NCBI RefSeq assembly: GCF_018599195.1
Contig: NZ_JAHFVK010000001.1
Location: 1,054,001-1,118,000, forward strand
Direction: 5' to 3'
Length of the DNA stretch: 64,000 nt
From: Croceibacterium selenioxidans
GTDB lineage: Bacteria > Pseudomonadota > Alphaproteobacteria > Sphingomonadales > Sphingomonadaceae
This document shows, piece by piece, positions 1 through 64,000 of the stretch. The notes below the pieces were generated by a model. That model was not told where the DNA came from. It saw only the letters and a program-made list of their open reading frames with translations, and searched no databases. A program made the position numbers and the translations under genes. How positions within the stretch are numbered: the first letter of the stretch is position 1; each line of letters opens with the position of its first letter.

Positions 1-250
1 CCTTGCGCAAGGTGGCTATGCCGAGGCTGCCGAACTCACCGCGCGCGAGGAGGAAATCTGCGCCGCCATGGGTCCCGAGCTCAAACGTCGCGGGTTGGTC
101 TTCGTCGGGATCGACGTCATCGGTGGCCGGTGGCTGACCGAAATCAACGTCACCTCACCGACGGGAATCGTCGCAATCGACAAATTCAACGGTACCGATA
201 CGGCGGCCTTGATCTGGGATGCGATCGAGCGCCGACACGCGGCGATGTAG
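1..250 (+). CDS. gshB: Glutathione synthetase, C-terminal end (partial)
   Basis: This is the last 83 codons of a gene that begins before the window. The frame opens at base 2 and ends with TAG at 248-250. The protein shows the C-terminal signature of prokaryotic ATP-grasp glutathione synthetase: a GIDVIG strand followed by [11 protein letters not shown], the glycine-rich substrate and ATP/Mg loop, then a short helix. The enzyme joins gamma-glutamylcysteine and glycine in the cytoplasm using ATP. The N-terminal substrate domain lies outside the window. A weak hairpin (CCGGAG 261-266 / CTCCGG 289-294) follows the stop, before the next gene. Confidence 0.93.
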
Positions 251-309
251 CGCTGAAGATCCGGAGGATTTTTCAGAACCCTTCGGCTCTCCGGCACGTT
301 TGACCCCAA

Positions 310-915
310 ATGCACGAATTCATCATCGATGCCATCGCGCTGGGCGGATACTGGGGGATCGCCTTTCTGATGGCGATCGAGAACGTATTTCCGCCCATTC
401 CGTCCGAAGTGATCATGGGCATCGGCGGCTTGCTGGTCGGGCGCGGGGAGATGGAGTTCTGGCCGCTGCTCATCGCCGGAACGGTAGGGTCCACCGCCGG
501 CAACTACGTTTGGTTCTGGATGGGCGACAAGTGGGGTTATCGCCGCCTTGCGCCGCTGATCGAGCGGCACGGGCGTTGGCTAACCCTCGAATGGGAGGAC
601 ATCGAGAACGCCACCCGCTTTTTTCAGCGACATGGCCAGTGGGTGGTGTTGGTGCTGCGATTCTCGCCGTTCCTCCGCACAATGATCTCGCTGCCGGCGG
701 GGCTTTCGCACATGAAGGCGTGGAAGTTCCTGCTGTTCACCTTCATCGGTGCCGGTATCTGGAACGTGCTGCTGATCTACGGCGGCCAGTGGCTGGGCCG
801 CTATTTCGAGCAGTCGCAGGATGTGTTGGCGTGGATCGTGCTTGGCGCCTTCGGTCTTGCCATCGTCGCGTACCTGTGGCGCGTTGTTACCTGGAAGCCG
901 CGCGCCGAACGTTAG
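310..915 (+). CDS. DedA family membrane protein
   Basis: A 201-residue integral membrane protein of the DedA/SNARE-associated family. The N-terminal re-entrant segment carries the family acidic/proline motif (AIENVFPPIPSE, about residues 22-33). A central RFSPFLRTMISLPAG block (about 118-132) matches the conserved F-x-R-x-x-P-x-x-R signature, and hydrophobic helices follow to the C-terminus. DedA proteins are linked to undecaprenyl-phosphate or phospholipid translocation and envelope homeostasis; the substrate here cannot be told from sequence. The stop codon overlaps the stop of convergent xerC (TTAG at 912-915), so there is no room for a terminator between them. No clear Shine-Dalgarno precedes the ATG. 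Confidence 0.9.
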   Translation: MHEFIIDAIALGGYWGIAFLMAIENVFPPIPSEVIMGIGGLLVGRGEMEFWPLLIAGTVGSTAGNYVWFWMGDKWGYRRLAPLIERHGRWLTLEWEDIENATRFFQRHGQWVVLVLRFSPFLRTMISLPAGLSHMKAWKFLLFTFIGAGIWNVLLIYGGQWLGRYFEQSQDVLAWIVLGAFGLAIVAYLWRVVTWKPRAER

Positions 916-1808
916 GCCTTTTCGCGCGGGTGGGCCGAGCGGTAGGCCTCCAGCATCGTCGCCGCGTCGACTCGGGTGTAGATCTGCGTCGAGCCCAGGC
1001 TCGCATGGCCGAGCAGTTCCTGCAGGCTGCGCAAATCGGCCCCTGCCCCGAGCAGATGCGTCGCAAAGCTATGGCGCAAAGCGTGGGGGGTTGCAGTGGC
1101 GGGCAAGCCGAGGGCGATGCGTGCCCGGGCCATCGCCTTTTGCACCATGCCCTGGCTCAATGGGCCGCCTTTCGCTCCGCGGAACAGGGGCTGCGCAGGC
1201 TCGTGGGGAAAGGGGCAACGTCTCACGTAGTCGGCCACCGCGGCTCGAACCAGCGGCAGGACCGGCACGACGCGTTGCTTGTTGCCCTTGCCCGTCACCA
1301 CCAGCGTTTCGCCCAGCGGCGCATCCGAACCTTTGAGCGACAGGGCTTCGGCAATACGCAAGCCGGCGCCGTAAAGCAGCAACAGGACCGCCCGATCGCG
1401 CGCACCGATCCAGTCCTGGGCCGACGTTTCCTTCACCGTCTCGACAAGGTTTGCTGCTTCGTCAGGAGTGACCGGGCGCGGCAGGCCTTTCTTGATCCGG
1501 GGTCCGCGAACGCGGGGAGGGGCAGCATCCGCGAAACCCGCCTGCTCTCGGGCATAGGCCAGGAAGGCCTTGAGCGCCGACAGCTCACGCGCGGCCGAGA
1601 CGTTGCTCAAACCGTCGGCGCGCCGTAGCGCAAGCTGCATGCGCAAGTCCCCGGGACCCAGCCGCGCGAGCGCGCCCCAGTCTGCCGCGTCGATCCGTTC
1701 GAGCCAGCGCTCGGCCGTCGCGACGTAAGCCCTGACAGTATGCGGTGACCTTCGGCGCCCCATCGCGAGGTGCTCCCGCCACTGGTTGAGGAGCACGCCC
1801 TCGCTCAT
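912..1808 (-). CDS. xerC: Tyrosine recombinase XerC
   Basis: A 298-residue site-specific tyrosine recombinase that resolves chromosome dimers at dif together with XerD. The N-terminal SAM-like DNA-binding domain (about 1-90) includes SPHTVRAY. The catalytic domain shows the expected residues: Arg in GAGLRIAEAL, Lys in TGKGNKQR, His-x-x-Arg in TPHALRHSFATH, His in LLGHASL and the nucleophile Tyr in QIYTRVD. The length is normal for XerC. The start overlaps the hemW stop by 4 nt, so it is translationally coupled in the run rph-rdgB-hemW-xerC. It is a housekeeping recombinase; nothing nearby suggests a prophage or integron. Confidence 0.92.
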   Translation of the reverse strand: MSEGVLLNQWREHLAMGRRRSPHTVRAYVATAERWLERIDAADWGALARLGPGDLRMQLALRRADGLSNVSAARELSALKAFLAYAREQAGFADAAPPRVRGPRIKKGLPRPVTPDEAANLVETVKETSAQDWIGARDRAVLLLLYGAGLRIAEALSLKGSDAPLGETLVVTGKGNKQRVVPVLPLVRAAVADYVRRCPFPHEPAQPLFRGAKGGPLSQGMVQKAMARARIALGLPATATPHALRHSFATHLLGAGADLRSLQELLGHASLGSTQIYTRVDAATMLEAYRSAHPREKA

Positions 1809-2956
1809 GCCGCAGCCAGGCTGCCCGGCACTAGTTCACCGAGCAGCGCGTCGAGCACAGGCATGCCTTGCCCGGTCACGCCGGCTCGTCCCTCAGCGCT
1901 CCACACAAGGCCGAGCGTCTCGAGAAACGCCAGCTTTTGGTGGTCGAGCAACTCCGTCTCGGTCAAACCGAAGCGCTCCGCCAAATCCGCGATCCCCACG
2001 CCTTCTCGCAGCCTCAGGCCCATCAGCAGCGCCTCCGCCGCCTGCTCATGGGCGCCGAGCTGCCTTTCCTCCACCAGGCCGTGACCGTTGCGGGTCACGG
2101 CGTCGAGGAAGTTCTCCGGCTTCTTGTGCCGCCGCGTCGCCATGCCCGATCGCCGTCCATGAGCCCCGGGCCCGATCCCGACATAGTCGTTGTAACGCCA
2201 GTAGGTGAGGTTGTGCCGGCTCTCCTCGCCTTGGCGGGCGTGGTTGCTGACCTCGTAGGCTGGAAGCCCCGCTGTCTCGGTGAGGTCCCGGGTGAGCGCG
2301 AAAAGGTCCGCCGCTGGATCATCTTCCATCGGCTCGAACAGGCCCCGCCGAACGTCGGTGGCGAAGCGCGTGTTGGCTTCGATCGTCAGCTGATAGAGCG
2401 ACAGATGCCCGGTACCGAACCCGAGCGCTCTTTGCAGTTCCGCATGCCATTGCTCGGGCGTTTGGCCGGGGCGCGCGTAGATCAAATCGAAGCTGACCCG
2501 GCGGAAGTGCCGCTGGGCCACTTCGAGCGCGGCAAGGCTCTCCTCGACGTTATGCAGGCGTCCGAGGAATTGCAGCGTTTCGTTATCGAGGGCCTGCAGG
2601 CCGAGCGAGACCCGGTTAACGCCCGCTGCCGCCAGCGACGCAAAGTTCGCCGCTTCGACCGAAGAGGGATTGGCCTCGAGCGTGATCTCAATCTCCGACT
2701 CGAAGCCCCACAGCCGTTCGGCCTCCTCTAGCAGCGCCTCCACCAGGGCGGGCGGCATCAGCGACGGTGTCCCGCCGCCGAAGAAGATCGACTCGAGCGG
2801 CTTCCCGACGGCTAGTTCGGCCTCATGCCGCATGTCGGCCAACAACGCCCCGCGCCAGGCGTCGTCTTCGACGCGATCGCGGACGTGCGAGTTGAAGTCG
2901 CAATACGGGCACTTCTTCAGGCAGAAGGGCCAGTGGATGTAGAGCGCGCGAGCCAC
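1805..2956 (-). CDS. hemW: Radical SAM heme chaperone HemW
   Basis: A 383-residue HemW-type radical SAM protein. The cluster motif HWPFCLKKCPYCDFNSH (CX3CX2C, about residues 8-24) follows an N-terminal YIHWPF strand as in other HemW/HemN-like proteins. SAM-binding features include FFGGGTPSLM (GGTP). HemW binds heme and is thought to deliver it to membrane respiratory proteins; older annotation calls it oxygen-independent coproporphyrinogen oxidase, but the three-cysteine motif with the following Phe favours HemW. The start is GTG at 2956. It lies 9 nt after rdgB and overlaps xerC by 4 nt. Confidence 0.9.
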   Translation of the reverse strand: MARALYIHWPFCLKKCPYCDFNSHVRDRVEDDAWRGALLADMRHEAELAVGKPLESIFFGGGTPSLMPPALVEALLEEAERLWGFESEIEITLEANPSSVEAANFASLAAAGVNRVSLGLQALDNETLQFLGRLHNVEESLAALEVAQRHFRRVSFDLIYARPGQTPEQWHAELQRALGFGTGHLSLYQLTIEANTRFATDVRRGLFEPMEDDPAADLFALTRDLTETAGLPAYEVSNHARQGEESRHNLTYWRYNDYVGIGPGAHGRRSGMATRRHKKPENFLDAVTRNGHGLVEERQLGAHEQAAEALLMGLRLREGVGIADLAERFGLTETELLDHQKLAFLETLGLVWSAEGRAGVTGQGMPVLDALLGELVPGSLAAA

Positions 2957-2965
2957 GCCGCTATC

Positions 2966-3595
2966 CTACTGGGCGAACTGGTCCGCGACCAGCTTGGCAA
3001 ACGCGTCGGCGCGGTGGCTGATGCGGTGTTTCTCCGCCGGGTCGAGCTCTGCGAAGGTGACGTCGTAACGGTTCGGCACGAAGACTGGGTCATATCCGAA
3101 ACCCAGGGTTCCGCGCGGCGGCCAGGTAAGCGTCCCATCGGCCCGGCCTTCGTAGACCGCATGGTCGCCATCGGGCCAAGCGAGGGCGAGAACGCAGGAG
3201 AACCAGGCCTCGCGACTCGTGCCGGGTCCCTTGGCCTGGAGCATGCCTTCGACCTTTCCCATCGCCATGTACCAGTCGCGGCCCGGCTCACCCTCGAACC
3301 ACTGCCGTTCGGCCCAGTCGGCGGTGTAGACTCCGGGCCGCCCGTCGAGCGCTGCGACCGAGAGCCCGCTGTCGTCAGCCAATGCGACAAGGCCCGAGCT
3401 TTCCGCCGCGCCGCGGGCCTTGATCAGCGCGTTCTCGATGAATGTCCGTCCGGTCTCGTCCGGCTCCGGCAAGCCGAGCGAACCCGCCGAGATGCATTCG
3501 AGCCCATAGGGCCCGAGCAAGGCAGCGATTTCCTTCAACTTGCCCGCGTTATGCGTGGCAATGACCAGCGTGCCGGAGCCGAGCTTTCTGCTCAC
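2966..3595 (-). CDS. rdgB: XTP/dITP diphosphatase (RdgB/HAM1)
   Basis: A 209-residue Ham1-family nucleotide pyrophosphatase that removes non-canonical purine nucleotides (XTP, dITP) from the pool. Family landmarks are the N-terminal [12 protein letters not shown] (substrate phosphate binding, about 12-23), the LADDSGLSV catalytic acidic block (about 71-79), FGYDPVF and the C-terminal [11 protein letters not shown]. The start is GTG at 3595 and overlaps the rph stop by 4 nt, consistent with translational coupling. The order rph-rdgB-hemW is common in alphaproteobacteria. Confidence 0.94.
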
Positions 3596-4308
3596 CGGCC
3601 GACCGCAGCCGCCTGCGCGGCGAAGATCTGCTCACAGCCGATGCGGGCGAGGCGGAGGAGACGCAACAAGCTTTCCTCGTCGTAGCAGGCGCCCTCTGCG
3701 GTAGCCTGGGCTTCGGCGATCTTGCCCCCTTCGAGCAGCACGAAGTTGGCATCAGCGTCCGCCGAGCTGTCTTCCACATAGTCGAGATCGAGGACGGGAG
3801 TGCCTTCGTGGATGCCACAGCTCACTGCGGCTACCTTGTGGATGATCGGATCTTCAGAGATCGCCCCAGATGCCAGCAGCTTGTCCACCGCAAGGCGCAG
3901 AGCCACCCACGCGCCGGAAATCGCGGCGGTGCGTGTGCCACCATCGGCCTGGATCACGTCGCAGTCGAGCACAATCTGCCGCTCGCCAAGCTTCTTAAGA
4001 TCTATCACCGCTCGCAAGGAACGCCCGATAAGGCGCTGGATTTCCTGGGTTCGGCCGCTCTGCTTGCCCTTCGCCGCCTCTCGGCTGCCGCGAGTGTGCG
4101 TGGCGCGCGGAAGCATCGAGTACTCGGCGGTGACCCAGCCCTGGCCCTTGTTGCGCAGGAACGGTGGCACCTTGTCCTCGACGCTCGCGGTCACGAGCAC
4201 GCGCGTGTCACCGAAGGACACCAACACCGATCCTTCGGCGTGCTTGGTAAATCCAGTCTGGATGTCGATAACGCGCATTTCGTCGGGCGCGCGGCCGGAA
4301 GGTCGCAT
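3592..4308 (-). CDS. rph: Ribonuclease PH
   Basis: A 238-residue phosphorolytic 3'-5' exoribonuclease that trims tRNA 3' ends. The open frame extends far upstream to 5181, but only the part from [12 protein letters not shown] is RNase PH; the rest lies antisense to hrcA. I chose the ATG at 4308 because GGAG sits six bases upstream and the length equals the family norm. An ATG at 4320 is a less likely alternative. Motifs seen: [42 protein letters not shown] and [15 protein letters not shown]. It is transcribed divergently from hrcA with 66 nt between the starts, and heads the operon rph-rdgB-hemW-xerC. Confidence 0.94.
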
Positions 4309-4374
4309 GAGATACTCCATTGCCGGGGGTTCGGCTTTTCTGGAGCCGCCGTAGCGACTAGATAGCCGCCTGTC

Positions 4375-5418
4375 ATGCCCACACCCCCGCTTACAGAATT
4401 GAGCGATCGCGCCCGGGAAATCTTCCGCCTTGTGGTGGAAGGTTACCTCGAGAGCGGGATTCCCGTGGGGTCGAGGACTCTGGCAAGCGAAGGGGTGCTC
4501 AATCTCTCTCCAGCGTCGATCCGTTCGGTGCTGAGTGAGTTGGAAGCGAGGGGCCTCCTGGCCGCGCCCCACACGAGCGCCGGGCGTATGCCGACGGAGT
4601 CGGGGTTGCGGCTGTTCGTCGACGGAATGATGCAGGTTGCCCAGCCGAGCGCGGAAGAGCGTGCGGCGATCGAACGACGCCTGGCGCAGCCGGGGCCGAT
4701 CGAGGCGGCGATCGAGGCGACCAGCGCGGTCCTGTCGGAGATTTCCGGCGCCGCCGGCATGGTCATGGTCCCCCGGCGCGATGCCAGGCTGGCGCAGATG
4801 AGCCTGGTCGCCCTCGATCAGGGGCGCGCGCTTGCCGTGCTGGTGGGGCAGGATGGTTCGGTCGAAAACCGTCTCCTGCATTTGCCCGCCGGAACGGGAT
4901 CGTCTTCGCTGCAGGAAGCCTCGAACTACATCTCTGCCCATCTCGCCGGGCGAACCCTGGCTGAAGCAGCGCTTGGGATGAAGGCGGAGATCGCGTCGGG
5001 CCGGTCGGCGCTCGACTCGGCGAGCCGCGACCTCGTCGAACGCGGCCTGGCGATCTGGAGCGAAGACGCGGCGCGGCGCCCGGTGTTGATCGTGCGAGGG
5101 CAAGCGAAGCTTCTCGATGACACCGCACTCGGCGATATCGATCGGGTCCGTTCGCTGATCGACGATCTCGAGAACAAGCAATCGGTTGCCGAACTGCTCG
5201 ACAGCGCGCGCGAGGCGGAAGCGACTCGGATATTCATCGGCAGCGAGAATCGGCTGTTTGCGCTATCGGGCTCGTCGGTAATCGCGGCACCCTATCGGGA
5301 TCGCGAGGGCCGCGTCGTCGGTGTGCTCGGAGTGATCGGGCCCACGCGGTTGAATTACGCGCGTATCGTGCCCATGGTGGATTTCACTGCTCGATCTCTG
5401 GGCAGACGCATTGGCTGA
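4375..5418 (+). CDS. hrcA: Heat-inducible transcription repressor HrcA
   Basis: A 347-residue HrcA repressor. The N-terminal winged helix contains [17 protein letters not shown] and [18 protein letters not shown]. The following [18 protein letters not shown] block is the HrcA signature. A GAF-like central domain and a C-terminal dimerisation segment follow ([18 protein letters not shown]). HrcA represses groESL and related genes at CIRCE elements. I see no CIRCE inverted repeat (TTAGCACTC-N9-GAGTGCTAA) next to hrcA, grpE or dnaK here, so its targets probably lie elsewhere, most likely groESL. grpE follows after 9 nt. Confidence 0.95.
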
Positions 5419-5427
5419 AAACCGGAA

Positions 5428-6015
5428 ATGATGACTAACGAAAACGAAAATCCGCGCGATGAGGCGGTCGAGAAGGAATTGGCCGGGGTTCCGGACGAAC
5501 TGCTCGATAAAGGTGCCGAAGGAGGCGAAGGCGCTCATTCGCTTGAGAACGCGCTTGCGTCTCTGAGAGGCGACCTCGAACAGGCCCAGCAGGACATGCT
5601 CTACGCCCGCGCAGAGGTGCAGAACGTGCGGCGGCGGATGGAGAAGGATATCCAGGACGCGCGTACTTACGCGGCGACGGGCTTCGCCCGGGACATCCTT
5701 TCGGTAGCCGACAATCTGTCCCGCGCCATCGACCACTTTCCGGCCGAAATGCGCGAGGATGAGAAGCTCAAGAACTTCTTCGCCGGGATCGAGGCCACCC
5801 AGCGGGAGCTGGACAAGGTCTTTGGGCTGCACGGAATTACCCGCATTGCGGCCAAGGGTCTGCCGCTCGATCCGAACCAGCACCAGGCCATGCTCGAAAT
5901 CCCGACCAACGACGCCGAGCCGGGCACCGTCGTGCAGGAAATGCAGGCCGGCTACATGATCAAGGACCGCCTGTTGCGGCCCGCGATGGTGGGGGTGGCG
6001 AAGAAGCCGGAATAA
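5428..6015 (+). CDS. grpE: Nucleotide exchange factor GrpE
   Basis: A 195-residue GrpE that releases ADP from DnaK. It has an acidic N-terminus, a long coiled coil (about residues 38-100: LASLRGDLEQAQQDML to NVRRRMEKD) and a C-terminal beta domain with GLPLDPNQHQAMLEIP and VVQEMQAGYMIKDRLLRPA, the PROSITE-type GrpE signature. It is co-transcribed with hrcA. The stop codon lies in the loop of a hairpin at 6005-6023 that may end the operon before the convergent downstream gene. Confidence 0.95.
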   Translation: MMTNENENPRDEAVEKELAGVPDELLDKGAEGGEGAHSLENALASLRGDLEQAQQDMLYARAEVQNVRRRMEKDIQDARTYAATGFARDILSVADNLSRAIDHFPAEMREDEKLKNFFAGIEATQRELDKVFGLHGITRIAAKGLPLDPNQHQAMLEIPTNDAEPGTVVQEMQAGYMIKDRLLRPAMVGVAKKPE

Positions 6016-6023
6016 CTCCGGCT
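6005..6023. terminator. Hairpin between convergent grpE and PH-domain gene
   Basis: A perfect 7-bp inverted repeat, AGCCGGA (6005-6011) and TCCGGCT (6017-6023), with a 5-nt loop that contains the grpE stop codon. No T-tract follows on either strand, so it may be a weak terminator or an mRNA end-stabilising hairpin. Confidence 0.4.
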
Positions 6024-6027
6024 CACC

Positions 6028-6534
6028 TCACAAGTCTTCGTGAACCATGTCGATTTCGCGCACGCCGCGCTGACGGCGTGCCGTATCGACCAGGCGACGC
6101 AGGTTCTCGCGCCGCGCCTGAGCTTCGCCGATGTGACGCATCTTGAGCTCGTTGATCCGCGTGGTTTCGTCGCTCGACGTGATGGTCACGGTACCGATGC
6201 CGACCCACTGGTTTAGCAAGGTAAAGTCGATCCGCACGTCCTTGACGCGATAGAGCTCGACCTCGTCGATGCTCTTGAAGATGATTCCGCGGCGCACGAT
6301 CAGCCGTTCGCTGGTCAGCTCGTACTTCGCGGCCATCGTCTGGAGCCATTTGGCGAAGACGATCACCAAGGCGAGGAGAGTCAGCAGCAGAGGCCAGGCG
6401 CCCCAGTTGCCAGCCTTGGCGATCAGGATGGCAAAGCCGGCAATGCCGAGCAGGATTGTCCCGAGACCGAACGCCGTGCCTCTTAACCACCCGCTCAGCG
6501 AAGAGCGGTAGCTGTCGAGCAACGGTTCGGTCAT
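6028..6534 (-). CDS. PH domain-containing membrane protein (YdbS-like)
   Basis: A 168-residue protein with two N-terminal membrane segments (about 15-38 and 45-62) followed by a bacterial PH domain of the bPH_2/YdbS type: YELTSERLIVRRGIIFKSI, VELYRVKDVRID and IGTVTITSSD are the characteristic strands. The function of this family is not defined; it is generally a small membrane-anchored protein. The frame can also start at 6540 or 6570. I prefer 6534 because a GGGGGA tract lies 5 nt upstream. It is convergent with grpE. Confidence 0.75.
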   Translation of the reverse strand: MTEPLLDSYRSSLSGWLRGTAFGLGTILLGIAGFAILIAKAGNWGAWPLLLTLLALVIVFAKWLQTMAAKYELTSERLIVRRGIIFKSIDEVELYRVKDVRIDFTLLNQWVGIGTVTITSSDETTRINELKMRHIGEAQARRENLRRLVDTARRQRGVREIDMVHEDL

Positions 6535-6606
6535 GGTCATCCCCCAAAAGTCCGAGGGCCAAATTAGCACGGCGAAAGGCGATTTGAAGCAGGGTTTCGC
6601 TGCAAC

Positions 6607-8118
6607 TCAGGCTTCGGGTGGGGAAGAAGCGGCGACTTGCGCCGCCTCCTCGGCTGAGATCTTTGCGATCCGGAACCCAGTAAACCCGTAGAGCATGTCG
6701 AGCAGCGGGCTCGCGTAGTTGAAGATCGCATAGGGCAAGTAGGCAAGGGTCGGTACGCCGAGCACCGCGGCCATATAGGCGCCGCACGAGTTCCACGGCA
6801 CCAGTGGCGCCGTGACGATACCTCCGTTGGATACGGCGCGCGAGAGATTGAGGCTTGAGAGCCCACGCGTTTGGAACTCGACCCTGAAGAGCCGGGTAGG
6901 CAGGACGACGGCAACATATTGATCCGCCGTCACGATGTTGAGCCCGATCGCGGTGCAGATCGAGGTGGCGATGAGGCTACCGGTGTGTTTGGCGCGGGTA
7001 AGCAGCGGGGTGACAAGCTTCGATAAGAAGCCGAACTCGTCGAGAATCGAACCGAAGGCGAGCGCCGCGATGATAAGCCAGATGGTGAGGAGCATGCTTG
7101 CCATGCCGCCACGAGAAACGAGGTCGTCCACCGGCTCGATGCCGGTGTTGGCTTCGAAGCCGGTTGCGATGACCTGCCACACACCCGCAATATACGAGGC
7201 GAGGGTGCTGCCCGCCGGTTCGCTCGCCATCGCCAACACGGCATGAGGTTGGGTGAAGCAGGCCAGGACGCCGGCAAACAGCGACGAGATCATGAGTGCC
7301 AGCGAGGCGGGGACCTTTCTAACGGACAGCACTATCAGCAAGAGAAGCGGAAGCAGGTTGATCGGGGTGATCCAGAACAACTGGTCGAGAGCCCCGAGCT
7401 CCGAGTAGATCAGATCCTGCCCGGCCGTGGGGGGCGCTCCGACGAACCCGAGCACCAGTAAGCCTATCGCCGCGATCAGAAACGCGGGCGCACTGACCAG
7501 GGCCTGGTAGCGGAGGTGGGTATAGAGATCGTTATTGGTCAACTGCGCCGCGAGGATGGTCGTCTCCGAGAGCGGAGAAAGCTTGTCGCCGGTATAGGCC
7601 CCGGCCACCACCGCGCCCGCGGTAATGGCGGGTGAGACGCCCGCCAGCCAGGCCAGACCCATCAGGCCCACGCCAACTGTACCCACGGTCGTCCAGGAAC
7701 TGCCGATGCCAAGCGAAATGGCGGCGCACACGATGAGGCTCGCGACGTAGAACCAGTTGGGATTGATGACCGCCAATCCGTAATAGACCAGGGTCGGTAT
7801 CGTGCCCGACATGTTCCATGAGCCGATCAGCCCGCCCACGGCCAGGAGGATGAAGATCGCACTGACGACGGAGGCCACGCCCCGGCGGCTCGCTTCGGAG
7901 ACGGCCTCCCAGGAATGGCCTTTACGCAGGACGATGATCGAGGCCGTCATGGCCGAGAGCAGCATCCCGACTTGCAGGGGCCCGTTCATCGCATCGAGGC
8001 CGAACAGCGCCACCGAGCCCCCGACCAGCAGGGTCAGGACAAGGAGCGGCAGCAGCGCTTCGAAATAGGTTGGTTGCTTGTCCGGCGGGACGGTCGCGAC
8101 GAAGTCCTCGACACTCAT
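6607..8118 (-). CDS. Na+/H+ antiporter, NhaC family
   Basis: A protein of about 503 residues with roughly a dozen hydrophobic helices and the NhaC-type antiporter layout. Conserved stretches include GSSWTTVGTVGVGL, AGAYTGDKLSPLSETT (family signature with acidic residues in the ion path), TADQYVAVVLPTRLF and LVPWNSCGAYMAAVLGV. NhaC proteins exchange cytoplasmic sodium for protons; some relatives exchange organic acids. The frame could begin at a TTG at 8136; the ATG at 8118 (MSVEDF) is preferred although neither has a strong ribosome-binding site. It has no obvious operon partners. Confidence 0.85.
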   Translation of the reverse strand: MSVEDFVATVPPDKQPTYFEALLPLLVLTLLVGGSVALFGLDAMNGPLQVGMLLSAMTASIIVLRKGHSWEAVSEASRRGVASVVSAIFILLAVGGLIGSWNMSGTIPTLVYYGLAVINPNWFYVASLIVCAAISLGIGSSWTTVGTVGVGLMGLAWLAGVSPAITAGAVVAGAYTGDKLSPLSETTILAAQLTNNDLYTHLRYQALVSAPAFLIAAIGLLVLGFVGAPPTAGQDLIYSELGALDQLFWITPINLLPLLLLIVLSVRKVPASLALMISSLFAGVLACFTQPHAVLAMASEPAGSTLASYIAGVWQVIATGFEANTGIEPVDDLVSRGGMASMLLTIWLIIAALAFGSILDEFGFLSKLVTPLLTRAKHTGSLIATSICTAIGLNIVTADQYVAVVLPTRLFRVEFQTRGLSSLNLSRAVSNGGIVTAPLVPWNSCGAYMAAVLGVPTLAYLPYAIFNYASPLLDMLYGFTGFRIAKISAEEAAQVAASSPPEA

Positions 8119-8236
8119 GCCCTTGAGGTCCGGCAATGCGGTGATCGTTCGGTCTGTCTATAGGGCATTTGCGCCATCGCTCTCCTTCAACCGGAGATTA
8201 GACGAAGGCGGTTACCCCGCTAGTTGGGATAAACCC

Positions 8237-8725
8237 TCAAGCATGCGTGGGGCGGTCCGATGCAACGCCCTGTGCAAAGGGCAGAGTTTTTTCCAGGTGA
8301 GCGAGGTCCACCGCCCCTCGCGGTTGCACGTTGCGCCGTTGGAGAAAGGCGTGACGGACGATCTCGGCCTGTTGTTCGATCCCATATCGGTCGAAGGGTC
8401 GGCCCTGGACGAAAGTGTAGCTGTACCGACAGAAGGGATGCCTCATCAGCGGCAAGTACCATTTGCCTTTGCGCTGGGCCTGCCAGACGTGGGTCATTTC
8501 ATGGATGAACAGCCCCTGGAGGCCAAGGTCGGCTTGCGAGTAGTCGTCGCGCCAGTTGGGGCTTTTGGGATGGACCCAGATGTGTCCGTCGGGCGCCATG
8601 ACGATCCGTCTCGGCTGGAAGGGCCACCACTTGCGGCGGTGAACGCGAACCGCGCCATAGTCGATCGCGCTGCCGAACAAGCTTGAGGCGAGGGCGACCT
8701 CGCCGTCGGTGAGCCGTCTTGCTCC
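8237..8725 (-). CDS. HExxH protein of the sphingomonad 'vgr-related' type
   Basis: A small protein with a zinc-peptidase-like HEMTHVWQAQ motif preceded by LGLQGLFI, resembling proteins labelled 'vgr related' in sphingomonad genomes; function unknown. The first standard start codon in frame is TTG at 8680 (147 residues), but the same frame continues upstream with plausible coding sequence, GARRLTDGEVALASS (8725-8681), which looks like the natural N-terminus of this family. No ATG, GTG or TTG exists there, so the coordinates give the coding-like extent, not a verified start. There is no signal peptide. The C-terminal third (FDRYGIEQQAEIV) may complete the metal site. Confidence 0.55.
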   Translation of the reverse strand, partial: GARRLTDGEVALASSLFGSAIDYGAVRVHRRKWWPFQPRRIVMAPDGHIWVHPKSPNWRDDYSQADLGLQGLFIHEMTHVWQAQRKGKWYLPLMRHPFCRYSYTFVQGRPFDRYGIEQQAEIVRHAFLQRRNVQPRGAVDLAHLEKTLPFAQGVASDRPTHA

Positions 8726-8766
8726 GCCGGCCGGACAGGTCGCCCCTATGTTTGTCGGCGTATCCG

Positions 8767-9234
8767 TCAGCGCTCGTCGCCGGCGGCGCGGATTTCGGCG
8801 GGAAAGGTGACCTTGTCGCCACCGACGAAGGTCAGTGTCACGTCGGCCTTGGTGCCCGCTTTCGCCGTGTCAGGAAGTCCGTCCACCATCACGTGGAGGC
8901 CGCCGGGCTCGAACTTCACGGTCTCGCCACCCTTGACCATGACCTGCAGCGTTTCCTGCATCGCACCGTCCTGGGTGACATGCATCGTGGCGCCCTGGGC
9001 CCCCTGCACGGAGGCCGCGCGGATCATCCAGTCGTGATTTCCGCTGTTGGTCACATCGAAGTACGCGGCTGCGGGATTGCCCGACACCGCGGATAGCATG
9101 ATCCGGCCATTAGCGGCGCTGATTCCCGCCGGTCCGACCGGTTTCGCTTCGGCTTCCGAAGGCTGTTCGCCACACCCCGCCAGACCTATCGTTCCGACGG
9201 TCAGAGCCAGGGCGGCCCAAACGGTTCTTTTCAT
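8767..9234 (-). CDS. Copper chaperone PCu(A)C, lipoprotein
   Basis: A 155-residue periplasmic copper chaperone of the PCu(A)C family. The N-terminus is a lipoprotein signal ending in the lipobox LAGC (Cys about residue 20), so it is probably membrane anchored. Metal ligands follow the family pattern: Met-His in GATMHVTQ, Met in GAMQE and His-x-Met in PGGLHVMVDG. Such proteins deliver Cu(I) to the CuA centre of cytochrome oxidase. The open frame runs to 9306, but ATG 9234 is preferred: GGGGGAG stands 6 nt upstream and the signal peptide begins there (MKRTVWAALALTVG). It diverges from dnaK. Confidence 0.88.
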   Translation of the reverse strand: MKRTVWAALALTVGTIGLAGCGEQPSEAEAKPVGPAGISAANGRIMLSAVSGNPAAAYFDVTNSGNHDWMIRAASVQGAQGATMHVTQDGAMQETLQVMVKGGETVKFEPGGLHVMVDGLPDTAKAGTKADVTLTFVGGDKVTFPAEIRAAGDER

Positions 9235-9284
9235 TTCACTCTCCCCCTCATGAACCCCTTTCGCAACGCTATACCGATGGCGCT

Positions 9285-9310
9285 CTTGTGCCAAGCTAAA
9301 GCCCACCTAT
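9285..9310 (+). promoter_or_regulatory. Sigma-32 (RpoH) promoter of dnaKJ
   Basis: CTTG at 9285-9288, exactly 17 nt, then CCTAT at 9306-9310 followed by AT. This fits the alphaproteobacterial heat-shock consensus CTTG-N17-CYTAT. It lies about 95 nt before the dnaK ATG (9405), leaving an untranslated leader of roughly 85 nt. The site overlaps the upstream part of the divergent PCu(A)C leader. No CIRCE repeat is present, so dnaK is probably RpoH-controlled and not HrcA-controlled. Confidence 0.8.
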
Positions 9311-9404
9311 ATCCGCCGCGTAATCGAGCTGCCGAGTGACCTCGCCCGGAACAGGGGAGGCCGATGGGCGGCGTCCAAGTCTTAAGAGGATGTGGGGAAC
9401 ATCT

Positions 9405-11330
<1,926 letters not shown>

Positions 11331-11351
11331 TGTCCTGATGGACGCCTCATT

Positions 11352-11380
11352 CGCCACCGGTGCACTCCGCGCCGGTGGCG
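11352..11380 (+). terminator. dnaK-dnaJ intergenic hairpin (attenuator-like)
   Basis: A 9-bp perfect inverted repeat, CGCCACCGG (11352-11360) and CCGGTGGCG (11372-11380), with an 11-nt loop. No run of T follows immediately, so it probably protects the 3' end of dnaK mRNA or partly attenuates read-through into dnaJ, giving less DnaJ than DnaK. Confidence 0.5.
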
Positions 11381-11412
11381 GTTAGGGCCTGGGGGTTTTG
11401 GACGTGCCTTCG

Positions 11413-12522
11413 ATGGAAGCCGATTATTACGAAGTGCTTGGCGTCAGCCGTGACGCGGACGATCGTACGATCAAGTCCGCCTACCGGCGGCTGGCCATGG
11501 AATTTCACCCGGATCGCAACAACGGGTGCAAGGACAACGAAGCCAAATTCAAGTCGATCAGCGTCGCTTACGACTGTCTCAAGGACCCGCAGAAGCGGGC
11601 TGCCTATGACAGGTACGGCCATGCCGCGTTCCAGCAAGGAATGGGCGGCGGCGGTCCGCAGGCGGACTTCGGCGATCTCGGCGACATTTTCGAAACGATC
11701 TTTGGCAGCGCTTTTGGCGGCGCCGCGGGGCGCAGTCGCCCTCGGCGCGGCGCGGATCTGCGCTACGATCTCGAGGTAACGCTCGAGGACGCGTTTCACG
11801 GCAAGAACACCGAGATCAAGATGGAAGTCTCGGTCACTTGCGAGCCCTGCCAGGGTTCAGGCGCCACCCCGGGCACGGCACGGCGAGGTTGCGAGTTGTG
11901 CGCCGGCCGCGGCAAGGTTCGCGCGCATCAGGGCCTGTTCGTGATTGAGCGACCATGCCCCAACTGCCATGGCAGTGGCGAAGTTATCGAAAGCCCCTGC
12001 CGCGAATGCCGTGGCGAAGGACGGGTGGACAAGGTCCAGGCCTTGTCGGTGGACGTTCCGCCGGGCGTGGATAACGGCACCCGCATCCGCCTTTCCGGCA
12101 AAGGCGAGGCGGGCCCCATGGGCGCGCCTCCCGGCGATCTCTACATCTTCGTGCACGTCAAGGGGCACCCCGTGTTCGAGCGTGAAGGAACCGCGCTGTT
12201 CACGCGGGCGCCGATCAGTTTCTCGACCGCGGCTTTGGGAGGCACGATCGACATTCCGGGTCTCGACGGAGAGATCCACTCGATCGAAATTCCCGCCGGC
12301 ATTCAATCAGCACGCCAGTTGCGCAAGCGCGGCGCGGGCATGCCGGTTCTGCAGGGGCGCGGCAGGGGTGATCTGGTCGTGGAAATCCAGGTGGAGACTC
12401 CGACCAAGCTCAGTGCCCGTCAAAAGGAACTCCTGCGAGAATTCCAGGAGACCGAGACGGGGGAAGAATGTCCTGAAAGTGCGGGCTTCTTCGCTAAACT
12501 GAAGAGCGCGCTAAAGGGCTGA
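11413..12522 (+). CDS. dnaJ: Co-chaperone DnaJ (Hsp40)
   Basis: A 369-residue type I DnaJ. The J domain (DYYEVLGVSRDADD to DPQKRAAYDRYG) carries HPD in MEFHPDRN. A Gly/Phe-rich linker follows (QGMGGGGPQADFGDL), then four zinc-finger repeats CEPCQGSG, CELCAGRG, CPNCHGSG and CRECRGEG, and two C-terminal beta domains. It stimulates DnaK ATPase and hands over substrates. The frame is open from a TTG at 11398, but ATG 11413 begins the conserved ADYYEVLG strand. It is 82 nt after dnaK across a hairpin and followed by a terminator. Confidence 0.95.
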   Translation: MEADYYEVLGVSRDADDRTIKSAYRRLAMEFHPDRNNGCKDNEAKFKSISVAYDCLKDPQKRAAYDRYGHAAFQQGMGGGGPQADFGDLGDIFETIFGSAFGGAAGRSRPRRGADLRYDLEVTLEDAFHGKNTEIKMEVSVTCEPCQGSGATPGTARRGCELCAGRGKVRAHQGLFVIERPCPNCHGSGEVIESPCRECRGEGRVDKVQALSVDVPPGVDNGTRIRLSGKGEAGPMGAPPGDLYIFVHVKGHPVFEREGTALFTRAPISFSTAALGGTIDIPGLDGEIHSIEIPAGIQSARQLRKRGAGMPVLQGRGRGDLVVEIQVETPTKLSARQKELLREFQETETGEECPESAGFFAKLKSALKG

Positions 12523-12542
12523 GTGAAATAGGGGGGATCAGC

Positions 12543-12570
12543 GGAACGCCTCTTGCGTTCCCTTTTCGTT
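12543..12570 (+). terminator. Rho-independent terminator after dnaJ
   Basis: GGAACGC (12543-12549) pairs with GCGTTCC (12555-12561) over a 5-nt loop, followed by the T-rich CTTTTCGTT. It is placed 20 nt after the dnaJ stop and before radA, so it should end the dnaKJ transcript. Confidence 0.7.
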
Positions 12571-12587
12571 CCGGATACCTCTGAGGC

Positions 12588-13955
12588 ATGGCCAAGCCCA
12601 AACGCCGCTATGTCTGCACCGAATGCGGGAGTGTCGCGACACGCTGGCAGGGTCAGTGCGTCGACTGCTCACAATGGAACACATTGGTGGAGGAAGCACC
12701 GGGAACGGTGTTCTCCATGCGTCATGACTTGTCGACCGGCGGGCGCCCCGTGGTGCTCGAAGCGCTCGACGCTCCATCTGAACCGCTAGTCCGTCGGAGC
12801 ACCGGCCTCGCGGAATTCGACAGGGCCCTGGGCGGCGGGATTGTCCCCGGCTCAGCGATCCTCATGGGCGGTGAGCCTGGCATCGGAAAGTCGACGCTGC
12901 TCCTCCAGGCTGCGGCGGCGATGGCCAAGTCGGGCGCCCCGACAGTCTACATCAGTGGCGAGGAAGCCACCGGCCAGGTGCGGTTGCGGGCGGCGAGGCT
13001 GGGCCTCGCTGGCGCGCCGCTGGGGCTCGCCGCGGCCACTTCGGTGCGCGACATCCTCACGACCCTCAATTCCGCGCCGCCTCCAGCGCTGCTGGTGGTC
13101 GATTCGATTCAGACGATGCACTCGGACACGATCGAAGGCGCTCCCGGCTCGGTAAGCCAGGTCCGCGCGAGCGCGTTCGAGCTGATCCGCTATGCCAAGG
13201 AAAATGGCGTCGCGCTGGTGCTTGTCGGTCACGTCACAAAGGATGGCACGATTGCGGGCCCGCGCGTGCTCGAACACATGGTCGACGTGGTGATGAGTTT
13301 TGAGGGGGAGCGCAGCCACCAGTACCGGATCCTGCGCGCGCTCAAGAATCGCTTCGGTGCTGTTGAGGAAATCGGCGTATTCGCGATGGAGGGGCACGGG
13401 CTCGCCGAAGTGTCGAACCCGTCGATGCTGTTCCTGTCCGGCCGGGAGCAGCCGTTAGCGGGCAGCTCGGTCTTTCCAGCGCTGGAGGGAACGAGGCCGG
13501 TTCTTGTCGAGGTCCAGGCGCTTATCGTTCGCCTGCAATCGGGTGCCACGCCGCGGCGTGCGGTTGTCGGGTGGGACAGCGGCAGGCTCGCCATGTTGCT
13601 CGCCGTGCTCGAGGCGCGTTGCGGGCTGAGTTTCTCGTCGGCGGAGGTCTATCTCAACGTCGCTGGTGGCTATCGCCTGACCGATCCGGCGGCGGACCTT
13701 GCGGTGGCGGCGGCGCTCGTCTCGGCTTTGGCGGATAAGCCGCTACCTTTGCGGGCGATCTGGTTTGGTGAAGTATCGCTCTCCGGAGAAGTGCGCCCGG
13801 TCGCTCATGCGGGCCTGCGGCTGCGTGAGGCGTCCAAGCTTGGATTCGACACGGGATGCGGTCCGGAGGACGGGCTTAAGGACCTCGCCGGCCTGCGTTA
13901 TTTCGGGCTGGAAAGTCTTCCCAAGCTCGTTGACCGGATAATCGGCTCGGCTTAG
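12588..13955 (+). CDS. radA: DNA repair protein RadA/Sms
   Basis: A 455-residue RecA-related helicase acting in recombination-intermediate processing. The N-terminal C4 zinc finger is CTECGSVATRWQGQCVDC (about residues 10-27). The Walker A loop is GGEPGIGKSTLL (about 93-104). The RadA-specific KNRFG motif is in LKNRFGAVEEIGVF, and the C-terminal Lon-protease-like domain contains VYLNVAGGYRLTDPAADLAVA. It has its own start after the dnaJ terminator, and cvpA follows after 11 nt. Confidence 0.95.
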   Translation: MAKPKRRYVCTECGSVATRWQGQCVDCSQWNTLVEEAPGTVFSMRHDLSTGGRPVVLEALDAPSEPLVRRSTGLAEFDRALGGGIVPGSAILMGGEPGIGKSTLLLQAAAAMAKSGAPTVYISGEEATGQVRLRAARLGLAGAPLGLAAATSVRDILTTLNSAPPPALLVVDSIQTMHSDTIEGAPGSVSQVRASAFELIRYAKENGVALVLVGHVTKDGTIAGPRVLEHMVDVVMSFEGERSHQYRILRALKNRFGAVEEIGVFAMEGHGLAEVSNPSMLFLSGREQPLAGSSVFPALEGTRPVLVEVQALIVRLQSGATPRRAVVGWDSGRLAMLLAVLEARCGLSFSSAEVYLNVAGGYRLTDPAADLAVAAALVSALADKPLPLRAIWFGEVSLSGEVRPVAHAGLRLREASKLGFDTGCGPEDGLKDLAGLRYFGLESLPKLVDRIIGSA

Positions 13956-13966
13956 ATTCGGCACCG

Positions 13967-14500
13967 ATGACGGGTTTCGATATTTTGGTCCTGCTGATCG
14001 TCGGCGTGGGGGCGGTTGGCGGCTTCATGCGCGGCTTCGTGCAGGAAGTCCTTTCGCTCGGGGCGTGGATTCTGGCGGTGATTGCCATCCGCTTCCTCCA
14101 TACCGACCTTACGAGTGCTCTCTACTCATACATCGGGACACCCTCGGGTGCGGCGGTCCTGGCGTTCGTGCTCCTGCTGCTCGTTCCCTATATCCTGGTC
14201 CGGCTCATTGCAGGGCGGATCGGACGCGCGAGCCGGAACTCGGTGCTCGGCCCATTCGATCGCGTGCTTGGCTTCGGGTTCGGCGCGGTCAAGGGCGTGG
14301 TGATCGTGATCATCGCATTCTCGCTGCTCGTGCTGGGCTACGATTCCATCTGGGGGGTGGGGGGCCGTCCCACCTGGATGACGACAGCGCGCACCTACCC
14401 CTTCGTTAGCGCCAGTGCCGATGCAATGGTAAAGCTGATACAGGAGCGGGAAGAAGCCCTGTTGAGTTCGGGACAGGACGTGGAGGAAAGCCCGGATTGA
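13967..14500 (+). CDS. cvpA: CvpA family membrane protein
   Basis: A 177-residue inner-membrane protein with four hydrophobic segments and the CvpA opening FDILVLLIVGVGAVGGFMRGFVQEVLSLGAW, including the conserved R-G-F-V-x-E. CvpA was named for colicin V production; more recent work ties it to envelope and bile-salt tolerance, but the biochemical role is unclear. It sits between radA and an IscU-like gene whose reading frame touches its stop. In many proteobacteria cvpA precedes purF; here it does not. Confidence 0.88.
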   Translation: MTGFDILVLLIVGVGAVGGFMRGFVQEVLSLGAWILAVIAIRFLHTDLTSALYSYIGTPSGAAVLAFVLLLLVPYILVRLIAGRIGRASRNSVLGPFDRVLGFGFGAVKGVVIVIIAFSLLVLGYDSIWGVGGRPTWMTTARTYPFVSASADAMVKLIQEREEALLSSGQDVEESPD

Positions 14501-14505
14501 GCGCC

Positions 14506-14937
14506 ATGAGTTCCGCTCGCCTCTATACGCCCGAGTTGCTGGCCCTCGCGGTCGAGTTGAGTACTTGGCCTCCCCTGGAAAATGCCCCGCTGCATGGCGA
14601 GGCCAGGTCGCCGACTTGCGGAAGTACTCTCGCGATGGATGTCGCTCTTGAGGACAATGGGGCAATCGGCCGGCTGGGTATGCGAGTGCGCGCCTGCGCC
14701 GTGGGCCAGGCCTCTGCCGCCATATTTGCCCGCCACGCTCACGGTCGGGACGCAGATCGCCTGACAAGAGATCTTCAGCAGCTTGAAGCCTGGATCGCCG
14801 GGGAAGGAGCCCAGCCCGGATGGCCCGACCTCGCGCTGATTGACGCGGCCCGCGGCTATCCCGCCCGGCACGGGGCTATCCTCTTGCCATGGAAGGCCGC
14901 GCTGGCCGCCCTTTCCAGCACTCCAGTCCAATGCTAA
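14506..14937 (+). CDS. Iron-sulfur cluster assembly scaffold-like protein (IscU/SufU type)
   Basis: A 143-residue IscU-like protein. Two of the usual ligand cysteines are recognisable, SPTCGSTLAMDV (Cys about 35) and RACAVGQASAAI (Cys about 62). The third canonical Cys is not in its usual place; PARHGAI occupies that region, and the only other Cys is the last residue. This fits the diverged scaffold protein seen beside cvpA in sphingomonads. It may carry or regulate a cluster and not act as the main scaffold. The frame also opens at TTG 14497; ATG 14506 is preferred. It is 5 nt downstream of cvpA. Confidence 0.72.
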   Translation: MSSARLYTPELLALAVELSTWPPLENAPLHGEARSPTCGSTLAMDVALEDNGAIGRLGMRVRACAVGQASAAIFARHAHGRDADRLTRDLQQLEAWIAGEGAQPGWPDLALIDAARGYPARHGAILLPWKAALAALSSTPVQC

Positions 14938-14980
14938 CTAACCCACTGGAAAAGTGGGAAAATTGAAAAATGGGGGAGTA

Positions 14981-16612
14981 ATGGCTAGCATTTCGGCAGC
15001 GCCGCAGGTTGCAGAACCGAGCACCAAGGAAATCCGTCTCGTCATTGGCGCTTCGTCGATCGGCACGGTATTCGAGTGGTACGATTTTTTCATCTACGGC
15101 ACGCTTGCCGCCTATATCAGTCACGCGTTCTTCCCCGCCGACAATGAGACACTCTCGCTGCTTCTGACGTGGGCGGGTTTCGCCGTCGGGTTCGGCTTCC
15201 GGCCCCTCGGTGCGGTCCTGTTTGGCTATCTCGGGGACAGGCTGGGGCGGAAGTATACGTTCCTCGTCACGGTGACGCTCATGGGCGTGGCGACAGCCGG
15301 TGTCGGCATGGTGCCGAGCGCCGAAACGATCGGGCTCGCGGCGCCGTTGATCGTTCTGCTCCTGCGTATTCTTCAGGGCTTGGCGCTGGGGGGCGAATAC
15401 GGAGGGGCAGCGATTTATGTCGCCGAGCATTCGCCTCCGGGTCGGCGCGGATTCTTCACGAGCTTTATCCAGGCGAGTGTGATCGGTGGCTTCGTGCTGA
15501 GCCTGCTTGTAGTCCTCGCTTGCCGCTTCCTCATTCCCGAGGACGCTTTCAAGGAGTGGGGCTGGCGAGTGCCTTTCCTCCTCTCGATCGCCTTGCTCGC
15601 CGTTTCGCTATGGATGCGCCTCAAGCTCAACGAAAGCCCGGTGTTCAAGGCCATGAAAACCGAGGGCAGGACCTCGCGCAATCCGTTCATCGAAAGCTTT
15701 ACTTATCCCGGCAACAAGCGGCGCATCTTTGTCGCCCTGTTCGGCGTGGCCTGCGGCCTGACGATCATCTTCTACACCGCGTTGTTCTCGGCGCTGTCGT
15801 TCCTCAAGGGACCGATGCGGGTGGACGACACCGTGGCCGAACTCCTGGTCGGCACCGCATCGCTCGTGGCGGTGATCTTCTTCGTCTACTTCGGATGGCT
15901 GTCGGACAGGGTCGGGCGCAAGAAGCCGATCGTATGGGGCTACTTCGTTACCCTGGTGGCGCTGTTCCCTGCGTTCTGGGGTATCGCCGCCCTAGCCAAT
16001 CCCCAACTGGCCGAGAGTGCGCGCAACGCCCCGGTGGTCATCTCGGGCCCGCAGTGCGACTTCAATCCCTTTGCTTCCAAGCAGGCCACCAAGTGCGGCC
16101 AGCTGCTGGAAGACCTGACCGCGATCGGCATCGCTTATGACGTCGTTGCCGCGCCCACCTTGCAGTTGTCAGCGGGGCAGTCCGTCTTCTCGCTCGATCA
16201 GGAGGCCTGGTCCGATCGCGACGCGCGCCGCTCGGCCATGCGCGAATGGCTGACCCAGAACGGCTACAACCTTGAGAAGCAGGTGCCGCCCGTTGCGAAC
16301 ATGGTCGGCATCTGGGTGATTCTCGTGGGTCTGGGATCGCTCTCCGGCGCTACGTTCGGTCCAGTTGCCGCGTTGCTGTCCGAGATGTTTCCGCCCCAGA
16401 TACGCTACAGCTCGATGTCGATCCCCTATCACATCGGCACCGGTTACTTCGGAGGGTTCCTGCCCTTGATCGCCGGATCGATCGTGGCACTGACAGGGAA
16501 TATCTTCTCGGGGCTTTGGTACACTTGGGTCTTGCTGGTTGTCGCGCTAGTGGTCGCTGTATGGGGTCTCCCTTCCGGTCCACCACGCGATTTTTCCGAT
16601 GAACTCACCTGA
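14981..16612 (+). CDS. MFS transporter, metabolite:H+ symporter type
   Basis: A 543-residue major facilitator transporter resembling proline/betaine and alpha-ketoglutarate symporters. The opening IGTVFEWYDFFIYGTLA and the loop YLGDRLGRKYTFLVT, with a second copy LSDRVGRKKPIVWG, are typical of the metabolite:H+ symporter (MHS) group. Between transmembrane segments of the second half there is a long soluble insert (about residues 340-435) with two cysteines (GPQCDF, TKCGQ) that standard MHS carriers lack. The substrate is unknown. ATG 14981 has GGGGGAG just upstream. The 3' end overlaps alr by 14 nt. A short inverted repeat CCCACT/AGTGGG (14942-14958) precedes it. Confidence 0.85.
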   Translation: MASISAAPQVAEPSTKEIRLVIGASSIGTVFEWYDFFIYGTLAAYISHAFFPADNETLSLLLTWAGFAVGFGFRPLGAVLFGYLGDRLGRKYTFLVTVTLMGVATAGVGMVPSAETIGLAAPLIVLLLRILQGLALGGEYGGAAIYVAEHSPPGRRGFFTSFIQASVIGGFVLSLLVVLACRFLIPEDAFKEWGWRVPFLLSIALLAVSLWMRLKLNESPVFKAMKTEGRTSRNPFIESFTYPGNKRRIFVALFGVACGLTIIFYTALFSALSFLKGPMRVDDTVAELLVGTASLVAVIFFVYFGWLSDRVGRKKPIVWGYFVTLVALFPAFWGIAALANPQLAESARNAPVVISGPQCDFNPFASKQATKCGQLLEDLTAIGIAYDVVAAPTLQLSAGQSVFSLDQEAWSDRDARRSAMREWLTQNGYNLEKQVPPVANMVGIWVILVGLGSLSGATFGPVAALLSEMFPPQIRYSSMSIPYHIGTGYFGGFLPLIAGSIVALTGNIFSGLWYTWVLLVVALVVAVWGLPSGPPRDFSDELT

Positions 16613-17648
16613 TCTGCCGCCTCCCACACTTCGCCTCCAACTCGACAGCGACGCCTTGGCCACCAATTGGCGAGCCTTGGACAAGCTATCCCACTCGGCG
16701 AGGGCCGGGGCGGCGGTAAAGGCAAATGCCTATGGTCTAGGCGTCGACAAGGTCGTGCCCATTCTACGCGAGGCGGGCGCGGCCGACTTCTTTGTAGCCC
16801 ACTGGAGTGAGGTGCCCGAGGTATTGCGCCACGTCGCGCCGGGCTCGGTCGCGGTGTTGCACGGGCCGATCCGCTCCGAAGACGCCCAGTTCGCGCGCGC
16901 GACGGGGGTTAGACCGGTCATCAATAGCCTGCACCAGGCGCGGCTGTGGCTCGACAATGGCGGTGGCCCCTGCGACCTGATGGTCGACACCGGCATCAAT
17001 CGGCTTGGTTTACCCCTCGAGGCCCTTGCTGACCCCTTGCTGGCGCAACTCGAGATCAACGCGCTGCTGTCGCATCTCGCTTCGGCGGACGAAGACGTGG
17101 CGCAAAACGCGCGCCAGCTCGCCGCGTTCGAAGACGTGTCGAGGCAGATCCCCGCCAAGTCGCGCAGTCTCGCCAACAGCGCGGGGATTGCCCTTGGAAG
17201 CGACTACGCTTTCGATCTGACGCGGCCCGGCATCGCGCTTTATGGTGGCGTTCCGCGGCCTGAACTCGACGGCGTGATCAGGCAAGTAGTCCGTCCACAG
17301 GCCGCGGTGTTGCAGGTGCGCGATCTCGCGGCCGGAGACAGCGTTGGCTACAACGCCACCTTCACTGCTGGGGAGCCCATGCGCGTCGCCACCGTATCCC
17401 TTGGCTATGCCGACGGATTCCTGCGCTGCTGGTCAGGACGGGGTCGCTTGCGGTTTCAGGGATCGGACTTGCCGCTACTTGGCCGAGTGTCGATGGATAT
17501 GGTTGTGGTAGATTGCCGCAGTGCACCTAACATTTGTGAAGGTGACTGGCTCGACGTGCCATATAGTCTTCCGGAAGCCTCTGCGATCACGGGACTTTCG
17601 CAATATGAATTACTTACGACCCTGGGTCGCCGATACCTGCGAGAATAA
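16599..17648 (+). CDS. alr: Alanine racemase
   Basis: A 349-residue PLP-dependent alanine racemase that makes D-Ala for peptidoglycan. The cofactor lysine is in AAVKANAYGLG (about residue 35). Other motifs are MVDTGINRLGLP, SLANSAGIALG, the RPGIALYG strand and the second catalytic base Tyr in SVGYNATFT, followed by VSLGYADGFLR. The start lies inside the end of the transporter gene (14-nt overlap), so the two are probably co-transcribed; the transporter might then serve an amino acid, though this is only inference. Confidence 0.93.
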   Translation: MNSPDLPPPTLRLQLDSDALATNWRALDKLSHSARAGAAVKANAYGLGVDKVVPILREAGAADFFVAHWSEVPEVLRHVAPGSVAVLHGPIRSEDAQFARATGVRPVINSLHQARLWLDNGGGPCDLMVDTGINRLGLPLEALADPLLAQLEINALLSHLASADEDVAQNARQLAAFEDVSRQIPAKSRSLANSAGIALGSDYAFDLTRPGIALYGGVPRPELDGVIRQVVRPQAAVLQVRDLAAGDSVGYNATFTAGEPMRVATVSLGYADGFLRCWSGRGRLRFQGSDLPLLGRVSMDMVVVDCRSAPNICEGDWLDVPYSLPEASAITGLSQYELLTTLGRRYLRE

Positions 17649-17663
17649 TTATCGACCGTCCCG

Positions 17664-17699
17664 TTGCACAATTCTTGTTGCAAGTGCAAAATGCCGCAA
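17664..17699 (+). promoter_or_regulatory. TGC/GCA-rich cluster before phaR, candidate PhaR operator
   Basis: The 60-nt leader before phaR contains TTGCAC at 17664-17669, TTGCAA at 17678-17683, GTGCAA at 17684-17689 and ATGCCGCAA at 17691-17699. The outer TTGCAC and GTGCAA form an inverted repeat. PhaR proteins of Paracoccus and Rhodobacter are known to bind TGC/GCA-rich sequences and to repress their own gene, so this is a likely autoregulatory site; that assignment is inference. Confidence 0.5.
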
Positions 17700-17723
17700 T
17701 CGGGGGCAGAATGGAGAAGATTG

Positions 17724-18299
17724 ATGGATGAAGCGGCGGCCGGCGCAGATCCCGTCATTATCAAGAAGTACGCCAACAGGCGGCTCTACAATACGCAGTC
17801 GTCGAGCTACATCACGCTCGAGGACCTTTCGCGAATGACGCGCAACGGCATCGATTTTCAGGTTCTCGATGCGAAGACCGGCGCGGACATCACTCACGCG
17901 ATCCTGACTCAGATCATCATGGAAGAGGAAGCCAGCGGAGAGCAGATGCTCCCGATCAGCTTCCTGCGCCAGTTGATCGCGATGTACGGCAATTCGATGC
18001 AGTCGCTGATGCCGCATTATCTCGAAGCGACGATGGAAAACTTCCGCAACAATCAGCGCAAGATCCAGGAGACCTGGACCGCGAGCATGGGGCCCGACGC
18101 ATTGGCCAAACTCGCCGAGAGCAACATGGCGATGTTCAAAGCCGCTGCCGGGGCTTTCATTCCGGGTAACAATGTCGGCGCGGGAGCAGCCCAACCTCAG
18201 GCAACGCCCAAGCCCGCGCCAACTTCTGGCGATGAGTTGGAGGCGCTCAAGGCGCAAATGGCGGCTATGCAGAAAAAGCTGGACGAACTGGGCAAATAG
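17724..18299 (+). CDS. phaR: Polyhydroxyalkanoate synthesis repressor PhaR
   Basis: A 191-residue PHA regulator. The N-terminal PHB/PHA accumulation DNA-binding domain is clear (VIIKKYANRRLYNTQSSSYI, about 11-30), followed by LTQIIMEEE and SFLRQLIAMYG of the second domain. The C-terminal part is Ala/Pro rich and ends in a short coiled coil (LKAQMAAMQKKLDELGK). PhaR senses polyhydroxybutyrate and represses phasin and its own gene. The start is ATG 17724 with GGAG 8 nt upstream; an upstream TTG at 17664 lies in the candidate operator and is rejected. No PHA synthase is visible in the window. Confidence 0.9.
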   Translation: MDEAAAGADPVIIKKYANRRLYNTQSSSYITLEDLSRMTRNGIDFQVLDAKTGADITHAILTQIIMEEEASGEQMLPISFLRQLIAMYGNSMQSLMPHYLEATMENFRNNQRKIQETWTASMGPDALAKLAESNMAMFKAAAGAFIPGNNVGAGAAQPQATPKPAPTSGDELEALKAQMAAMQKKLDELGK

Positions 18300-18406
18300 C
18301 CGCCGCACGCAAGTGGCGATTACCGGCTCCTCGGTGCCCTCGGAAGCTTCCCTCCTGGCAGGTTAGGCTCTAGGGGCCGGGCGAACAATTCACTGCAGGT
18401 AGTCCC

Positions 18407-19948
18407 ATGTCCGCCATTCGCCACGCCCTGACCATCAAGCGCGAAGACGATTTCGCTCAGTGGTATCAGGAAGTTATTTCAGCCGCCGACATGGCCGAGG
18501 AATCGGGCGTGCGAGGATGCATGGTGATCAAGCCCTGGGGCTACGGCATCTGGGAGCGGATGCAACGTCTGCTCGATGATCGCATCAAGGCGGCCGGGGT
18601 GCAGAATGCTTACTTCCCCCTGTTCATTCCGCTCGGCAATTTCGTGCGAGAGGCCGCGCATGTCGAAGGCTTTGCCAAGGAAATGGCGGTCGTCACCCAC
18701 CACAGGCTGATCGCCGATGGGAAGGGCGGGCTTATACCCGATCCCGAGGCCAAGCTTGAGGAGCCGCTCGTGGTGCGGCCGACGTCCGAGACCATCATCG
18801 GCGATGCGATGAGCCGCTGGGTTCAGTCCTGGCGCGACTTGCCCCTCTTGCTCAACCAGTGGGCCAACGTGGTGCGCTGGGAAATGCGCACCCGTATGTT
18901 CCTGCGCACCAGCGAATTCCTCTGGCAAGAAGGGCACACGGCCCACGAAAGCCGCGAAGATGCCAAGCGCGAGACGATGCGGGCTCTGGAGATGTATCGC
19001 GATTTCGCCGAGCAGCAGCTCGCACTCCCCGTGATCGCGGGCGAGAAGCCGGAGAATGAGCGCTTCCCGGGTGCAGTCGAGACCTGGTCAATCGAGGCCA
19101 TGATGCAGGACGGCAAGGCGCTCCAGGCCGGAACCTCCCACTATCTCGGCACGAGTTTTGCCGACGCGGCCAATATTCGCTTTCAGGATCGTGAGGGCGG
19201 CCAGCAACTCGCGCATACCACCAGCTGGGGTGTCTCGACGCGCATGATCGGCGGCGTGATCATGACTCACGGTGATGATGACGGCTTGCGGGTACCCCCG
19301 GCCATCGCGCCATTCCAGGTCGTGATCCTGCCGATGCTCCGTGAGAATGAGGGCGATCAAGCCCTGCTCGACTATTGCGATGCCTTGCGCGCATCGATTG
19401 CCGCACAGAGCGCGCTCGATGAAAAGATCCGCGTCCTGCTCGACTCACGTCCAGGCAAAGCTGCCGCCAAGCGGTGGGACTGGGTGCGCAAAGGCGCCCC
19501 GGTGATCATCGAGGTCGGCCCGCGCGACATGGATGGCGAGACAGTAAGCCTTCTGCGCCGTGACGCTCTGTGGGGCGCGGATGGCAAGCCGGCATTCCAG
19601 ACGCCTTCAAGGGATGCGGTCGGAGCAGCGATTGGGGGCTTGCTTGAGGATATCCAGCAGGGTCTTCTCACTGAAGCCACCGACCGGCGCGAGGCCAATA
19701 TCGTCCGCGATGTCGAAAGCTTCGAGGCTCTCGCCGCCTACTTCAGCGAAGACCGTAAGTTCCCGGGCTGGGTCGAAGTCCAGTGGTCGCGGCCGACGGG
19801 CGAAGCGCTCGACAAGGTCGTGGAACGGCTCAAGGCGCTGAAGCTTACCTTCCGCAACGTCCCGCTCGACGCCGCGCCCGCCAATGGCAAGTGTGTCTTC
19901 ACGGGCGAGTCCGCGGTCGAGCGAATCTACGTCGCGCGTTCCTATTGA
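18407..19948 (+). CDS. proS: Prolyl-tRNA synthetase, archaeal/eukaryotic type (type 3)
   Basis: A 513-residue class II prolyl-tRNA synthetase. Motif 2 region (VVRPTSETIIG), FLWQEGHTAH, GTSHYLGTSFADAANI and motif 3 (GVSTRMIGGVIMTHGDDDGLRVPP) match the eukaryote/archaeal-type enzyme, which lacks the INS editing insertion of standard bacterial ProRS. The C-terminal zinc-like domain ends in Tyr (RSY) as in that class, but only one cysteine (GKCVFTG) remains of the usual four, so zinc is probably lost. Editing of Ala-tRNA(Pro), if it occurs, must be done by another protein. It stands alone between phaR and a peptidase gene. Confidence 0.92.
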   Translation: MSAIRHALTIKREDDFAQWYQEVISAADMAEESGVRGCMVIKPWGYGIWERMQRLLDDRIKAAGVQNAYFPLFIPLGNFVREAAHVEGFAKEMAVVTHHRLIADGKGGLIPDPEAKLEEPLVVRPTSETIIGDAMSRWVQSWRDLPLLLNQWANVVRWEMRTRMFLRTSEFLWQEGHTAHESREDAKRETMRALEMYRDFAEQQLALPVIAGEKPENERFPGAVETWSIEAMMQDGKALQAGTSHYLGTSFADAANIRFQDREGGQQLAHTTSWGVSTRMIGGVIMTHGDDDGLRVPPAIAPFQVVILPMLRENEGDQALLDYCDALRASIAAQSALDEKIRVLLDSRPGKAAAKRWDWVRKGAPVIIEVGPRDMDGETVSLLRRDALWGADGKPAFQTPSRDAVGAAIGGLLEDIQQGLLTEATDRREANIVRDVESFEALAAYFSEDRKFPGWVEVQWSRPTGEALDKVVERLKALKLTFRNVPLDAAPANGKCVFTGESAVERIYVARSY

Positions 19949-20015
19949 TCCCTGGTTGGCGGGCTGCCGGGCGCTTTCGCTTGCCTCAACAACGCGGGGC
20001 CGGAATAGGTAACGG

Positions 20016-21332
20016 ATGCGCCTTCTCCTTCCGCTCGCCGCCGCCTTCCTGGCTGTCCCCGCTTTTGCCCAGGAGGAGGCGGTGTCGGAAACGCGCTTGC
20101 GCTCCGATGTCGAGGCACTGGTTGGTTTCGGAACACGACACACCCTGTCGGCACAAGACGATCCCAAACGCGGGATAGGCGCTGCGCGCGCCTGGGGCGA
20201 ACAGCAATTCCGGGCGGCGAGCAAGGCGTGCAACGATTGCCTGGAGATCGTCCTTCCCGAACGCATGATTTCCGGAACGCGGGTGCCCCAGCCGACGCGG
20301 CTCGTGAACGTGGTTGCGATCCAGCGCGGTACCGAGCGGCCCAGCGAGGTGGTCATTGTTCAGGGACACATCGATAGCCGCGTAACCGATGTCATGGATG
20401 CAACGAGTGACGCGCCGGGAGCCAATGACGACGGGTCGGGTACAGCGCTGGTGATCGAGGCGGCGCGGGTACTCTCGCAGCACAAATATCCCACTACTAT
20501 CGTCTACGCGTTGCTCTCGGGAGAAGAGCAGGGGCTCTACGGAGGGCAACTCCTGGCAGACTATGCCGCGGAGCAGGGCTGGACCGTGAAGGCGGTGCTC
20601 AATAACGACATCGTTGGGGGTTCGTGCGGATCGGATGGGTTCTGCGACGCGGCGCATGTCCGCGTCTTTTCGGAGGGGCCGCGCGCCGATGTGAACAAGG
20701 AAACCCTCGATGCCATGGCGCGCTTTGGGGGTGAGAACGACAGCCCCGGTCGTAATCTTTCGCGCTACATTGCCGGTCTTGCCGACGGGAACGACCTCGT
20801 CGTGCGGCAAGTCTGGCGGACCGACCGGATGGGACGAGGTGGCGACCAACTGCCGTTCCTCGACAAGGGTTATCCGGCCGTGCGCTTCTCGGTCGCTGTC
20901 GAAGACTACCACCATCAACATCAGGACCTGCGAATCGAAAACGGTGTGACCTACGGCGACACCATCGACGAGATGGATTTCCCCTATCTGGCCAAAGTCA
21001 CCCGCTTGAATGTTCGCGCTCTGGATGCGCTCGCCAAGGCGCCTCTCCCCCCATCTTCGACCGCCGAGGCGGCCGTGCAGACATTCACCACGATCCGGTG
21101 GGCTTCGGTGCCCGGCGCGGTTTCATATAATATCTGGCGTCGGCGAACCGATGCTCCGGGATGGGAGGCGGCGCCGATAGTGACCGGTGCTGTCCAGACC
21201 GAAGCTAAGCTCGAAGGCGTAAGAGGCGATGACTGGCTTTTCGGTGTCAGTTCGATCGCTGCCGACGGTTCGGAAGGTCCGATCGCCAGCGCTGTCCCCG
21301 GCGGCGCGTTCGCTCCGCTTGTGGGCGACTGA
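20016..21332 (+). CDS. Secreted M28 family metallopeptidase
   Basis: A 438-residue exported zinc aminopeptidase-like enzyme. A signal peptide ends at AFA-QEE (about residue 19). Dizinc ligands and catalytic residues of family M28 can be read: VQGHIDSR (His), PGANDDGSGTAL (bridging Asp), LLSGEEQGLYGG (catalytic Glu and ligand Glu), LNNDIVGG (Asp), and a late His in EDYHHQHQ. The last 90 residues (TIRWASVPGAVSYNIWRR) look like a fibronectin type III-like domain. It probably degrades peptides in the periplasm or outside. rnr follows after 21 nt. Confidence 0.88.
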   Translation: MRLLLPLAAAFLAVPAFAQEEAVSETRLRSDVEALVGFGTRHTLSAQDDPKRGIGAARAWGEQQFRAASKACNDCLEIVLPERMISGTRVPQPTRLVNVVAIQRGTERPSEVVIVQGHIDSRVTDVMDATSDAPGANDDGSGTALVIEAARVLSQHKYPTTIVYALLSGEEQGLYGGQLLADYAAEQGWTVKAVLNNDIVGGSCGSDGFCDAAHVRVFSEGPRADVNKETLDAMARFGGENDSPGRNLSRYIAGLADGNDLVVRQVWRTDRMGRGGDQLPFLDKGYPAVRFSVAVEDYHHQHQDLRIENGVTYGDTIDEMDFPYLAKVTRLNVRALDALAKAPLPPSSTAEAAVQTFTTIRWASVPGAVSYNIWRRRTDAPGWEAAPIVTGAVQTEAKLEGVRGDDWLFGVSSIAADGSEGPIASAVPGGAFAPLVGD

Positions 21333-21353
21333 GGCTGCGCCCATATAGCGGCA

Positions 21354-23618
21354 ATGCCGCGCAAAATTGTCCCCGGCTTGCCTTCGCGCGAGCAAATCCT
21401 CGAATTCATCCAAACGTCCGATGCTCCGGCGGGCAAGCGGGAGATCGGCAAGGCGTTTGGTCTCAAGGGCCAGGAGCGGATCGCGCTCAAGCGCTTGCTC
21501 AAGGACATGGCCGAGGAAGGTTTGATCGACGGCAAGAAAACCGCCTTCCACCGCATGGGCGGCGTACCCAAGGTCACCGTGTTACGGGTGGTCGATGTCG
21601 ACGATGGGGAGGCGATTGCTATTCCCGACACCTGGCATCCCGACGATGCCACTCCGCCGCCACGCCTACGAGTGATCGAGGGTAAGAAGCAGGCGGCACT
21701 CAAGGTCGGTGACCGCGTGCTGGCTCGTACCGAAGAAACCGGCGGCGGTTGGACCGCCCATTCGATGAAGAAGCTGCCCGCCCGCGACGATGCGATTCTC
21801 GGCGTGGTCGAGTTGGACGGGTCGGGCAAGGGCTGGCTCGCGCCGGTCGACAAGCGGGTGCGCAATTCCTCACCTATCGCCGATCTTGGTGGGGCCGAGG
21901 CGGGGCAACTCGTGCTGGCCGAACCCGCCGGGCGCTCGCCGCGCGCGGGCGTCAAGGTGGTCGAGGTGCTCGGTGATCCGCTCGCGCCGCGCTCGTACAG
22001 CCTGATCGCGATCCACAAGTACGGAATCCCGGACACCTTCCGCGAGGAAGCGCTGGCCGAGGCGGAGCTTGCCGCAAAGTTACCCCTGAGCGAGGACCAG
22101 CGCGAGGATTTGCGACACCTGCCCATCGTTGCCATCGACCCGGCCGACGCGCGCGACCATGACGATGCGATCTGGGCGGAGCCCGACGGAGAAGGCGGCT
22201 TCAACGCCCTGGTCGCGATCGCCGACGTCAGCTTCTACGTGCGACCCGGCGGCATGACCGACCGCGAAGCGCGCCGGCGCGGCAATTCGGTCTATTTCCC
22301 CGATCGCGTCGTCCCGATGCTCCCCGAGGTGCTTAGCGCGGACGTCTGCTCGCTCAAGGAAGGGGCAGACCGCGCGGCGATGGCCTGCCACCTTCATATC
22401 GATTCGAACGGCCGGGTGAAGGACTGGCGCTTCACCCGCGCACTGGTGCGCATTTCCGAGGTTATCGCTTACGAGGACGCGCAGGCACGGATCGATTCCG
22501 GACAGGCGGATGAGAGCCTCCAGAACCTCTGGGCCGCCTGGCGCGCTTTGCACAGGGCTCGAGAGGCGCGCGATCCGCTTGAACTCGAACTGCCCGAGCG
22601 CCGCGTCATCCTCGACGAGCGAGGGCGCATCGCAGAAATTGCCATTCGGGAACGGCTCGACGCGCACCGCGTGGTCGAGGATTTCATGATCGCGGCCAAC
22701 GTGGCCGCTGCCAAGGCACTCGAAAGCAAGGCTTCGCCGGTTGTCTATCGCGTTCACGAGCCACCGAGCCGCGAGAAGCTGATAGCGCTTCGCGACTACT
22801 TCGCCAGCATCGGCAAGAAGCTCGCGCTCGGCCAGGTCATCACGCCGAGCCTGTTCAACCGGATGATCAAGGATATCGCCGACGAAGGCGAAAAGGCGCT
22901 GGTGATGGAGGCTGTGTTGCGCAGCCAGACGCAGGCCTATTACGGTCCGCAGAATGCCGGGCACTTCGGGCTGTCACTTGGCAGCTACGCCCACTTCACC
23001 TCGCCGATCCGCCGTTATGCCGACCTCCTCGTCCATCGGGCGCTGGTCGATTCCTTCCACCTCGAACAGCCCAAGCCCAAGGGTAACTTGCCTCCTTCCA
23101 GCGGGCTGTCGGACAAGGACCGCGAGGACCTATCCAAGGTCACTGATGCAATCAGCCAGACCGAACGCCGGGCCATGGAGGCGGAGCGCGACACGATCGA
23201 CCGCTATGTCGCCGCCTGGCTTTCCGGGCGCGTTGGCGAGACGTTCAAGACAAGAATTACTGGCGTGCAGAGCTTCGGCTTCTTCGCGACCATCGTCGGC
23301 CTGGGTGGCGACGGGCTGGTGCCGGTTTCGTCGCTTGGCCGCGAGTATTTCCGCTACGATGAAGGGGCGAGGGCGCTGATCGGCGAGGATAGCGGTACTC
23401 GTTTTGCCGTCGGAGACATGGTCGAATTGCGCTTGGGTGAGGCCAATCCGTTGACCGGCGCGCTCAAGTTCGAGCCACTGGGTAGCGATGGCGGCCAGCG
23501 CATCGAGCCGCGCGGTGCGAGGCCGGAAGCGAAGAAGAAGGGCCGTTTCAAGCCTCCGCAAGGGCAGCGCGGACGCCCAGGCAACATTCGTCATCAGGGC
23601 CGAGGGCGGAAGAAATAG
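21354..23618 (+). CDS. rnr: Ribonuclease R
   Basis: A 754-residue RNB-family 3'-5' exoribonuclease that degrades structured RNA. It has an N-terminal winged-helix/cold-shock region (residues 1-210), the RNB catalytic domain with VAIDPADARDHDDAIW (Asp cluster, about 258-273), FTSPIRRYADLLVHR, and a C-terminal S1 domain (FKTRITGVQSFGFFATIVGLGGDGLVP). The tail is a Lys/Arg/Gly-rich basic segment from about residue 720, as in RNase R. It ends before a hairpin shared with the convergent stress-protein gene. Confidence 0.95.
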   Translation: MPRKIVPGLPSREQILEFIQTSDAPAGKREIGKAFGLKGQERIALKRLLKDMAEEGLIDGKKTAFHRMGGVPKVTVLRVVDVDDGEAIAIPDTWHPDDATPPPRLRVIEGKKQAALKVGDRVLARTEETGGGWTAHSMKKLPARDDAILGVVELDGSGKGWLAPVDKRVRNSSPIADLGGAEAGQLVLAEPAGRSPRAGVKVVEVLGDPLAPRSYSLIAIHKYGIPDTFREEALAEAELAAKLPLSEDQREDLRHLPIVAIDPADARDHDDAIWAEPDGEGGFNALVAIADVSFYVRPGGMTDREARRRGNSVYFPDRVVPMLPEVLSADVCSLKEGADRAAMACHLHIDSNGRVKDWRFTRALVRISEVIAYEDAQARIDSGQADESLQNLWAAWRALHRAREARDPLELELPERRVILDERGRIAEIAIRERLDAHRVVEDFMIAANVAAAKALESKASPVVYRVHEPPSREKLIALRDYFASIGKKLALGQVITPSLFNRMIKDIADEGEKALVMEAVLRSQTQAYYGPQNAGHFGLSLGSYAHFTSPIRRYADLLVHRALVDSFHLEQPKPKGNLPPSSGLSDKDREDLSKVTDAISQTERRAMEAERDTIDRYVAAWLSGRVGETFKTRITGVQSFGFFATIVGLGGDGLVPVSSLGREYFRYDEGARALIGEDSGTRFAVGDMVELRLGEANPLTGALKFEPLGSDGGQRIEPRGARPEAKKKGRFKPPQGQRGRPGNIRHQGRGRKK

Positions 23619-23624
23619 GACGGA

Positions 23625-23642
23625 CCTCTCCTCTGGGAGAGG
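23625..23642. terminator. Hairpin between convergent rnr and usp
   Basis: CCTCTCC (23625-23631) pairs perfectly with GGAGAGG (23636-23642) over a TCTG loop, 7 nt after the rnr stop. The following GACGTTTCTC is only mildly T-rich. It is likely to serve as a terminator for one or both converging genes. Confidence 0.5.
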
Positions 23643-23650
23643 GACGTTTC

Positions 23651-24103
23651 TCAGCTGATGCGATCGATCTCTTCTTCGCTCAGCCCGCCGGGCACGACGA
23701 ACAGCGGACAAGGCAAACCCCCGGCGATGGCGGAGAAGTGAGTCACCAGCGGGCCTGGACCAGACTCGACGGCAGCGCCCAGGACAAGCGCGGCAACCTC
23801 GGGATGCTCCTGCAGGTATTCCTTGATCACCGTCGTCGCATCGCCGACGCGCACGGCAATCTGCGGCATCATGCCGCTTTCGCTCATCAGTTCGCCGCCA
23901 GCGCTGTTTGCCAGAACCTCGGCGCGGTCGCGCGCCTCCTCTTCGATCGTGGCCTGGACCTGGCCGAAAGCGCTGAATTCTTGCTTGGGAACGAGGGCCA
24001 GCAAGTGAACCGTGCCGTTGGTGTCCGCCGCGCGGCGCGCCGCAAAACGCAAGGCGCTATGCGCTTCCTGCGTATCGTCAATGACCACCAGATAGACGCG
24101 CAT
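23651..24103 (-). CDS. Universal stress protein (UspA family)
   Basis: A 150-residue single-domain Usp protein: MRVYLVVIDDTQEAHSALRFAARRA opens the Rossmann-like fold, and VAALVLGAAVESGPGPLVTHFSAIAGGLPCPLFVVPG is the C-terminal half. The last loop departs from the classical ATP-binding G-2x-G-9x-G(S/T), so ATP binding is uncertain. The open frame extends to 24175 but ATG 24103 starts the fold and has AAGG upstream. It is divergent from the pyruvate dehydrogenase E2 gene. Confidence 0.85.
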   Translation of the reverse strand: MRVYLVVIDDTQEAHSALRFAARRAADTNGTVHLLALVPKQEFSAFGQVQATIEEEARDRAEVLANSAGGELMSESGMMPQIAVRVGDATTVIKEYLQEHPEVAALVLGAAVESGPGPLVTHFSAIAGGLPCPLFVVPGGLSEEEIDRIS

Positions 24104-24230
24104 TGCCTTACATCCCCCTGCCGCGCGATATCTGATGAAACCCCTGGTCGCGCAAGGACCTTGCTCCGGCCTCACAAATTGGCTTTAGACGAATTCGCTT
24201 TAGCCCTCCGGAAGGAAACCGCGAACCGCC

Positions 24231-25502
24231 ATGCCGATCGCCATCAAGATGCCCGCCCTCTCGCCAACCATGGAGGAGGGCACGCTCGCCAAGTGGCTGG
24301 TCAAGGTTGGCGATAAAGTCAGCTCCGGCGACATCATGGCCGAGATCGAGACCGACAAGGCGACGATGGAGTTCGAAGCCGTCGATGAAGGGATCATTGC
24401 CGACATCTCCGTGCCCGAGGGAACCGAAGGGGTTAAGGTCGGCACCGTGATTGCGACCCTGGCCGAGGAAGGTGAAGATCTGTCGAAAGCCAAGGCACCT
24501 GCGGTCGAGGAAGCCAAGGCGGCTTCTGCCCCTGTCGCGGCACCGGCCCCGGCTCAAGCTCCAGTTAGCGCTCCAGCTCCAGCAAAGGCCGCTTCGGCGA
24601 CCGTGGCCAAGCAATCGGGCGACCGCGTGATCGCGTCGCCACTCGCCAAGCGGATCGCGGCCGAGAAGGGCATCGACCTTGCCGGCGTAAAGGGCTCGGG
24701 CCCGAACGGCCGTATTGTGAAAGCGGACGTCGAAGGCGCCAAGCCCGGTGCGGCACCCGCGGCTGCTCCTGTCCTCGCAGCCCATGCGCCCGCCGGCGCG
24801 CAGGACTTCGGCATTCCCCATGTCGAGGAAAAGCTCAGCGGCATGCGCAAGACCATCGCGCGCCGCCTTACCGAATCGAAGCAGCAGGTTCCGCATATCT
24901 ACCTCACGGTGGACATTCGCCTCGACGCGCTGCTCAAGCTGAGGGCCGAACTCAACTCCGCACTCGAAGCCCGTGGGGTGAAACTCTCGGTCAACGACAT
25001 GCTGATCAAGGCCCTGGCGCAGGCGCTGCTGCAGGTGCCGAGCTGCAATGTGCAGTTCACCGGTGATACGCTGCTCAAGTTCAGCCGTGCTGATATCTCG
25101 GTCGCGGTCTCGATCCCGGGCGGCCTGATCACTCCGATCGTGGCGGACGCGGGCAACAAGACCATCAGCGCCATCGCCAGCGAGATGAAGGACCTCGCGG
25201 CCCGCGCTCGAGAGGGCAAGCTGGCCCCGAGCGAATACCAGGGTGGTACCGCCTCGCTCAGCAACATGGGCATGTACGGGATCAAGCAGTTCGAAGCGAT
25301 CATCAACCCGCCCCAGGCCATGATCATGGCCATCGGCGCAGGCGAAAAGCGACCCTACGTGATCGACGACTCGCTGCAGATCGCCACTGTGATGAGCGCC
25401 ACCGGCAGCTTCGATCACCGTGCCATCGACGGGGCCGACGGGGCGGCCTTTATGAAGGCGTTCAAGGAACTGGTCGAAAAGCCGCTGGGGCTGGTGGCCT
25501 AA
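24231..25502 (+). CDS. pdhC: Pyruvate dehydrogenase E2, dihydrolipoamide acetyltransferase
   Basis: A 423-residue E2. The N-terminal lipoyl domain has the lipoylation motif [13 protein letters not shown] (Lys about 43). A Pro/Ala-rich linker follows (about 90-120), then the E3/E1-binding domain ([18 protein letters not shown] to [12 protein letters not shown], about 130-170) and the acetyltransferase domain with [13 protein letters not shown] (His-x-x-x-Asp-Gly). It transfers the acetyl group from E1 to CoA. E1 alpha and beta genes are not in the window; E3 (lpdA) is two genes downstream. AAGGAAA precedes the ATG. A duplicated GCTTTAG (24182-24188 and 24197-24203) lies in the leader. Confidence 0.95.
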
Positions 25503-25526
25503 GCGCTGTCCAGCAGGGGCCAAGGA

Positions 25527-25898
25527 ATGACCCAGCACCGCGATCCCGCCATCCGCGTCACCGCCATGCCGGCGGATACCAATGCCTATGGTGACATCTT
25601 CGGCGGTTGGCTGCTCAGCGTGATGGATAGCGCCGCGGGTCTCACGGCTGCGCGCCGGGCGAAGGGGCGGGCGGTGACCGTGGCGATGGATGGCATGGTA
25701 TTCCACCAGCCCGTCAAGGTCGGCGACGAGGTTTCGGTCTATACCGAGATCGAACGCGTCGGCCGCACCAGCATGATCATCGGCGTCGAGGCCTGGCGGC
25801 GCGAACGAACGGGCGAGCAAGCCATGAAGGTGACGGAAGCGAAGTTCACCTTCGTCGCCATAGACGACAACGGGCACCCGCGCCCGGTAGACGGTTAG
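25527..25898 (+). CDS. Acyl-CoA thioesterase, YciA-like hotdog protein
   Basis: A 123-residue hotdog-fold thioesterase. DTNAYGDIFGGWLLSVMDSAAG (about 16-37) is the active-site helix region with the conserved Asn and Asp of the YciA/acyl-CoA hydrolase group, followed by VAMDGMVFHQPVKVGDEVSVY. It hydrolyses short to medium acyl-CoA. It lies 24 nt after E2 and 12 nt before lpdA, so it is part of the same operon and may recycle CoA when acetyl-CoA or other acyl-CoAs build up; that role is inference. Confidence 0.88.
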   Translation: MTQHRDPAIRVTAMPADTNAYGDIFGGWLLSVMDSAAGLTAARRAKGRAVTVAMDGMVFHQPVKVGDEVSVYTEIERVGRTSMIIGVEAWRRERTGEQAMKVTEAKFTFVAIDDNGHPRPVDG

Positions 25899-25910
25899 GA
25901 GCAAGCCGAA

Positions 25911-27320
25911 GTGGCTGAGAATTACGATGTTATCGTCCTTGGTTCCGGCCCTGGCGGCTACGTCGCGGCGATCCGCGCGGCCCAGCTGGGACTGAAGACC
26001 GCGATCGTCGAGCGCGAGTTACTCGGCGGAATCTGCCTCAACTGGGGCTGCATCCCCACCAAGGCCTTGTTGCGCTCTGCCGAGATATATCACTACATGC
26101 AGCACGCCAAGGATTATGGCTTGGTTGCCAAGGGGATAGAGGCCGATATTGAGGCTGTCGTGAAACGTAGCCGCGGCGTGGCCAAGCAGCTCAATCAGGG
26201 CGTCACGCACCTGATGAAGAAGAACAAGATCGCGGTCCATTTCGGCACCGGCAGCTTCAAGAATGCTAACACGGTGGAAGTTAAGGGGGAGAAGGGCACC
26301 GAGACCCTTACCGCCAAGCACATCATCGTCGCCACTGGCGCCCGTGCGCGCGACCTGCCCTTCGCTCCGGCTGACGGAAAGCGCGTGTGGACCTACCGCC
26401 ACGCAATGACGCCGAGCGAAATGCCAACCAAGCTCCTGGTCATCGGCTCGGGGGCGATCGGGATCGAGTTCGCCAGCTTCTACAACGACATGGGCGCCGA
26501 AGTGACCGTGGTAGAAATGCTGGATCGTATCGTGCCGGTAGAGGATGCGGACGTGTCTGCCTTTCTCGAGAAGTCGCTGACCAAACAAGGCATGACGATC
26601 AAGACCGCTGCGGCCCTGGAGGAACTCAAGGTTGGCCCGAATAGTGTGTCCGCCAAGGTCAAGGGTAAGGACGGGAAGGTCGAAAGCGGCGAATATAGCC
26701 ACGTGATCGTCGCGATCGGGATCGTTCCGAATACCGAGAACATCGGGCTGGAAAAGCTGGTCGAGATGGATCGGGGTTTCATCCAGATCGATCCCTATGG
26801 ACGGACCAAGACCAAGGGTATCTGGGCCATCGGCGACTGCGCTCCCGGTCCATGGCTGGCACACAAGGCGAGCCACGAGGGTGTTACCGCCGTTGAGGCG
26901 ATCGCGCAGGAACTCGGCAACAAGGACGTTCACCCGCACCCCCTGGAGCGCAACGCTATCCCGGGCTGCACCTACTGCCACCCGCAGATCGCCAGCGTCG
27001 GCATGACTGAAGCCAAGGCGAAGGAAGCTGGCTACACCGTCAAGGCGGGTACCTTCCCGTTCATCGGTAACGGAAAGGCCATCGCACTGGGCGAGGCCGA
27101 AGGTTTCGTGAAGACGGTGTTCGACGCCAAGACCGGCGAGCTACTTGGCGCGCACATGGTTGGGGCCGAGGTGACGGAGATGATCCAGGGCTACACGATT
27201 GGCAAGGTGCTCGAAACAACCGAGGCGGAGCTCATGAACACGATCTTCCCGCACCCGACGATCTCGGAATCAATGCATGAAAGCGTGCTCGCCGCTTACG
27301 GCCGCGCGCTGCACATCTGA
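25911..27320 (+). CDS. lpdA: Dihydrolipoyl dehydrogenase (E3)
   Basis: A 469-residue FAD-dependent pyridine nucleotide-disulfide oxidoreductase. It has an N-terminal FAD fold (VIVLGSGPGGYVAAIRAAQLG), the redox-active disulfide in GGICLNWGCIPTKALL (Cys-x4-Cys), an NAD fold (LLVIGSGAIGIEFASFY), IWAIGDCAPGPWLAHKA and a C-terminal dimer interface with the active-site His-Glu pair (FPHPTISESMHE). It reoxidises lipoamide of the E2 subunits. The start is GTG at 25911 with AGGAG about 10 nt upstream. It is the last gene of the E2-thioesterase-E3 group, followed by a strong hairpin. Confidence 0.96.
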   Translation: MAENYDVIVLGSGPGGYVAAIRAAQLGLKTAIVERELLGGICLNWGCIPTKALLRSAEIYHYMQHAKDYGLVAKGIEADIEAVVKRSRGVAKQLNQGVTHLMKKNKIAVHFGTGSFKNANTVEVKGEKGTETLTAKHIIVATGARARDLPFAPADGKRVWTYRHAMTPSEMPTKLLVIGSGAIGIEFASFYNDMGAEVTVVEMLDRIVPVEDADVSAFLEKSLTKQGMTIKTAAALEELKVGPNSVSAKVKGKDGKVESGEYSHVIVAIGIVPNTENIGLEKLVEMDRGFIQIDPYGRTKTKGIWAIGDCAPGPWLAHKASHEGVTAVEAIAQELGNKDVHPHPLERNAIPGCTYCHPQIASVGMTEAKAKEAGYTVKAGTFPFIGNGKAIALGEAEGFVKTVFDAKTGELLGAHMVGAEVTEMIQGYTIGKVLETTEAELMNTIFPHPTISESMHESVLAAYGRALHI

Positions 27321-27354
27321 CGCGCGGGAAACCGTTCGTCGCATTTGCTTTCTT

Positions 27355-27393
27355 CACCCGGAACGCCCGATTTTGCGAGGCGTTCTTTGGGTG
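27355..27393 (+). terminator. Nested hairpin terminator after lpdA
   Basis: An outer stem CACCC (27355-27359) / GGGTG (27389-27393) encloses a 7-bp inner stem GAACGCC (27361-27367) / GGCGTTC (27379-27385), with TTT after the inner stem. It is placed 35 nt after the lpdA stop and just before a small ORF, so it probably terminates or attenuates the lpdA transcript. Confidence 0.55.
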
Positions 27394-27406
27394 AGGAGAG
27401 CGCCCG

Positions 27407-27583
27407 ATGGAATACGAGATCGAATCCGAACAGGGTCTGTTCGACGCAAGCACCAATCCCAGCTTGAGACACGGCCATGCGGTTCAGAAGCGCCCCACTG
27501 TCGCGCGTCAGGGCGACCCAAAAAACAGTCATAAGTTGCAAAGGGCGGAGCAAATCCCCGAAGAAGAGGATCAACCGGCCTAG
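27407..27583 (+). CDS. Possible small hypothetical protein (58 aa)
   Basis: An open frame of 58 codons starting MEYEIESEQGLFDAST and ending EEEDQPA-TAG. It has GAGGAG about 9 nt upstream of the ATG and fills the gap between the lpdA terminator and convergent phoB. The product is hydrophilic, acidic at both ends and basic in the middle, with no recognisable domain. I do not recognise it; it may be real or a chance frame. Confidence 0.35.
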   Translation: MEYEIESEQGLFDASTNPSLRHGHAVQKRPTVARQGDPKNSHKLQRAEQIPEEEDQPA

Positions 27584-27587
27584 CGGC

Positions 27588-28277
27588 TTAAACCGGCTCC
27601 ATCGCGTAGCCGGCCGAGCGAACAGTCCGAATCGGATCGGCGAGCCCGGGCACTGACACCGCCAGGCGCAGGCGGCGGATGTGCACGTCCACGGTACGCT
27701 CTTCGATATCGCTGTCGTTTCCCCAGACTGCGTCGAGCAGCTGGCCGCGCGAGAACACCCGGCGTGGGTGTTCCATGAGAAATTTGAGCAGCCGATATTC
27801 CGTCGGTCCTAGCCTAAGCTGGCGCCCCCGGCGCTCGACGCGATGAGCCACGGGATCAAGCTGCAGGTCGCCGACCCGGATGGTCTCGCCCGCCAGGGCC
27901 GGTCGCACCCGTCGCAGCACAGCCGCCACACGGGCGAGCAGTTCGCGCGGCGAGAAGGGCTTGGTGAGGTAATCGTCCGCGCCAGTCTCCAGTCCGCGAA
28001 CCCTGTCGTCCTCGGCCTCGCGGGCGGTGAGCATGATTATTGGCACGTGCGCGGTAGATTGCTGGCGCCGCAGGCGGCGGCATACTTCGATGCCGCTAGT
28101 GCCTTCGATCATCCAGTCGAGGATTACCAGATCGGGTACAGCCTCAGACGCCATGACCATGGCGTCGTCACCGTCCGCGGTTGTGCGGACGTTGTAGCCC
28201 TCGGCCTTGAAGCGATATTCGAGGAGTTCGGCGAGGGCGGCGTCGTCCTCGACCAGCAGGAGCTTTGGTTCTGACAT
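27588..28277 (-). CDS. phoB: Phosphate regulon response regulator PhoB
   Basis: A 229-residue OmpR/PhoB-type regulator. The receiver has LLVEDDAALAELLEYRF (acidic pocket), the phospho-acceptor Asp in LVILDWMIEGTSG (about residue 53) and Lys in TKPFSPRELLARV. The C-terminal winged helix shows LGPTEYRLLKFLMEHPRRVFSRGQLL and RTVDVHIRRLR. It activates pho genes at Pho boxes when phosphorylated by PhoR (35043-36224). It is preceded by its own Pho box at 28302-28319, implying positive autoregulation, and is the last gene of the pst-phoU-phoB run. Confidence 0.95.
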   Translation of the reverse strand: MSEPKLLLVEDDAALAELLEYRFKAEGYNVRTTADGDDAMVMASEAVPDLVILDWMIEGTSGIEVCRRLRRQQSTAHVPIIMLTAREAEDDRVRGLETGADDYLTKPFSPRELLARVAAVLRRVRPALAGETIRVGDLQLDPVAHRVERRGRQLRLGPTEYRLLKFLMEHPRRVFSRGQLLDAVWGNDSDIEERTVDVHIRRLRLAVSVPGLADPIRTVRSAGYAMEPV

Positions 28278-28301
28278 CGATCCGTCCTAAAGCCCCCCAA
28301 T

Positions 28302-28319
28302 ATTACCGGCTTATGACAA
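28302..28319 (-). promoter_or_regulatory. Pho box before phoB
   Basis: Read on the minus strand: TTGTCAT-AAGC-CGGTAAT. The first half-site matches 6 of 7 and the second 5 of 7 of the known Pho-box half CTGTCAT, with the standard 4-nt spacer. It lies between the phoU stop and the phoB ATG, 24 nt upstream of the start, so phoB can be induced separately from the pst genes. Confidence 0.7.
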
Positions 28320-28985
28320 TTAGTTTCGATCCGGCGGATAAGTGCCAAGCGCGGCGAAATGCACCATTTCCGCAACGTTGGTCGCATGGTCGCCGATCCG
28401 TTCGATGTTGCGGGCAACGAACAGAAGTTGGGCAGCGGAACTGATGGTCGACGGGTTTTCGACCATGTAGCTCACGAAGTTGCGGAAGATGCTGTCGTAG
28501 AACGCATCGACCTTGGCGTCGCGCTCTATCACCTCGCGGGCGAGCACGGGGTCGCGGGCGGCGAAAGCGGTCAGCACGTCGTGCACCATTTCCGCTGCCA
28601 CTTCGTTCATGGCGGGAAGCAAGGTGAGGGGCTCGAACCGGTTTCGGCCCTCGATCTTGCCCACGCGCTTGGCAATGTTCTTGGCGTAATCGCCAATCCG
28701 CTCGAGCACGCCGGCGATCTTGAGCGCTGCGATGATCTCGCGCAAATCGTCGGCCATGGGGGCGCGCAGGGCCAGGGTACGCACAGCCATCGCGTCCACT
28801 TCGCTCTCCAGCGCGTCGAGCTTCTGATCCCGCTCGACGACTGCTTTCCCCAGTTCCTCGTCGCCGCTGAGCAGCGCCTGCATGGCCTCGGCGATGGCCA
28901 GCTCGGCAATGCCGCCCATCTCGGCAATCAGCCCGCGCAAGCGGGTAATATCGTCGTCGAAAGCCTTGACGGTATGCTCTGCCAT
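28320..28985 (-). CDS. phoU: Phosphate signalling protein PhoU
   Basis: A 221-residue all-helical protein with two PhoU repeats. Each repeat carries the metal-binding pattern E/D-x-x-x-D near RIGDYAKNIAKRVG (about 95-108) and RNIERIGDHATNVAEMV (about 195-211). PhoU links the Pst transporter to PhoR and keeps the regulon off when phosphate is plentiful. Its ATG overlaps the pstB stop, giving tight coupling. The phoB Pho box ends at its stop codon. Confidence 0.95.
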   Translation of the reverse strand: MAEHTVKAFDDDITRLRGLIAEMGGIAELAIAEAMQALLSGDEELGKAVVERDQKLDALESEVDAMAVRTLALRAPMADDLREIIAALKIAGVLERIGDYAKNIAKRVGKIEGRNRFEPLTLLPAMNEVAAEMVHDVLTAFAARDPVLAREVIERDAKVDAFYDSIFRNFVSYMVENPSTISSAAQLLFVARNIERIGDHATNVAEMVHFAALGTYPPDRN

Positions 28986-29767
28986 TACCCGTACCTACCC
29001 GTGATGTAGTCCTTGGTCCGCTCTTCGGTCGGATTGGTGAAGATGTCCGAGGTGTGTCCGTATTCGACCATCCGGCCGAGGTGGAAGAATGCGGTCCGCT
29101 GCGAGACGCGGGCTGCCTGTTGCATCGAGTGGGTGACAATCACGATCGCATAGCGTCCGCGCAGTTCGTCGATCAGCTCCTCGATCTTGGCAGTGGCAAT
29201 CGGGTCGAGCGCCGAGCACGGCTCGTCCATCAGGATCACTTCCGGCTGCACGGCGATCGCGCGGGCGATGCAAAGCCGCTGCTGTTGGCCGCCCGAAAGC
29301 GCGGTGCCGGATTCCTCGAGACGATCCTTGACCTCCTCCCACAAGCCCGCGCGGCGAAGGGACTTCTCGACGATTTCTTGAAGCTCCGTCCGGCCTTCGG
29401 CGAGGCCGTGGATGCGCGGGCCGTAGGCTACGTTCTCGAAGATGGACTTGGGGAAGGGGTTAGGCTTCTGGAAAACCATGCCCACGCGCGCGCGAAGTTG
29501 CACCACGTCCATCGAGGAATGGTAGATGTCCTCTCCGTCGAGTTCGATACGACCGTCGACGCGTGCGCTGGCGATCGTGTCGTTCATGCGGTTGAGCGCG
29601 CGAAGGAAGGTCGACTTGCCGCAGCCCGAAGGACCGATGAAGGCGGTCACGAACTCCGTCGGGATATCGATCGACACGGAGTCGACCGCCTTTTTGTCTC
29701 CGTAGAAAATGGAGACATCGCGGGTTCGCATCTTGGGCTCGGTGGAAAGTTTTTCCTGGATCACCAT
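28985..29767 (-). CDS. pstB: Phosphate ABC transporter ATP-binding protein PstB
   Basis: A 260-residue ABC ATPase. Walker A is [16 protein letters not shown] (about 43-58), the Q-loop is [13 protein letters not shown], the signature is [16 protein letters not shown], Walker B is [13 protein letters not shown], and the H-loop is [13 protein letters not shown]. The DPNPFP-like KPNPFP stretch is characteristic of PstB. It energises high-affinity phosphate uptake through PstC/PstA. It overlaps pstA by 7 nt and phoU by 1 nt. Confidence 0.96.
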
Positions 29768-31011
29768 CTCTTCTCGAAGCGGTTGCGCAAATAGATGGCT
29801 ACGCCATTCATCAGCAGCAGGAACAGCAATAGCACGATAATCGCAGCGCTGGTGCGCTCGACAAATCCGCGGTCGATTTCATCCGACCACAGGAAGATTT
29901 GAACCGGCAGTACGGTTGCTGGATCGGTGAAGCCGTGGGGTGGTGTCGCCACGAAAGCGCGCATTCCGATCATCAGCAGCGGTGCCGTCTCGCCGAGCGC
30001 GCGCGCCATGCCGATGATCGTACCGGTCATGATACCGGGCAGAGCCAAGGGCAACACGTGGTGAAATACGACCTGGATCGGCGACGCGCCCAGTGCCATC
30101 GCCCCGTCACGGATCGAAGGCGGCACGGCCGAGATCGCGTTGCGGCCAGAGATGACTATCACCGGCATCGTCATCAGCGCTAGCGTCATGCCGCCGATCA
30201 GCGGGGCCGAGCGCATGTTCGGGAAGATCGTGAGGAAGACGGCGAGGCCTAGCAGGCCAAAGATGATCGACGGCACGGCGGCGAGGTTATTAATCGACAC
30301 CTCGATAAGATCGGTCCAGCGGTTCCGAGGCGCATATTCTTCGAGGTAAAGTGCAGCCAGCACGCCGATGGGAAAGGCGAACGCCAGCGTCACCAGCATG
30401 GTCAGCATCGAACCCTTGAGCGCAGCCCAGATACCGACTTGTTGTGGATCGGTCGCGTCAGAGCGGGTGAGGAAGCCGATGTCGAACGCTTTTGTGAGCT
30501 TGCCTTCGGCGGCGAGCTTTTTGGCCAGCGCCTGCATTTCCGGTGAACCTTCGCCGGCAAAGCCTGCCGCGAGGTTCTTGCCCACGGGCAAGGCGAACTC
30601 CGCCTTCCTGGCCAGCAAGCTCGGATCCGCGACGACGCGATCTGCCACTACGCGCCAGGCATCGTTGCTTATCTGGCGGGCGGTTTCTTCCCCAAAAGCC
30701 GACTCCGCGCTGAAACGAACGAGATCGGGCAGCCCCTGGCTCTCGAGCGCCCGAATGGCGGCATTCCGGTCAAGTTGCCCGGGCGGCATGCTCAGACCGA
30801 CGCTGGTAAAGTCCACAGGCGTTGCGATCACGGTGCGTTGGAAGCCACCGATGCCGTTGATCAGCATCGAGGCCAGCAAGAACACCAGCACGGCGACCGA
30901 CAGCAGGATCGCGGCGAGGCCGGCAAAGCGGAACCGCCGTTCGGCCGCATAGCGCTTCTTCAGCCGCGCTTCGAAGGCGGGCGTGCGCGTGGGGGAGAGG
31001 CGCTCACTCAT
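29761..31011 (-). CDS. pstA: Phosphate ABC transporter permease PstA
   Basis: A 416-residue permease. After an N-terminal membrane segment (about 31-52) there is a large periplasmic domain to about residue 195, as in the long PstA proteins of alphaproteobacteria. The transport domain follows with the EAA-type loop ([37 protein letters not shown] is split across this loop) and about five helices. It forms the phosphate channel with PstC and overlaps pstC by 8 nt and pstB by 7 nt. Confidence 0.93.
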
Positions 31012-32389
31012 AAGCTTCGCGGAACCGTTTAACCACGCGCAGGGCGATGAAGTTGAGGGCCAGCGTCACCATGAACAACACGAAGCCAAGGGCAAAGGCG
31101 CTCAAGGTGGCGGGATGATCGAAGCTGCCTTCGCCGGTCAGCATGGCGACGATCTGGAACGTCACGGTGGTCATCGCCTCGAGCGGATTGATCGAGAGGT
31201 TCGCAGCCGCTCCCGCGGCCATGACCACGATCATCGTTTCGCCGATCGCGCGGCTGATCGCGAGCATCACGCCGGCCACGATACCGGGGAGGGCAGCGGG
31301 AACCAGAACGCGGCGGATCGTTTCGTTGGTGGTAGCACCCATTGCCAGGCTCCCGTCGCGCATGGCCTGAGGGACCGCCGCGATGGAATCATCCGCCATC
31401 GAAGAAACGAAGGGGATGATCATCACCCCCATGACCAGGCCCGCGGCGAGCGCGCTTTCGCTGGATGCGTTGGCAATGCCGACTGACTTCGCCACGTCGC
31501 GGACAAAGGGCGCCACAGTCAGAGCCGCGAAGTAACCGTAGACCACCGTCGGGACACCCGCGAGCAACTCCAGTGCCGGCTTGAGTACCTTCCGCCATTT
31601 CGGTGCGGCGTATTGGGTCAGGTAAACCGCGCACATCATGCCCAGCGGAATGGCCACGAGCATGGCGATGATTGCACCGATATAGAGCGTTCCCCAGAAC
31701 AGCGGCAGCGCGCCGTAGCGGGACGGATCGGGGTTCGTGGCACTGCTCATCGGGTCGGGGCCCCAATGCGTGCCGAAGAGGAACTCTTCCGGACTGATCA
31801 TACCGAAGAAGCGAGTCGTTTCGACCACGAGGCTCAGGAAGATGCCGAAGGTGGTCAGGATCGCCACGAGCGAGGCGAGCAAGAGCACGACCATCACCAT
31901 GCGCTCCACCCGCGTCCGGGCGGTGAAGTCCGGCCTCAACCGCAGGAACGCCCAGGTTCCCGTTCCGAAGGCGAGGATCAGGGTTATGGCGAGGCCGATC
32001 AGGTTATAGCGAGTGAGCGCATCGCGGAACGGTTCGACCAGACCGCGCGCGCCAGGGTTGAACACGGCAGGCGCCGCTCCCGAAGCCACATTGCGCGCCT
32101 CGGCCAGCATTGTTTCTCGCTGCATGCCGAAGGGGGGCAAGTCGGCGGCTGCGGGACTCGCCAGCACGGCTTGATTGACGAGCTGGGGCGCGATGACGTT
32201 CCAGGTCAACGCAAAGAGCATGACCGGCACAACCACCCACAGCGCGACATACCAGGCGTGATACGAAGGAAGCGCCGCCAGTCTCACGCCGGGTTTGGCG
32301 CGCCGGAAGCTCCACGCGCGCGCGCGCGCCGCCAGCCAACCGGCAAGTCCGAGCCCAAGAGCAAGGAGGAGCAGAAGGCTGGGCGGCAT
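31004..32389 (-). CDS. pstC: Phosphate ABC transporter permease PstC
   Basis: A 461-residue permease. The open frame reaches 32536, but ATG 32389 (MPPSLLLLLALGLGLAGW) begins the first membrane helix and avoids overlap with pstS. It has a long periplasmic segment between the second and third helices (about 75-170), then the conserved transport domain: PLGMMCAVYLTQYA, KPALELLAGVPTVVYGYFA, the EAA-type loop PQAMRDGSLAMGATTNETIRRVLV and ISRAIGETMIVVMAAG. It follows pstS by 14 nt. Confidence 0.92.
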   Translation of the reverse strand: MPPSLLLLLALGLGLAGWLAARARAWSFRRAKPGVRLAALPSYHAWYVALWVVVPVMLFALTWNVIAPQLVNQAVLASPAAADLPPFGMQRETMLAEARNVASGAAPAVFNPGARGLVEPFRDALTRYNLIGLAITLILAFGTGTWAFLRLRPDFTARTRVERMVMVVLLLASLVAILTTFGIFLSLVVETTRFFGMISPEEFLFGTHWGPDPMSSATNPDPSRYGALPLFWGTLYIGAIIAMLVAIPLGMMCAVYLTQYAAPKWRKVLKPALELLAGVPTVVYGYFAALTVAPFVRDVAKSVGIANASSESALAAGLVMGVMIIPFVSSMADDSIAAVPQAMRDGSLAMGATTNETIRRVLVPAALPGIVAGVMLAISRAIGETMIVVMAAGAAANLSINPLEAMTTVTFQIVAMLTGEGSFDHPATLSAFALGFVLFMVTLALNFIALRVVKRFREAYE

Positions 32390-32403
32390 CGCTATTCCCG
32401 ACC

Positions 32404-33444
32404 TTACTTTAGTTCCGAACCGTTCAAGGCTGTGAACGCCGTCGAGGCAGCCTGACTGCGCGCGGCCACGTCGTCGGGGTTCGTCACTAGGCCGATCGCC
32501 GTCAGCGGGCCGTCGCGACCCCATGACTTGGCCCATTCGGCCACGAACTCACGCAAGCCGCGGATCGCATCGAGGTGCGCGTTCTTGACGTAGATGAACA
32601 GCGGCCGTGCACCCGGATATTCGAAGCTGGCGATATTCGCATAAGTCGGTTCCACACCGTTCATGCGCAGGCCATGGACCTTGTCCAGATTCTCCTCAAG
32701 ATAGGAGAAGCCGAACACGCCAATCGCATCGGGGTTACCCTCGATCTTCTGCACGATGAGGTTGTCCTGCTCGCCCTGATCCACGTAGGCGCCATCTGAA
32801 CGCACTTCGGTGCAGAGCTTCTCGTGCTTGTCCTTGTCGGTGTCCTTGAGCGCCTTCATCTCCGCGTTGGTCTCGCAGCCGTGGACCAGGATCAGCTCCT
32901 TGAGCGCATCGCGCGTGCCGGAAGTCGACGGGGGACCGTAGACGAGGATCGGCTTGTTCGGCAGCGAGGGATCGACATCGTGCCAGGTGCGCGCAGTCTG
33001 CTCCTTGCCGAAGGGCTTGGCGGCCAACGCGCGATAGACGATTTCCGGCGTCAGATTCATGTCAATGCCGCCCTTTGCCGAAGCAAAGGCGAGTCCGTCG
33101 AGACCCACCTGGATCTCGGTGATCTCCTTGACGCCATTGGTCTGGCAAGTGGCGAACTCGCTGGCCTTCATGCGGCGCGAGGCGTTGGCTATATCGGGCG
33201 TGTTGGCGCCCACGCCGGCGCAGAACAGGCTGATGCCGCCGCCGGTGCCGGTGGATTCGATGATCGGCGATTTGAAGTCAGGGTTCGAGCGGGCGAAGTT
33301 TTCCGCAACGAGCTTGGCGAACGGATAAACGGTCGAGGATCCGACGGCCCGCACTGAATCGCGCGTGTCGCTTGCTCCACCGCTACATGCCGCAAGTGAG
33401 GCCGCGCACAGGGTGGCGACCGAAAAGCGCCATTTATTCGTCAT
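32404..33444 (-). CDS. pstS: Phosphate-binding protein PstS (lipoprotein)
   Basis: A 346-residue periplasmic phosphate-binding protein. The signal peptide ends in a lipobox-like SLAAC (Cys about 19), so it is probably lipid anchored. Phosphate-ligand motifs are VGSSTVYPFAKLVAE (about 35-49), STGTGGGISLFCAG and PSTSGTRDALKEL. The mature protein resembles PstS-like proteins with an extended Lys/Asp segment (LKDTDKDKHEKL). It is the first gene of pstSCAB-phoU and has a Pho box 42 nt upstream. Confidence 0.93.
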   Translation of the reverse strand: MTNKWRFSVATLCAASLAACSGGASDTRDSVRAVGSSTVYPFAKLVAENFARSNPDFKSPIIESTGTGGGISLFCAGVGANTPDIANASRRMKASEFATCQTNGVKEITEIQVGLDGLAFASAKGGIDMNLTPEIVYRALAAKPFGKEQTARTWHDVDPSLPNKPILVYGPPSTSGTRDALKELILVHGCETNAEMKALKDTDKDKHEKLCTEVRSDGAYVDQGEQDNLIVQKIEGNPDAIGVFGFSYLEENLDKVHGLRMNGVEPTYANIASFEYPGARPLFIYVKNAHLDAIRGLREFVAEWAKSWGRDGPLTAIGLVTNPDDVAARSQAASTAFTALNGSELK

Positions 33445-33486
33445 GATAGGTCCCTTCCAAGATCGGCGGGTGGCTACGGCCTGGGT

Positions 33487-33504
33487 GTTACAGCTTTAAG
33501 ACAA
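33487..33504 (-). promoter_or_regulatory. Pho box before pstS
   Basis: On the minus strand: TTGTCTT-AAAG-CTGTAAC. Each half matches 5 of 7 of CTGTCAT, and the spacer is close to the consensus AAA(A/T). It lies 42 nt before the pstS ATG and 30 nt after the porin stop, so pstSCAB-phoU has its own PhoB-dependent promoter. Confidence 0.7.
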
Positions 33505-33534
33505 GAACCGGTCATATGCCGGACATTTTCGGTG

Positions 33535-34917
33535 TCAGAAGTCGAACTGCGCACGCACTCCGAAGGTGTCGACCTGGTAGTCCGGATCTGCCCCCGCGAG
33601 GACCGCGGCGTCGCTGACCCAGAGGTGCCCATAGTTGAGGATGAAGCGCACGTAGTCTTCCGGGATCCAGATCGCCGACAGACCCGCGGCCTGCTGCAGG
33701 CCTCCGGCGACGTCTTCGTCGTTGAGGTCGATCCTGTCGTAGCGCAGGTTCATTTGAACGGCGCCGATGCCTCCGGCGGACACCGGGCTCTTCGGCCGGA
33801 TCCGATCGTAGATACCGCCCTTGTATACGGTCGCGTCGCCCGTCAGCAGCATGCCGATTTCGGCGTAGCCGCCCCGGAAAGTCGGATTGCTGAGGCCCGG
33901 ACGCAGCGGCGTGATCTGATGGCCTTCGACTGTCGCGTGGAACGGCCCCTGCACGTAGGCGAGTTCCGCACCGAAGCTTCGCTCTCCGGTTGCCGGGATG
34001 TTGCCGGTATCGACCAGACGAACGTCGGTCGTGTGGAAGAAGGGCCGCGCCCGGTAGCGCACTGACGTCGCCGAATCGTTGAGGTCGCGGAAGTGCGCGG
34101 ATCCGCCGACGTGAAGCCGGCCTTCGCCAATCTTGGGCGCGTAGACGATCCGCCCGTCGAAGCTGTAGCTGTTGTTGCCGTCAGAGGTGAGGTCTTCGGC
34201 GTTGGCGGAAAACGCCCCGAGCTGCACCAGGAGGTCCTTGTTCGAGTAGACCCCGCTAAGCCCTACGCGCCGTTCGAAGTTGAAGGCCGAATTGAACGCG
34301 GCCCTTTCCAGCATTGAAGTGAACAGGTCGCTTGTAAGCTCTTCCAATCCCCAGAACGCCTTCTGGTGCCCGAGCGTGAAAGTAAGCTTGTCGGTCGGCT
34401 TGTACGTCAGGAAGACGTCGGTGAGTTCGACCCCTGACGAAGCGACGTCTACTTCCATGCGGTATCCGAAGTTGCCTGGGAGCGTGCCTTCAACACCCAG
34501 AAAGGCGCGGCGAACTTCCGTGCCGAATCCAAGGCCGTCGCCGGCGTTCACCGAGGCCGGGGCGTCAATGATGGCGCTATCCAGCTGCAGCCGTCCGCGT
34601 GGTTTGAACGACCAGCCTCCGGGTGCCGAGACTTCGGGCCCGCCCTTCCAGGAAACCTTGGTTTCCTGCTGTGGGGTTGCGGGCACGGGCGACGCTGTCG
34701 CTTGAGCAGCGTCCGCTGCCTGAACCGACGGGCCGGCATCGTCTTGCGGCTGCTCGCGAGCCTGCAGTTCTGCTACTTGCCCCGCAAGCCGCGCGATTTC
34801 GGCCTGCATTGCGGCGATCTTCTGCTGGAGGTCGGCGACCTCCTGCGACTGGGCGACCGCAGGTCCGGGTGCGACTAGGGCGGAACCAGCCAGAAGGACC
34901 GGCAGTAATGAGCGCAT
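33535..34917 (-). CDS. Phosphate-selective porin, OprO/OprP family
   Basis: A 460-residue outer-membrane porin. A signal peptide (residues 1-22, ending AVAQ) is followed by a short coiled coil (DLQQKIAAMQAEIARLAGQV, about 29-48) that probably trimerises at the periplasmic face, then a Pro/Ala linker and a 16-strand-type barrel ending in a C-terminal Phe (RAQFDF). FGTEVRRAFLGVEGTL and KLTFTLGHQKAFWGLEEL match OprP-type porins. The position between phoR and pstS and the strong Pho box upstream argue that it carries phosphate across the outer membrane. Selectivity itself is inferred from family and context. Confidence 0.88.
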   Translation of the reverse strand: MRSLLPVLLAGSALVAPGPAVAQSQEVADLQQKIAAMQAEIARLAGQVAELQAREQPQDDAGPSVQAADAAQATASPVPATPQQETKVSWKGGPEVSAPGGWSFKPRGRLQLDSAIIDAPASVNAGDGLGFGTEVRRAFLGVEGTLPGNFGYRMEVDVASSGVELTDVFLTYKPTDKLTFTLGHQKAFWGLEELTSDLFTSMLERAAFNSAFNFERRVGLSGVYSNKDLLVQLGAFSANAEDLTSDGNNSYSFDGRIVYAPKIGEGRLHVGGSAHFRDLNDSATSVRYRARPFFHTTDVRLVDTGNIPATGERSFGAELAYVQGPFHATVEGHQITPLRPGLSNPTFRGGYAEIGMLLTGDATVYKGGIYDRIRPKSPVSAGGIGAVQMNLRYDRIDLNDEDVAGGLQQAAGLSAIWIPEDYVRFILNYGHLWVSDAAVLAGADPDYQVDTFGVRAQFDF

Positions 34918-34951
34918 TGCGGTGAAGTCCGTTTGCTAACGTGTCTGTTAC

Positions 34952-34991
34952 ATAACCGCGCTATGACCGGACTATTACAGTACGATGACAC
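34952..34991 (-). promoter_or_regulatory. Multi-site Pho box before the porin gene
   Basis: Four half-sites on the minus strand at an exact 11-bp spacing: GTGTCAT (34985-34991), CTGTAAT (34974-34980), CGGTCAT (34963-34969) and CGGTTAT (34952-34958). They match 6, 6, 6 and 5 of 7 positions of CTGTCAT. This can hold two stacked PhoB dimers in tandem. The array sits between the phoR stop and the porin ATG. Confidence 0.78.
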
Positions 34992-35042
34992 TCCTTCCGG
35001 TTGTCCCCAGCCGTACCACGATTGGGGTGGCCTGGAGTTGCT

Positions 35043-36224
35043 TCAGTCCGCGATGGGCAGCGAAACTGTAACCGTCGTCCCCTCTCCGACACGGCTTGCT
35101 ATGTCCAGCCGACCGCGGTGTCGTTCGACGATGTGCTTCACGATCGCAAGACCAAGGCCGGTACCGCCGGCCGCCCTGCTGCGACCGGGATCGGTTCGGT
35201 AAAAGCGCCTAGTGAGGTGCGGGATGTGTTCTGCGGGGATGCCTTCGCCACGGTCGCGCACGGTCAGCACCGCCATGTCACGTTCGCCGCGCTCGATGGC
35301 TACCGAAACCGGCGTGCCCTGCTCGCCATACTTAAGCGCATTGTCGACCAGGTTGCGGACCAGCTGTTCGAGCTGTTTCTCGTCGGCTCGAACGAGGATT
35401 TCTCCCTCGAGTCCGGCAAGATCGAGCCGGTCCTGGCGATCGAGTCCGGCGCCATCGCGTGCCGACCGCTGGGCGAGCCCGACGAAATCGAGCTTTTCGC
35501 GCGGGTGATCGTGCTTCTCGGCCTCGACACGTGAGAGCGACATGAGATCGCTGACCAGGCTCTGCAGGCGCTTGGCTTCGCGCAGAACCGTGACGTGGAA
35601 GCGCTTGGCCTGTTCCGCTGGCAGGTCTGCACCCTCGTCAACCAAGGTTTCGACGTAACCGATGATCGAGGCGAGGGGGGTGCGCAGCTCGTGGCTCGCG
35701 TTGGCCACGAAATCGGTGTGCGCGCGGCTGACGTCGATTTCTGCAGTGCGATTGACGAGTTCGATCAGCGAATAACGGCCATCGATCGGCTGTCGCGACA
35801 TCTGCCAGCTACTGCCCGGACCCGTCAGCCCCTCGATCGTCGCGCTGCCGCCGTTTGGTTCAGACAGGAGCTCGACGGCGGTAGGATGGCGAAACAGCAC
35901 GCGCGCGTCCTGGCCCAATGTATGCGATCCGACGGCCTCCCTGGCCGCTGCATTCGCGACGACGATCCGCTCGCCATCGAGCATGAACATGGGAAGCCCC
36001 GAGTGTTCGATGAGATCGGCCATACCCGTCGCGGTGAGCTGCACGCCCTCGCGCTGTTGCGGAAGCGAGACCGGCGGGGGAGTGGCGGCCAGCCAGAATG
36101 ACGCGATCCAAACCAGCATCGCTGCCAGGACAAGCAGGATATTCGTACCCGCAAAGGCCATCACCGCTCCGGTAAGGAGCGCGATCACAATTCCGGCAAA
36201 GGGGACTTTTCGACGCTGGGTCAT
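35043..36224 (-). CDS. phoR: Phosphate regulon sensor histidine kinase PhoR
   Basis: A 393-residue kinase. Two closely spaced N-terminal membrane segments (about 9-28 and 31-48) leave almost no periplasmic domain, as expected for PhoR, which senses through PstSCAB-PhoU. A PAS-like region (about 65-160: MADLIEHSGLPMFMLDG) precedes HisKA with His in FVANASHELRTPLASIIGYVETLVD (about residue 178) and an HATPase domain with LVDNALKYGEQGTPV, VRDRGEGIPAEHI and GGTGLGLAIVKHIVERH. It phosphorylates PhoB. A single perfect half-site, CTGTCAT on the minus strand (36250-36256), lies 25 nt upstream. Confidence 0.94.
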   Translation of the reverse strand: MTQRRKVPFAGIVIALLTGAVMAFAGTNILLVLAAMLVWIASFWLAATPPPVSLPQQREGVQLTATGMADLIEHSGLPMFMLDGERIVVANAAAREAVGSHTLGQDARVLFRHPTAVELLSEPNGGSATIEGLTGPGSSWQMSRQPIDGRYSLIELVNRTAEIDVSRAHTDFVANASHELRTPLASIIGYVETLVDEGADLPAEQAKRFHVTVLREAKRLQSLVSDLMSLSRVEAEKHDHPREKLDFVGLAQRSARDGAGLDRQDRLDLAGLEGEILVRADEKQLEQLVRNLVDNALKYGEQGTPVSVAIERGERDMAVLTVRDRGEGIPAEHIPHLTRRFYRTDPGRSRAAGGTGLGLAIVKHIVERHRGRLDIASRVGEGTTVTVSLPIAD

Positions 36225-36249
36225 TCGCCCCGGGCTTTATCGGCAGGAT

Positions 36250-36256
36250 ATGACAG
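36250..36256 (-). promoter_or_regulatory. Isolated Pho half-site before phoR
   Basis: A perfect CTGTCAT on the minus strand 25 nt before the phoR start. Neighbouring positions at 11-bp spacing match poorly, so it may be coincidental or a weak autoregulatory site. Confidence 0.25.
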
Positions 36257-36323
36257 GTTCCAGTCGGATTGATGACGATCGGCGAATTGGCCCGCGGTTC
36301 GCTGCCAGCAGGCTTCCATGGGC

Positions 36324-38546
36324 TCAGAACTTGTAAGTGGCCTCTGCACCGTAAACCCGTGGGCGAGCCTTGAACACGAAGCCGCCAGGCGAAAACTCGG
36401 CGTTGTACTCTTCGTTGAAGAGGTTCTTCGCGAAGGCGAACAAACCCCACTGTTCCCCATCAATTCCGGCCCGCACGTCCACCAGATCGATGGGATCGCG
36501 CACGGTGGAGTTTGGCACGTCCCACCAGGTCTTGCCCGTGCGGCGATAGTCAATCCGGAGCAAGCCACCGATCGTGTCGCTGAGATGCGGGGTCCATTGC
36601 GCACCGAGATTTATCGTCGAGCGCGAGATCAGCGGTAACTCGTTACCGATGAAGTCGGGATCCGGGAACTCCTTGATGTCACTCCATGTCATGCCGAGCG
36701 CGGCGTTGAGCTGGAGATCGGGGGCGGGGCGAACGAACGCCTCGAGCTCGAAGCCGTCGATGCGGGCCTTGGGCACATTGCCGAGATTCTGCGTCGAGTT
36801 GGCGGCCAGGAACACGAAAAAGTAGCTGTTCTTCGTTTCTGTCGTGAACACCGCGCCATTCAAGGTAAGCACATTGTCGAACAGCTGGCTCTTGAAACCG
36901 GCCTCTAGCGTTTGGGCAACTTCCGCCTGGAAGATGTCGCCCACCCCGACGATACCATTGGCGGCGGCAACACCGCCTACGCCCGTTTGGTTGAAGCCGC
37001 CGCTGCGAAAGCCTTTTGAATAACCCCCGTAAAGCGTGATGTCCGCGTTCGGCATATAGGTCAGCGTAACCTTGGGCTGCCAGGCGTCGAACGTCTCTTC
37101 GCGAACTTCTCCGGTGGTGCCGTTGGGCTGTCCGGGGCCGTTCATGAAACCGGGTGGAGTGAGTGTCGTGTTTTCACGATGGTCGCGATCGTATCGCAGC
37201 GAGGCGTCGATCCGGAACTGATCGGAGAATTCATAACCGAGATTGGCGAAGCCGGCCCAGGCAAAGTTGTCCTGGGAATCCGCCAGATAGGAAAATTGCG
37301 GATTGGCCGGGTTTGTACTCGGCGTGCGGTATACCGGGAAGACACCCTGACCGGTATCGACCATGTTGCCCGTCGAAATGAAGCGGTCGGTCGCGATCAT
37401 GTAGCCGCCGAACATCCAGAACAGCTTCTGGTCGTCCGGAGACTGGAAGCGCAGTTCCTGACTAATGGCCTCGACGTCGAGGAATTGGCTCTGGTTGAGG
37501 TCGAACCCGTTGCCCGGGCCAAAAATGGATTCGAACAGCTTGAAGAAGAACGATTCCGGTATCGGCAGGAAATCGAACGCGTCGCCGGTGAGAATCTCGC
37601 TGACGGTGTCGTAGGAAGTGATCGAGGTCGCCGTGAAGTTTTCGTTTTCGTAAGAAATCTTGGCCGCAACGTTGTAGATGTCGCGATCGTTCTGACCGGC
37701 ATTGTTGACCCGAACCGGAAGACTGGTGTCGTTCACGTCGGTCACGATATTGAAATACAGTGCCTGGGTGCGCAGCAAATCCATCGAACCGCGCAAGTCC
37801 ACTTCCCAGCCGCTGCCTAGGTCAAACAGCAGGTTCCCGCGCAACGCCATGTTCTTGTACGGGTCGGCATCTTCACCGAGGTAGGTGTTGGGGATGAACC
37901 CGTCGGTATCGTAGTACTGCCCCGCCAGGCGGAACTTGACGGCTTCGGTGCCGAGGGGCCCGCTGACGGAGCCGCGTGCGTACCACCCGAAGCCGTTGTC
38001 GACACCCGCGGTGATCTTGCCCTCGAACTCTTCTGTGGGCTGCCTGGTCTGGATGATAATGGCGCCACCGATGGCGTTGCGGCCATAGAGACCGCCTTGC
38101 GGCCCCCTGAGAACCTCGATCTGCTGGATGTCGAACAGATCCTGATTGAACTGAGCCGGATTGACCTGCTGCACCCCGTCGACAACCACGGCGACCGATG
38201 GTTCACTGTTGCGGGCTTGGGTGATCCCCCGGATCACGATGAAGGCATTGCCGGCGTTTTGCGTCTCGACGAGATTCACGTTGGGCGTCAGGCTGATGAA
38301 GTCGATCGGTCGAGTGATGCGGGCGTTCTCGATCGTTTCCTGTGAGAAGGCTGTTATGGCGGCGGGGGTATTCTGCAGTTCGTCGGTGCGGCGCAGTCCG
38401 GTAACCACGATTGTATTCCCGGTGGCGATCTCGCCCGGCGCCGCTTCTTCTGGGGTCTGATCCTGAGCCAGCGCGGGTGACGCCGCCATGACGCTCGCAA
38501 GCACTAATGCGCCGCAAGAAGCGGTTTGCAGATAACGGTTCGTCAT
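36324..38546 (-). CDS. TonB-dependent outer-membrane receptor
   Basis: A 740-residue TonB-dependent receptor. A signal peptide ends at SPALAQ (about residue 28). A TonB-box-like start (NTIVVTGLRR) leads into the plug domain (NTPAAITAFSQETIENARI, VRGPQGGLYGRNAIGGAIII-type motif at about 125-145) and a barrel of about 22 strands ending in YKF. It belongs to the large sphingomonad group related to FecA/CirA-like receptors; the ligand cannot be read. ATG 38546 is chosen because GGGGAGG lies 5 nt upstream; the frame is open to 38582. It is on the same strand as phoR, 99 nt upstream of it, but I see no Pho box before it. Confidence 0.9.
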   Translation of the reverse strand: MTNRYLQTASCGALVLASVMAASPALAQDQTPEEAAPGEIATGNTIVVTGLRRTDELQNTPAAITAFSQETIENARITRPIDFISLTPNVNLVETQNAGNAFIVIRGITQARNSEPSVAVVVDGVQQVNPAQFNQDLFDIQQIEVLRGPQGGLYGRNAIGGAIIIQTRQPTEEFEGKITAGVDNGFGWYARGSVSGPLGTEAVKFRLAGQYYDTDGFIPNTYLGEDADPYKNMALRGNLLFDLGSGWEVDLRGSMDLLRTQALYFNIVTDVNDTSLPVRVNNAGQNDRDIYNVAAKISYENENFTATSITSYDTVSEILTGDAFDFLPIPESFFFKLFESIFGPGNGFDLNQSQFLDVEAISQELRFQSPDDQKLFWMFGGYMIATDRFISTGNMVDTGQGVFPVYRTPSTNPANPQFSYLADSQDNFAWAGFANLGYEFSDQFRIDASLRYDRDHRENTTLTPPGFMNGPGQPNGTTGEVREETFDAWQPKVTLTYMPNADITLYGGYSKGFRSGGFNQTGVGGVAAANGIVGVGDIFQAEVAQTLEAGFKSQLFDNVLTLNGAVFTTETKNSYFFVFLAANSTQNLGNVPKARIDGFELEAFVRPAPDLQLNAALGMTWSDIKEFPDPDFIGNELPLISRSTINLGAQWTPHLSDTIGGLLRIDYRRTGKTWWDVPNSTVRDPIDLVDVRAGIDGEQWGLFAFAKNLFNEEYNAEFSPGGFVFKARPRVYGAEATYKF

Positions 38547-38963
38547 GTGTCCTCCCCATCCCTTCTTTTCTTTGCTTGCCATAGCATAAACGAGGGGTGC
38601 GGAAAATAATTCGGTAGGTTTCAGGCCGAACGTGGAAAGTCATGGCGGCCGAGCTGGCGTTCAGTTCCTTGGGCTTAAGCCATAAACGGATATTCGCGAG
38701 CGGCTCACGACTAGCCACAACATCCTTGCAAGGTGAGCTCGCCGGAACTGGCCGACCGGGGACATTTTGCTTTGGACGTTAGCCCCGCGAAAAGCTGTAG
38801 GTCAGTTCGTGACCGTCGCGCCAGTCTCGACGAGGCTGCATGGCATTGAAGGCAGCTTCCCCTGATATAATCTAAGTTAAGGTCCTGTATTCCTAGGCCA
38901 AAGCAATTGCTCGTTGCGGTTTTTTGCCGCTAGAGCAGCCCGGTCACAGCCCAGGACCAAATT
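38547..38963. other. 417-bp divergent intergenic region
   Basis: Between the TonB receptor and the hybrid kinase, which are transcribed away from each other. I find no ORF. It holds a good -10 hexamer TATAAT at 38866-38871 on the plus strand without a convincing -35, giving a possible leader of about 90 nt for the kinase gene. A small nested hairpin lies at 38910-38937: GCTC...GAGC outside, GCGG...CCGC inside, with six T in the loop. No Pho box, CIRCE or EcfG-type (GGAAC-N16/17-CGTT) element is visible. Confidence 0.45.
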
Positions 38964-41900
38964 ATGCCGCGCTCATTTTCACGCACCTTTGCTACACCGA
39001 AGTCAGGCGTGAACTTGTCAGCCGGGTTGGCGCTCGTGTTGGCTGTACTGTTTTTCGTGGCGAGCAGCGCGATTACGGCTCTCAACGTCAGTATGCTGCG
39101 CGACGGCGCGGCCCGGGTTCAACACACCCACACTGTCATTACTTCGCTCGATGAGCTGATTTCCAGCCTCCAAGACGCCGAGACCGGACAGCGAGGTTTT
39201 CTCCTCACCGGAAGGGAAGACTATCTTGTTCCCTACAACGAGGCGATCGCGCGCGTATCGGGGCAGCTTGATAACATTGGCGAACTCATTAGCGACAATC
39301 CCGCCCAACAGCGCCATTTGGCCGTGTTGCGAGGACGCACGGAAGCCAAGCTCACGGAGCTAAAGGACACCATCGAGACGCGGCGCAATTCCGGTTTCGC
39401 CGCCGCGGCCGCACTTGTCGCGACCGATCGCGGAAAGGCCGAGATGGATGCCATACGCGGCCAGCTTGATGAGATGCAGCAGGAGGAAACCCGGCTCCGA
39501 CTCCTGCGCATCGATGAAATGGAAAGAGCCTATCAATCGGCCTGGCTGACAGGTGTCCTCGCCGGAATACTCGGTATAGGGCTCACTTTGGCGATTGGCT
39601 TCCTTTTGCGCCGAAGCACAGCCGCACGTGAACTTCAGCGATGGCAGCAAACGGGCCAAGCCGATCTAGCCGCGGCGATGCTTGGAGAGCAAACTTCAAT
39701 GCAGCTGGGCGAGGCTGTCCTCCAGACGCTGTCCGAATATCTCAATGCCCAGGGCGGTGTCATTTTTGCAGGCGATGACGGCGCGTATAGGCGCCTCGCG
39801 CTGAGAGGGGTTCCCGGCGACGCGCAGGTGGTCGAACAGTTTTCGATCGGCGAAGGGCTGCTCGGACAAGTTGCGGCCGATCGCAACGTCGTGCAGCTGA
39901 GCGACATTCCTGACGGATATCTCACGATCGGGTCGGCGCTGGGACGCGACAAACCGCGATACCTCGTCATTTTTCCAGCCATCGCCGACGACGCCGTGGA
40001 AGGAGTGCTCGAACTCGGCTTCCTCCAGGCTCCGGATTCTCGTGTGCTGGGCTTCTTGGAACAAGCCTCATCGTCGATCGGAACCGCGCTTCGTTCTGCG
40101 CGCTTTCGGGCCGACCTTCAAAAGCTGCTGGAGGAAACGCAGCGGCAGTCGGAAGAACTCCAGACCCAAAGCGAAGAGCTTCGAGTATCGAACGAGGAGC
40201 TGGAAGAGCAGGGCCGAGCGCTCAAGGAATCACAGGCACGGCTTGAGCAGCAACAGGTCGAGCTTGAGCAAACCAACTCCCAGCTCGAGGAGCAGACGCA
40301 ACAATTGGAAGGCCAGCGTGATGATCTGGTCCGCGCGAATGCGGCGGTCGAGCTCAAGGCCCGCGAACTCGAGCAAGCCAGCCGCTACAAGTCCGACTTC
40401 CTGGCGAACATGTCCCACGAACTGCGCACGCCGCTCAATTCGCTGCTGATCCTCTCTAAGCTGCTCGGCGACAATTCCGCGGGTAATTTGAATGACGAGC
40501 AGGTCAAATATGCTCGCACGATTCACGCGTCAGGCAATGATCTGCTGTCCCTGATCAACGATATTCTCGATCTCTCCAAGATCGAGGCCGGTCACGTTGA
40601 AGTGCACCCCGAAACTGTGTCGCTCGAGCGGCTTGCGACCGACATGCGCCAGCTGTTCGAGCCCGTGGCAGACGAGGGCCAGCTGACATTTGGCGTGAGT
40701 ATCGCCGAGAATGCCCCAGCGACCATTGATACCGACCGCCAACGCCTTGAGCAGATACTCAAAAACCTTCTTTCAAACGCTTTCAAGTTTACCGAGGCCG
40801 GAGGGGTCCGATTGGAAATCGGTCGCGCGGGAGAAGAGAGGCTCACGTTGGCCGTCTCCGATACGGGCATCGGCATTCCCGAAGACCAGCAGCGCGAGAT
40901 CTTCGAGGCCTTCCGCCAAGCCGATGGAACGATCAGTCGCAAGTACGGTGGAACCGGGCTGGGCCTCGCGATTTCGAGAGAGCTCGCCCGACTGCTTGGG
41001 GGCAGCATCGAGTTGACAAGTACGTACGGTGAGGGAAGCCGGTTCACCCTTTCGATACCGCTGGCATACGATCCGGCACTGGCACCGTCGTCGGCGATGT
41101 CCCCTGTCCAGCCTTTAGCTGCCGAGGCGCCGCCGCAGGGGGAGCCGGTTCAGGTGCCGAAGGTTCTTCCCCGCCGACTGGACGACGACCGCGAAAGTTT
41201 GAGCAGCGACCGCCGCATCCTGCTCGTTGTGGAAGACGACAGTAGTTTTGCCGCCATCGTGCGTGACCTCGCGCATGAAATGAGCTTTCAATGTCTGATT
41301 GCCGGGACTGCCGAAGAGGCCTTGGGGCTTGCCAGGCAGTTCAAACCGAGCGCGGTTGTCCTTGACGTCGGGCTACCCGATCAATCCGGCCTGGCGGTTC
41401 TCGACCGGCTCAAGCGCGACGTGAGCACCCGTCACATCCCTGTACATGTCGTCTCCGCCAGCGATCATACGCAAACCGCGCTATCGCTGGGCGCCATCGG
41501 CTATCTGGTGAAGCCGGTTAGCAGAGAGAAGCTTTCGGCGGTTCTGGAGGCGCTCTCGTCGAAGCTAGCCAGGAACGCGAGGCGGATCCTGATCGTGGAG
41601 GACGACTCTGTGCAGCGCGATGCCGTGGCGCAACTCCTTGCAAGCGGGGACGTGGAAACGGTCGGCGTCGGGACCGCGAGCGAATGTCTGGAAAGACTGC
41701 GCACCGAGACTTTCGACTGCCTGGTGCTCGACCTGACATTGCCGGACGCGTCGGGTTTCGCGTTGCTGGAGCGGTTGCGAGAAGACGCCGATTTCAGTTT
41801 TCCGCCGGTAATCGTCTACACAGGGCGCGATCTCTCAAGCGAAGAGGAGCAGCGCCTTCGCCGTTATTCCGATTCCATTATTATCAAGGGCGCCCGTTCG

Positions 41901-42398
41901 CCCGAGCGGCTGCTCGACGAAGTATCGCTCTTCCTTCACCAGGTCGTGACGGACCTGCCGCCCGAGCAACAGAAGATGATCCAGCAGGCGCGCAATCGCG
42001 ACGCGATTCTGGAAGGGCGGCGTATCCTGATCGTCGAGGATGACGTGAGAAATGTCTATTCGCTGACCAATATCCTGGAACCTCGAGGGGCGAGCATCGC
42101 TATTGCACGAAATGGGCGTGAGGCGATCGAAGCGCTTGATAACGCGGCGCGGAGCAATGGAAATGAGATCGACCTTGTGCTCATGGATGTGATGATGCCG
42201 GTGATGGACGGCCTGACCGCGACCCGTGAAATTCGTCAGGACGGACGCTGGAAGAAGCTTCCGATCATCATGCTAACGGCAAAGGCGATGCCCGACGATC
42301 AACAGCGTTGCATCGAGGCCGGCGCGAGTGACTACATGGCCAAGCCGCTCGATGTTGACCGGTTGCTGTCGCTCGTGCGGGTCTGGATGCCGCGGTAG
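38964..42398 (+). CDS. CHASE3-GAF hybrid histidine kinase with three receivers
   Basis: A 1144-residue membrane sensor. Layout: first membrane helix (about 20-42); periplasmic CHASE3 domain (about 45-180, with QDAETGQRGFLLTGREDYL); second helix (about 193-213); GAF (about 225-370); a long coiled coil of repeated QSEEL/EEL units (about 375-480); HisKA with His 485 in ANMSHELRTPLNSLL; HATPase (about 590-705, GGTGLGLAISRELARLLGG); then three receivers with Asp near 801 (VLDVGLPD), 923 (LDLTLPD) and 1075 (LMDVMMP). There is no Hpt domain. AGGA precedes the ATG. It heads a module with CheR, CheB and a second kinase (next three genes), which overlap or nearly touch. The stimulus is unknown. Confidence 0.92.
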   Translation: MPRSFSRTFATPKSGVNLSAGLALVLAVLFFVASSAITALNVSMLRDGAARVQHTHTVITSLDELISSLQDAETGQRGFLLTGREDYLVPYNEAIARVSGQLDNIGELISDNPAQQRHLAVLRGRTEAKLTELKDTIETRRNSGFAAAAALVATDRGKAEMDAIRGQLDEMQQEETRLRLLRIDEMERAYQSAWLTGVLAGILGIGLTLAIGFLLRRSTAARELQRWQQTGQADLAAAMLGEQTSMQLGEAVLQTLSEYLNAQGGVIFAGDDGAYRRLALRGVPGDAQVVEQFSIGEGLLGQVAADRNVVQLSDIPDGYLTIGSALGRDKPRYLVIFPAIADDAVEGVLELGFLQAPDSRVLGFLEQASSSIGTALRSARFRADLQKLLEETQRQSEELQTQSEELRVSNEELEEQGRALKESQARLEQQQVELEQTNSQLEEQTQQLEGQRDDLVRANAAVELKARELEQASRYKSDFLANMSHELRTPLNSLLILSKLLGDNSAGNLNDEQVKYARTIHASGNDLLSLINDILDLSKIEAGHVEVHPETVSLERLATDMRQLFEPVADEGQLTFGVSIAENAPATIDTDRQRLEQILKNLLSNAFKFTEAGGVRLEIGRAGEERLTLAVSDTGIGIPEDQQREIFEAFRQADGTISRKYGGTGLGLAISRELARLLGGSIELTSTYGEGSRFTLSIPLAYDPALAPSSAMSPVQPLAAEAPPQGEPVQVPKVLPRRLDDDRESLSSDRRILLVVEDDSSFAAIVRDLAHEMSFQCLIAGTAEEALGLARQFKPSAVVLDVGLPDQSGLAVLDRLKRDVSTRHIPVHVVSASDHTQTALSLGAIGYLVKPVSREKLSAVLEALSSKLARNARRILIVEDDSVQRDAVAQLLASGDVETVGVGTASECLERLRTETFDCLVLDLTLPDASGFALLERLREDADFSFPPVIVYTGRDLSSEEEQRLRRYSDSIIIKGARSPERLLDEVSLFLHQVVTDLPPEQQKMIQQARNRDAILEGRRILIVEDDVRNVYSLTNILEPRGASIAIARNGREAIEALDNAARSNGNEIDLVLMDVMMPVMDGLTATREIRQDGRWKKLPIIMLTAKAMPDDQQRCIEAGASDYMAKPLDVDRLLSLVRVWMPR

Positions 42399-42409
42399 AA
42401 GACAACATC

Positions 42410-43234
42410 GTGTCGGATTCCATCGAAGATATCGAGATGCGCCTGCTGCTAGAGGCCATCCACCTGCGCTATCATTATGACTTTCGTCATTATGCGCAGG
42501 CCTCCGTGCGCAGGCGCCTTCGCCAGGCGAAAAAGCAACTTCAGTTCGACACCTTTTCAGCCATGCAGGAAGCGCTCCTGCACGACGAGACCATGCTGTC
42601 GCGGATCCTCGGCTATTTGACCGTGCAAGTGAGCGAGATGTTTCGCGACCCATCATTTTTCCTCGCGATCCGTGAAAAGGTGGTCCCGCACTTACGAACT
42701 TATCCGTCGCTTAAGGTCTGGATTGCGGGCTGCAGCGGAGGAGAGGAACTGCACTCTTACGCCATCTTGTTCCGTGAAGAGGGCTTGGAAGACCGAACGA
42801 TCTTCTATGCCACAGACATAAGTCCGGATGCGTTGGAGACCGCGGCACGCGGAATTTACTCGCTGGACCGGATAGCAGGTTTCACCGAAAACCATCGCGC
42901 AGCAGGAGGCAAAACCTCCCTCTCTGACTATTACTCGACTGGATACGGTGGAGCCGTCTTCGACAAAACCTTGCGTGAGCGTGTGGTTTTTTCGGACCAC
43001 AGTCTGGTTACCGACGCGGTCTTTGCTGAAATGCATCTCATCTCATGCCGAAACGTGCTCATCTACTTCGACAGGACGCTGCAGGATCGCGCTCTGGGTC
43101 TCTTTCGTGACTCGCTAGTGCGCAACGGATTTCTGGGTCTGGGCGCGAAAGAGAGCATCCGGTTCTCGGACCACGCGAGTTCGTTTTCCGATTTCGCCCG
43201 AACTGAGAAGATCTACCAGAGGCGTGAACCATGA
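42410..43234 (+). CDS. CheR-type SAM-dependent protein methyltransferase
   Basis: A 274-residue CheR-like enzyme. The N-terminal helical domain has YDFRHYAQASVRRRLRQ and the SAM domain starts WIAGCSGGEELHSYAIL, a variant of the usual GCSTGEEPYS. Further marks are ATDISPDALETAARGIY and ISCRNVLIYFD, both typical of CheR. CheR methylates glutamates of chemoreceptors, but none is encoded here; the partner kinase's coiled coil with its many EE pairs is a possible substrate (inference). The start is GTG at 42410, 11 nt after the hybrid kinase, and its 3' end overlaps cheB. Confidence 0.88.
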   Translation: MSDSIEDIEMRLLLEAIHLRYHYDFRHYAQASVRRRLRQAKKQLQFDTFSAMQEALLHDETMLSRILGYLTVQVSEMFRDPSFFLAIREKVVPHLRTYPSLKVWIAGCSGGEELHSYAILFREEGLEDRTIFYATDISPDALETAARGIYSLDRIAGFTENHRAAGGKTSLSDYYSTGYGGAVFDKTLRERVVFSDHSLVTDAVFAEMHLISCRNVLIYFDRTLQDRALGLFRDSLVRNGFLGLGAKESIRFSDHASSFSDFARTEKIYQRREP

Positions 43235-43809
43235 ATGACGCGCCCGAAAGAGCGATCGTGATCGGGGCTTCCGCGGGGGCAATTGAGGCCCTGTCCGTGA
43301 TCCTTCCCGCGCTACCGGCTGATTTTCCCGCCCCGATCCTGATCGTGGTCCACATTCCGTCCGACCGCAGCAACTTCTTGAGCCCGCTTTTTGCCGCAAA
43401 ATGCCAGATGTCGGTTCGCGAGGTCGAGGATAAGGAGCCGGCTGAGCGCGGTATCGTGTACTTCGCACCATCAAATTACCACTTGCTAGTGGAAGAGGGC
43501 GGTACGCTCGCACTGTCTGCCGACGAACCGGTACAGCACTCACGGCCTTCGATCGACGTTCTCTTCGAGAGCGCGGCCGAAGCCTATGGCGCGGGCCTCG
43601 TCGGGGTAGTGCTGACGGGCGCGAACGAAGACGGTTCCAGCGGAGCCCAGGCCATCGCGTCAGCCCACGGCACCGTGATCGTTGAAGATCCTGCGGGCGC
43701 CTATGCCGAGACCATGCCTCGGGCGGCCATACGCAAATGCCCCGAGGCGCATGTCATGGCGCTCGACGCCATCGCGCCATTTCTCCTTCGTGAGCTTGGA
43801 AGATCATGA
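43231..43809 (+). CDS. CheB-type methylesterase without receiver domain
   Basis: A 192-residue CheB catalytic domain. The Ser-His-Asp triad can be read: Ser in IGASAGAIEAL (about 12), His in IVVHIPSDRSN (about 39) and Asp in VLTGANEDGSSGA (about 135). Standard CheB has an N-terminal receiver that controls it; this protein begins directly with the esterase domain, so activity must be controlled otherwise, perhaps by binding a receiver of the neighbouring kinases. It overlaps both cheR and the next gene by 4 nt. Confidence 0.9.
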   Translation: MNDAPERAIVIGASAGAIEALSVILPALPADFPAPILIVVHIPSDRSNFLSPLFAAKCQMSVREVEDKEPAERGIVYFAPSNYHLLVEEGGTLALSADEPVQHSRPSIDVLFESAAEAYGAGLVGVVLTGANEDGSSGAQAIASAHGTVIVEDPAGAYAETMPRAAIRKCPEAHVMALDAIAPFLLRELGRS

Positions 43810-44981
43810 ACCAGATGCCCCCCGTCCATTTTCTGTTGGTCGATGATCTTGAGGAAAACCTGCTTTCGCTAGGAGCGATACTCAAGGGCGACGACGTTGT
43901 TTTGCTGAAAGCCCGCTCCGGAGAAGAAGCCCTGGAGCTACTGCTGCGCCATGACGTTGCGCTCGCCCTGCTAGACGTCCACATGCCGAACATGGATGGC
44001 TTCGAGCTCGCGGAATTCATGCGCGGGAACGAACGCACCAAGCACATCCCGATCATCTTCGTGACCGCAGGCACTGCCGATGCCCAGCGCCGGTTTCGCG
44101 GGTATGAGGCGGGAGCGGTCGACTTCATTCAGAAACCCATCGAAGCTGACGTCTTGCGGAGCAAGGCAGAGGTCTTCTTTGACCTGCATCGTCAACGACA
44201 GATAGTAGCCAACCAGCGCGACAAGCTCGAGACGGCGTCGCAGGGTCTTCTCGCCGCAGACCGGCGGAAGAATGAATTTCTGGCGGTACTAGCTCACGAA
44301 CTGCGTAATCCGGTGGCGGCGCTGCACGGCGGACTAACTCTGCTCGAACGGCACGAAGGTACCCAAAGAACGGTCGGAATTCGCGACGAGATGCGTCGCC
44401 GGGTTCACCATCTGTCGCGCCTGGTCGAAGATCTGCTGGACATTTCGCGGATAACAGAGGGGAAGATTTCCCTGCAAAAGGAGCGGATCGAACTCCGCCC
44501 CCTGTTACAACAAGCGATCGATCTCAATCAAGAGAACTTGAAGTCAAGCGGCCACGGGTTTTCTCTGGAAATCCCCGAGTATCCTATCGTCCTAGATGCC
44601 GATTTTGTTCGAATGACGCAGGTTGTTTCGAACTTACTCAGCAATGCCATAAAATACACACCTTCCGGTGGATCGATTGTTCTTAAAGCGTCTTGTGATG
44701 ATAAATGGGCGGAGATTGCAGTCGAAGACGACGGGCTAGGCATTCCTGCTGAGCTGCAGCTGCGGATCTTCGAGATTTTTGGCCAAATCGAAGCCCATCG
44801 TCAGCAGTCCGAAGGGGGACTTGGCATCGGGCTAGCTCTCGTAAAGCAACTCGTAGAGCTTCACGGAGGGACAATCTCGGTCGACAGCAAGGGCGAAGGT
44901 CAGGGAAGCACTTTCACCGTGCGCGTCCCTGCATTTTGCGCCGCGACAGCTTGTGCCTCGGCAGAACCTGAGAACGGGTGA
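43806..44981 (+). CDS. Response regulator-histidine kinase fusion (REC-HisKA-HATPase)
   Basis: A 391-residue soluble protein. The receiver (1-125) has VDDLEENLLSLGAIL, phospho-acceptor Asp 57 in ALLDVHMPNMDG and Lys in FIQKPIE. HisKA has His 164 in LAVLAHELRNPVAALHG, and HATPase has LLSNAIKYTPSGGSIV, VEDDGLGIPAEL and GGLGIGLALVKQLVELHGG. It lacks membrane segments. A kinase led by its own receiver could be phosphorylated by the upstream hybrid kinase and continue a relay. It is the last gene of the module, followed by a hairpin at 44983-45025. Confidence 0.9.
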   Translation: MNQMPPVHFLLVDDLEENLLSLGAILKGDDVVLLKARSGEEALELLLRHDVALALLDVHMPNMDGFELAEFMRGNERTKHIPIIFVTAGTADAQRRFRGYEAGAVDFIQKPIEADVLRSKAEVFFDLHRQRQIVANQRDKLETASQGLLAADRRKNEFLAVLAHELRNPVAALHGGLTLLERHEGTQRTVGIRDEMRRRVHHLSRLVEDLLDISRITEGKISLQKERIELRPLLQQAIDLNQENLKSSGHGFSLEIPEYPIVLDADFVRMTQVVSNLLSNAIKYTPSGGSIVLKASCDDKWAEIAVEDDGLGIPAELQLRIFEIFGQIEAHRQQSEGGLGIGLALVKQLVELHGGTISVDSKGEGQGSTFTVRVPAFCAATACASAEPENG

Positions 44982-44982
44982 T

Positions 44983-45025
44983 CCAACGGCCTTGCCTTCT
45001 CGAGCGTCTCGCTTTGGGCCGTTGG
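44983..45025 (+). terminator. Hairpin after the kinase/CheB/CheR module
   Basis: A perfect 9-bp inverted repeat, CCAACGGCC (44983-44991) and GGCCGTTGG (45017-45025), starting two bases after the stop codon, with a 25-nt loop. No T-tract follows; it is a terminator-like or mRNA-stabilising structure. Confidence 0.45.
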
Positions 45026-45168
45026 CAGACAGTTCGCTCGCCACCCATCGCGCATATAGTCCCGTGTTGGCTCGAGACCCTTGCGTCCCGCCTAAGACAA
45101 GGTCTGTTGGACAGCGACCATGGAACTCCGCTTACGCGGGCGACAAAGTCATCTTGTTCGGCGCGAAG

Positions 45169-45258
45169 TGGCGGACAGGGTGGGATTCGAACCCACGGTG
45201 GGCTTGCACCCACGGCGGTTTTCAAGACCGCTGCCTTAAACCACTCGGCCACCTGTCC
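45169..45258 (-). tRNA. tRNA-Ser (anticodon UGA)
   Basis: A 90-nt type II tRNA. The acceptor stem is GGACAGG pairing with CCTGTCC, followed by discriminator G and an encoded CCA (minus strand 45171-45169). The anticodon arm reads GCGGTC-TTGAAAA-CCGC with anticodon TGA. A long variable arm (GTGGG/CCCAC) and a T-loop GGTTCGAATCC are clear. It decodes UCA and, by wobble, other UCN codons. It lies between the signalling module and a secreted-protein gene. Confidence 0.96.
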
Positions 45259-45391
45259 AACTGCGCCCGGCTAGCGTCGATTGTTCGATCTGTCACCCCG
45301 TGACTCCACTGCGGCCATGCGATAGGCTGGGAAAAAGAGAGAAGTAGCCACGCCTCGCGCCGTGGCAGGGATTGAGGGGAGCCAGATCATC

Positions 45392-46288
45392 ATGAAGCGT
45401 TTGGTCGTTGGTGCGCTCGGAGCGCTAGTTGCTGTAACCGTCGCTAGCCCGGCATTAGCCCAGGCGGGCTGCACCCGCGAACGTCTCACGGAAGTCGCCG
45501 AACAGTACCGCGCCGCGCAGGCCAGCGGGCAGGCGATCATGCACATGCGGCCGATGGGCGAGTGGGTGAACTACAACGAGAACTTCGAGCTCTCGTCGAT
45601 GACCTACGGTGGCGTGATCGCGACGCCGCAAAAAGTCGACTGGGACCGGGCGTTCTACGACACCGCGAGCTGCTCGGTGTATGTGGAAAGCATCATCACC
45701 AATCCCGAGCACCCTTACGTGTTGGCCACAATCGTCAACTCCCGTGGGGGGACGATCAACGGCTTCGACGTTATCGTCGCTGATCAGGACGACTGGCTCT
45801 TCAACGCGGAGAAGACGCTCTATTATGCCCAGCGCGAAGATTGGAGCGAAATTCCCGAAGCCCGACGCAACACGCGCGAGGAAATCAAGGCGGCCGCTGA
45901 CGCCTATCTCGACCTGTTCAAGGACAAGAGCGTGCAGGTGCCTTGGGGAACGCCTTGCGCCCGCCTGGAAGGCAGCGTCTACACCGGCAAGGGAACGGCC
46001 GAGGACACTTGCAATGTCGGGGTTCCCGACAACATCGATATGACAGAACGCCGGTATGTGATCGATCCCGTCTACGGCACTGTCGCGGTATTCCTGAAGA
46101 TGGGACCGAACAAGCGCCCCGATGCGCACGTATTCCGCATCGAGGACGGAAAGATCCGCTTCATCCACACGATCACCAACTGCAAGGGTGACAATAACTG
46201 TGGGTTCACTCCCTTCGCTGAAATGGTGAAGAGCAATCCCAACATGTGGCCGAACCTCGATCACCTGCCGGTAGTGAAATCCAAGTAA
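45392..46288 (+). CDS. Secreted DUF8021-like protein
   Basis: A 298-residue exported protein of unknown function. A signal peptide ends at SPALAQ (residues 1-24). The mature part resembles the DUF8021 family, best known from filamentous fungi, through WDRAFYDTASCSVYVE, NPEHPYVLATIV, DDWLFNAEKTLYYAQRE and AADAYLDLFKDKSVQVPWGTPCARLEG. Six cysteines in the mature protein suggest disulfides. A SnoaL/NTF2-like fold is possible but not proven. ATG 45392 is preferred over the upstream GTG at 45362. The leader has a small hairpin (GCCACG/CGTGGC, 45347-45366). A strong hairpin follows the stop. Confidence 0.7.
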   Translation: MKRLVVGALGALVAVTVASPALAQAGCTRERLTEVAEQYRAAQASGQAIMHMRPMGEWVNYNENFELSSMTYGGVIATPQKVDWDRAFYDTASCSVYVESIITNPEHPYVLATIVNSRGGTINGFDVIVADQDDWLFNAEKTLYYAQREDWSEIPEARRNTREEIKAAADAYLDLFKDKSVQVPWGTPCARLEGSVYTGKGTAEDTCNVGVPDNIDMTERRYVIDPVYGTVAVFLKMGPNKRPDAHVFRIEDGKIRFIHTITNCKGDNNCGFTPFAEMVKSNPNMWPNLDHLPVVKSK

Positions 46289-46301
46289 GCCAACGACGTA
46301 A

Positions 46302-46339
46302 CGCGGCGCCGTGGTGGAACATTCCATCGCGGCGCCGCG
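46302..46339 (+). terminator. Strong GC hairpin after the DUF8021-like gene
   Basis: A perfect 10-bp stem, CGCGGCGCCG (46302-46311) and CGGCGCCGCG (46330-46339). The loop itself holds a near-palindrome TGGAACATTCCA. It begins 14 nt after the stop codon and is followed by CCTTTGGGG. Probable terminator. Confidence 0.6.
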
Positions 46340-46384
46340 CCTTTGGGGATTCCCTTGTGGGCCGGCTCATGCCAAGATGGGTCC

Positions 46385-47407
46385 ATGGTGCTGCGTCGTT
46401 TTCTCCCCGTCCTTTCCGCCTCACTGGCTCTCCTGATCGCGGCCTTGCCGGCCTGTGCGCAGGACAGCTCGTTCGAAGGCTACATGCAGCAAGTCGCCGC
46501 CAAGGCGCGAGCGGAAGGGGTGAGCGAGCGTTCGATCAGTATGCTCTATGGCCTGACACCGAACGAGCGGGTCATTGCCCTTGATCGTGACAACGTTTCA
46601 GGCGGGACCACGAGCAACACGTTCCCGCCACTCGCGCCTTATATCCGCGACCACAACTCGACCGCCCGGATCGAAGGGGGCCGACGGGCTTACGCGCGGC
46701 TGTATCCTTACGCTGCCGACGTAACCGCACGATACGGCGTTCCCGAGCCGATCGTGATCGCCATTTGGGGCCATGAAACCAGCTACGGTGCAGTGCGCGG
46801 CAGCTTCGACCTGGTGCGCTCGTTGGCCACGCTGGCCTGGGAAGGGCGGAGGCGCGAGCTTTTCGAGCGCGAGTTGATCGACGTCCTCAAAATTGCCGAC
46901 ACCGGAGTTCCGCGGTCGACCTTGGTCGGCAGTTGGGCCGGGGCATTTGGGAATCCGCAGTTCCTGCCTAGTGTCTATTTGCGGCTCGCAGTCGACGGCG
47001 ACGGCGATGGCGATCGGGACATCTGGACCAGTGAAGTAGACACACTCCACTCGATCGCTAACTATTTCCGTGACGCCGGTTGGCGGCGGGGACAGCCCTG
47101 GGCCGTGCGCGCCTATGCGCCGAACAGCGTGGATCGGTCCTCGATCCAGACCCGGATGGTCTCGCCGATCTGCCCCCGCGTCCATATTCGCCACAGCCAA
47201 TGGAAGACCGTGGGAGAGTGGCGCGAACTGGGCGTCATTCCGCAGGCGCCGATAGGCGATGACGTCATGGCGTCACTGTTCGAGCCCGATGGGCCGGCAG
47301 CGCCGAGCTACCTCATCACTCAGAACTATCGCGTGATCCTCGAATACAACTGCTCGAACTACTACGCGATGAGTGTGGGGCTGCTAGCTGATGAGATTGC
47401 CCGCTGA
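46385..47407 (+). CDS. Lytic murein transglycosylase, MltB type
   Basis: A 340-residue exported peptidoglycan lyase. A signal peptide ends near ALPACAQ (about residue 22); the Cys could make it a lipoprotein but the -1 position is not a clear lipobox. The catalytic Glu is in IAIWGHETSYGAVRG (about residue 128), followed by family motifs VRSLATLAWEG, SWAGAFGNPQFLPSVYLR and DIWTSEVDTLHSIANYF. It cleaves glycan strands forming 1,6-anhydro-MurNAc. It stands alone, upstream of a peptidoglycan carboxypeptidase operon. The in-frame GTG/ATG codons upstream to 46343 precede the signal peptide and are less likely. Confidence 0.88.
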   Translation: MVLRRFLPVLSASLALLIAALPACAQDSSFEGYMQQVAAKARAEGVSERSISMLYGLTPNERVIALDRDNVSGGTTSNTFPPLAPYIRDHNSTARIEGGRRAYARLYPYAADVTARYGVPEPIVIAIWGHETSYGAVRGSFDLVRSLATLAWEGRRRELFERELIDVLKIADTGVPRSTLVGSWAGAFGNPQFLPSVYLRLAVDGDGDGDRDIWTSEVDTLHSIANYFRDAGWRRGQPWAVRAYAPNSVDRSSIQTRMVSPICPRVHIRHSQWKTVGEWRELGVIPQAPIGDDVMASLFEPDGPAAPSYLITQNYRVILEYNCSNYYAMSVGLLADEIAR

Positions 47408-47556
47408 TGTCGCATTGAGGGCGTTATGCAGTCACCTTTCGTGGAGAAGCCGAAGCCTCGCTCGTCAAGGGTGAGACCGCGGGTTATAGCAACGCCCGAA
47501 TCTAGATGAGCGGCTGATTGCGCAAGGCGCCTGCCGTTCCGGCGGTTGGAGCGCAT

Positions 47557-48744
47557 TTGAAACTCTCGACTCTACGACTGATCGCAAGTGCGGCGCTTGT
47601 CTGCACCGCGTTCCCGGCGGCCTCGCTCGACGAGCCCGCTTCTCCCTTGGTGCTGACTTCGTCGGTGGCGGCTCCGGTGCATGAAGATATACCGGTCGTC
47701 CTACTGTTCGACATGTCGAGCGGCCAAACGCTCTATTCGCGCGAGCCGAACCGTCGCTTTGTCCCGGCCTCGGTCACGAAGGTGATGACGGCCTACACGG
47801 CTTTTGGCCTGCTCGCGCAGGGTAAGCTCAAGTCGGACATGCCGGTCACGGTGAGCAAGGAAGTGGCCGAATTGTGGTCCGGCGAAGGCTCGTCGATGTT
47901 CCTCAGGGCTGGCGACGTCGTCACTGTGGGGCAGCTACTGCTAGGCGTGACAACGGTTTCGGCAAACGATGGAGCCGTCGTCCTGTCGCTTGCTGCTGCA
48001 GGCACGCAGGACGCCTGGCTCAAGATGATGAACGCGAACGCTGCCGAACTGGGCATGCGCGATACGCATTTCGGCACTCCCAACGGGTGGCCGGACGAAG
48101 GACGCACCTATACCAGCGCTCACGACCTTGCGCTTCTGGCCGAAGCGATGATCACGCGTTATCCTGGGCTTTATCATCAATATATCGGTCACCGCGGCAT
48201 GAGCTACCGTGACATTACCCAAGCCAATCACGATCCGATAACCGGGGTGGTCGATGGTGCGGACGGCATCAAGACGGGTTTCACTCGGCAGGCCGGCTAC
48301 AACTTTCTCGGCTCCGCACAGCGCGACGGGCGACGACTGGTCATGGTCATCGCCGGGGCGCCGACACCCAACATCCGCAATACGACCGCGCGAAATCTGA
48401 TGAACTGGGGTTTCGGCGCTTTCGAGAGCCGCAAGATCCTTGCAGACGACGTCACCGTGGGCGAAGCTCGGGTTCAGAACGGATCGAGCAACGCGGTCAA
48501 GCTTAAGACAAAGGGTCCGGTACTCGCCAGCGTTCCGAATGGCAGCAAGGCGACCGCGACCCTCTCAGTGCGCTATCGCGGGCCTATCGAAGCGCCGATC
48601 AAGGCTGGGCAGGAGGTCGCCTGGCTGCGCGTGACGTTGCCTGGGCAGCAACCGCACGACGTGCCGCTTGTCGCCGCCGAGGACGTTGAACAGGCTGGTG
48701 TGTTTCGCCGCCTGGTGAACGGCATAGCGGGACTGGCGACGTGA
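47557..48744 (+). CDS. D-alanyl-D-alanine carboxypeptidase (PBP5/6 family)
   Basis: A 395-residue low-molecular-weight penicillin-binding protein. A signal peptide (MKLSTLRLIASAALVCTAF) precedes the S11 domain with active-site Ser in PASVTKVM (SxxK), VSANDGAV (SxN) and DGIKTGFTRQAGY (KTG). The C-terminal beta domain (PVLASVPNGSKATATLSVRY) lacks an obvious amphipathic membrane anchor at its end. It trims pentapeptide stems. The chosen start is TTG 47557, five bases after GGAG; the frame is open from TTG 47518. It is the first gene of an operon and its stop overlaps tmk by 4 nt. Confidence 0.9.
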   Translation: MKLSTLRLIASAALVCTAFPAASLDEPASPLVLTSSVAAPVHEDIPVVLLFDMSSGQTLYSREPNRRFVPASVTKVMTAYTAFGLLAQGKLKSDMPVTVSKEVAELWSGEGSSMFLRAGDVVTVGQLLLGVTTVSANDGAVVLSLAAAGTQDAWLKMMNANAAELGMRDTHFGTPNGWPDEGRTYTSAHDLALLAEAMITRYPGLYHQYIGHRGMSYRDITQANHDPITGVVDGADGIKTGFTRQAGYNFLGSAQRDGRRLVMVIAGAPTPNIRNTTARNLMNWGFGAFESRKILADDVTVGEARVQNGSSNAVKLKTKGPVLASVPNGSKATATLSVRYRGPIEAPIKAGQEVAWLRVTLPGQQPHDVPLVAAEDVEQAGVFRRLVNGIAGLAT

Positions 48745-49379
48745 AGCGGGGTCGCTTCATTGCATTCGAGGGCGGTGAAGGGGCCGGCAAATCGACCCAG
48801 GCGAAGCTTTTAGCCAATGCTCTGCGCGAACAAGGCCTCGAAGTGATCCAGACGCGCGAACCTGGCGGCACCGCCGGTGCCGAGGCCATTCGCGAGATGC
48901 TATTGCATCCTCCAGGGGGTGGATGGCAGGCCCGAGCCGAAGCGCTCTTGTTCGCGGCTGCGCGGGCCGATCATGTCGAGCAGGTGATCCGTCCGGCGCT
49001 TGAGGTTGGTACCTGGGTCGTGTGCGACCGGTTTCTCGATTCCTCGCGCGCCTATCAGGGCGGGGGAGGGGGCCTGCCTGACGAGGACATCCTCACCCTT
49101 CACCGGATCGGATCGGGCGGCCTTCTGCCAGACCTCACCTATCTTATCGAAGTCCTGCCTGAAGAAGTGGCCGCTCGCTTGGACAGGCGAGATCGCGGAA
49201 TGGCTGATGCTATCGGAGGGCGTGACGCCAGTTTCCACGACGATGTCGGTGCCGCCTTTGCTCGTATCGCGGACGCGGAATCTGGAAGATTTGCGCGGAT
49301 CGACGGGAACGGCACGCTTGAGGAGACCCATCGGCAAGTCATGCAGGCTCTTTCCCCGCTCCTGGATCGCAGCCGGTGA
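48741..49379 (+). CDS. tmk: Thymidylate kinase
   Basis: A 212-residue dTMP kinase. The P-loop is FEGGEGAGKSTQAKLL (about 8-23), TREPGGTAGAEAIREM binds dTMP, and CDRFLDSSRAYQGGGGG is the DR-motif and lid region. It makes dTDP for DNA synthesis. The start is GTG inside the stop of the carboxypeptidase gene, and its own stop overlaps holB by 4 nt. The pair tmk-holB is conserved widely. Confidence 0.95.
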   Translation: MKRGRFIAFEGGEGAGKSTQAKLLANALREQGLEVIQTREPGGTAGAEAIREMLLHPPGGGWQARAEALLFAAARADHVEQVIRPALEVGTWVVCDRFLDSSRAYQGGGGGLPDEDILTLHRIGSGGLLPDLTYLIEVLPEEVAARLDRRDRGMADAIGGRDASFHDDVGAAFARIADAESGRFARIDGNGTLEETHRQVMQALSPLLDRSR

Positions 49380-50338
49380 CTTTGGCCGGGCACGAGGAGC
49401 CGTGGCGCGAATGGCGTTCGGCGACCGCGGGACCGCGTCTTCACCACGGGTGGATTTTGGCGGGCCCTCGAGGGCTCGGGAAGGCCACCTTTGCTCTTCA
49501 GGCCGCACGCGAACTGGTAGCCGAGCCTGGAACCGCTCAGCCAGTCGGTAGCCATCCCGACATCATCCAGCTCGAACCGCTCCCCGCAACCTCCGACGAC
49601 GAGAAGAAGCGAGAGGAGGGGAAGCCCTACCAAACCAAGCGCAACATCTCGGTCGAACAAGTCCGCGGGATGCAGCAGCGGCTCACCACTCGCCCAACGC
49701 TGGGCAGCAGAAGGGTCATTATAATCGACCCTGCGGACGAGCTTGAAAAGGGGGCTGCCAACGCCTTGCTCAAAAGCTTGGAGGAACCGCCAGTCGGAAG
49801 CTTCTTCATGCTTATCGCGCATCGGCCCGGTCGGCTTCTGCCGACCATCCGCTCGCGATGCAGGACTTTGCTTTTCCCCAAACTCGCGAACGAGCAAGTA
49901 AATTCGATCCTTGCCCGCGAGGCGCCAGAGGCGGACCAGTCGACGAGGGATGCGGCCCTCGCGGCCTCCGCTGGCTCGCCGGGGGCGGCACTCGAATTCG
50001 TGCAGCTCGATCTGGGCGCGATGTACCGCATTATGCGAGAGATTGCCGAGAAAGGTGACGCCAACTTCGAGCGCCGTGGCAAGTTGGCGGAGACTTTGGG
50101 GGCCCGCCCTGACCGCAAGCGCCAGTTGGCCGTGATCGACCTGGCCCGCGCGGTCGTTGCGGAGGGCATGGCCGGCGCGACCCGACACTCGATCCCGCTG
50201 TTGACGGATGTCCACGCTGAACTGGTCCGTCTCGGAGCCCAGGCTCCGACCTACAATTACGATCCTGGACTGCTGGTGATGGAAATCGGCACCTTGCTCG
50301 CCTCGGTCGCCGTCCCTAGTGAGCCAGCCTATGGTTGA
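49376..50338 (+). CDS. holB: DNA polymerase III subunit delta'
   Basis: A 320-residue clamp-loader subunit. The modified P-loop region is GPRGLGKATFALQAAREL, followed by SVEQVRGMQQRLTTRPTLGSRRVIIIDPADELEKGAANALLKSLEEPP, the typical RFC-box/sensor stretch of delta' (given here only as its position, about 100-150). No zinc-module cysteines are seen in the N-terminal domain, as in many alphaproteobacterial delta' proteins. The start is GTG 49376, overlapping the tmk stop. It overlaps metG by 8 nt. Confidence 0.92.
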   Translation: MTLAGHEEPWREWRSATAGPRLHHGWILAGPRGLGKATFALQAARELVAEPGTAQPVGSHPDIIQLEPLPATSDDEKKREEGKPYQTKRNISVEQVRGMQQRLTTRPTLGSRRVIIIDPADELEKGAANALLKSLEEPPVGSFFMLIAHRPGRLLPTIRSRCRTLLFPKLANEQVNSILAREAPEADQSTRDAALAASAGSPGAALEFVQLDLGAMYRIMREIAEKGDANFERRGKLAETLGARPDRKRQLAVIDLARAVVAEGMAGATRHSIPLLTDVHAELVRLGAQAPTYNYDPGLLVMEIGTLLASVAVPSEPAYG

Positions 50339-51881
50339 GCCCTACTATCTTACTACCGCAATCCATTATCCCAACGGCCGTCCGCACATCGGGCACGCCT
50401 ACGAAACGATTGCGGCCGATGTCATGGCCCGCTTCCAGCGGCTGCGCGGCCGTGAGGTCCGGTTTCAGACGGGCACCGACGAGCATGGCCTCAAGATGGC
50501 GCAGAAGGCTCGCGATCTGGGTGTCACGCCGCGTGAGCTTGCGGACGAAATGTCGAGTTATTTCCGAGATCTGTTCGACAAGCTTGATATCACTTACGAT
50601 CGATTCTTCCGTACGAGCGAAGCCGATCACCACCGCGCGAGCCAGGCGCTCTGGCAAGCGATGGAAGCCAGTGGCGACCTTTATCTAGATCGTTACGAAG
50701 GTTGGTACTCGGTCCGTGACGAGGCGTACTATGACGAAAGCGAACTGGTCGAAGGGGAGGGAGGTGAGAAACTCTCACCCCAAGGCACGCCAGTCGAATG
50801 GACCGTAGAAGAAAGTTGGTTCTTCCGACTCTCGCGTTACCAGGAACCCCTGCTGGAGCTCTACCGCTCCGATCCTGAGTTTGTACGGCCGGAAACCCGC
50901 CGTAACGAGGTTCAGCGTTTCGTCGAGGGGGGGCTGCGCGACCTCTCGGTCAGCCGCACCAGCTTCGATTGGGGCGTCAAGGTTCCGGGACACGAAAACC
51001 ATGTGATGTACGTCTGGGTCGACGCGCTGACCAATTACCTGACAGGCGTTGGCTATCCAGACGATACGGCTGAGTTCCGCAAGTTCTGGCCGGCGAACCT
51101 CCACCTGATCGGCAAGGACATCGTCCGTTTTCACGCGGTCTATTGGCCGGCGTTCCTCATGAGCGCCGGCCTGCCGTTGCCCAAGGCGGTGTTTGCTCAC
51201 GGATTCCTGCTCAACCGGGGCGTGAAGGAGTCGAAGACACTCGGCAATGTGACCGATCCCGGCGAACTGGCGGATCGTTACGGCGTCGATACTCTGCGCT
51301 ATTTCCTGCTACGCGAATTCAGCTTTGGACAGGACGGATCCTGGTCGCACGAGGCGATCGTGAGCCGTAACAATGCCGAGCTCGCCAATAGTTTCGGTAA
51401 CCTGGCCCAACGAGTGATGAGCTTTATCGCCAAGAACTGCGGCGGGGGTTTCACGGCCGAAGCCCCGGTGATCGAGGCCGACCGGGCTTTGCGAGACAAG
51501 GTTGCGCGCGCCTGTTCGGTAGAATTGCCCGCAGCCTTTGAAGCCTTGGCCTTCGCGTCCGGGCTGGAGGCATGGATGCAGGCAGTCTTCGCCTGCAATG
51601 CCTATGTCGACGAACAGGCGCCCTGGGCACTTCGCAAAACTGACCCGGCACGCATGGAACGGGTTCTGGCCACGCTATGTGGCTGCATTCGCGATCTTGC
51701 CGTCGCCATCTCGCCGGTGACCCCAAGAGCATCTGCCAAGATGCTGGACGCATTGTCTGTTCCAGCAGACGCACGCAACTTTGCGGCACTTGCCAACGAC
51801 CCTGCCATGGGGCCGATCCGCGTAGTCAATCCGACTCCCGTGTTCCCGCGGCTCGAACTCCCGGAAGAGGCTGCGGCCTGA
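50331..51881 (+). CDS. metG: Methionyl-tRNA synthetase
   Basis: A 516-residue class I synthetase. The HIGH motif reads HIGH in PNGRPHIGHAYE (about residues 16-27). The connective-peptide region (EGWYSVRDEAYYDESEL) has no zinc knuckle cysteines, placing it in the zinc-free group. The KMSKS loop is unusual: LLNRGVKESKTLGNVTDP, i.e. KESKT; both lysines are kept. The anticodon-binding helical domain follows, with no C-terminal dimerisation OB domain. ATG 50331 is preferred over GTG 50319. It overlaps holB and tatD within the operon. Confidence 0.94.
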   Translation: MVEPYYLTTAIHYPNGRPHIGHAYETIAADVMARFQRLRGREVRFQTGTDEHGLKMAQKARDLGVTPRELADEMSSYFRDLFDKLDITYDRFFRTSEADHHRASQALWQAMEASGDLYLDRYEGWYSVRDEAYYDESELVEGEGGEKLSPQGTPVEWTVEESWFFRLSRYQEPLLELYRSDPEFVRPETRRNEVQRFVEGGLRDLSVSRTSFDWGVKVPGHENHVMYVWVDALTNYLTGVGYPDDTAEFRKFWPANLHLIGKDIVRFHAVYWPAFLMSAGLPLPKAVFAHGFLLNRGVKESKTLGNVTDPGELADRYGVDTLRYFLLREFSFGQDGSWSHEAIVSRNNAELANSFGNLAQRVMSFIAKNCGGGFTAEAPVIEADRALRDKVARACSVELPAAFEALAFASGLEAWMQAVFACNAYVDEQAPWALRKTDPARMERVLATLCGCIRDLAVAISPVTPRASAKMLDALSVPADARNFAALANDPAMGPIRVVNPTPVFPRLELPEEAAA

Positions 51882-52657
51882 TGTTGGTCGATAGCCATTG
51901 CCACCTCAACTACAAAGGCTTGGTGGAAGACCAGGCCGACGCGCTCAAGAGGGCCCGTGAGGCTGGAGTTGGGGCCTTTCTCAATATCTCGACCCGGCAG
52001 CGGGAATGGGAGGCGATCGTTGCCACTGCGGAGCGCGAGCCCGACGTGTGGGCCAGCATCGGCATTCATCCGCATGAGGCCGATCAGCATTCCGACCTTG
52101 GCGAGGGGGCCTTGCTTGAGGCAGCCAACCATCCGCGAGTCATCGGAATCGGGGAAAGCGGGCTCGACTACTATTACGACAAGTCGGACCGCGCTGTGCA
52201 GCAACAGCTGTTCCGCACCCACATAGCGGTGGCCCGGAAGACAGGTCTGCCCATCATCATTCATACGCGCGATGCCGAAGCCGACACGCTGGCAATTCTG
52301 GCCGACGAATTGGGGAAGGGCTCCTTCCCCGCTCTGATCCACTGCTTCACGGCGTCGGCCGAATTCGGGCGCAAGGTGTTGGAGCTGGGACTGACGATCT
52401 CAATCTCAGGTATAGTGACGTTCAAGAACGCTCGCGAACTGCAGGAATTTGCAGCTGAAATTCCCTCGGACAGGATCTTGGTCGAAACCGACAGTCCCTT
52501 CCTTGCGCCTGTGCCCCATCGGGGGAGGCCGTGCGAGCCCGCCTATGTTCGCGATACAGCCGAGTTCGTGGCGCGACTGCGTGGCGAAAGCCTTGAGGAG
52601 CTTGCGAGCAACACGACTCGCAACTTTTACGCCCTGTTCAGCAAGGCTGCGCCGTGA
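51881..52657 (+). CDS. tatD: TatD family deoxyribonuclease/hydrolase
   Basis: A 258-residue metal-dependent hydrolase with a TIM-barrel. Metal ligands are VDSHCHLN (His-x-His, residues 4-9), GIGESGLDYYYD (Glu), IIHTRDAE (His), IHCFTAS (His) and VETDSPFLAPVPHRG (Asp). TatD enzymes are 3'-5' exonucleases or general hydrolases in DNA repair. The start ATG 51881 shares a base with the metG stop (TGATG). Gene order metG-tatD-MBL is widespread in proteobacteria. Confidence 0.92.
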   Translation: MLVDSHCHLNYKGLVEDQADALKRAREAGVGAFLNISTRQREWEAIVATAEREPDVWASIGIHPHEADQHSDLGEGALLEAANHPRVIGIGESGLDYYYDKSDRAVQQQLFRTHIAVARKTGLPIIIHTRDAEADTLAILADELGKGSFPALIHCFTASAEFGRKVLELGLTISISGIVTFKNARELQEFAAEIPSDRILVETDSPFLAPVPHRGRPCEPAYVRDTAEFVARLRGESLEELASNTTRNFYALFSKAAP

Positions 52658-53421
52658 AGCTCCTGGTGCTCGGATCCGGAACCTCGACCGGCGTTCCGCG
52701 CATTGGCAACGATTGGGGTGAATGCGACCCCAACGAGCCGAAAAACCGGCGGACCCGCGTTTCCATCGTGGTGGAAAGCAACGAGGGCGCGCGGTTGCTC
52801 GTCGATACTTCGCCGGATCTCCGTCAGCAGTTGTTGAGCAACAATATCGACAAGGTCGACGCCGTTTTCTGGACTCACGACCACGCAGACCATTGCCACG
52901 GTATCGATGACTTGCGCCCGATGCGTTTTCACCGGAGCGCGCCGTTGCCGGGCTTCGCCTCTGGCGATACCGCTCGTCGTCTGCGCCAGCGATTTGGTTA
53001 CGTCTTTTCCGGTCGCGACGGGTATCCGACCATAGTCCAACTGGAGACACTCGAGCTGGTAAAGATCCACCAGGGTTTTGCTGTCGGCTCGGTAGAAATG
53101 CCGCACGGTCCCATTACGAGTACCGGATTTCGGTTCGAAGCTGACGGTAAATCAATCGGTTATGCGACGGACTTCGCGGAGATTACCAGCGAGATGGTGG
53201 ACCTGTTTTACGGTATCGACATCCTGGTAACCGACTGCCTTCGCCGTGAACCCCATCCGACCCATGCGGGCTTGGGCACCGCGCTAAAGCTTGTGGAATT
53301 GTCCGGAGCCAAAACGGCCGTTTTGACTCATCTCGATAAGAGCATGGACTATGCCGAACTCTCCCGGGAAGTCCCGCCAGGCGTGCTGGTGGGATACGAT
53401 GGCATGGAGCTTGTCGCATGA
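52654..53421 (+). CDS. MBL-fold metallo-hydrolase (PhnP-like)
   Basis: A 255-residue metallo-beta-lactamase-fold protein. The opening LVLGSGTSTGVPRIGNDWGECD and the metal motif WTHDHADHCHGIDDLR (HxHxDH, about residues 74-84) match the PhnP/phosphodiesterase-like group. Further ligands are MPHGPI, and Asp in DCLRREPHPTHAGLG with a late TH-L-D-K. The CDPNEP stretch near the N-terminus recalls the structural zinc site of PhnP but most of its cysteines are missing. Probable cyclic phosphodiester hydrolase; the natural substrate is unknown. GTG start 52654 overlaps the tatD stop. Confidence 0.85.
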   Translation: MKLLVLGSGTSTGVPRIGNDWGECDPNEPKNRRTRVSIVVESNEGARLLVDTSPDLRQQLLSNNIDKVDAVFWTHDHADHCHGIDDLRPMRFHRSAPLPGFASGDTARRLRQRFGYVFSGRDGYPTIVQLETLELVKIHQGFAVGSVEMPHGPITSTGFRFEADGKSIGYATDFAEITSEMVDLFYGIDILVTDCLRREPHPTHAGLGTALKLVELSGAKTAVLTHLDKSMDYAELSREVPPGVLVGYDGMELVA

Positions 53422-53588
53422 ACGCGTACGCCTGGGTTTCCATGATCGCGCTAGTTGGCTGGCTCGTGCTTGCCGCCGGTTCCTATCGCGCGCATCGCAT
53501 AGGCGCGAAGAAAACCATAGTCATGGCTTTGGCTTGGGGTTCGATCGTCCTGCTGGTCGCGGCGTTCTTTTCGGCGATAGGGCGCTGA
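53418..53588 (+). CDS. Small two-helix membrane protein (56 aa)
   Basis: A 56-codon frame beginning MNAYAWVSMIALVGWLVLAA whose ATG overlaps the stop of the MBL hydrolase gene (ATGA). It has two hydrophobic segments (about 4-20 and 35-53) separated by a short basic loop (YRAHRIGAKKT), so it is probably an inner-membrane protein with the loop in the cytoplasm. Function unknown. It is the last gene of the operon starting at 47557; the tight overlap argues that it is real. Confidence 0.7.
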   Translation: MNAYAWVSMIALVGWLVLAAGSYRAHRIGAKKTIVMALAWGSIVLLVAAFFSAIGR

Positions 53589-53617
53589 CCCCGTGACCGC
53601 CGCAATTCCTATTTAAC

Positions 53618-53631
53618 ATAATATATATTAT
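53618..53631. promoter_or_regulatory. AT-only palindrome before mazG
   Basis: ATAATATATATTAT is a perfect 14-bp palindrome made only of A and T, in an otherwise very GC-rich region, ending 9 nt before the mazG ATG. It is flanked by TAAC and CATCCC. No Shine-Dalgarno lies between it and the ATG. It may be a promoter -10 for a near-leaderless mRNA or a regulator site. Confidence 0.4.
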
Positions 53632-53640
53632 CATCCCAAC

Positions 53641-54399
53641 ATGTCAGACCAGCTCAACCGCCTACTCTCCATTATGGCCCAGCTCCGCGATCCGGAGCAC
53701 GGCTGTGAATGGGACGTCGCTCAGACCTTTTCGACAATCGCACCTTATACGATTGAAGAGGCCTATGAAGTTGCCGATGTGATTGCGCGAGACGATATAG
53801 AGGAACTGCCGGGTGAGCTCGGTGACTTGCTGCTGCAGGTCGTATTCCATGCGCGCATTGCAGAGGAAGCCGGTCTGTTTGCGTTCGAGGATGTAGCTCG
53901 CGCGATCTCCGACAAGATGGAAGCGCGCCATCCGCATATATTTGAGGTGGCGTCCGCGGACGCGAAGCGCCCTGGTTGGGAGGCGCTGAAGGCCGCAGAA
54001 CGCGCGCACAAGGGCGCGGACAGCGCGCTTGATGGGGTGGCACTGGCCTTGCCCGCCTTGCTTCGGGCCGAGAAGCTACAGAAGCGCGCCGCTTCCCAAG
54101 GCTTCGACTGGCCGGATCCGGAAGGTCCTGCAGGGAAACTGAACGAGGAGATCGAAGAACTGCGCGACGCATCGGCCGAGACACAGGTTGAAGAAGCGGG
54201 TGATTTGCTCTTCGCCGCGGTCAACCTGGTACGTGCCTATGGAATCTCGGCCGAGGAAGCTCTGCGTTCGGCCAATGCGAAGTTCGAGCGGCGATATCGG
54301 GCCATGGAATTGTTGGCCAATGGCAGGTTCGCCGAACTCGATCTCGATCGGCAGGAAGCGCTCTGGCAACAGGTGAAGCGGGAGGAAAAGCGCGACTGA
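53641..54399 (+). CDS. mazG: Nucleoside triphosphate pyrophosphohydrolase MazG
   Basis: A 252-residue MazG with two all-alpha NTP-PPase domains. The first has CEWDVAQTFSTIAPYTIEEAYEVADVI and ELGDLLLQVVFHARIAEE (EExxE-12-D metal motif, about residues 40-75). The second has KLNEEIEELRDAS and VEEAGDLLFAAVNLVRAYG (about 165-200). MazG removes aberrant NTPs and can lower ppGpp. The first Trp-Asp in GCEWDVAQ replaces the more usual CPWDxxQ. It is preceded by an AT-only palindrome and converges on hflX. Confidence 0.94.
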   Translation: MSDQLNRLLSIMAQLRDPEHGCEWDVAQTFSTIAPYTIEEAYEVADVIARDDIEELPGELGDLLLQVVFHARIAEEAGLFAFEDVARAISDKMEARHPHIFEVASADAKRPGWEALKAAERAHKGADSALDGVALALPALLRAEKLQKRAASQGFDWPDPEGPAGKLNEEIEELRDASAETQVEEAGDLLFAAVNLVRAYGISAEEALRSANAKFERRYRAMELLANGRFAELDLDRQEALWQQVKREEKRD

Positions 54400-54489
54400 C
54401 TGCTGGATGCCGCTCGGCCCAGGTTTGGCCCCGCCTTCCTGGCCTCGCGGAAAAATTACACTAGGCCTCGTATCCGCTGTCTGAGGCTG

Positions 54490-55764
54490 TCACGCCCGCT
54501 CGCGCGCTCTGAAGCGGTCCATGTCACCCGGTGAAAGCCGGACCTCGTACCAGGCTTGATCGCCTTCGATACCGTGTTCGAGGACTTCGCCGTTTTGATG
54601 CAGCCAGGCCGCACCGGCCCCATCGGACAAGGGCAGTTCGACGCGGTACCTGCGGTGACCTTCGGTCAAGAGCGAGGCCACGCGCGCTTCAAGGGCTTCA
54701 ACCCCTTCCCCTGTGTGCGCCGAGATCAACACCACATCGGGGTTTTCCTCGGCCGCATCCAGCAAGTCGTCGCGCTGGTGCGCGTCAAGCAGGTCGAGCT
54801 TGTTCCACGCCTCGAGAATGGGGATGCCGCCCCCTTCCCCGTTTTCCTCGGCGCCGATGACGCCCAATTCCTCGAGGACATGGAGCACCTGTCCCTTTTG
54901 GGCCGAGTTGTCCGGATTGGCCATGTCGCGCACATGAACAATCAAGTCTGCGGCGGTGACCTCCTCAAGCGTGGCGCGAAATGCGGCAACGAGCTGCGTT
55001 GGAAGGTCGGAGATAAAGCCCACTGTGTCCGACAGAATTGCCTTGTCGATACCGGGCAGTCGAACCGCGCGCATGGCTGGGTCCAAAGTGGCGAAGAGCA
55101 AATCCTCCGCCATGACGTCAGCCCCGGTCATCCGATTGAAAAGTGTCGACTTTCCGGCGTTGGTATAGCCTACAAGCGCGATCACCGGCCAGGGTGCCCT
55201 ACCCCTTCGTTCGCGATGGAGGGCGCGGGTCTTGCGAACCTGCTCAAGGTCCCGGCGCAGTTTGCCCATGCGAGCGCGGATCAAGCGTCGATCGGCCTCG
55301 ATCTGCGTTTCACCCGGACCGCCCAGGAATCCGAAACCGCCGCGTTGCCGTTCTAGGTGAGTCCAACTGCGAACCAGACGGCTTTGCTGATAGTCGAGAT
55401 GCGCCAACTCGACTTGCAGTCGACCTTCGGCAGTAGCCGCGCGCTCTCCGAAGATTTCGAGGATCAAGCCGGTTCTGTCGATGACCTTGCGCTTGAGCCG
55501 TTCCTCGAGGTTGCGTTGCTGGATGGCCGAGAGCGCCCCGTCGATAATCACCAGTTCGGCCTGATCCTGCTCGCACGCGGTGGCGATGCGATCGATCTGG
55601 CCTTCGCCGAACAACGTTCCAGCCCGCACATCGCGCACGGGAACGGTGAAAGCCTCGACGACGACGATTCCGATCGCCATCGCCAGCCCTCTGGCCTCTT
55701 CGAGGCGGGCCTCCGGATCCTCCGCCTGGCGTCCTCGGCGGCGAATGTCCGGACATACAACCAA
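54490..55764 (-). CDS. hflX: GTPase HflX
   Basis: A 424-residue GTPase that splits stalled ribosomes. The N-terminal HflX domain (about 1-180) has EARLEEARGLAMAIG and GEGQIDRIA, then the Gly-rich GGFGFLGGPGETQIEADRR. The G domain shows G1 GYTNAGKSTLFN, G3 DTVGF and NKLD. The first standard start codon in frame is TTG at 55764, but conserved-looking residues continue upstream (DDEFEGEVTRGARA) back to the hfq stop at 55840-55842, without ATG, GTG or TTG. The true start may therefore be non-standard. It follows hfq as in many bacteria. Confidence 0.88.
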   Translation of the reverse strand: MVVCPDIRRRGRQAEDPEARLEEARGLAMAIGIVVVEAFTVPVRDVRAGTLFGEGQIDRIATACEQDQAELVIIDGALSAIQQRNLEERLKRKVIDRTGLILEIFGERAATAEGRLQVELAHLDYQQSRLVRSWTHLERQRGGFGFLGGPGETQIEADRRLIRARMGKLRRDLEQVRKTRALHRERRGRAPWPVIALVGYTNAGKSTLFNRMTGADVMAEDLLFATLDPAMRAVRLPGIDKAILSDTVGFISDLPTQLVAAFRATLEEVTAADLIVHVRDMANPDNSAQKGQVLHVLEELGVIGAEENGEGGGIPILEAWNKLDLLDAHQRDDLLDAAEENPDVVLISAHTGEGVEALEARVASLLTEGHRRYRVELPLSDGAGAAWLHQNGEVLEHGIEGDQAWYEVRLSPGDMDRFRARERA

Positions 55765-55839
55765 GGCCCGCGCCCCGCGGGTTACTTCGCCTTCGAACTC
55801 GTCATCGACAATCAGTGAGTGTGTCCCAGGCCGTCTGGC

Positions 55840-56400
55840 CTAGGCCTCCGAATCTTCGTCGCCGTCAAAATCGGTCGTAAGGTCGACCGGCGCCGCTGGC
55901 TGAATGGTGGAAACCGCGTGCTTGTAGGCGAGTTGCACATAACCTTCGCGTTCGAGCAACATGCAGAACAAATCGTAAGCGGCGATCCGTCCCTGCAACA
56001 TCACCCCGTTGACCAGGAACATCGTGACCTGGACGCCGGCATCGCGGACGCGCGACAGGAAAACGTCTTGCAGCAGGCGCTGTTTGCGCCCTCCGTCACC
56101 CGACGCCTCGAATTGGGATGCGTCGACGGGCTGGCCGGGCATGATGGTCGAAATGGCATGCTTGTATACCAGCTGCGACTGGCCATCCCGGCGGAGCAGG
56201 ATAGAAAAGTTGTCGAACCAAGTGACGATGCCCTGGAGCTTGACGCCCTTGACCAGGAACATGGTCACGGGTGTCTTTTCCCGCCGGAGGTTGTTGAGGA
56301 ACTGGTCCTGGAGATTGGCCGGCCTCATTCCGGTTGCTGCTGGGGCGGGCGCCGGTTCCGGTACAGGTCGCGGTCGCGCACTCAGCTTTTCCTTGGCCAT
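55840..56400 (-). CDS. hfq: Tandem-domain RNA chaperone Hfq
   Basis: A 186-residue protein made of two Hfq (Sm) domains in one chain, at an exact 80-residue offset (about 30-88 and 110-168). Copy 1: [20 protein letters not shown] with Sm2 motif VYKHAIST. Copy 2: [20 protein letters not shown] with AYKHAVST. The YKHA proximal RNA-binding motif is kept in both, but copy 1 has FDNF and copy 2 has YDLF where E. coli has FDQF, and copy 2 has lost the RRER-like rim arginines. The N-terminus is Pro/Ala rich, the C-terminus acidic. Zymomonas mobilis Hfq is also reported to have two Sm domains. It probably forms a trimeric pseudo-hexamer. Its neighbours are ntrX and hflX. Confidence 0.93.
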
Positions 56401-56540
56401 TCAACTGACTCCTTTTGTTGGTGGCCGCTTTGCGGTCCACGTTCTGGCCTTCGCACGAAGCGCTGCCGACAAGTTTCACTCAATCTAGGCGGGAGCTTGG
56501 CGTCCCGTAAATACCAACTTTCACCTAGTGACAGGTATTA

Positions 56541-57923
56541 TCACTCGTTTTCAATTTCATGACGCTCGCTCATTCCCAGGAGCTTCAGCTTGCGGTGAAG
56601 CGCCGAGCGCTCCATCCCGATGAAACCCGCGGTCTTCGAGATGTTCCCCGAAAATCGGCGGATCTGGATGCGCAGGTATTCACGCTCGAAACTCTCTCGC
56701 GCCTCGCGCAAGGGGACCCCCATCAGCGTGGAGATACCTGAGCCATTGTCCGCCGAGCCGCCGGTTATCTCTCCGGGAAGCATGTCCGGCTCGATCCGCT
56801 CCATCCGGTCGCGGGGTGCCAGGATGACGGTGCGTTCGACGACGTTGCGAAGCTGGCGAACGTTGCCTGGCCAATCGTAAGCCTGAAGGGCTGCCATCGC
56901 TTCGGTCGATATCGCCGGAACCGGGAGTCCTTGTTCGCGAGCGTACCGGGTGAAGAAATGCTCCGCGAGGACAGGAATGTCTTCCCGCCGCTCCGAAAGC
57001 GAGGGTACGGCAACTGGAACTACGTTCAGGCGATAGAACAGGTCTTCCCTAAACCGCTTCTCGCCGATCTCCTTTTCCAAGTCGCGGGCGGTCGATGAGA
57101 CAACGCGCACATCGACCCTGATCTGACGATTGCCGCCAGCTCTGACGAAGCTCTGTTCGGTCAGCACGCGAAGGATGCGGGCCTGCGTGCTCATCGGCAT
57201 GTCAGCCACTTCATCCAGGTAGAGAGTGCCACCGTCCGCCATCTCCAGAAGACCGGCACGGACCAGCTTGCCGTCGGCCTCTTCGCCGAACAATTCCTGT
57301 TCGAATCGTTCAGGCGTGATCCGTGCCGAATTCACGGTGACGAAGGCCTTATCGGCTCGGGGACTCCAGGCATGGAGCAGGCGCGCGGCCACTTCCTTGC
57401 CCGAGCCGGCAGGGCCAGTGATCAGAACGCGGCTGCCGGTGTTGGCGACGCGCTTGAGCGTAGCGCGAACCTGGTTGATCGCGCTGGAATTGCCAGTGAA
57501 CTCTTCGGCCAGCGCTATCCCTTCCCGCAGCCGGGCGTTTTCGCGTTGCAACCGTTCGGTTTCGGTGGCCCGGGCGACGAGAAGTAGAAGGCGCTCGGCC
57601 TCGAACGGCTTTTCGATGAAGTCCACCGCTCCCCGGCCGATAGCCGATACGGCTGTGTCGATGTTGCCATGGCCGGAAAAGATGATGACCGGCAACTGCG
57701 GCTCTCGCGCCTTGATCGCGTCGAGAACTTCGAGGCCGTCCATCGGGCTGCCATGAAGCCAGACGTCGAGCAGAACCAAGCTCGGTCGCAACTCGTCGAC
57801 CATGCGCAGCGCGGTGGTGCTGTCGCCGGCCGTTCGGCATCCGTATCCCTCGTCGGTCAATACGCCCGCGACCAGTTCGCGAATATCCTGTTCGTCATCC
57901 ACTACGAGGATGTCGAGGGCCAT
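56541..57923 (-). CDS. ntrX: NtrX response regulator (NtrC family, no GAFTGA)
   Basis: A 460-residue regulator. The receiver (1-120) has Asp in VLLDVWLHGSPMDGLEVL (about 53). The AAA+ domain has Walker A GPAGSGKEVAARLL and Walker B GGTLYLDEVADMPMSTQ. The GAFTGA loop that contacts sigma-54 is absent: FGEEADGKLVRAG stands where FGHEKGAFTGA would be. The C-terminal Fis-type HTH reads GNISKTAGFIGMERSALHRKLK. Known alphaproteobacterial NtrX proteins share this loss and act without sigma-54. It is paired with NtrY (57946-60174), 22 nt upstream. Confidence 0.93.
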   Translation of the reverse strand: MALDILVVDDEQDIRELVAGVLTDEGYGCRTAGDSTTALRMVDELRPSLVLLDVWLHGSPMDGLEVLDAIKAREPQLPVIIFSGHGNIDTAVSAIGRGAVDFIEKPFEAERLLLLVARATETERLQRENARLREGIALAEEFTGNSSAINQVRATLKRVANTGSRVLITGPAGSGKEVAARLLHAWSPRADKAFVTVNSARITPERFEQELFGEEADGKLVRAGLLEMADGGTLYLDEVADMPMSTQARILRVLTEQSFVRAGGNRQIRVDVRVVSSTARDLEKEIGEKRFREDLFYRLNVVPVAVPSLSERREDIPVLAEHFFTRYAREQGLPVPAISTEAMAALQAYDWPGNVRQLRNVVERTVILAPRDRMERIEPDMLPGEITGGSADNGSGISTLMGVPLREARESFEREYLRIQIRRFSGNISKTAGFIGMERSALHRKLKLLGMSERHEIENE

Positions 57924-57945
57924 CAGTTCATCTCCATTTGCAGGC

Positions 57946-60174
57946 TCACTCGGCCGCCTCGGTTCTGGCGCCGGCCGCCATAGGGTCGCGCGCGAAGCGA
58001 AGCGTCGCGCAAGTGCCTCCGTCGGAAGCGGAGGAGAAGTTCAACTCACCGCCATGCTCTTCGACGATCTTCTTGACGATCGCGAGGCCCAAGCCGGTAC
58101 CTTTCTCGCGCGTCGTGACGTAGGGCTCCATGATGCGCTCGCCACCTTGCGGGAGCCCGATACCGTTATCGCTGACGCGGATCGTCACCTGCTGCTCGCC
58201 GTCTTCTACCGCGACGGCAATCCGGCCGCGGTAGTCCGGCCCGGCATCGCGAGCTCTTGCCTCAATCGCTTCGGCGGCATTCTTGAGTACGTTGGTCATC
58301 GCCTGGCCGAACTGGTGCCTGTCGCAAGCGATTGGAGGAATTTCACCGGACATCGAGAACCCGTAATCGATCTCCGGGTGCCCGACTTCTTGCAGAAACA
58401 GAGCCTGGCGGACGAGATCGACAGCGTCTTCCTGTCGGAATACCGGCTTGGGCAGGCGCGCAAAGGAGGAAAATTCGTCCACCATGCGGCGCAACTCGCC
58501 GACCTGACGGATAATCGTGCCGGTCAGTTCCTCGAACAGCTCGCCGTCCTGCTCTATCTGCTTGCGATAGCGACGCTTGATGCGTTCGGTCGCGAGCTGG
58601 ATCGGGGTTAGCGGGTTCTTGATTTCGTGCGCGATACGCCGCGCGACATCCGACCATGCGGCTTGGCGCTGATCGATCAATTGGCGCGTAATGTCCTCGA
58701 AGGTGATCACGTGGCCATCTGAGGTCGGGGCGATGTTGACCGCGAGCGTCAGCAATTCGCCGCCCTTGCGGTACTGCACGACACCACTGCTGGCTCCACT
58801 GCGCAGGAGTGTGGCGATCTGCGGCGCAACTTCTGCGAGATTGACGCCGAGCGGCATCGGGCCGACGCGGTCGAGCAAGAGGGTTTGCGCCGAATTGTTC
58901 ATCAGGGCGACTTGCCCTTCGGTATCGACCGAGACAATTCCCGCCGTGATCGACTGGATGACCGCCTCGGTAAAGGCGCGGCGCTCGGCCAACTGGCGAT
59001 TGACGCCCATCAGGGCTGTGGTCTGCCGTTCGATCTGTTCGGTCATGCGATTGAACGCGCGGTTGAGCAGGCCGATCTCGTCGGGACCCGTGCGCCCGGC
59101 GACCCTTAGGGAATAGTTGCCCGCACCTACCTCGCGGGCGGCTGTCACAAGCTGGGTGAGCGGCTTGACCTGCCGATCCGCAAAGCGAAGCGCGAACCAT
59201 ACCGCCAGGCCAACAAGCGCCAGAGACATGCCGAACAGAGCGAGATTGAACTGAACCTGGAGCACTCGTGCGCGCCGGGTGAAGTCCTCGTAATTCCTCA
59301 GAACCGTTCTTGCCTGTTGCCACTGGCTCATCGCATCGGCGCGTAAGTTCCTTTCTGCATAGAGAAAGATTCCGGCTTTTAAGTCGACGGGGGCAACCGC
59401 CTCAATGCTGTCCTGGCGAGCCGTGACCACCACGGGCTCGCCGCTCGACAGGCGCTTCAGTGTCTCAGGCGAGATGCGTTGCCGGGCGCTGTCTTCGTCT
59501 GGGTCGGCGATCACTTCGGTGATCAACTCGCCGTTCGGCTGAAGCCGCAGGATCGCGCTTTCGTTGAGTTCGCGCGCCAGAACCTGAAGATAGAACTGCT
59601 CGACAAAATCGTCGCTGCTGAAGGCGACCCTGCCCAGGACGTATCGCAGGTCCTCGGTCATGGCGACCGTGGTCTTGCCGATTTCTTCCTGGTTTTGCTC
59701 GTAATAGCCGCGAGCCAGCCGATTGGCGTTCTCGAGCATTCCCCGTGAATCGTCGGAGAACCAGAAGCCCACGCCGGACTGGAACAACACGCTGGCAAAG
59801 ACCGCGACAAACAGCGTCGGGACGGCCGCCACCAGCGAAAAGAAGAACACCAGATTGACGTGAAGCCGTGCGGTGGTGTCGCCCGCCCTGCGGATCGCCA
59901 GGCGCCGCCCGAGCAGCACCAGCAGCGCCATCGCCGGGATCAGCGACCCAACCAGCATCGCTGCGGCCTGAGCGGAGGGGACGAGTCGATCCTGGTTAGA
60001 ACTATTGAGCGCCAGCCAGGAGCTCGCCAGCATGACAACCAATGTCGCCCCGAAAACGACCTCAAGCCAAAGATAAACGTTCACCCGCCGGGCGTGAACC
60101 ATTCCACGCCGCCACCAACGGGGTACGCGAATGGGCCTATCTGAGCCCGCTACAGGACCGGGGGGGTCGTCCAT
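57946..60174 (-). CDS. ntrY: NtrY sensor histidine kinase
   Basis: A 742-residue membrane kinase. Several N-terminal helices (about 30-140) are followed by a periplasmic segment (about 150-290), a further helix, HAMP (about 310-365: RQVKPLTQLVTAAREVGAGN), PAS (about 375-490), HisKA with His in [24 protein letters not shown] (about residue 518) and HATPase (NVLKNAAEAI, VSDNGIGLP, KGTGLGLAIVKKIVEEHGG). It phosphorylates NtrX and acts in nitrogen and redox responses. ATG 60174 (MDDPPGPVAG) is preferred over frame extension to 60444, which would overlap ntrC. Confidence 0.92.
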   Translation of the reverse strand: MDDPPGPVAGSDRPIRVPRWWRRGMVHARRVNVYLWLEVVFGATLVVMLASSWLALNSSNQDRLVPSAQAAAMLVGSLIPAMALLVLLGRRLAIRRAGDTTARLHVNLVFFFSLVAAVPTLFVAVFASVLFQSGVGFWFSDDSRGMLENANRLARGYYEQNQEEIGKTTVAMTEDLRYVLGRVAFSSDDFVEQFYLQVLARELNESAILRLQPNGELITEVIADPDEDSARQRISPETLKRLSSGEPVVVTARQDSIEAVAPVDLKAGIFLYAERNLRADAMSQWQQARTVLRNYEDFTRRARVLQVQFNLALFGMSLALVGLAVWFALRFADRQVKPLTQLVTAAREVGAGNYSLRVAGRTGPDEIGLLNRAFNRMTEQIERQTTALMGVNRQLAERRAFTEAVIQSITAGIVSVDTEGQVALMNNSAQTLLLDRVGPMPLGVNLAEVAPQIATLLRSGASSGVVQYRKGGELLTLAVNIAPTSDGHVITFEDITRQLIDQRQAAWSDVARRIAHEIKNPLTPIQLATERIKRRYRKQIEQDGELFEELTGTIIRQVGELRRMVDEFSSFARLPKPVFRQEDAVDLVRQALFLQEVGHPEIDYGFSMSGEIPPIACDRHQFGQAMTNVLKNAAEAIEARARDAGPDYRGRIAVAVEDGEQQVTIRVSDNGIGLPQGGERIMEPYVTTREKGTGLGLAIVKKIVEEHGGELNFSSASDGGTCATLRFARDPMAAGARTEAAE

Positions 60175-60236
60175 CGTTGCAGAGTTACAACGGTCCTGTT
60201 GCAAAAATGCAAGGGGTTTTTCGCCGAACCGAGAGC

Positions 60237-61646
60237 CTATCCCCGGCGTGAGAAGCGTTCCGGATCGATTTGCAGGTCGTCGAGCCGCTTTCGGAGCGTG
60301 TTGCGGTTGATTCCCAGCAATTGTGCCGCCCGTAGCTGGTTGCCACCCGTTTCCAGCAGCGCGTGTTCGAACAAGGGGACCTCGAACGCTGCGAGGGCCT
60401 CGTGATAGAGCGCCCCGGGTGCCGGCTTGCCGCGCGTCAGCCAAGACGCGAGCGCGCTGTCGAAGCTAGCCTCCCGAGTGGGCTCGGCCGTGGGCCGATC
60501 TGCCAGCAGTTGACGAACGATAGCCGTGTCCAGCTCCTCTTCACGCGAAAGGAGCGCCGCGCGAAACACGAAGTTGCGCAATTCCCTTACATTGCCTCGC
60601 CAAGGTTGCGCCTCGAGCAGGTTGGCCGCTTCTTTTGACAGGCGACGCGCCGGGAGTCCCTCCTCCGCGGCCTGGCGGAGAAAGTGGCGCGCCAGGGGTT
60701 CGACGTCGCCCTTGCGCTCTCGCAACGGCGGTAGGTCGATCGGCACCACATTGAGGCGATAGTAGAGATCCTCGCGGAAGCTGCCTGCAGAGATCATCGG
60801 CACGAGGTCGCGATTGGTCGCCGAGATAATGCGCACGTCGATAGCGATCTCTTCGCGCCCACCGACGCGGCGGATTCTGCCCGACTGCAGCGCGCGCAAC
60901 AGCCGAGTCTGTGCTTCGGGGGGCATGTCGCCGATTTCGTCAAGGAACAGCGTCCCGCCGTTGGCCTGCTCGAATTTGCCGATGGACCGATTGACGGCGC
61001 CGGTGAAGGCACCCTTCTCGTGCCCGAAGAGCTCGCTCTCGATCAGTTCGCGCGGAATTGCTGCGGTGTTGACCGCCACGAACGGCCCGGTCCGTCGGGA
61101 ACCAAGCTCGTGGATCGCCTCGGCCACGAGTTCCTTGCCAGTGCCGGATTCGCCGAGGATCAACACGGTGAGATCATTCCGCAGCACGCGGGTGATCATG
61201 CGATAGACGTCCTGCATCGCCTGGCTGCGGCCTATTAACGGCAAGCCCTCCCCTGCCTCGTCCCCGCTGGGGCCGCTGCTTCCGCGCGCGTCAGCGGCCT
61301 GGCAGGCGGCGCGGACCAGTTCATCCAGGTCGAACGGTTTGGGGAAATACTCGAACGCGCCCGTATCCGTGGCGCGGACCGCAGTATCGAGAGTGTTCTG
61401 TGCCGACAGGATTATGACGGGCATTTCTGGGTAGGCGCGGTGAACTTCACCCAGCGTTTCGATCCCGTCGCCATCGGTCAGGACAACATCGGTCAGCATG
61501 ACCTCGTAGCTACCCTTGCCCAGCAATTTGTCGCGGCCGGCGATGCTGTCGCAGCGGTCCACGGTGAAAGCCTCGGCCTCGAGTGCCGCCGTAATGACCG
61601 TGGCGATCGATACGTCGTCTTCGACCAGCAGGGCGCGTCTCGCCAT
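60237..61646 (-). CDS. ntrC: Nitrogen regulator NtrC
   Basis: A 469-residue sigma-54 activator. The receiver has Asp in VMLTDVVLTDGDGIE (about 53). The AAA+ domain has Walker A GESGTGKELVAEAIH, an intact FGHEKGAFTGAVNRS (GAFTGA), Walker B GGTLFLDEIGDMPPEAQ and the C-terminal Fis-like HTH (GGNQLRAAQLLGINRNTLRKRL). It activates nitrogen-assimilation genes when phosphorylated by NtrB, encoded just upstream. This makes a clear contrast with NtrX nearby, which has lost GAFTGA. Confidence 0.96.
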   Translation of the reverse strand: MARRALLVEDDVSIATVITAALEAEAFTVDRCDSIAGRDKLLGKGSYEVMLTDVVLTDGDGIETLGEVHRAYPEMPVIILSAQNTLDTAVRATDTGAFEYFPKPFDLDELVRAACQAADARGSSGPSGDEAGEGLPLIGRSQAMQDVYRMITRVLRNDLTVLILGESGTGKELVAEAIHELGSRRTGPFVAVNTAAIPRELIESELFGHEKGAFTGAVNRSIGKFEQANGGTLFLDEIGDMPPEAQTRLLRALQSGRIRRVGGREEIAIDVRIISATNRDLVPMISAGSFREDLYYRLNVVPIDLPPLRERKGDVEPLARHFLRQAAEEGLPARRLSKEAANLLEAQPWRGNVRELRNFVFRAALLSREEELDTAIVRQLLADRPTAEPTREASFDSALASWLTRGKPAPGALYHEALAAFEVPLFEHALLETGGNQLRAAQLLGINRNTLRKRLDDLQIDPERFSRRG

Positions 61647-61658
61647 GCTCTTTCCTTC

Positions 61659-62723
61659 CTATTTCGCCATGGGCAGATGCACGCGGAAATGCGTCCACCC
61701 GCCGGTGGCATCGCGTTCGTGACCGATACGACCGTCCATGTCGCGCACCAGCTTGTTGACTAGTGCCAGCCCCAGGCCCTGGCCGTTCTTCTTGCTCGAG
61801 ACGAACGGCTCGAAAATGTGATCGCGCAGTGCCGGATCGATGCCCGGCCCGTTGTCGCTGACCTGGATCTCGATCGGCAGCTTGACCGGTCGGCCAAGGC
61901 GCATGACGTTTCGCGCCAGTCCACTGACGAAGCGCGTCCGGATGATGATCTCCGGAGCCTTCTGCCCCTGGGAGGCATCGCGGGCATTGCCGATCAGGTT
62001 GATCAGGACCTGGACCAACGCTCCCTCGTTGGCGAGGACCGGCGGCAGCGAAGGGTCGAATTCTTCGCGGATGCGGATTTCGTCATCGCTTGCGGCGCTG
62101 ACGGTGTCGCACGCTCGCCTCACCGCGGCGTGGAGATTGAACGGCGCCACGGGCTCTGGTTGCTCGCGTCCGAGGCGCTGCATCCGGTCGATGAGCTGGG
62201 CAATGCGGTCAACCTCGTCGGTGATCAGGTCGGTGAGCTTTCGGTCGCCCTCCTCCAACTTGCGGGCGACGAGTTGGGCAGCACCGCGAATGGCCGAGAG
62301 CGGGTTCTTGATCTCATGCGCAAGCACCGCCGGGCCACGCAGGGCCACGGCGCGATCTTCTTCCCCCATGCGCTCTTCCTGCCCGGCATCGGAAAGGGTT
62401 ACCACTCGCCAGCCCGGGTGCGCCGGCAAGGCCGATACCGTCAGGTTTATCAACGCGGATCGGCCTTCGACCGTGATCGGCACACCCCGAGCCACCAGCT
62501 GGGTCTCCTCGCCGCGAAGCCTCTCCGCGATCTGGCTGTCGGGAAACGAGATCACATCGAGCAACGGCACACCCACAAGCCGACGGGCGCTTCGGCCGAT
62601 CAGGTTCTCGCCACCGGGATTTACCTGCGCAATGGTAAGATCGGGCGCCAGCAGAATGAGGCCGAAGGTCAGACCCGCTATCTGTTCTCTGGGATCGGGT
62701 GTGCCCGGCTCGACTTGGATCAC
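61659..62723 (-). CDS. ntrB: Nitrogen sensor kinase NtrB
   Basis: A 354-residue soluble kinase. The PAS domain (about 15-125) has [25 protein letters not shown], HisKA has His in [22 protein letters not shown] (about residue 138), and HATPase has [31 protein letters not shown] and [15 protein letters not shown]. NtrB phosphorylates NtrC under nitrogen limitation, controlled by PII. The start is GTG 62723, overlapping the dusB stop; the open frame beyond it lies inside dusB and is rejected. It is 12 nt before ntrC. Confidence 0.94.
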
Positions 62724-63736
62724 GCAGCTTCCCGGCGCAGGAAAGGTTCGTAGAAGCGAGCAATTTCCCCAAGCACTTGCTCGTGATCGTCGATGAAGTT
62801 CACGTAGTTTCTGAACTCGGCTGAGCCCGGAAGGCCCTTGGTGTACCAACCCAGGTGTTTGCGGGCGATCTTGACGCCTGTCTCGGCCCCATAATGGTCG
62901 AGCACGGACCGGTAGTGTTCGACCAGCAGCGCGTACTGTTCGTCGATGCCGGGCGTCGGCACCGCCTCTCCGGTCCGCCACCAGTGCATGACTTGGCCAA
63001 GCAGCCAGGGCTTACCATAGGCGCCGCGGCCGATCATCACGCCATCGGCACCCGATTGTTCCAGTGCGCGGGCGCTGTCCTCCACCCCGCAGATGTCGCC
63101 GTTGACGATGACCGGCAACGACACAGCGTCCTTCACCTTGCGCACGAAAGCCCAGTCGGCCTCGCCTTTGTACATCTGATTGCGCGTGCGCCCGTGCACC
63201 GTAATCAATTTCGCACCAAGATCCTCGGCGATGTGGGCCAGTTCGGGCGCATTGAGGCTCGTGTGATCCCAGCCCATCCGCATCTTGACCGTGACCGGCA
63301 CCGACACGGCCTTGACGGTCGCCTCGATCAGGCTCGCTGCGAGCGGCAGGTCGCGCATCAGCGCGCTGCCAGCTTCGCCGTTGACCACCTTTTTCACCGG
63401 ACAGCCCATGTTGATGTCGATGATCGCGGCGCCGCGATCTTCATTGAGCTTGGCCGCCTCGGCCATTTCGGTCGGACTGCAGCCAGCGAGCTGGAGCGAG
63501 ACAGGAGTCTCGATGGGATGCCAAGCGGCCTTTTGCAGGCTCTGCCGAGTCTCGCGGATCATCGCCGGGCTGGCAATCATCTCGGTGACGTTGAGGCCCG
63601 AGCCGTAGCGGCGCACGAGCGTGCGGAATGGCATGTCGGTGACGCCCGTCATCGGCGCCAGGATCACCGGACAATCGATCCGCACCGGGCCGATATCGAT
63701 CGGCTTGAGAGCCGGAGGGAGGGGTAAGTTCGTCAT
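62720..63736 (-). CDS. dusB: tRNA-dihydrouridine synthase DusB (NifR3)
   Basis: A 338-residue flavoenzyme reducing uridines of the tRNA D-loop. The TIM-barrel opens with [22 protein letters not shown] (FMN site), the catalytic Cys is in [21 protein letters not shown] (about residue 105), VKMRMGWD carries the substrate-contacting Lys, and [14 protein letters not shown] and [16 protein letters not shown] are FMN-phosphate motifs. Upstream of ntrBC it is the gene known as nifR3. Its end overlaps ntrB by 4 nt, so translation is coupled. It is divergent from ispD with 81 nt between starts. Confidence 0.95.
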
Positions 63737-63817
63737 TGCGGGAGTGTGTGCCTAAAAATCAGGCAGCGCATAGTGGATTGCGAGGGGTGCCGCAACCCGC
63801 TAGCGGCCCGCCCTACG

Positions 63818-64000
63818 ATGGGCACCCCCACGACAGCACGCTACGCCGCGGTGATAGTCGCCGCTGGTCAGGGCATTCGCGCCGGACAGCCGGTGCCCAA
63901 GCAGTTCGCCTTGTGGCGGGGCAAGCCCCTTGTGCGGCATTCTGCCGAGACCTTGCTGGCGACCGGCGCTGGCCCAATCATCGTGGCAATTGCGGCCGGG
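63818..64000 (+). CDS. ispD: IspD (or IspDF) cytidylyltransferase, N-terminal part
   Basis: The first 61 codons of a gene running off the right edge. YAAVIVAAGQGIRAG and PVPKQFALWRGKPLVRHSAETLL are the CTP-binding Gly-rich loop and the following motif of 2-C-methyl-D-erythritol 4-phosphate cytidylyltransferase in the MEP isoprenoid pathway. In many alphaproteobacteria ispD is fused to ispF; the fusion cannot be judged from this fragment. The ATG at 63818 is the only good start. It diverges from dusB, and the 81-nt gap shows no clear promoter. Confidence 0.88.
   Translation, partial: MGTPTTARYAAVIVAAGQGIRAGQPVPKQFALWRGKPLVRHSAETLLATGAGPIIVAIAAG

Follow-up and report, generated by a model that had tools for sequence, protein, structure and literature searches.

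The gene at positions 45392..46288 (+ strand) of the window, by which we mean the whole 64,000-nucleotide stretch of Croceibacterium selenioxidans DNA analysed here, is real, old in its genome and under selection, and its product, P0001, is predicted to consist of two NTF2-like domains in tandem. The original prediction took this protein for a secreted relative of DUF8021, a family mostly known from fungi, and suggested either an old transfer between kingdoms or a shared secreted enzyme. A recent gift from another kingdom is not needed to explain P0001, which does not stand alone: bacteria carry several paralogue classes of its family, in two phyla and at different loci. Our best guess at its function, a tentative one, is that it is a pocket enzyme which needs no cofactor and acts on ring-shaped compounds outside the cytoplasm; we place a non-catalytic binder next and a role in the cell envelope third.

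A selected gene beside tRNA-Ser

The P0001 reading frame starts with ATG and encodes 298 aa; a GTG ten codons upstream is a possible alternative start, but the ATG agrees better with the orthologues and with the position of the signal peptide. A search for promoter and terminator patterns at the gene gave none. The closest named relatives of P0001 are Porphyrobacter and Altererythrobacter records (96%, 79% and 73% identical), from a group that NCBI taxonomy places in the Erythrobacteraceae. The dN/dS ratio is 0.022 against the 96% identical orthologue, lies between 0.022 and 0.044 for near relatives, and reaches 0.234 for more distant ones, as expected of purifying selection. Since dN/dS is low and GC3 is native (0.775, versus 0.751 +/- 0.050 for 43 genes of the window, using gene calls from our own script), we conclude that the gene is real, old and selected; the 96% identical orthologue with its low dN/dS and the recurrence of the gene at one site in 25 of 28 records likewise argue against a chance reading frame. 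Other origins were considered and rejected: a recent foreign gene by the native GC3 and by synteny across many genera, a pseudogene by purifying selection, and prophage or plasmid cargo because P0001 had no match in plasmids and phages (tblastn) or in viral contigs.

The gene occupies a conserved insertion site, with tRNA-Ser(TGA) (45169..45258, - strand) at its left edge and the gene for an MltB-like lytic transglycosylase (SLT_2; 46343..47407, + strand; PF13406, E 8.6e-85) at its right edge. Among the 28 examined records with a family gene, 25 have it between the divergent tRNA-Ser(TGA) and mltB, on the mltB strand, where L009 and L077 represent one genome, as do L078 and L181. Nine of the 25 occupied records have two family genes in tandem at the site, and L015, L016 and L083 carry the family gene elsewhere. 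For 12 genomes of the window genome's own family that were chosen for absence of the gene, the gap between tRNA-Ser and mltB spans 117-345 bases in 11 and 3,139 bases in one, where unrelated genes fill the space. The plain reading is that there was one insertion beside tRNA-Ser in an ancestor, early tandem duplication, and then unequal loss; the empty sites place one gain of the family gene. The fetched stretches of the deepest site-type branches (L059, L060, L115 and L113), some of them short, contain neither tRNA-Ser nor mltB.

Two further features of this region involve genes that were named by eye. The gap between tRNA-Ser and mltB in L091 (L091:3101-6241) holds aminotransferase, sulfotransferase-like and membrane protein genes, so the site has received inserts more than once. 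On the other side of the tRNA, the window has about 18 kb (27320-45169) between lpd and tRNA-Ser, which lie close together in many relatives, and this stretch holds phosphate-uptake-like genes, a TonB-type receptor, a hybrid kinase and a CheR/CheB-like cluster.

The neighbours of the window copy are peptidoglycan and housekeeping genes, which raises the possibility that P0001 is a cell-envelope helper tied to its co-oriented peptidoglycan neighbours mltB, rlpA and dacC. The family gene lies directly upstream of mltB, on the same strand, in all 25 occupied-site records; mltB encodes an SLT_2 protein, and the next genes encode an RlpA-like protein (in most relatives) and a D-Ala-D-Ala carboxypeptidase. 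We nonetheless regard an envelope role as quite improbable, given that mltB retains an RlpA-like or dacC neighbour in all 12 genomes without a family gene, and that paralogues and acidobacterial members of the family are located elsewhere. Most relatives have the RlpA-like gene in the interval from mltB to dacC, but the window (46343-48744) and L007 lack it.

Predicted fold, conserved residues and function

The N terminus of P0001, MKRLVVGALGALVAVTVASPALAQA, looks by eye like a signal peptide (residues 1-23; 45392..45460, + strand) with cleavage near ALA-Q, and the A-x-A/Q pattern is kept in the alignment. The signal peptide and the six cysteines of the original prediction are thus borne out, with all six cysteines located in the 298-aa translation (residues 27, 94, 189, 207, 264 and 270), and both sequence blocks that it quoted occur letter for letter in P0001. 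The protein is therefore probably exported, to the periplasm or the exterior, and probably contains disulphides. A lipoprotein was considered and rejected: Cys27 follows closely after the signal peptide, but the cysteine lies far further on in P0002, and by eye the lipobox leucine is missing.

Residue counts used 85 of 87 main-type rows and 25 of 32 rows of a more divergent sister type. Cys27 and Cys94 are both present in 85 of 85 main-type relatives; Cys189 and Cys207 are both present in 82 and both absent in three; and Cys264 and Cys270 are both present in 47 and both absent in 33, with Cys264 alone in five. Because the sister type keeps positions 189 (25/25) and 207 (22/25), and some of its members (P0005 and P0008) seem to have no signal peptide, a plain disulphide role does not account for the retention of Cys189 and Cys207. 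These two residues fall in the most conserved block of the protein, PWGTPCARLEG..C.VGVP (residues 184-213; 45941..46030, + strand), which was modelled with low confidence. Shortened paralogues also exist: P0004 (L003:1501-2217), of 238 residues, lacks this block of the C domain, and with it Cys189 and Cys207, and keeps the other four cysteines, and short relatives are found in L054-L057.

AlphaFold, run with 13 sequences, modelled P0001 with pLDDT 76 and pTM 0.80, showing a helix-then-sheet layout twice; in a Foldseek search with this model, NTF2-like folds ranked first, none with E < 0.001. By VIA-align, the predicted N-terminal domain (residues 25-141; 45464..45814, + strand) has the NTF2-like cup fold, with Z 10-11 (9.9-11.1 over 96-119 residues) for matches that include ketosteroid isomerase, NTF2, NsrQ, AclR and designed NTF2 folds; judged by title, nearly all of the best 50 entries listed are ketosteroid isomerases, NTF2, SnoaL-like or designed proteins of the same fold. 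The predicted C-terminal domain (approximately residues 156-270; 45857..46201, + strand), modelled alone with moderate confidence (pLDDT 67, pTM 0.64), gave Z 5.9-7.2, the tool's middling range, and the rows listed are again nearly all NTF2-like by title. The NTF2-like pocket originally put forward for structure prediction is thus supported in the N half and likely in the C half, with the amendment that there would be two domains rather than one. A comparison of the two halves with hhalign gave a probability of 13% and E 0.0022, which at the sequence level does not establish an internal duplication; the sister type has an E-N motif in both halves. A viral fold search returned one match with E < 0.001, an Edafosvirus 'polyketide cyclase' (311 columns, TM 0.46), which we take as fold resemblance only.

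We propose that P0001 would be an exported protein, periplasmic or extracellular, in which two tandem NTF2-like cups are braced by disulphides and each cup could hold a hydrophobic, ring-bearing small molecule. It may then act as a cofactor-independent acid-base enzyme (an isomerase, dehydratase, cyclase or retro-aldol lyase) on aromatic or polyketide-like substrates outside the cytoplasm, with ketosteroid isomerase, SnoaL, limonene epoxide hydrolase and LdpA as enzyme models. Conservation in the alignment points to candidate working residues: in the first cup Glu63/Asn64 and Asp90, and in the second Arg191, Glu193, Arg220, Asp225 and His259. Asp90, Asp225 and His259 are invariant (85 of 85 main-type relatives), Arg191 and Arg220 are each found in 83 of 85, Glu63 in 79 and Glu193 in 77. 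The sister type keeps Glu63, Asn64 and Asp225 in 25/25 members and has Glu in place of His259, again in every one of the 25, so that a single position on the last strand separates the two classes cleanly.

The ketosteroid isomerase pocket has a catalytic Tyr and two Asp/Glu residues. Compared with it by alignment, not superposition, P0001 has a conserved Glu63/Asn64, and the helix position that aligns by eye with the catalytic Tyr is Tyr, Trp or Phe. That the catalytic Tyr is not kept would suit a non-catalytic exported protein that binds or scavenges a hydrophobic ligand (a signal, a pigment precursor or a siderophore-like compound) in its cups without turnover, and many NTF2-like domains are described as non-catalytic (PMC3924330). 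Yet the charged residues are nearly invariant at approximately 35-40% identity, and together with the switch from His259 to Glu this looks like chemistry; we consider a binder possible, and hold the idea less firmly than that of an enzyme.

The neighbourhoods of the paralogues offer leads, their context genes having been chosen by eye with no background count. Paralogues in the window genome lie near molybdenum hydroxylase, RPE65-type dioxygenase, GST and CoA-ligase/transferase genes, and acidobacterial members lie near genes for OYE-type flavin oxidoreductases and carboxylesterases (L159, L161) and for molybdenum hydroxylases (L171, L173). Molybdenum hydroxylase subunit genes directly adjoin the sister-type P0007 (L067:3835-7641), an arrangement similar to that of the acidobacterial main-type members in L171 and L173.

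We favour a pocket enzyme because of the predicted fold, the conserved residues, the cysteine pairs, the paralogue context and the precedent of LdpA and PcfL, from which we infer both the enzymatic nature and the substrate class of P0001. Several findings count against this reading: Pfam, NCBIfam and PDB gave no sequence match to an enzyme with known function, the window copy sits among housekeeping rather than catabolic genes, and the C-half model is of moderate confidence with a middling Z.

Paralogue classes in two phyla and the question of transfer

Sequence searches assigned no family. Neither P0001 nor four paralogues matched any Pfam family, SnoaL included, at E<=10, and DUF8021, whose accession we take to be PF26061, was not found among the models searched. 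NCBIfam gave nothing above cut-off for P0001 (one match, E 0.065, spans the signal peptide) and no match for eight further family members. Sequence and profile searches of PDB with P0001, and sequence searches with P0005 and P0008, gave no credible match. Literature searches on DUF8021, PF26061 and six diagnostic peptides, and on bacterial origin or transfer of NTF2-like proteins and fungi, also found nothing. DUF8021 proteins of filamentous fungi have a signal peptide, a similar length and blocks such as GDWLFNA and VPWGTPCARLEGG, and it is in these features that they would resemble P0001; DUF8021 is a plausible family name for P0001. A paralogue-rich family with no match in the searched copies of Pfam and NCBIfam represents a sizeable annotation blind spot.

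In bacteria, the family is patchy between lineages and abundant within some of them. A profile of 18 rows matched four of 398 genomes in a phylum-wide sample, all of them in the family of the window genome; within that family, matches came from 32 of 298 genomes and from 13 of 96 genera, and most of them carry more than one paralogue. A sister-type profile matched five of the 398 phylum-sample genomes, again all in this family. In these large samples scoring was limited to a few top-ranked candidates of a first look at each genome, and counts of genomes without a match hold at that sensitivity. The second phylum came to light through L015, from a record titled Acidobacteria bacterium, which was met in a scan with exact P0001 peptides that detects close relatives only; its genome has 16 matching stretches. 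A sample of this phylum yielded matches in 10 of 297 genomes, mainly of one family, and in the family of L015 10 of 15 genomes match. The number of stretches in a matching genome there ranges from 3 to 32, and a single gene may account for two of them. The sister type is present in both bacterial groups. Doubled proteins, in which the whole two-domain unit occurs twice per chain to give four NTF2-like units, are likewise seen in both groups; P0006 (L068:6065-7834) is an example from the window's own genome, and frames of 594-682 aa are found in other genomes.

A tree was built from 92 of 119 distinct proteins; two of 87 main-type proteins were dropped (one doubled, one of low score), and seven sister-type rows were kept as the outgroup, with 25 of 32 dropped. 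The sister type is separate (100/100), and the sphingomonad rows form three classes. The P0002-type (12 rows) joins nine acidobacterial rows (100/99), the L016-type (8 rows) joins eight acidobacterial rows weakly (90/69), and the site type, the class of the window gene, comprises 43 rows (100/98). Because the paralogue classes of the two phyla are interleaved, and the two-phylum labels need 3-4 changes on the tree, the family seems to have crossed between the phyla either repeatedly or once as several paralogues, with long branches near the root advising caution.

Given that the bacterial family is diverse, fungi appear at least as likely to have been recipients as donors. Fungal DUF8021 proteins may have descended from one bacterial paralogue class, a scenario to which we give some, but limited, credence. 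Bacteria have several classes, a sister type and doubled forms, and there is a published parallel in which a secreted protein with two SnoaL-like domains passed from Actinobacteria to Pythium (PMC5023847). On the other side, P0001 is not SnoaL by Pfam, which makes the Pythium case an analogy, and the presumed breadth of the family in fungi is background, our own comparison covering bacterial sequences (the collections searched were prokaryotes, phages, viruses and plasmids). The reverse, in which fungi donated more than once and each interleaved bacterial class stems from a different fungal paralogue, would account for the very patchy bacterial spread (four genomes of the 398, in one family, and mainly one family of the second phylum) and for the 3-4 label changes. 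We think this unlikely, since the composition of the window gene is fully native by GC3 and the more divergent sister type is also in both bacterial groups, and here too the comparison covers bacterial sequences alone.

More speculatively, and with rather little confidence, we suggest that the double-NTF2 proteins would be exported enzymes of a large family that lacks curation. Several distinct paralogues of it would have been traded between Erythrobacteraceae, a single family of Acidobacteriota and, if the fungal proteins do belong here, filamentous fungi, and its members would share an undescribed extracellular chemistry of aromatic or polyketide compounds. The present analysis adds a view of the family in bacteria, where it is uncurated, occurs in many copies, spans two phyla with interleaved classes and has a clean insertion site. 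Since the two phyla are distant, the interleaving of their paralogue classes makes the family well suited to testing whether genes were transferred repeatedly. If fungi share the family, it becomes a candidate for extracellular chemistry common to fungi and bacteria.

Comparison with known NTF2-like proteins

Ketosteroid isomerase, SnoaL/AclR, limonene epoxide hydrolase and NsrQ/Dcr3 each have the fold predicted for the N half of P0001 and, with less confidence, for the C half. P0001 differs from these pocket enzymes in having two cups in one probably exported chain and no detectable sequence similarity to them, and their known catalytic sets have so far not been matched in it. The secreted Pythium protein, for which its authors argue interdomain transfer from bacteria, is like P0001, as predicted here, in having a signal peptide and two SnoaL/NTF2-like domains; it is recognised by Pfam SnoaL models, whereas P0001 is recognised by none, and the two are likened here by description rather than by sequence (PMC5023847).

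Functional precedents are LdpA and PcfL, NTF2-family lyases that act on lignin dimers in sphingomonads, where they work with lignostilbene dioxygenases; strain SYK-6 is said to carry 62 NTF2-superfamily homologues (PMC12997858, PMC11323797). Unlike LdpA and PcfL, P0001 is probably exported and is predicted to have two domains, and neither it nor P0005 or P0008 has a credible PDB sequence match. Both gamma-formaldehyde lyases share with P0001 the same bacterial order and the NTF2 superfamily, to which P0001 is assigned by its predicted fold, and their partner dioxygenases find a parallel in the sister-type P0005, whose gene lies near that of an RPE65-type dioxygenase.
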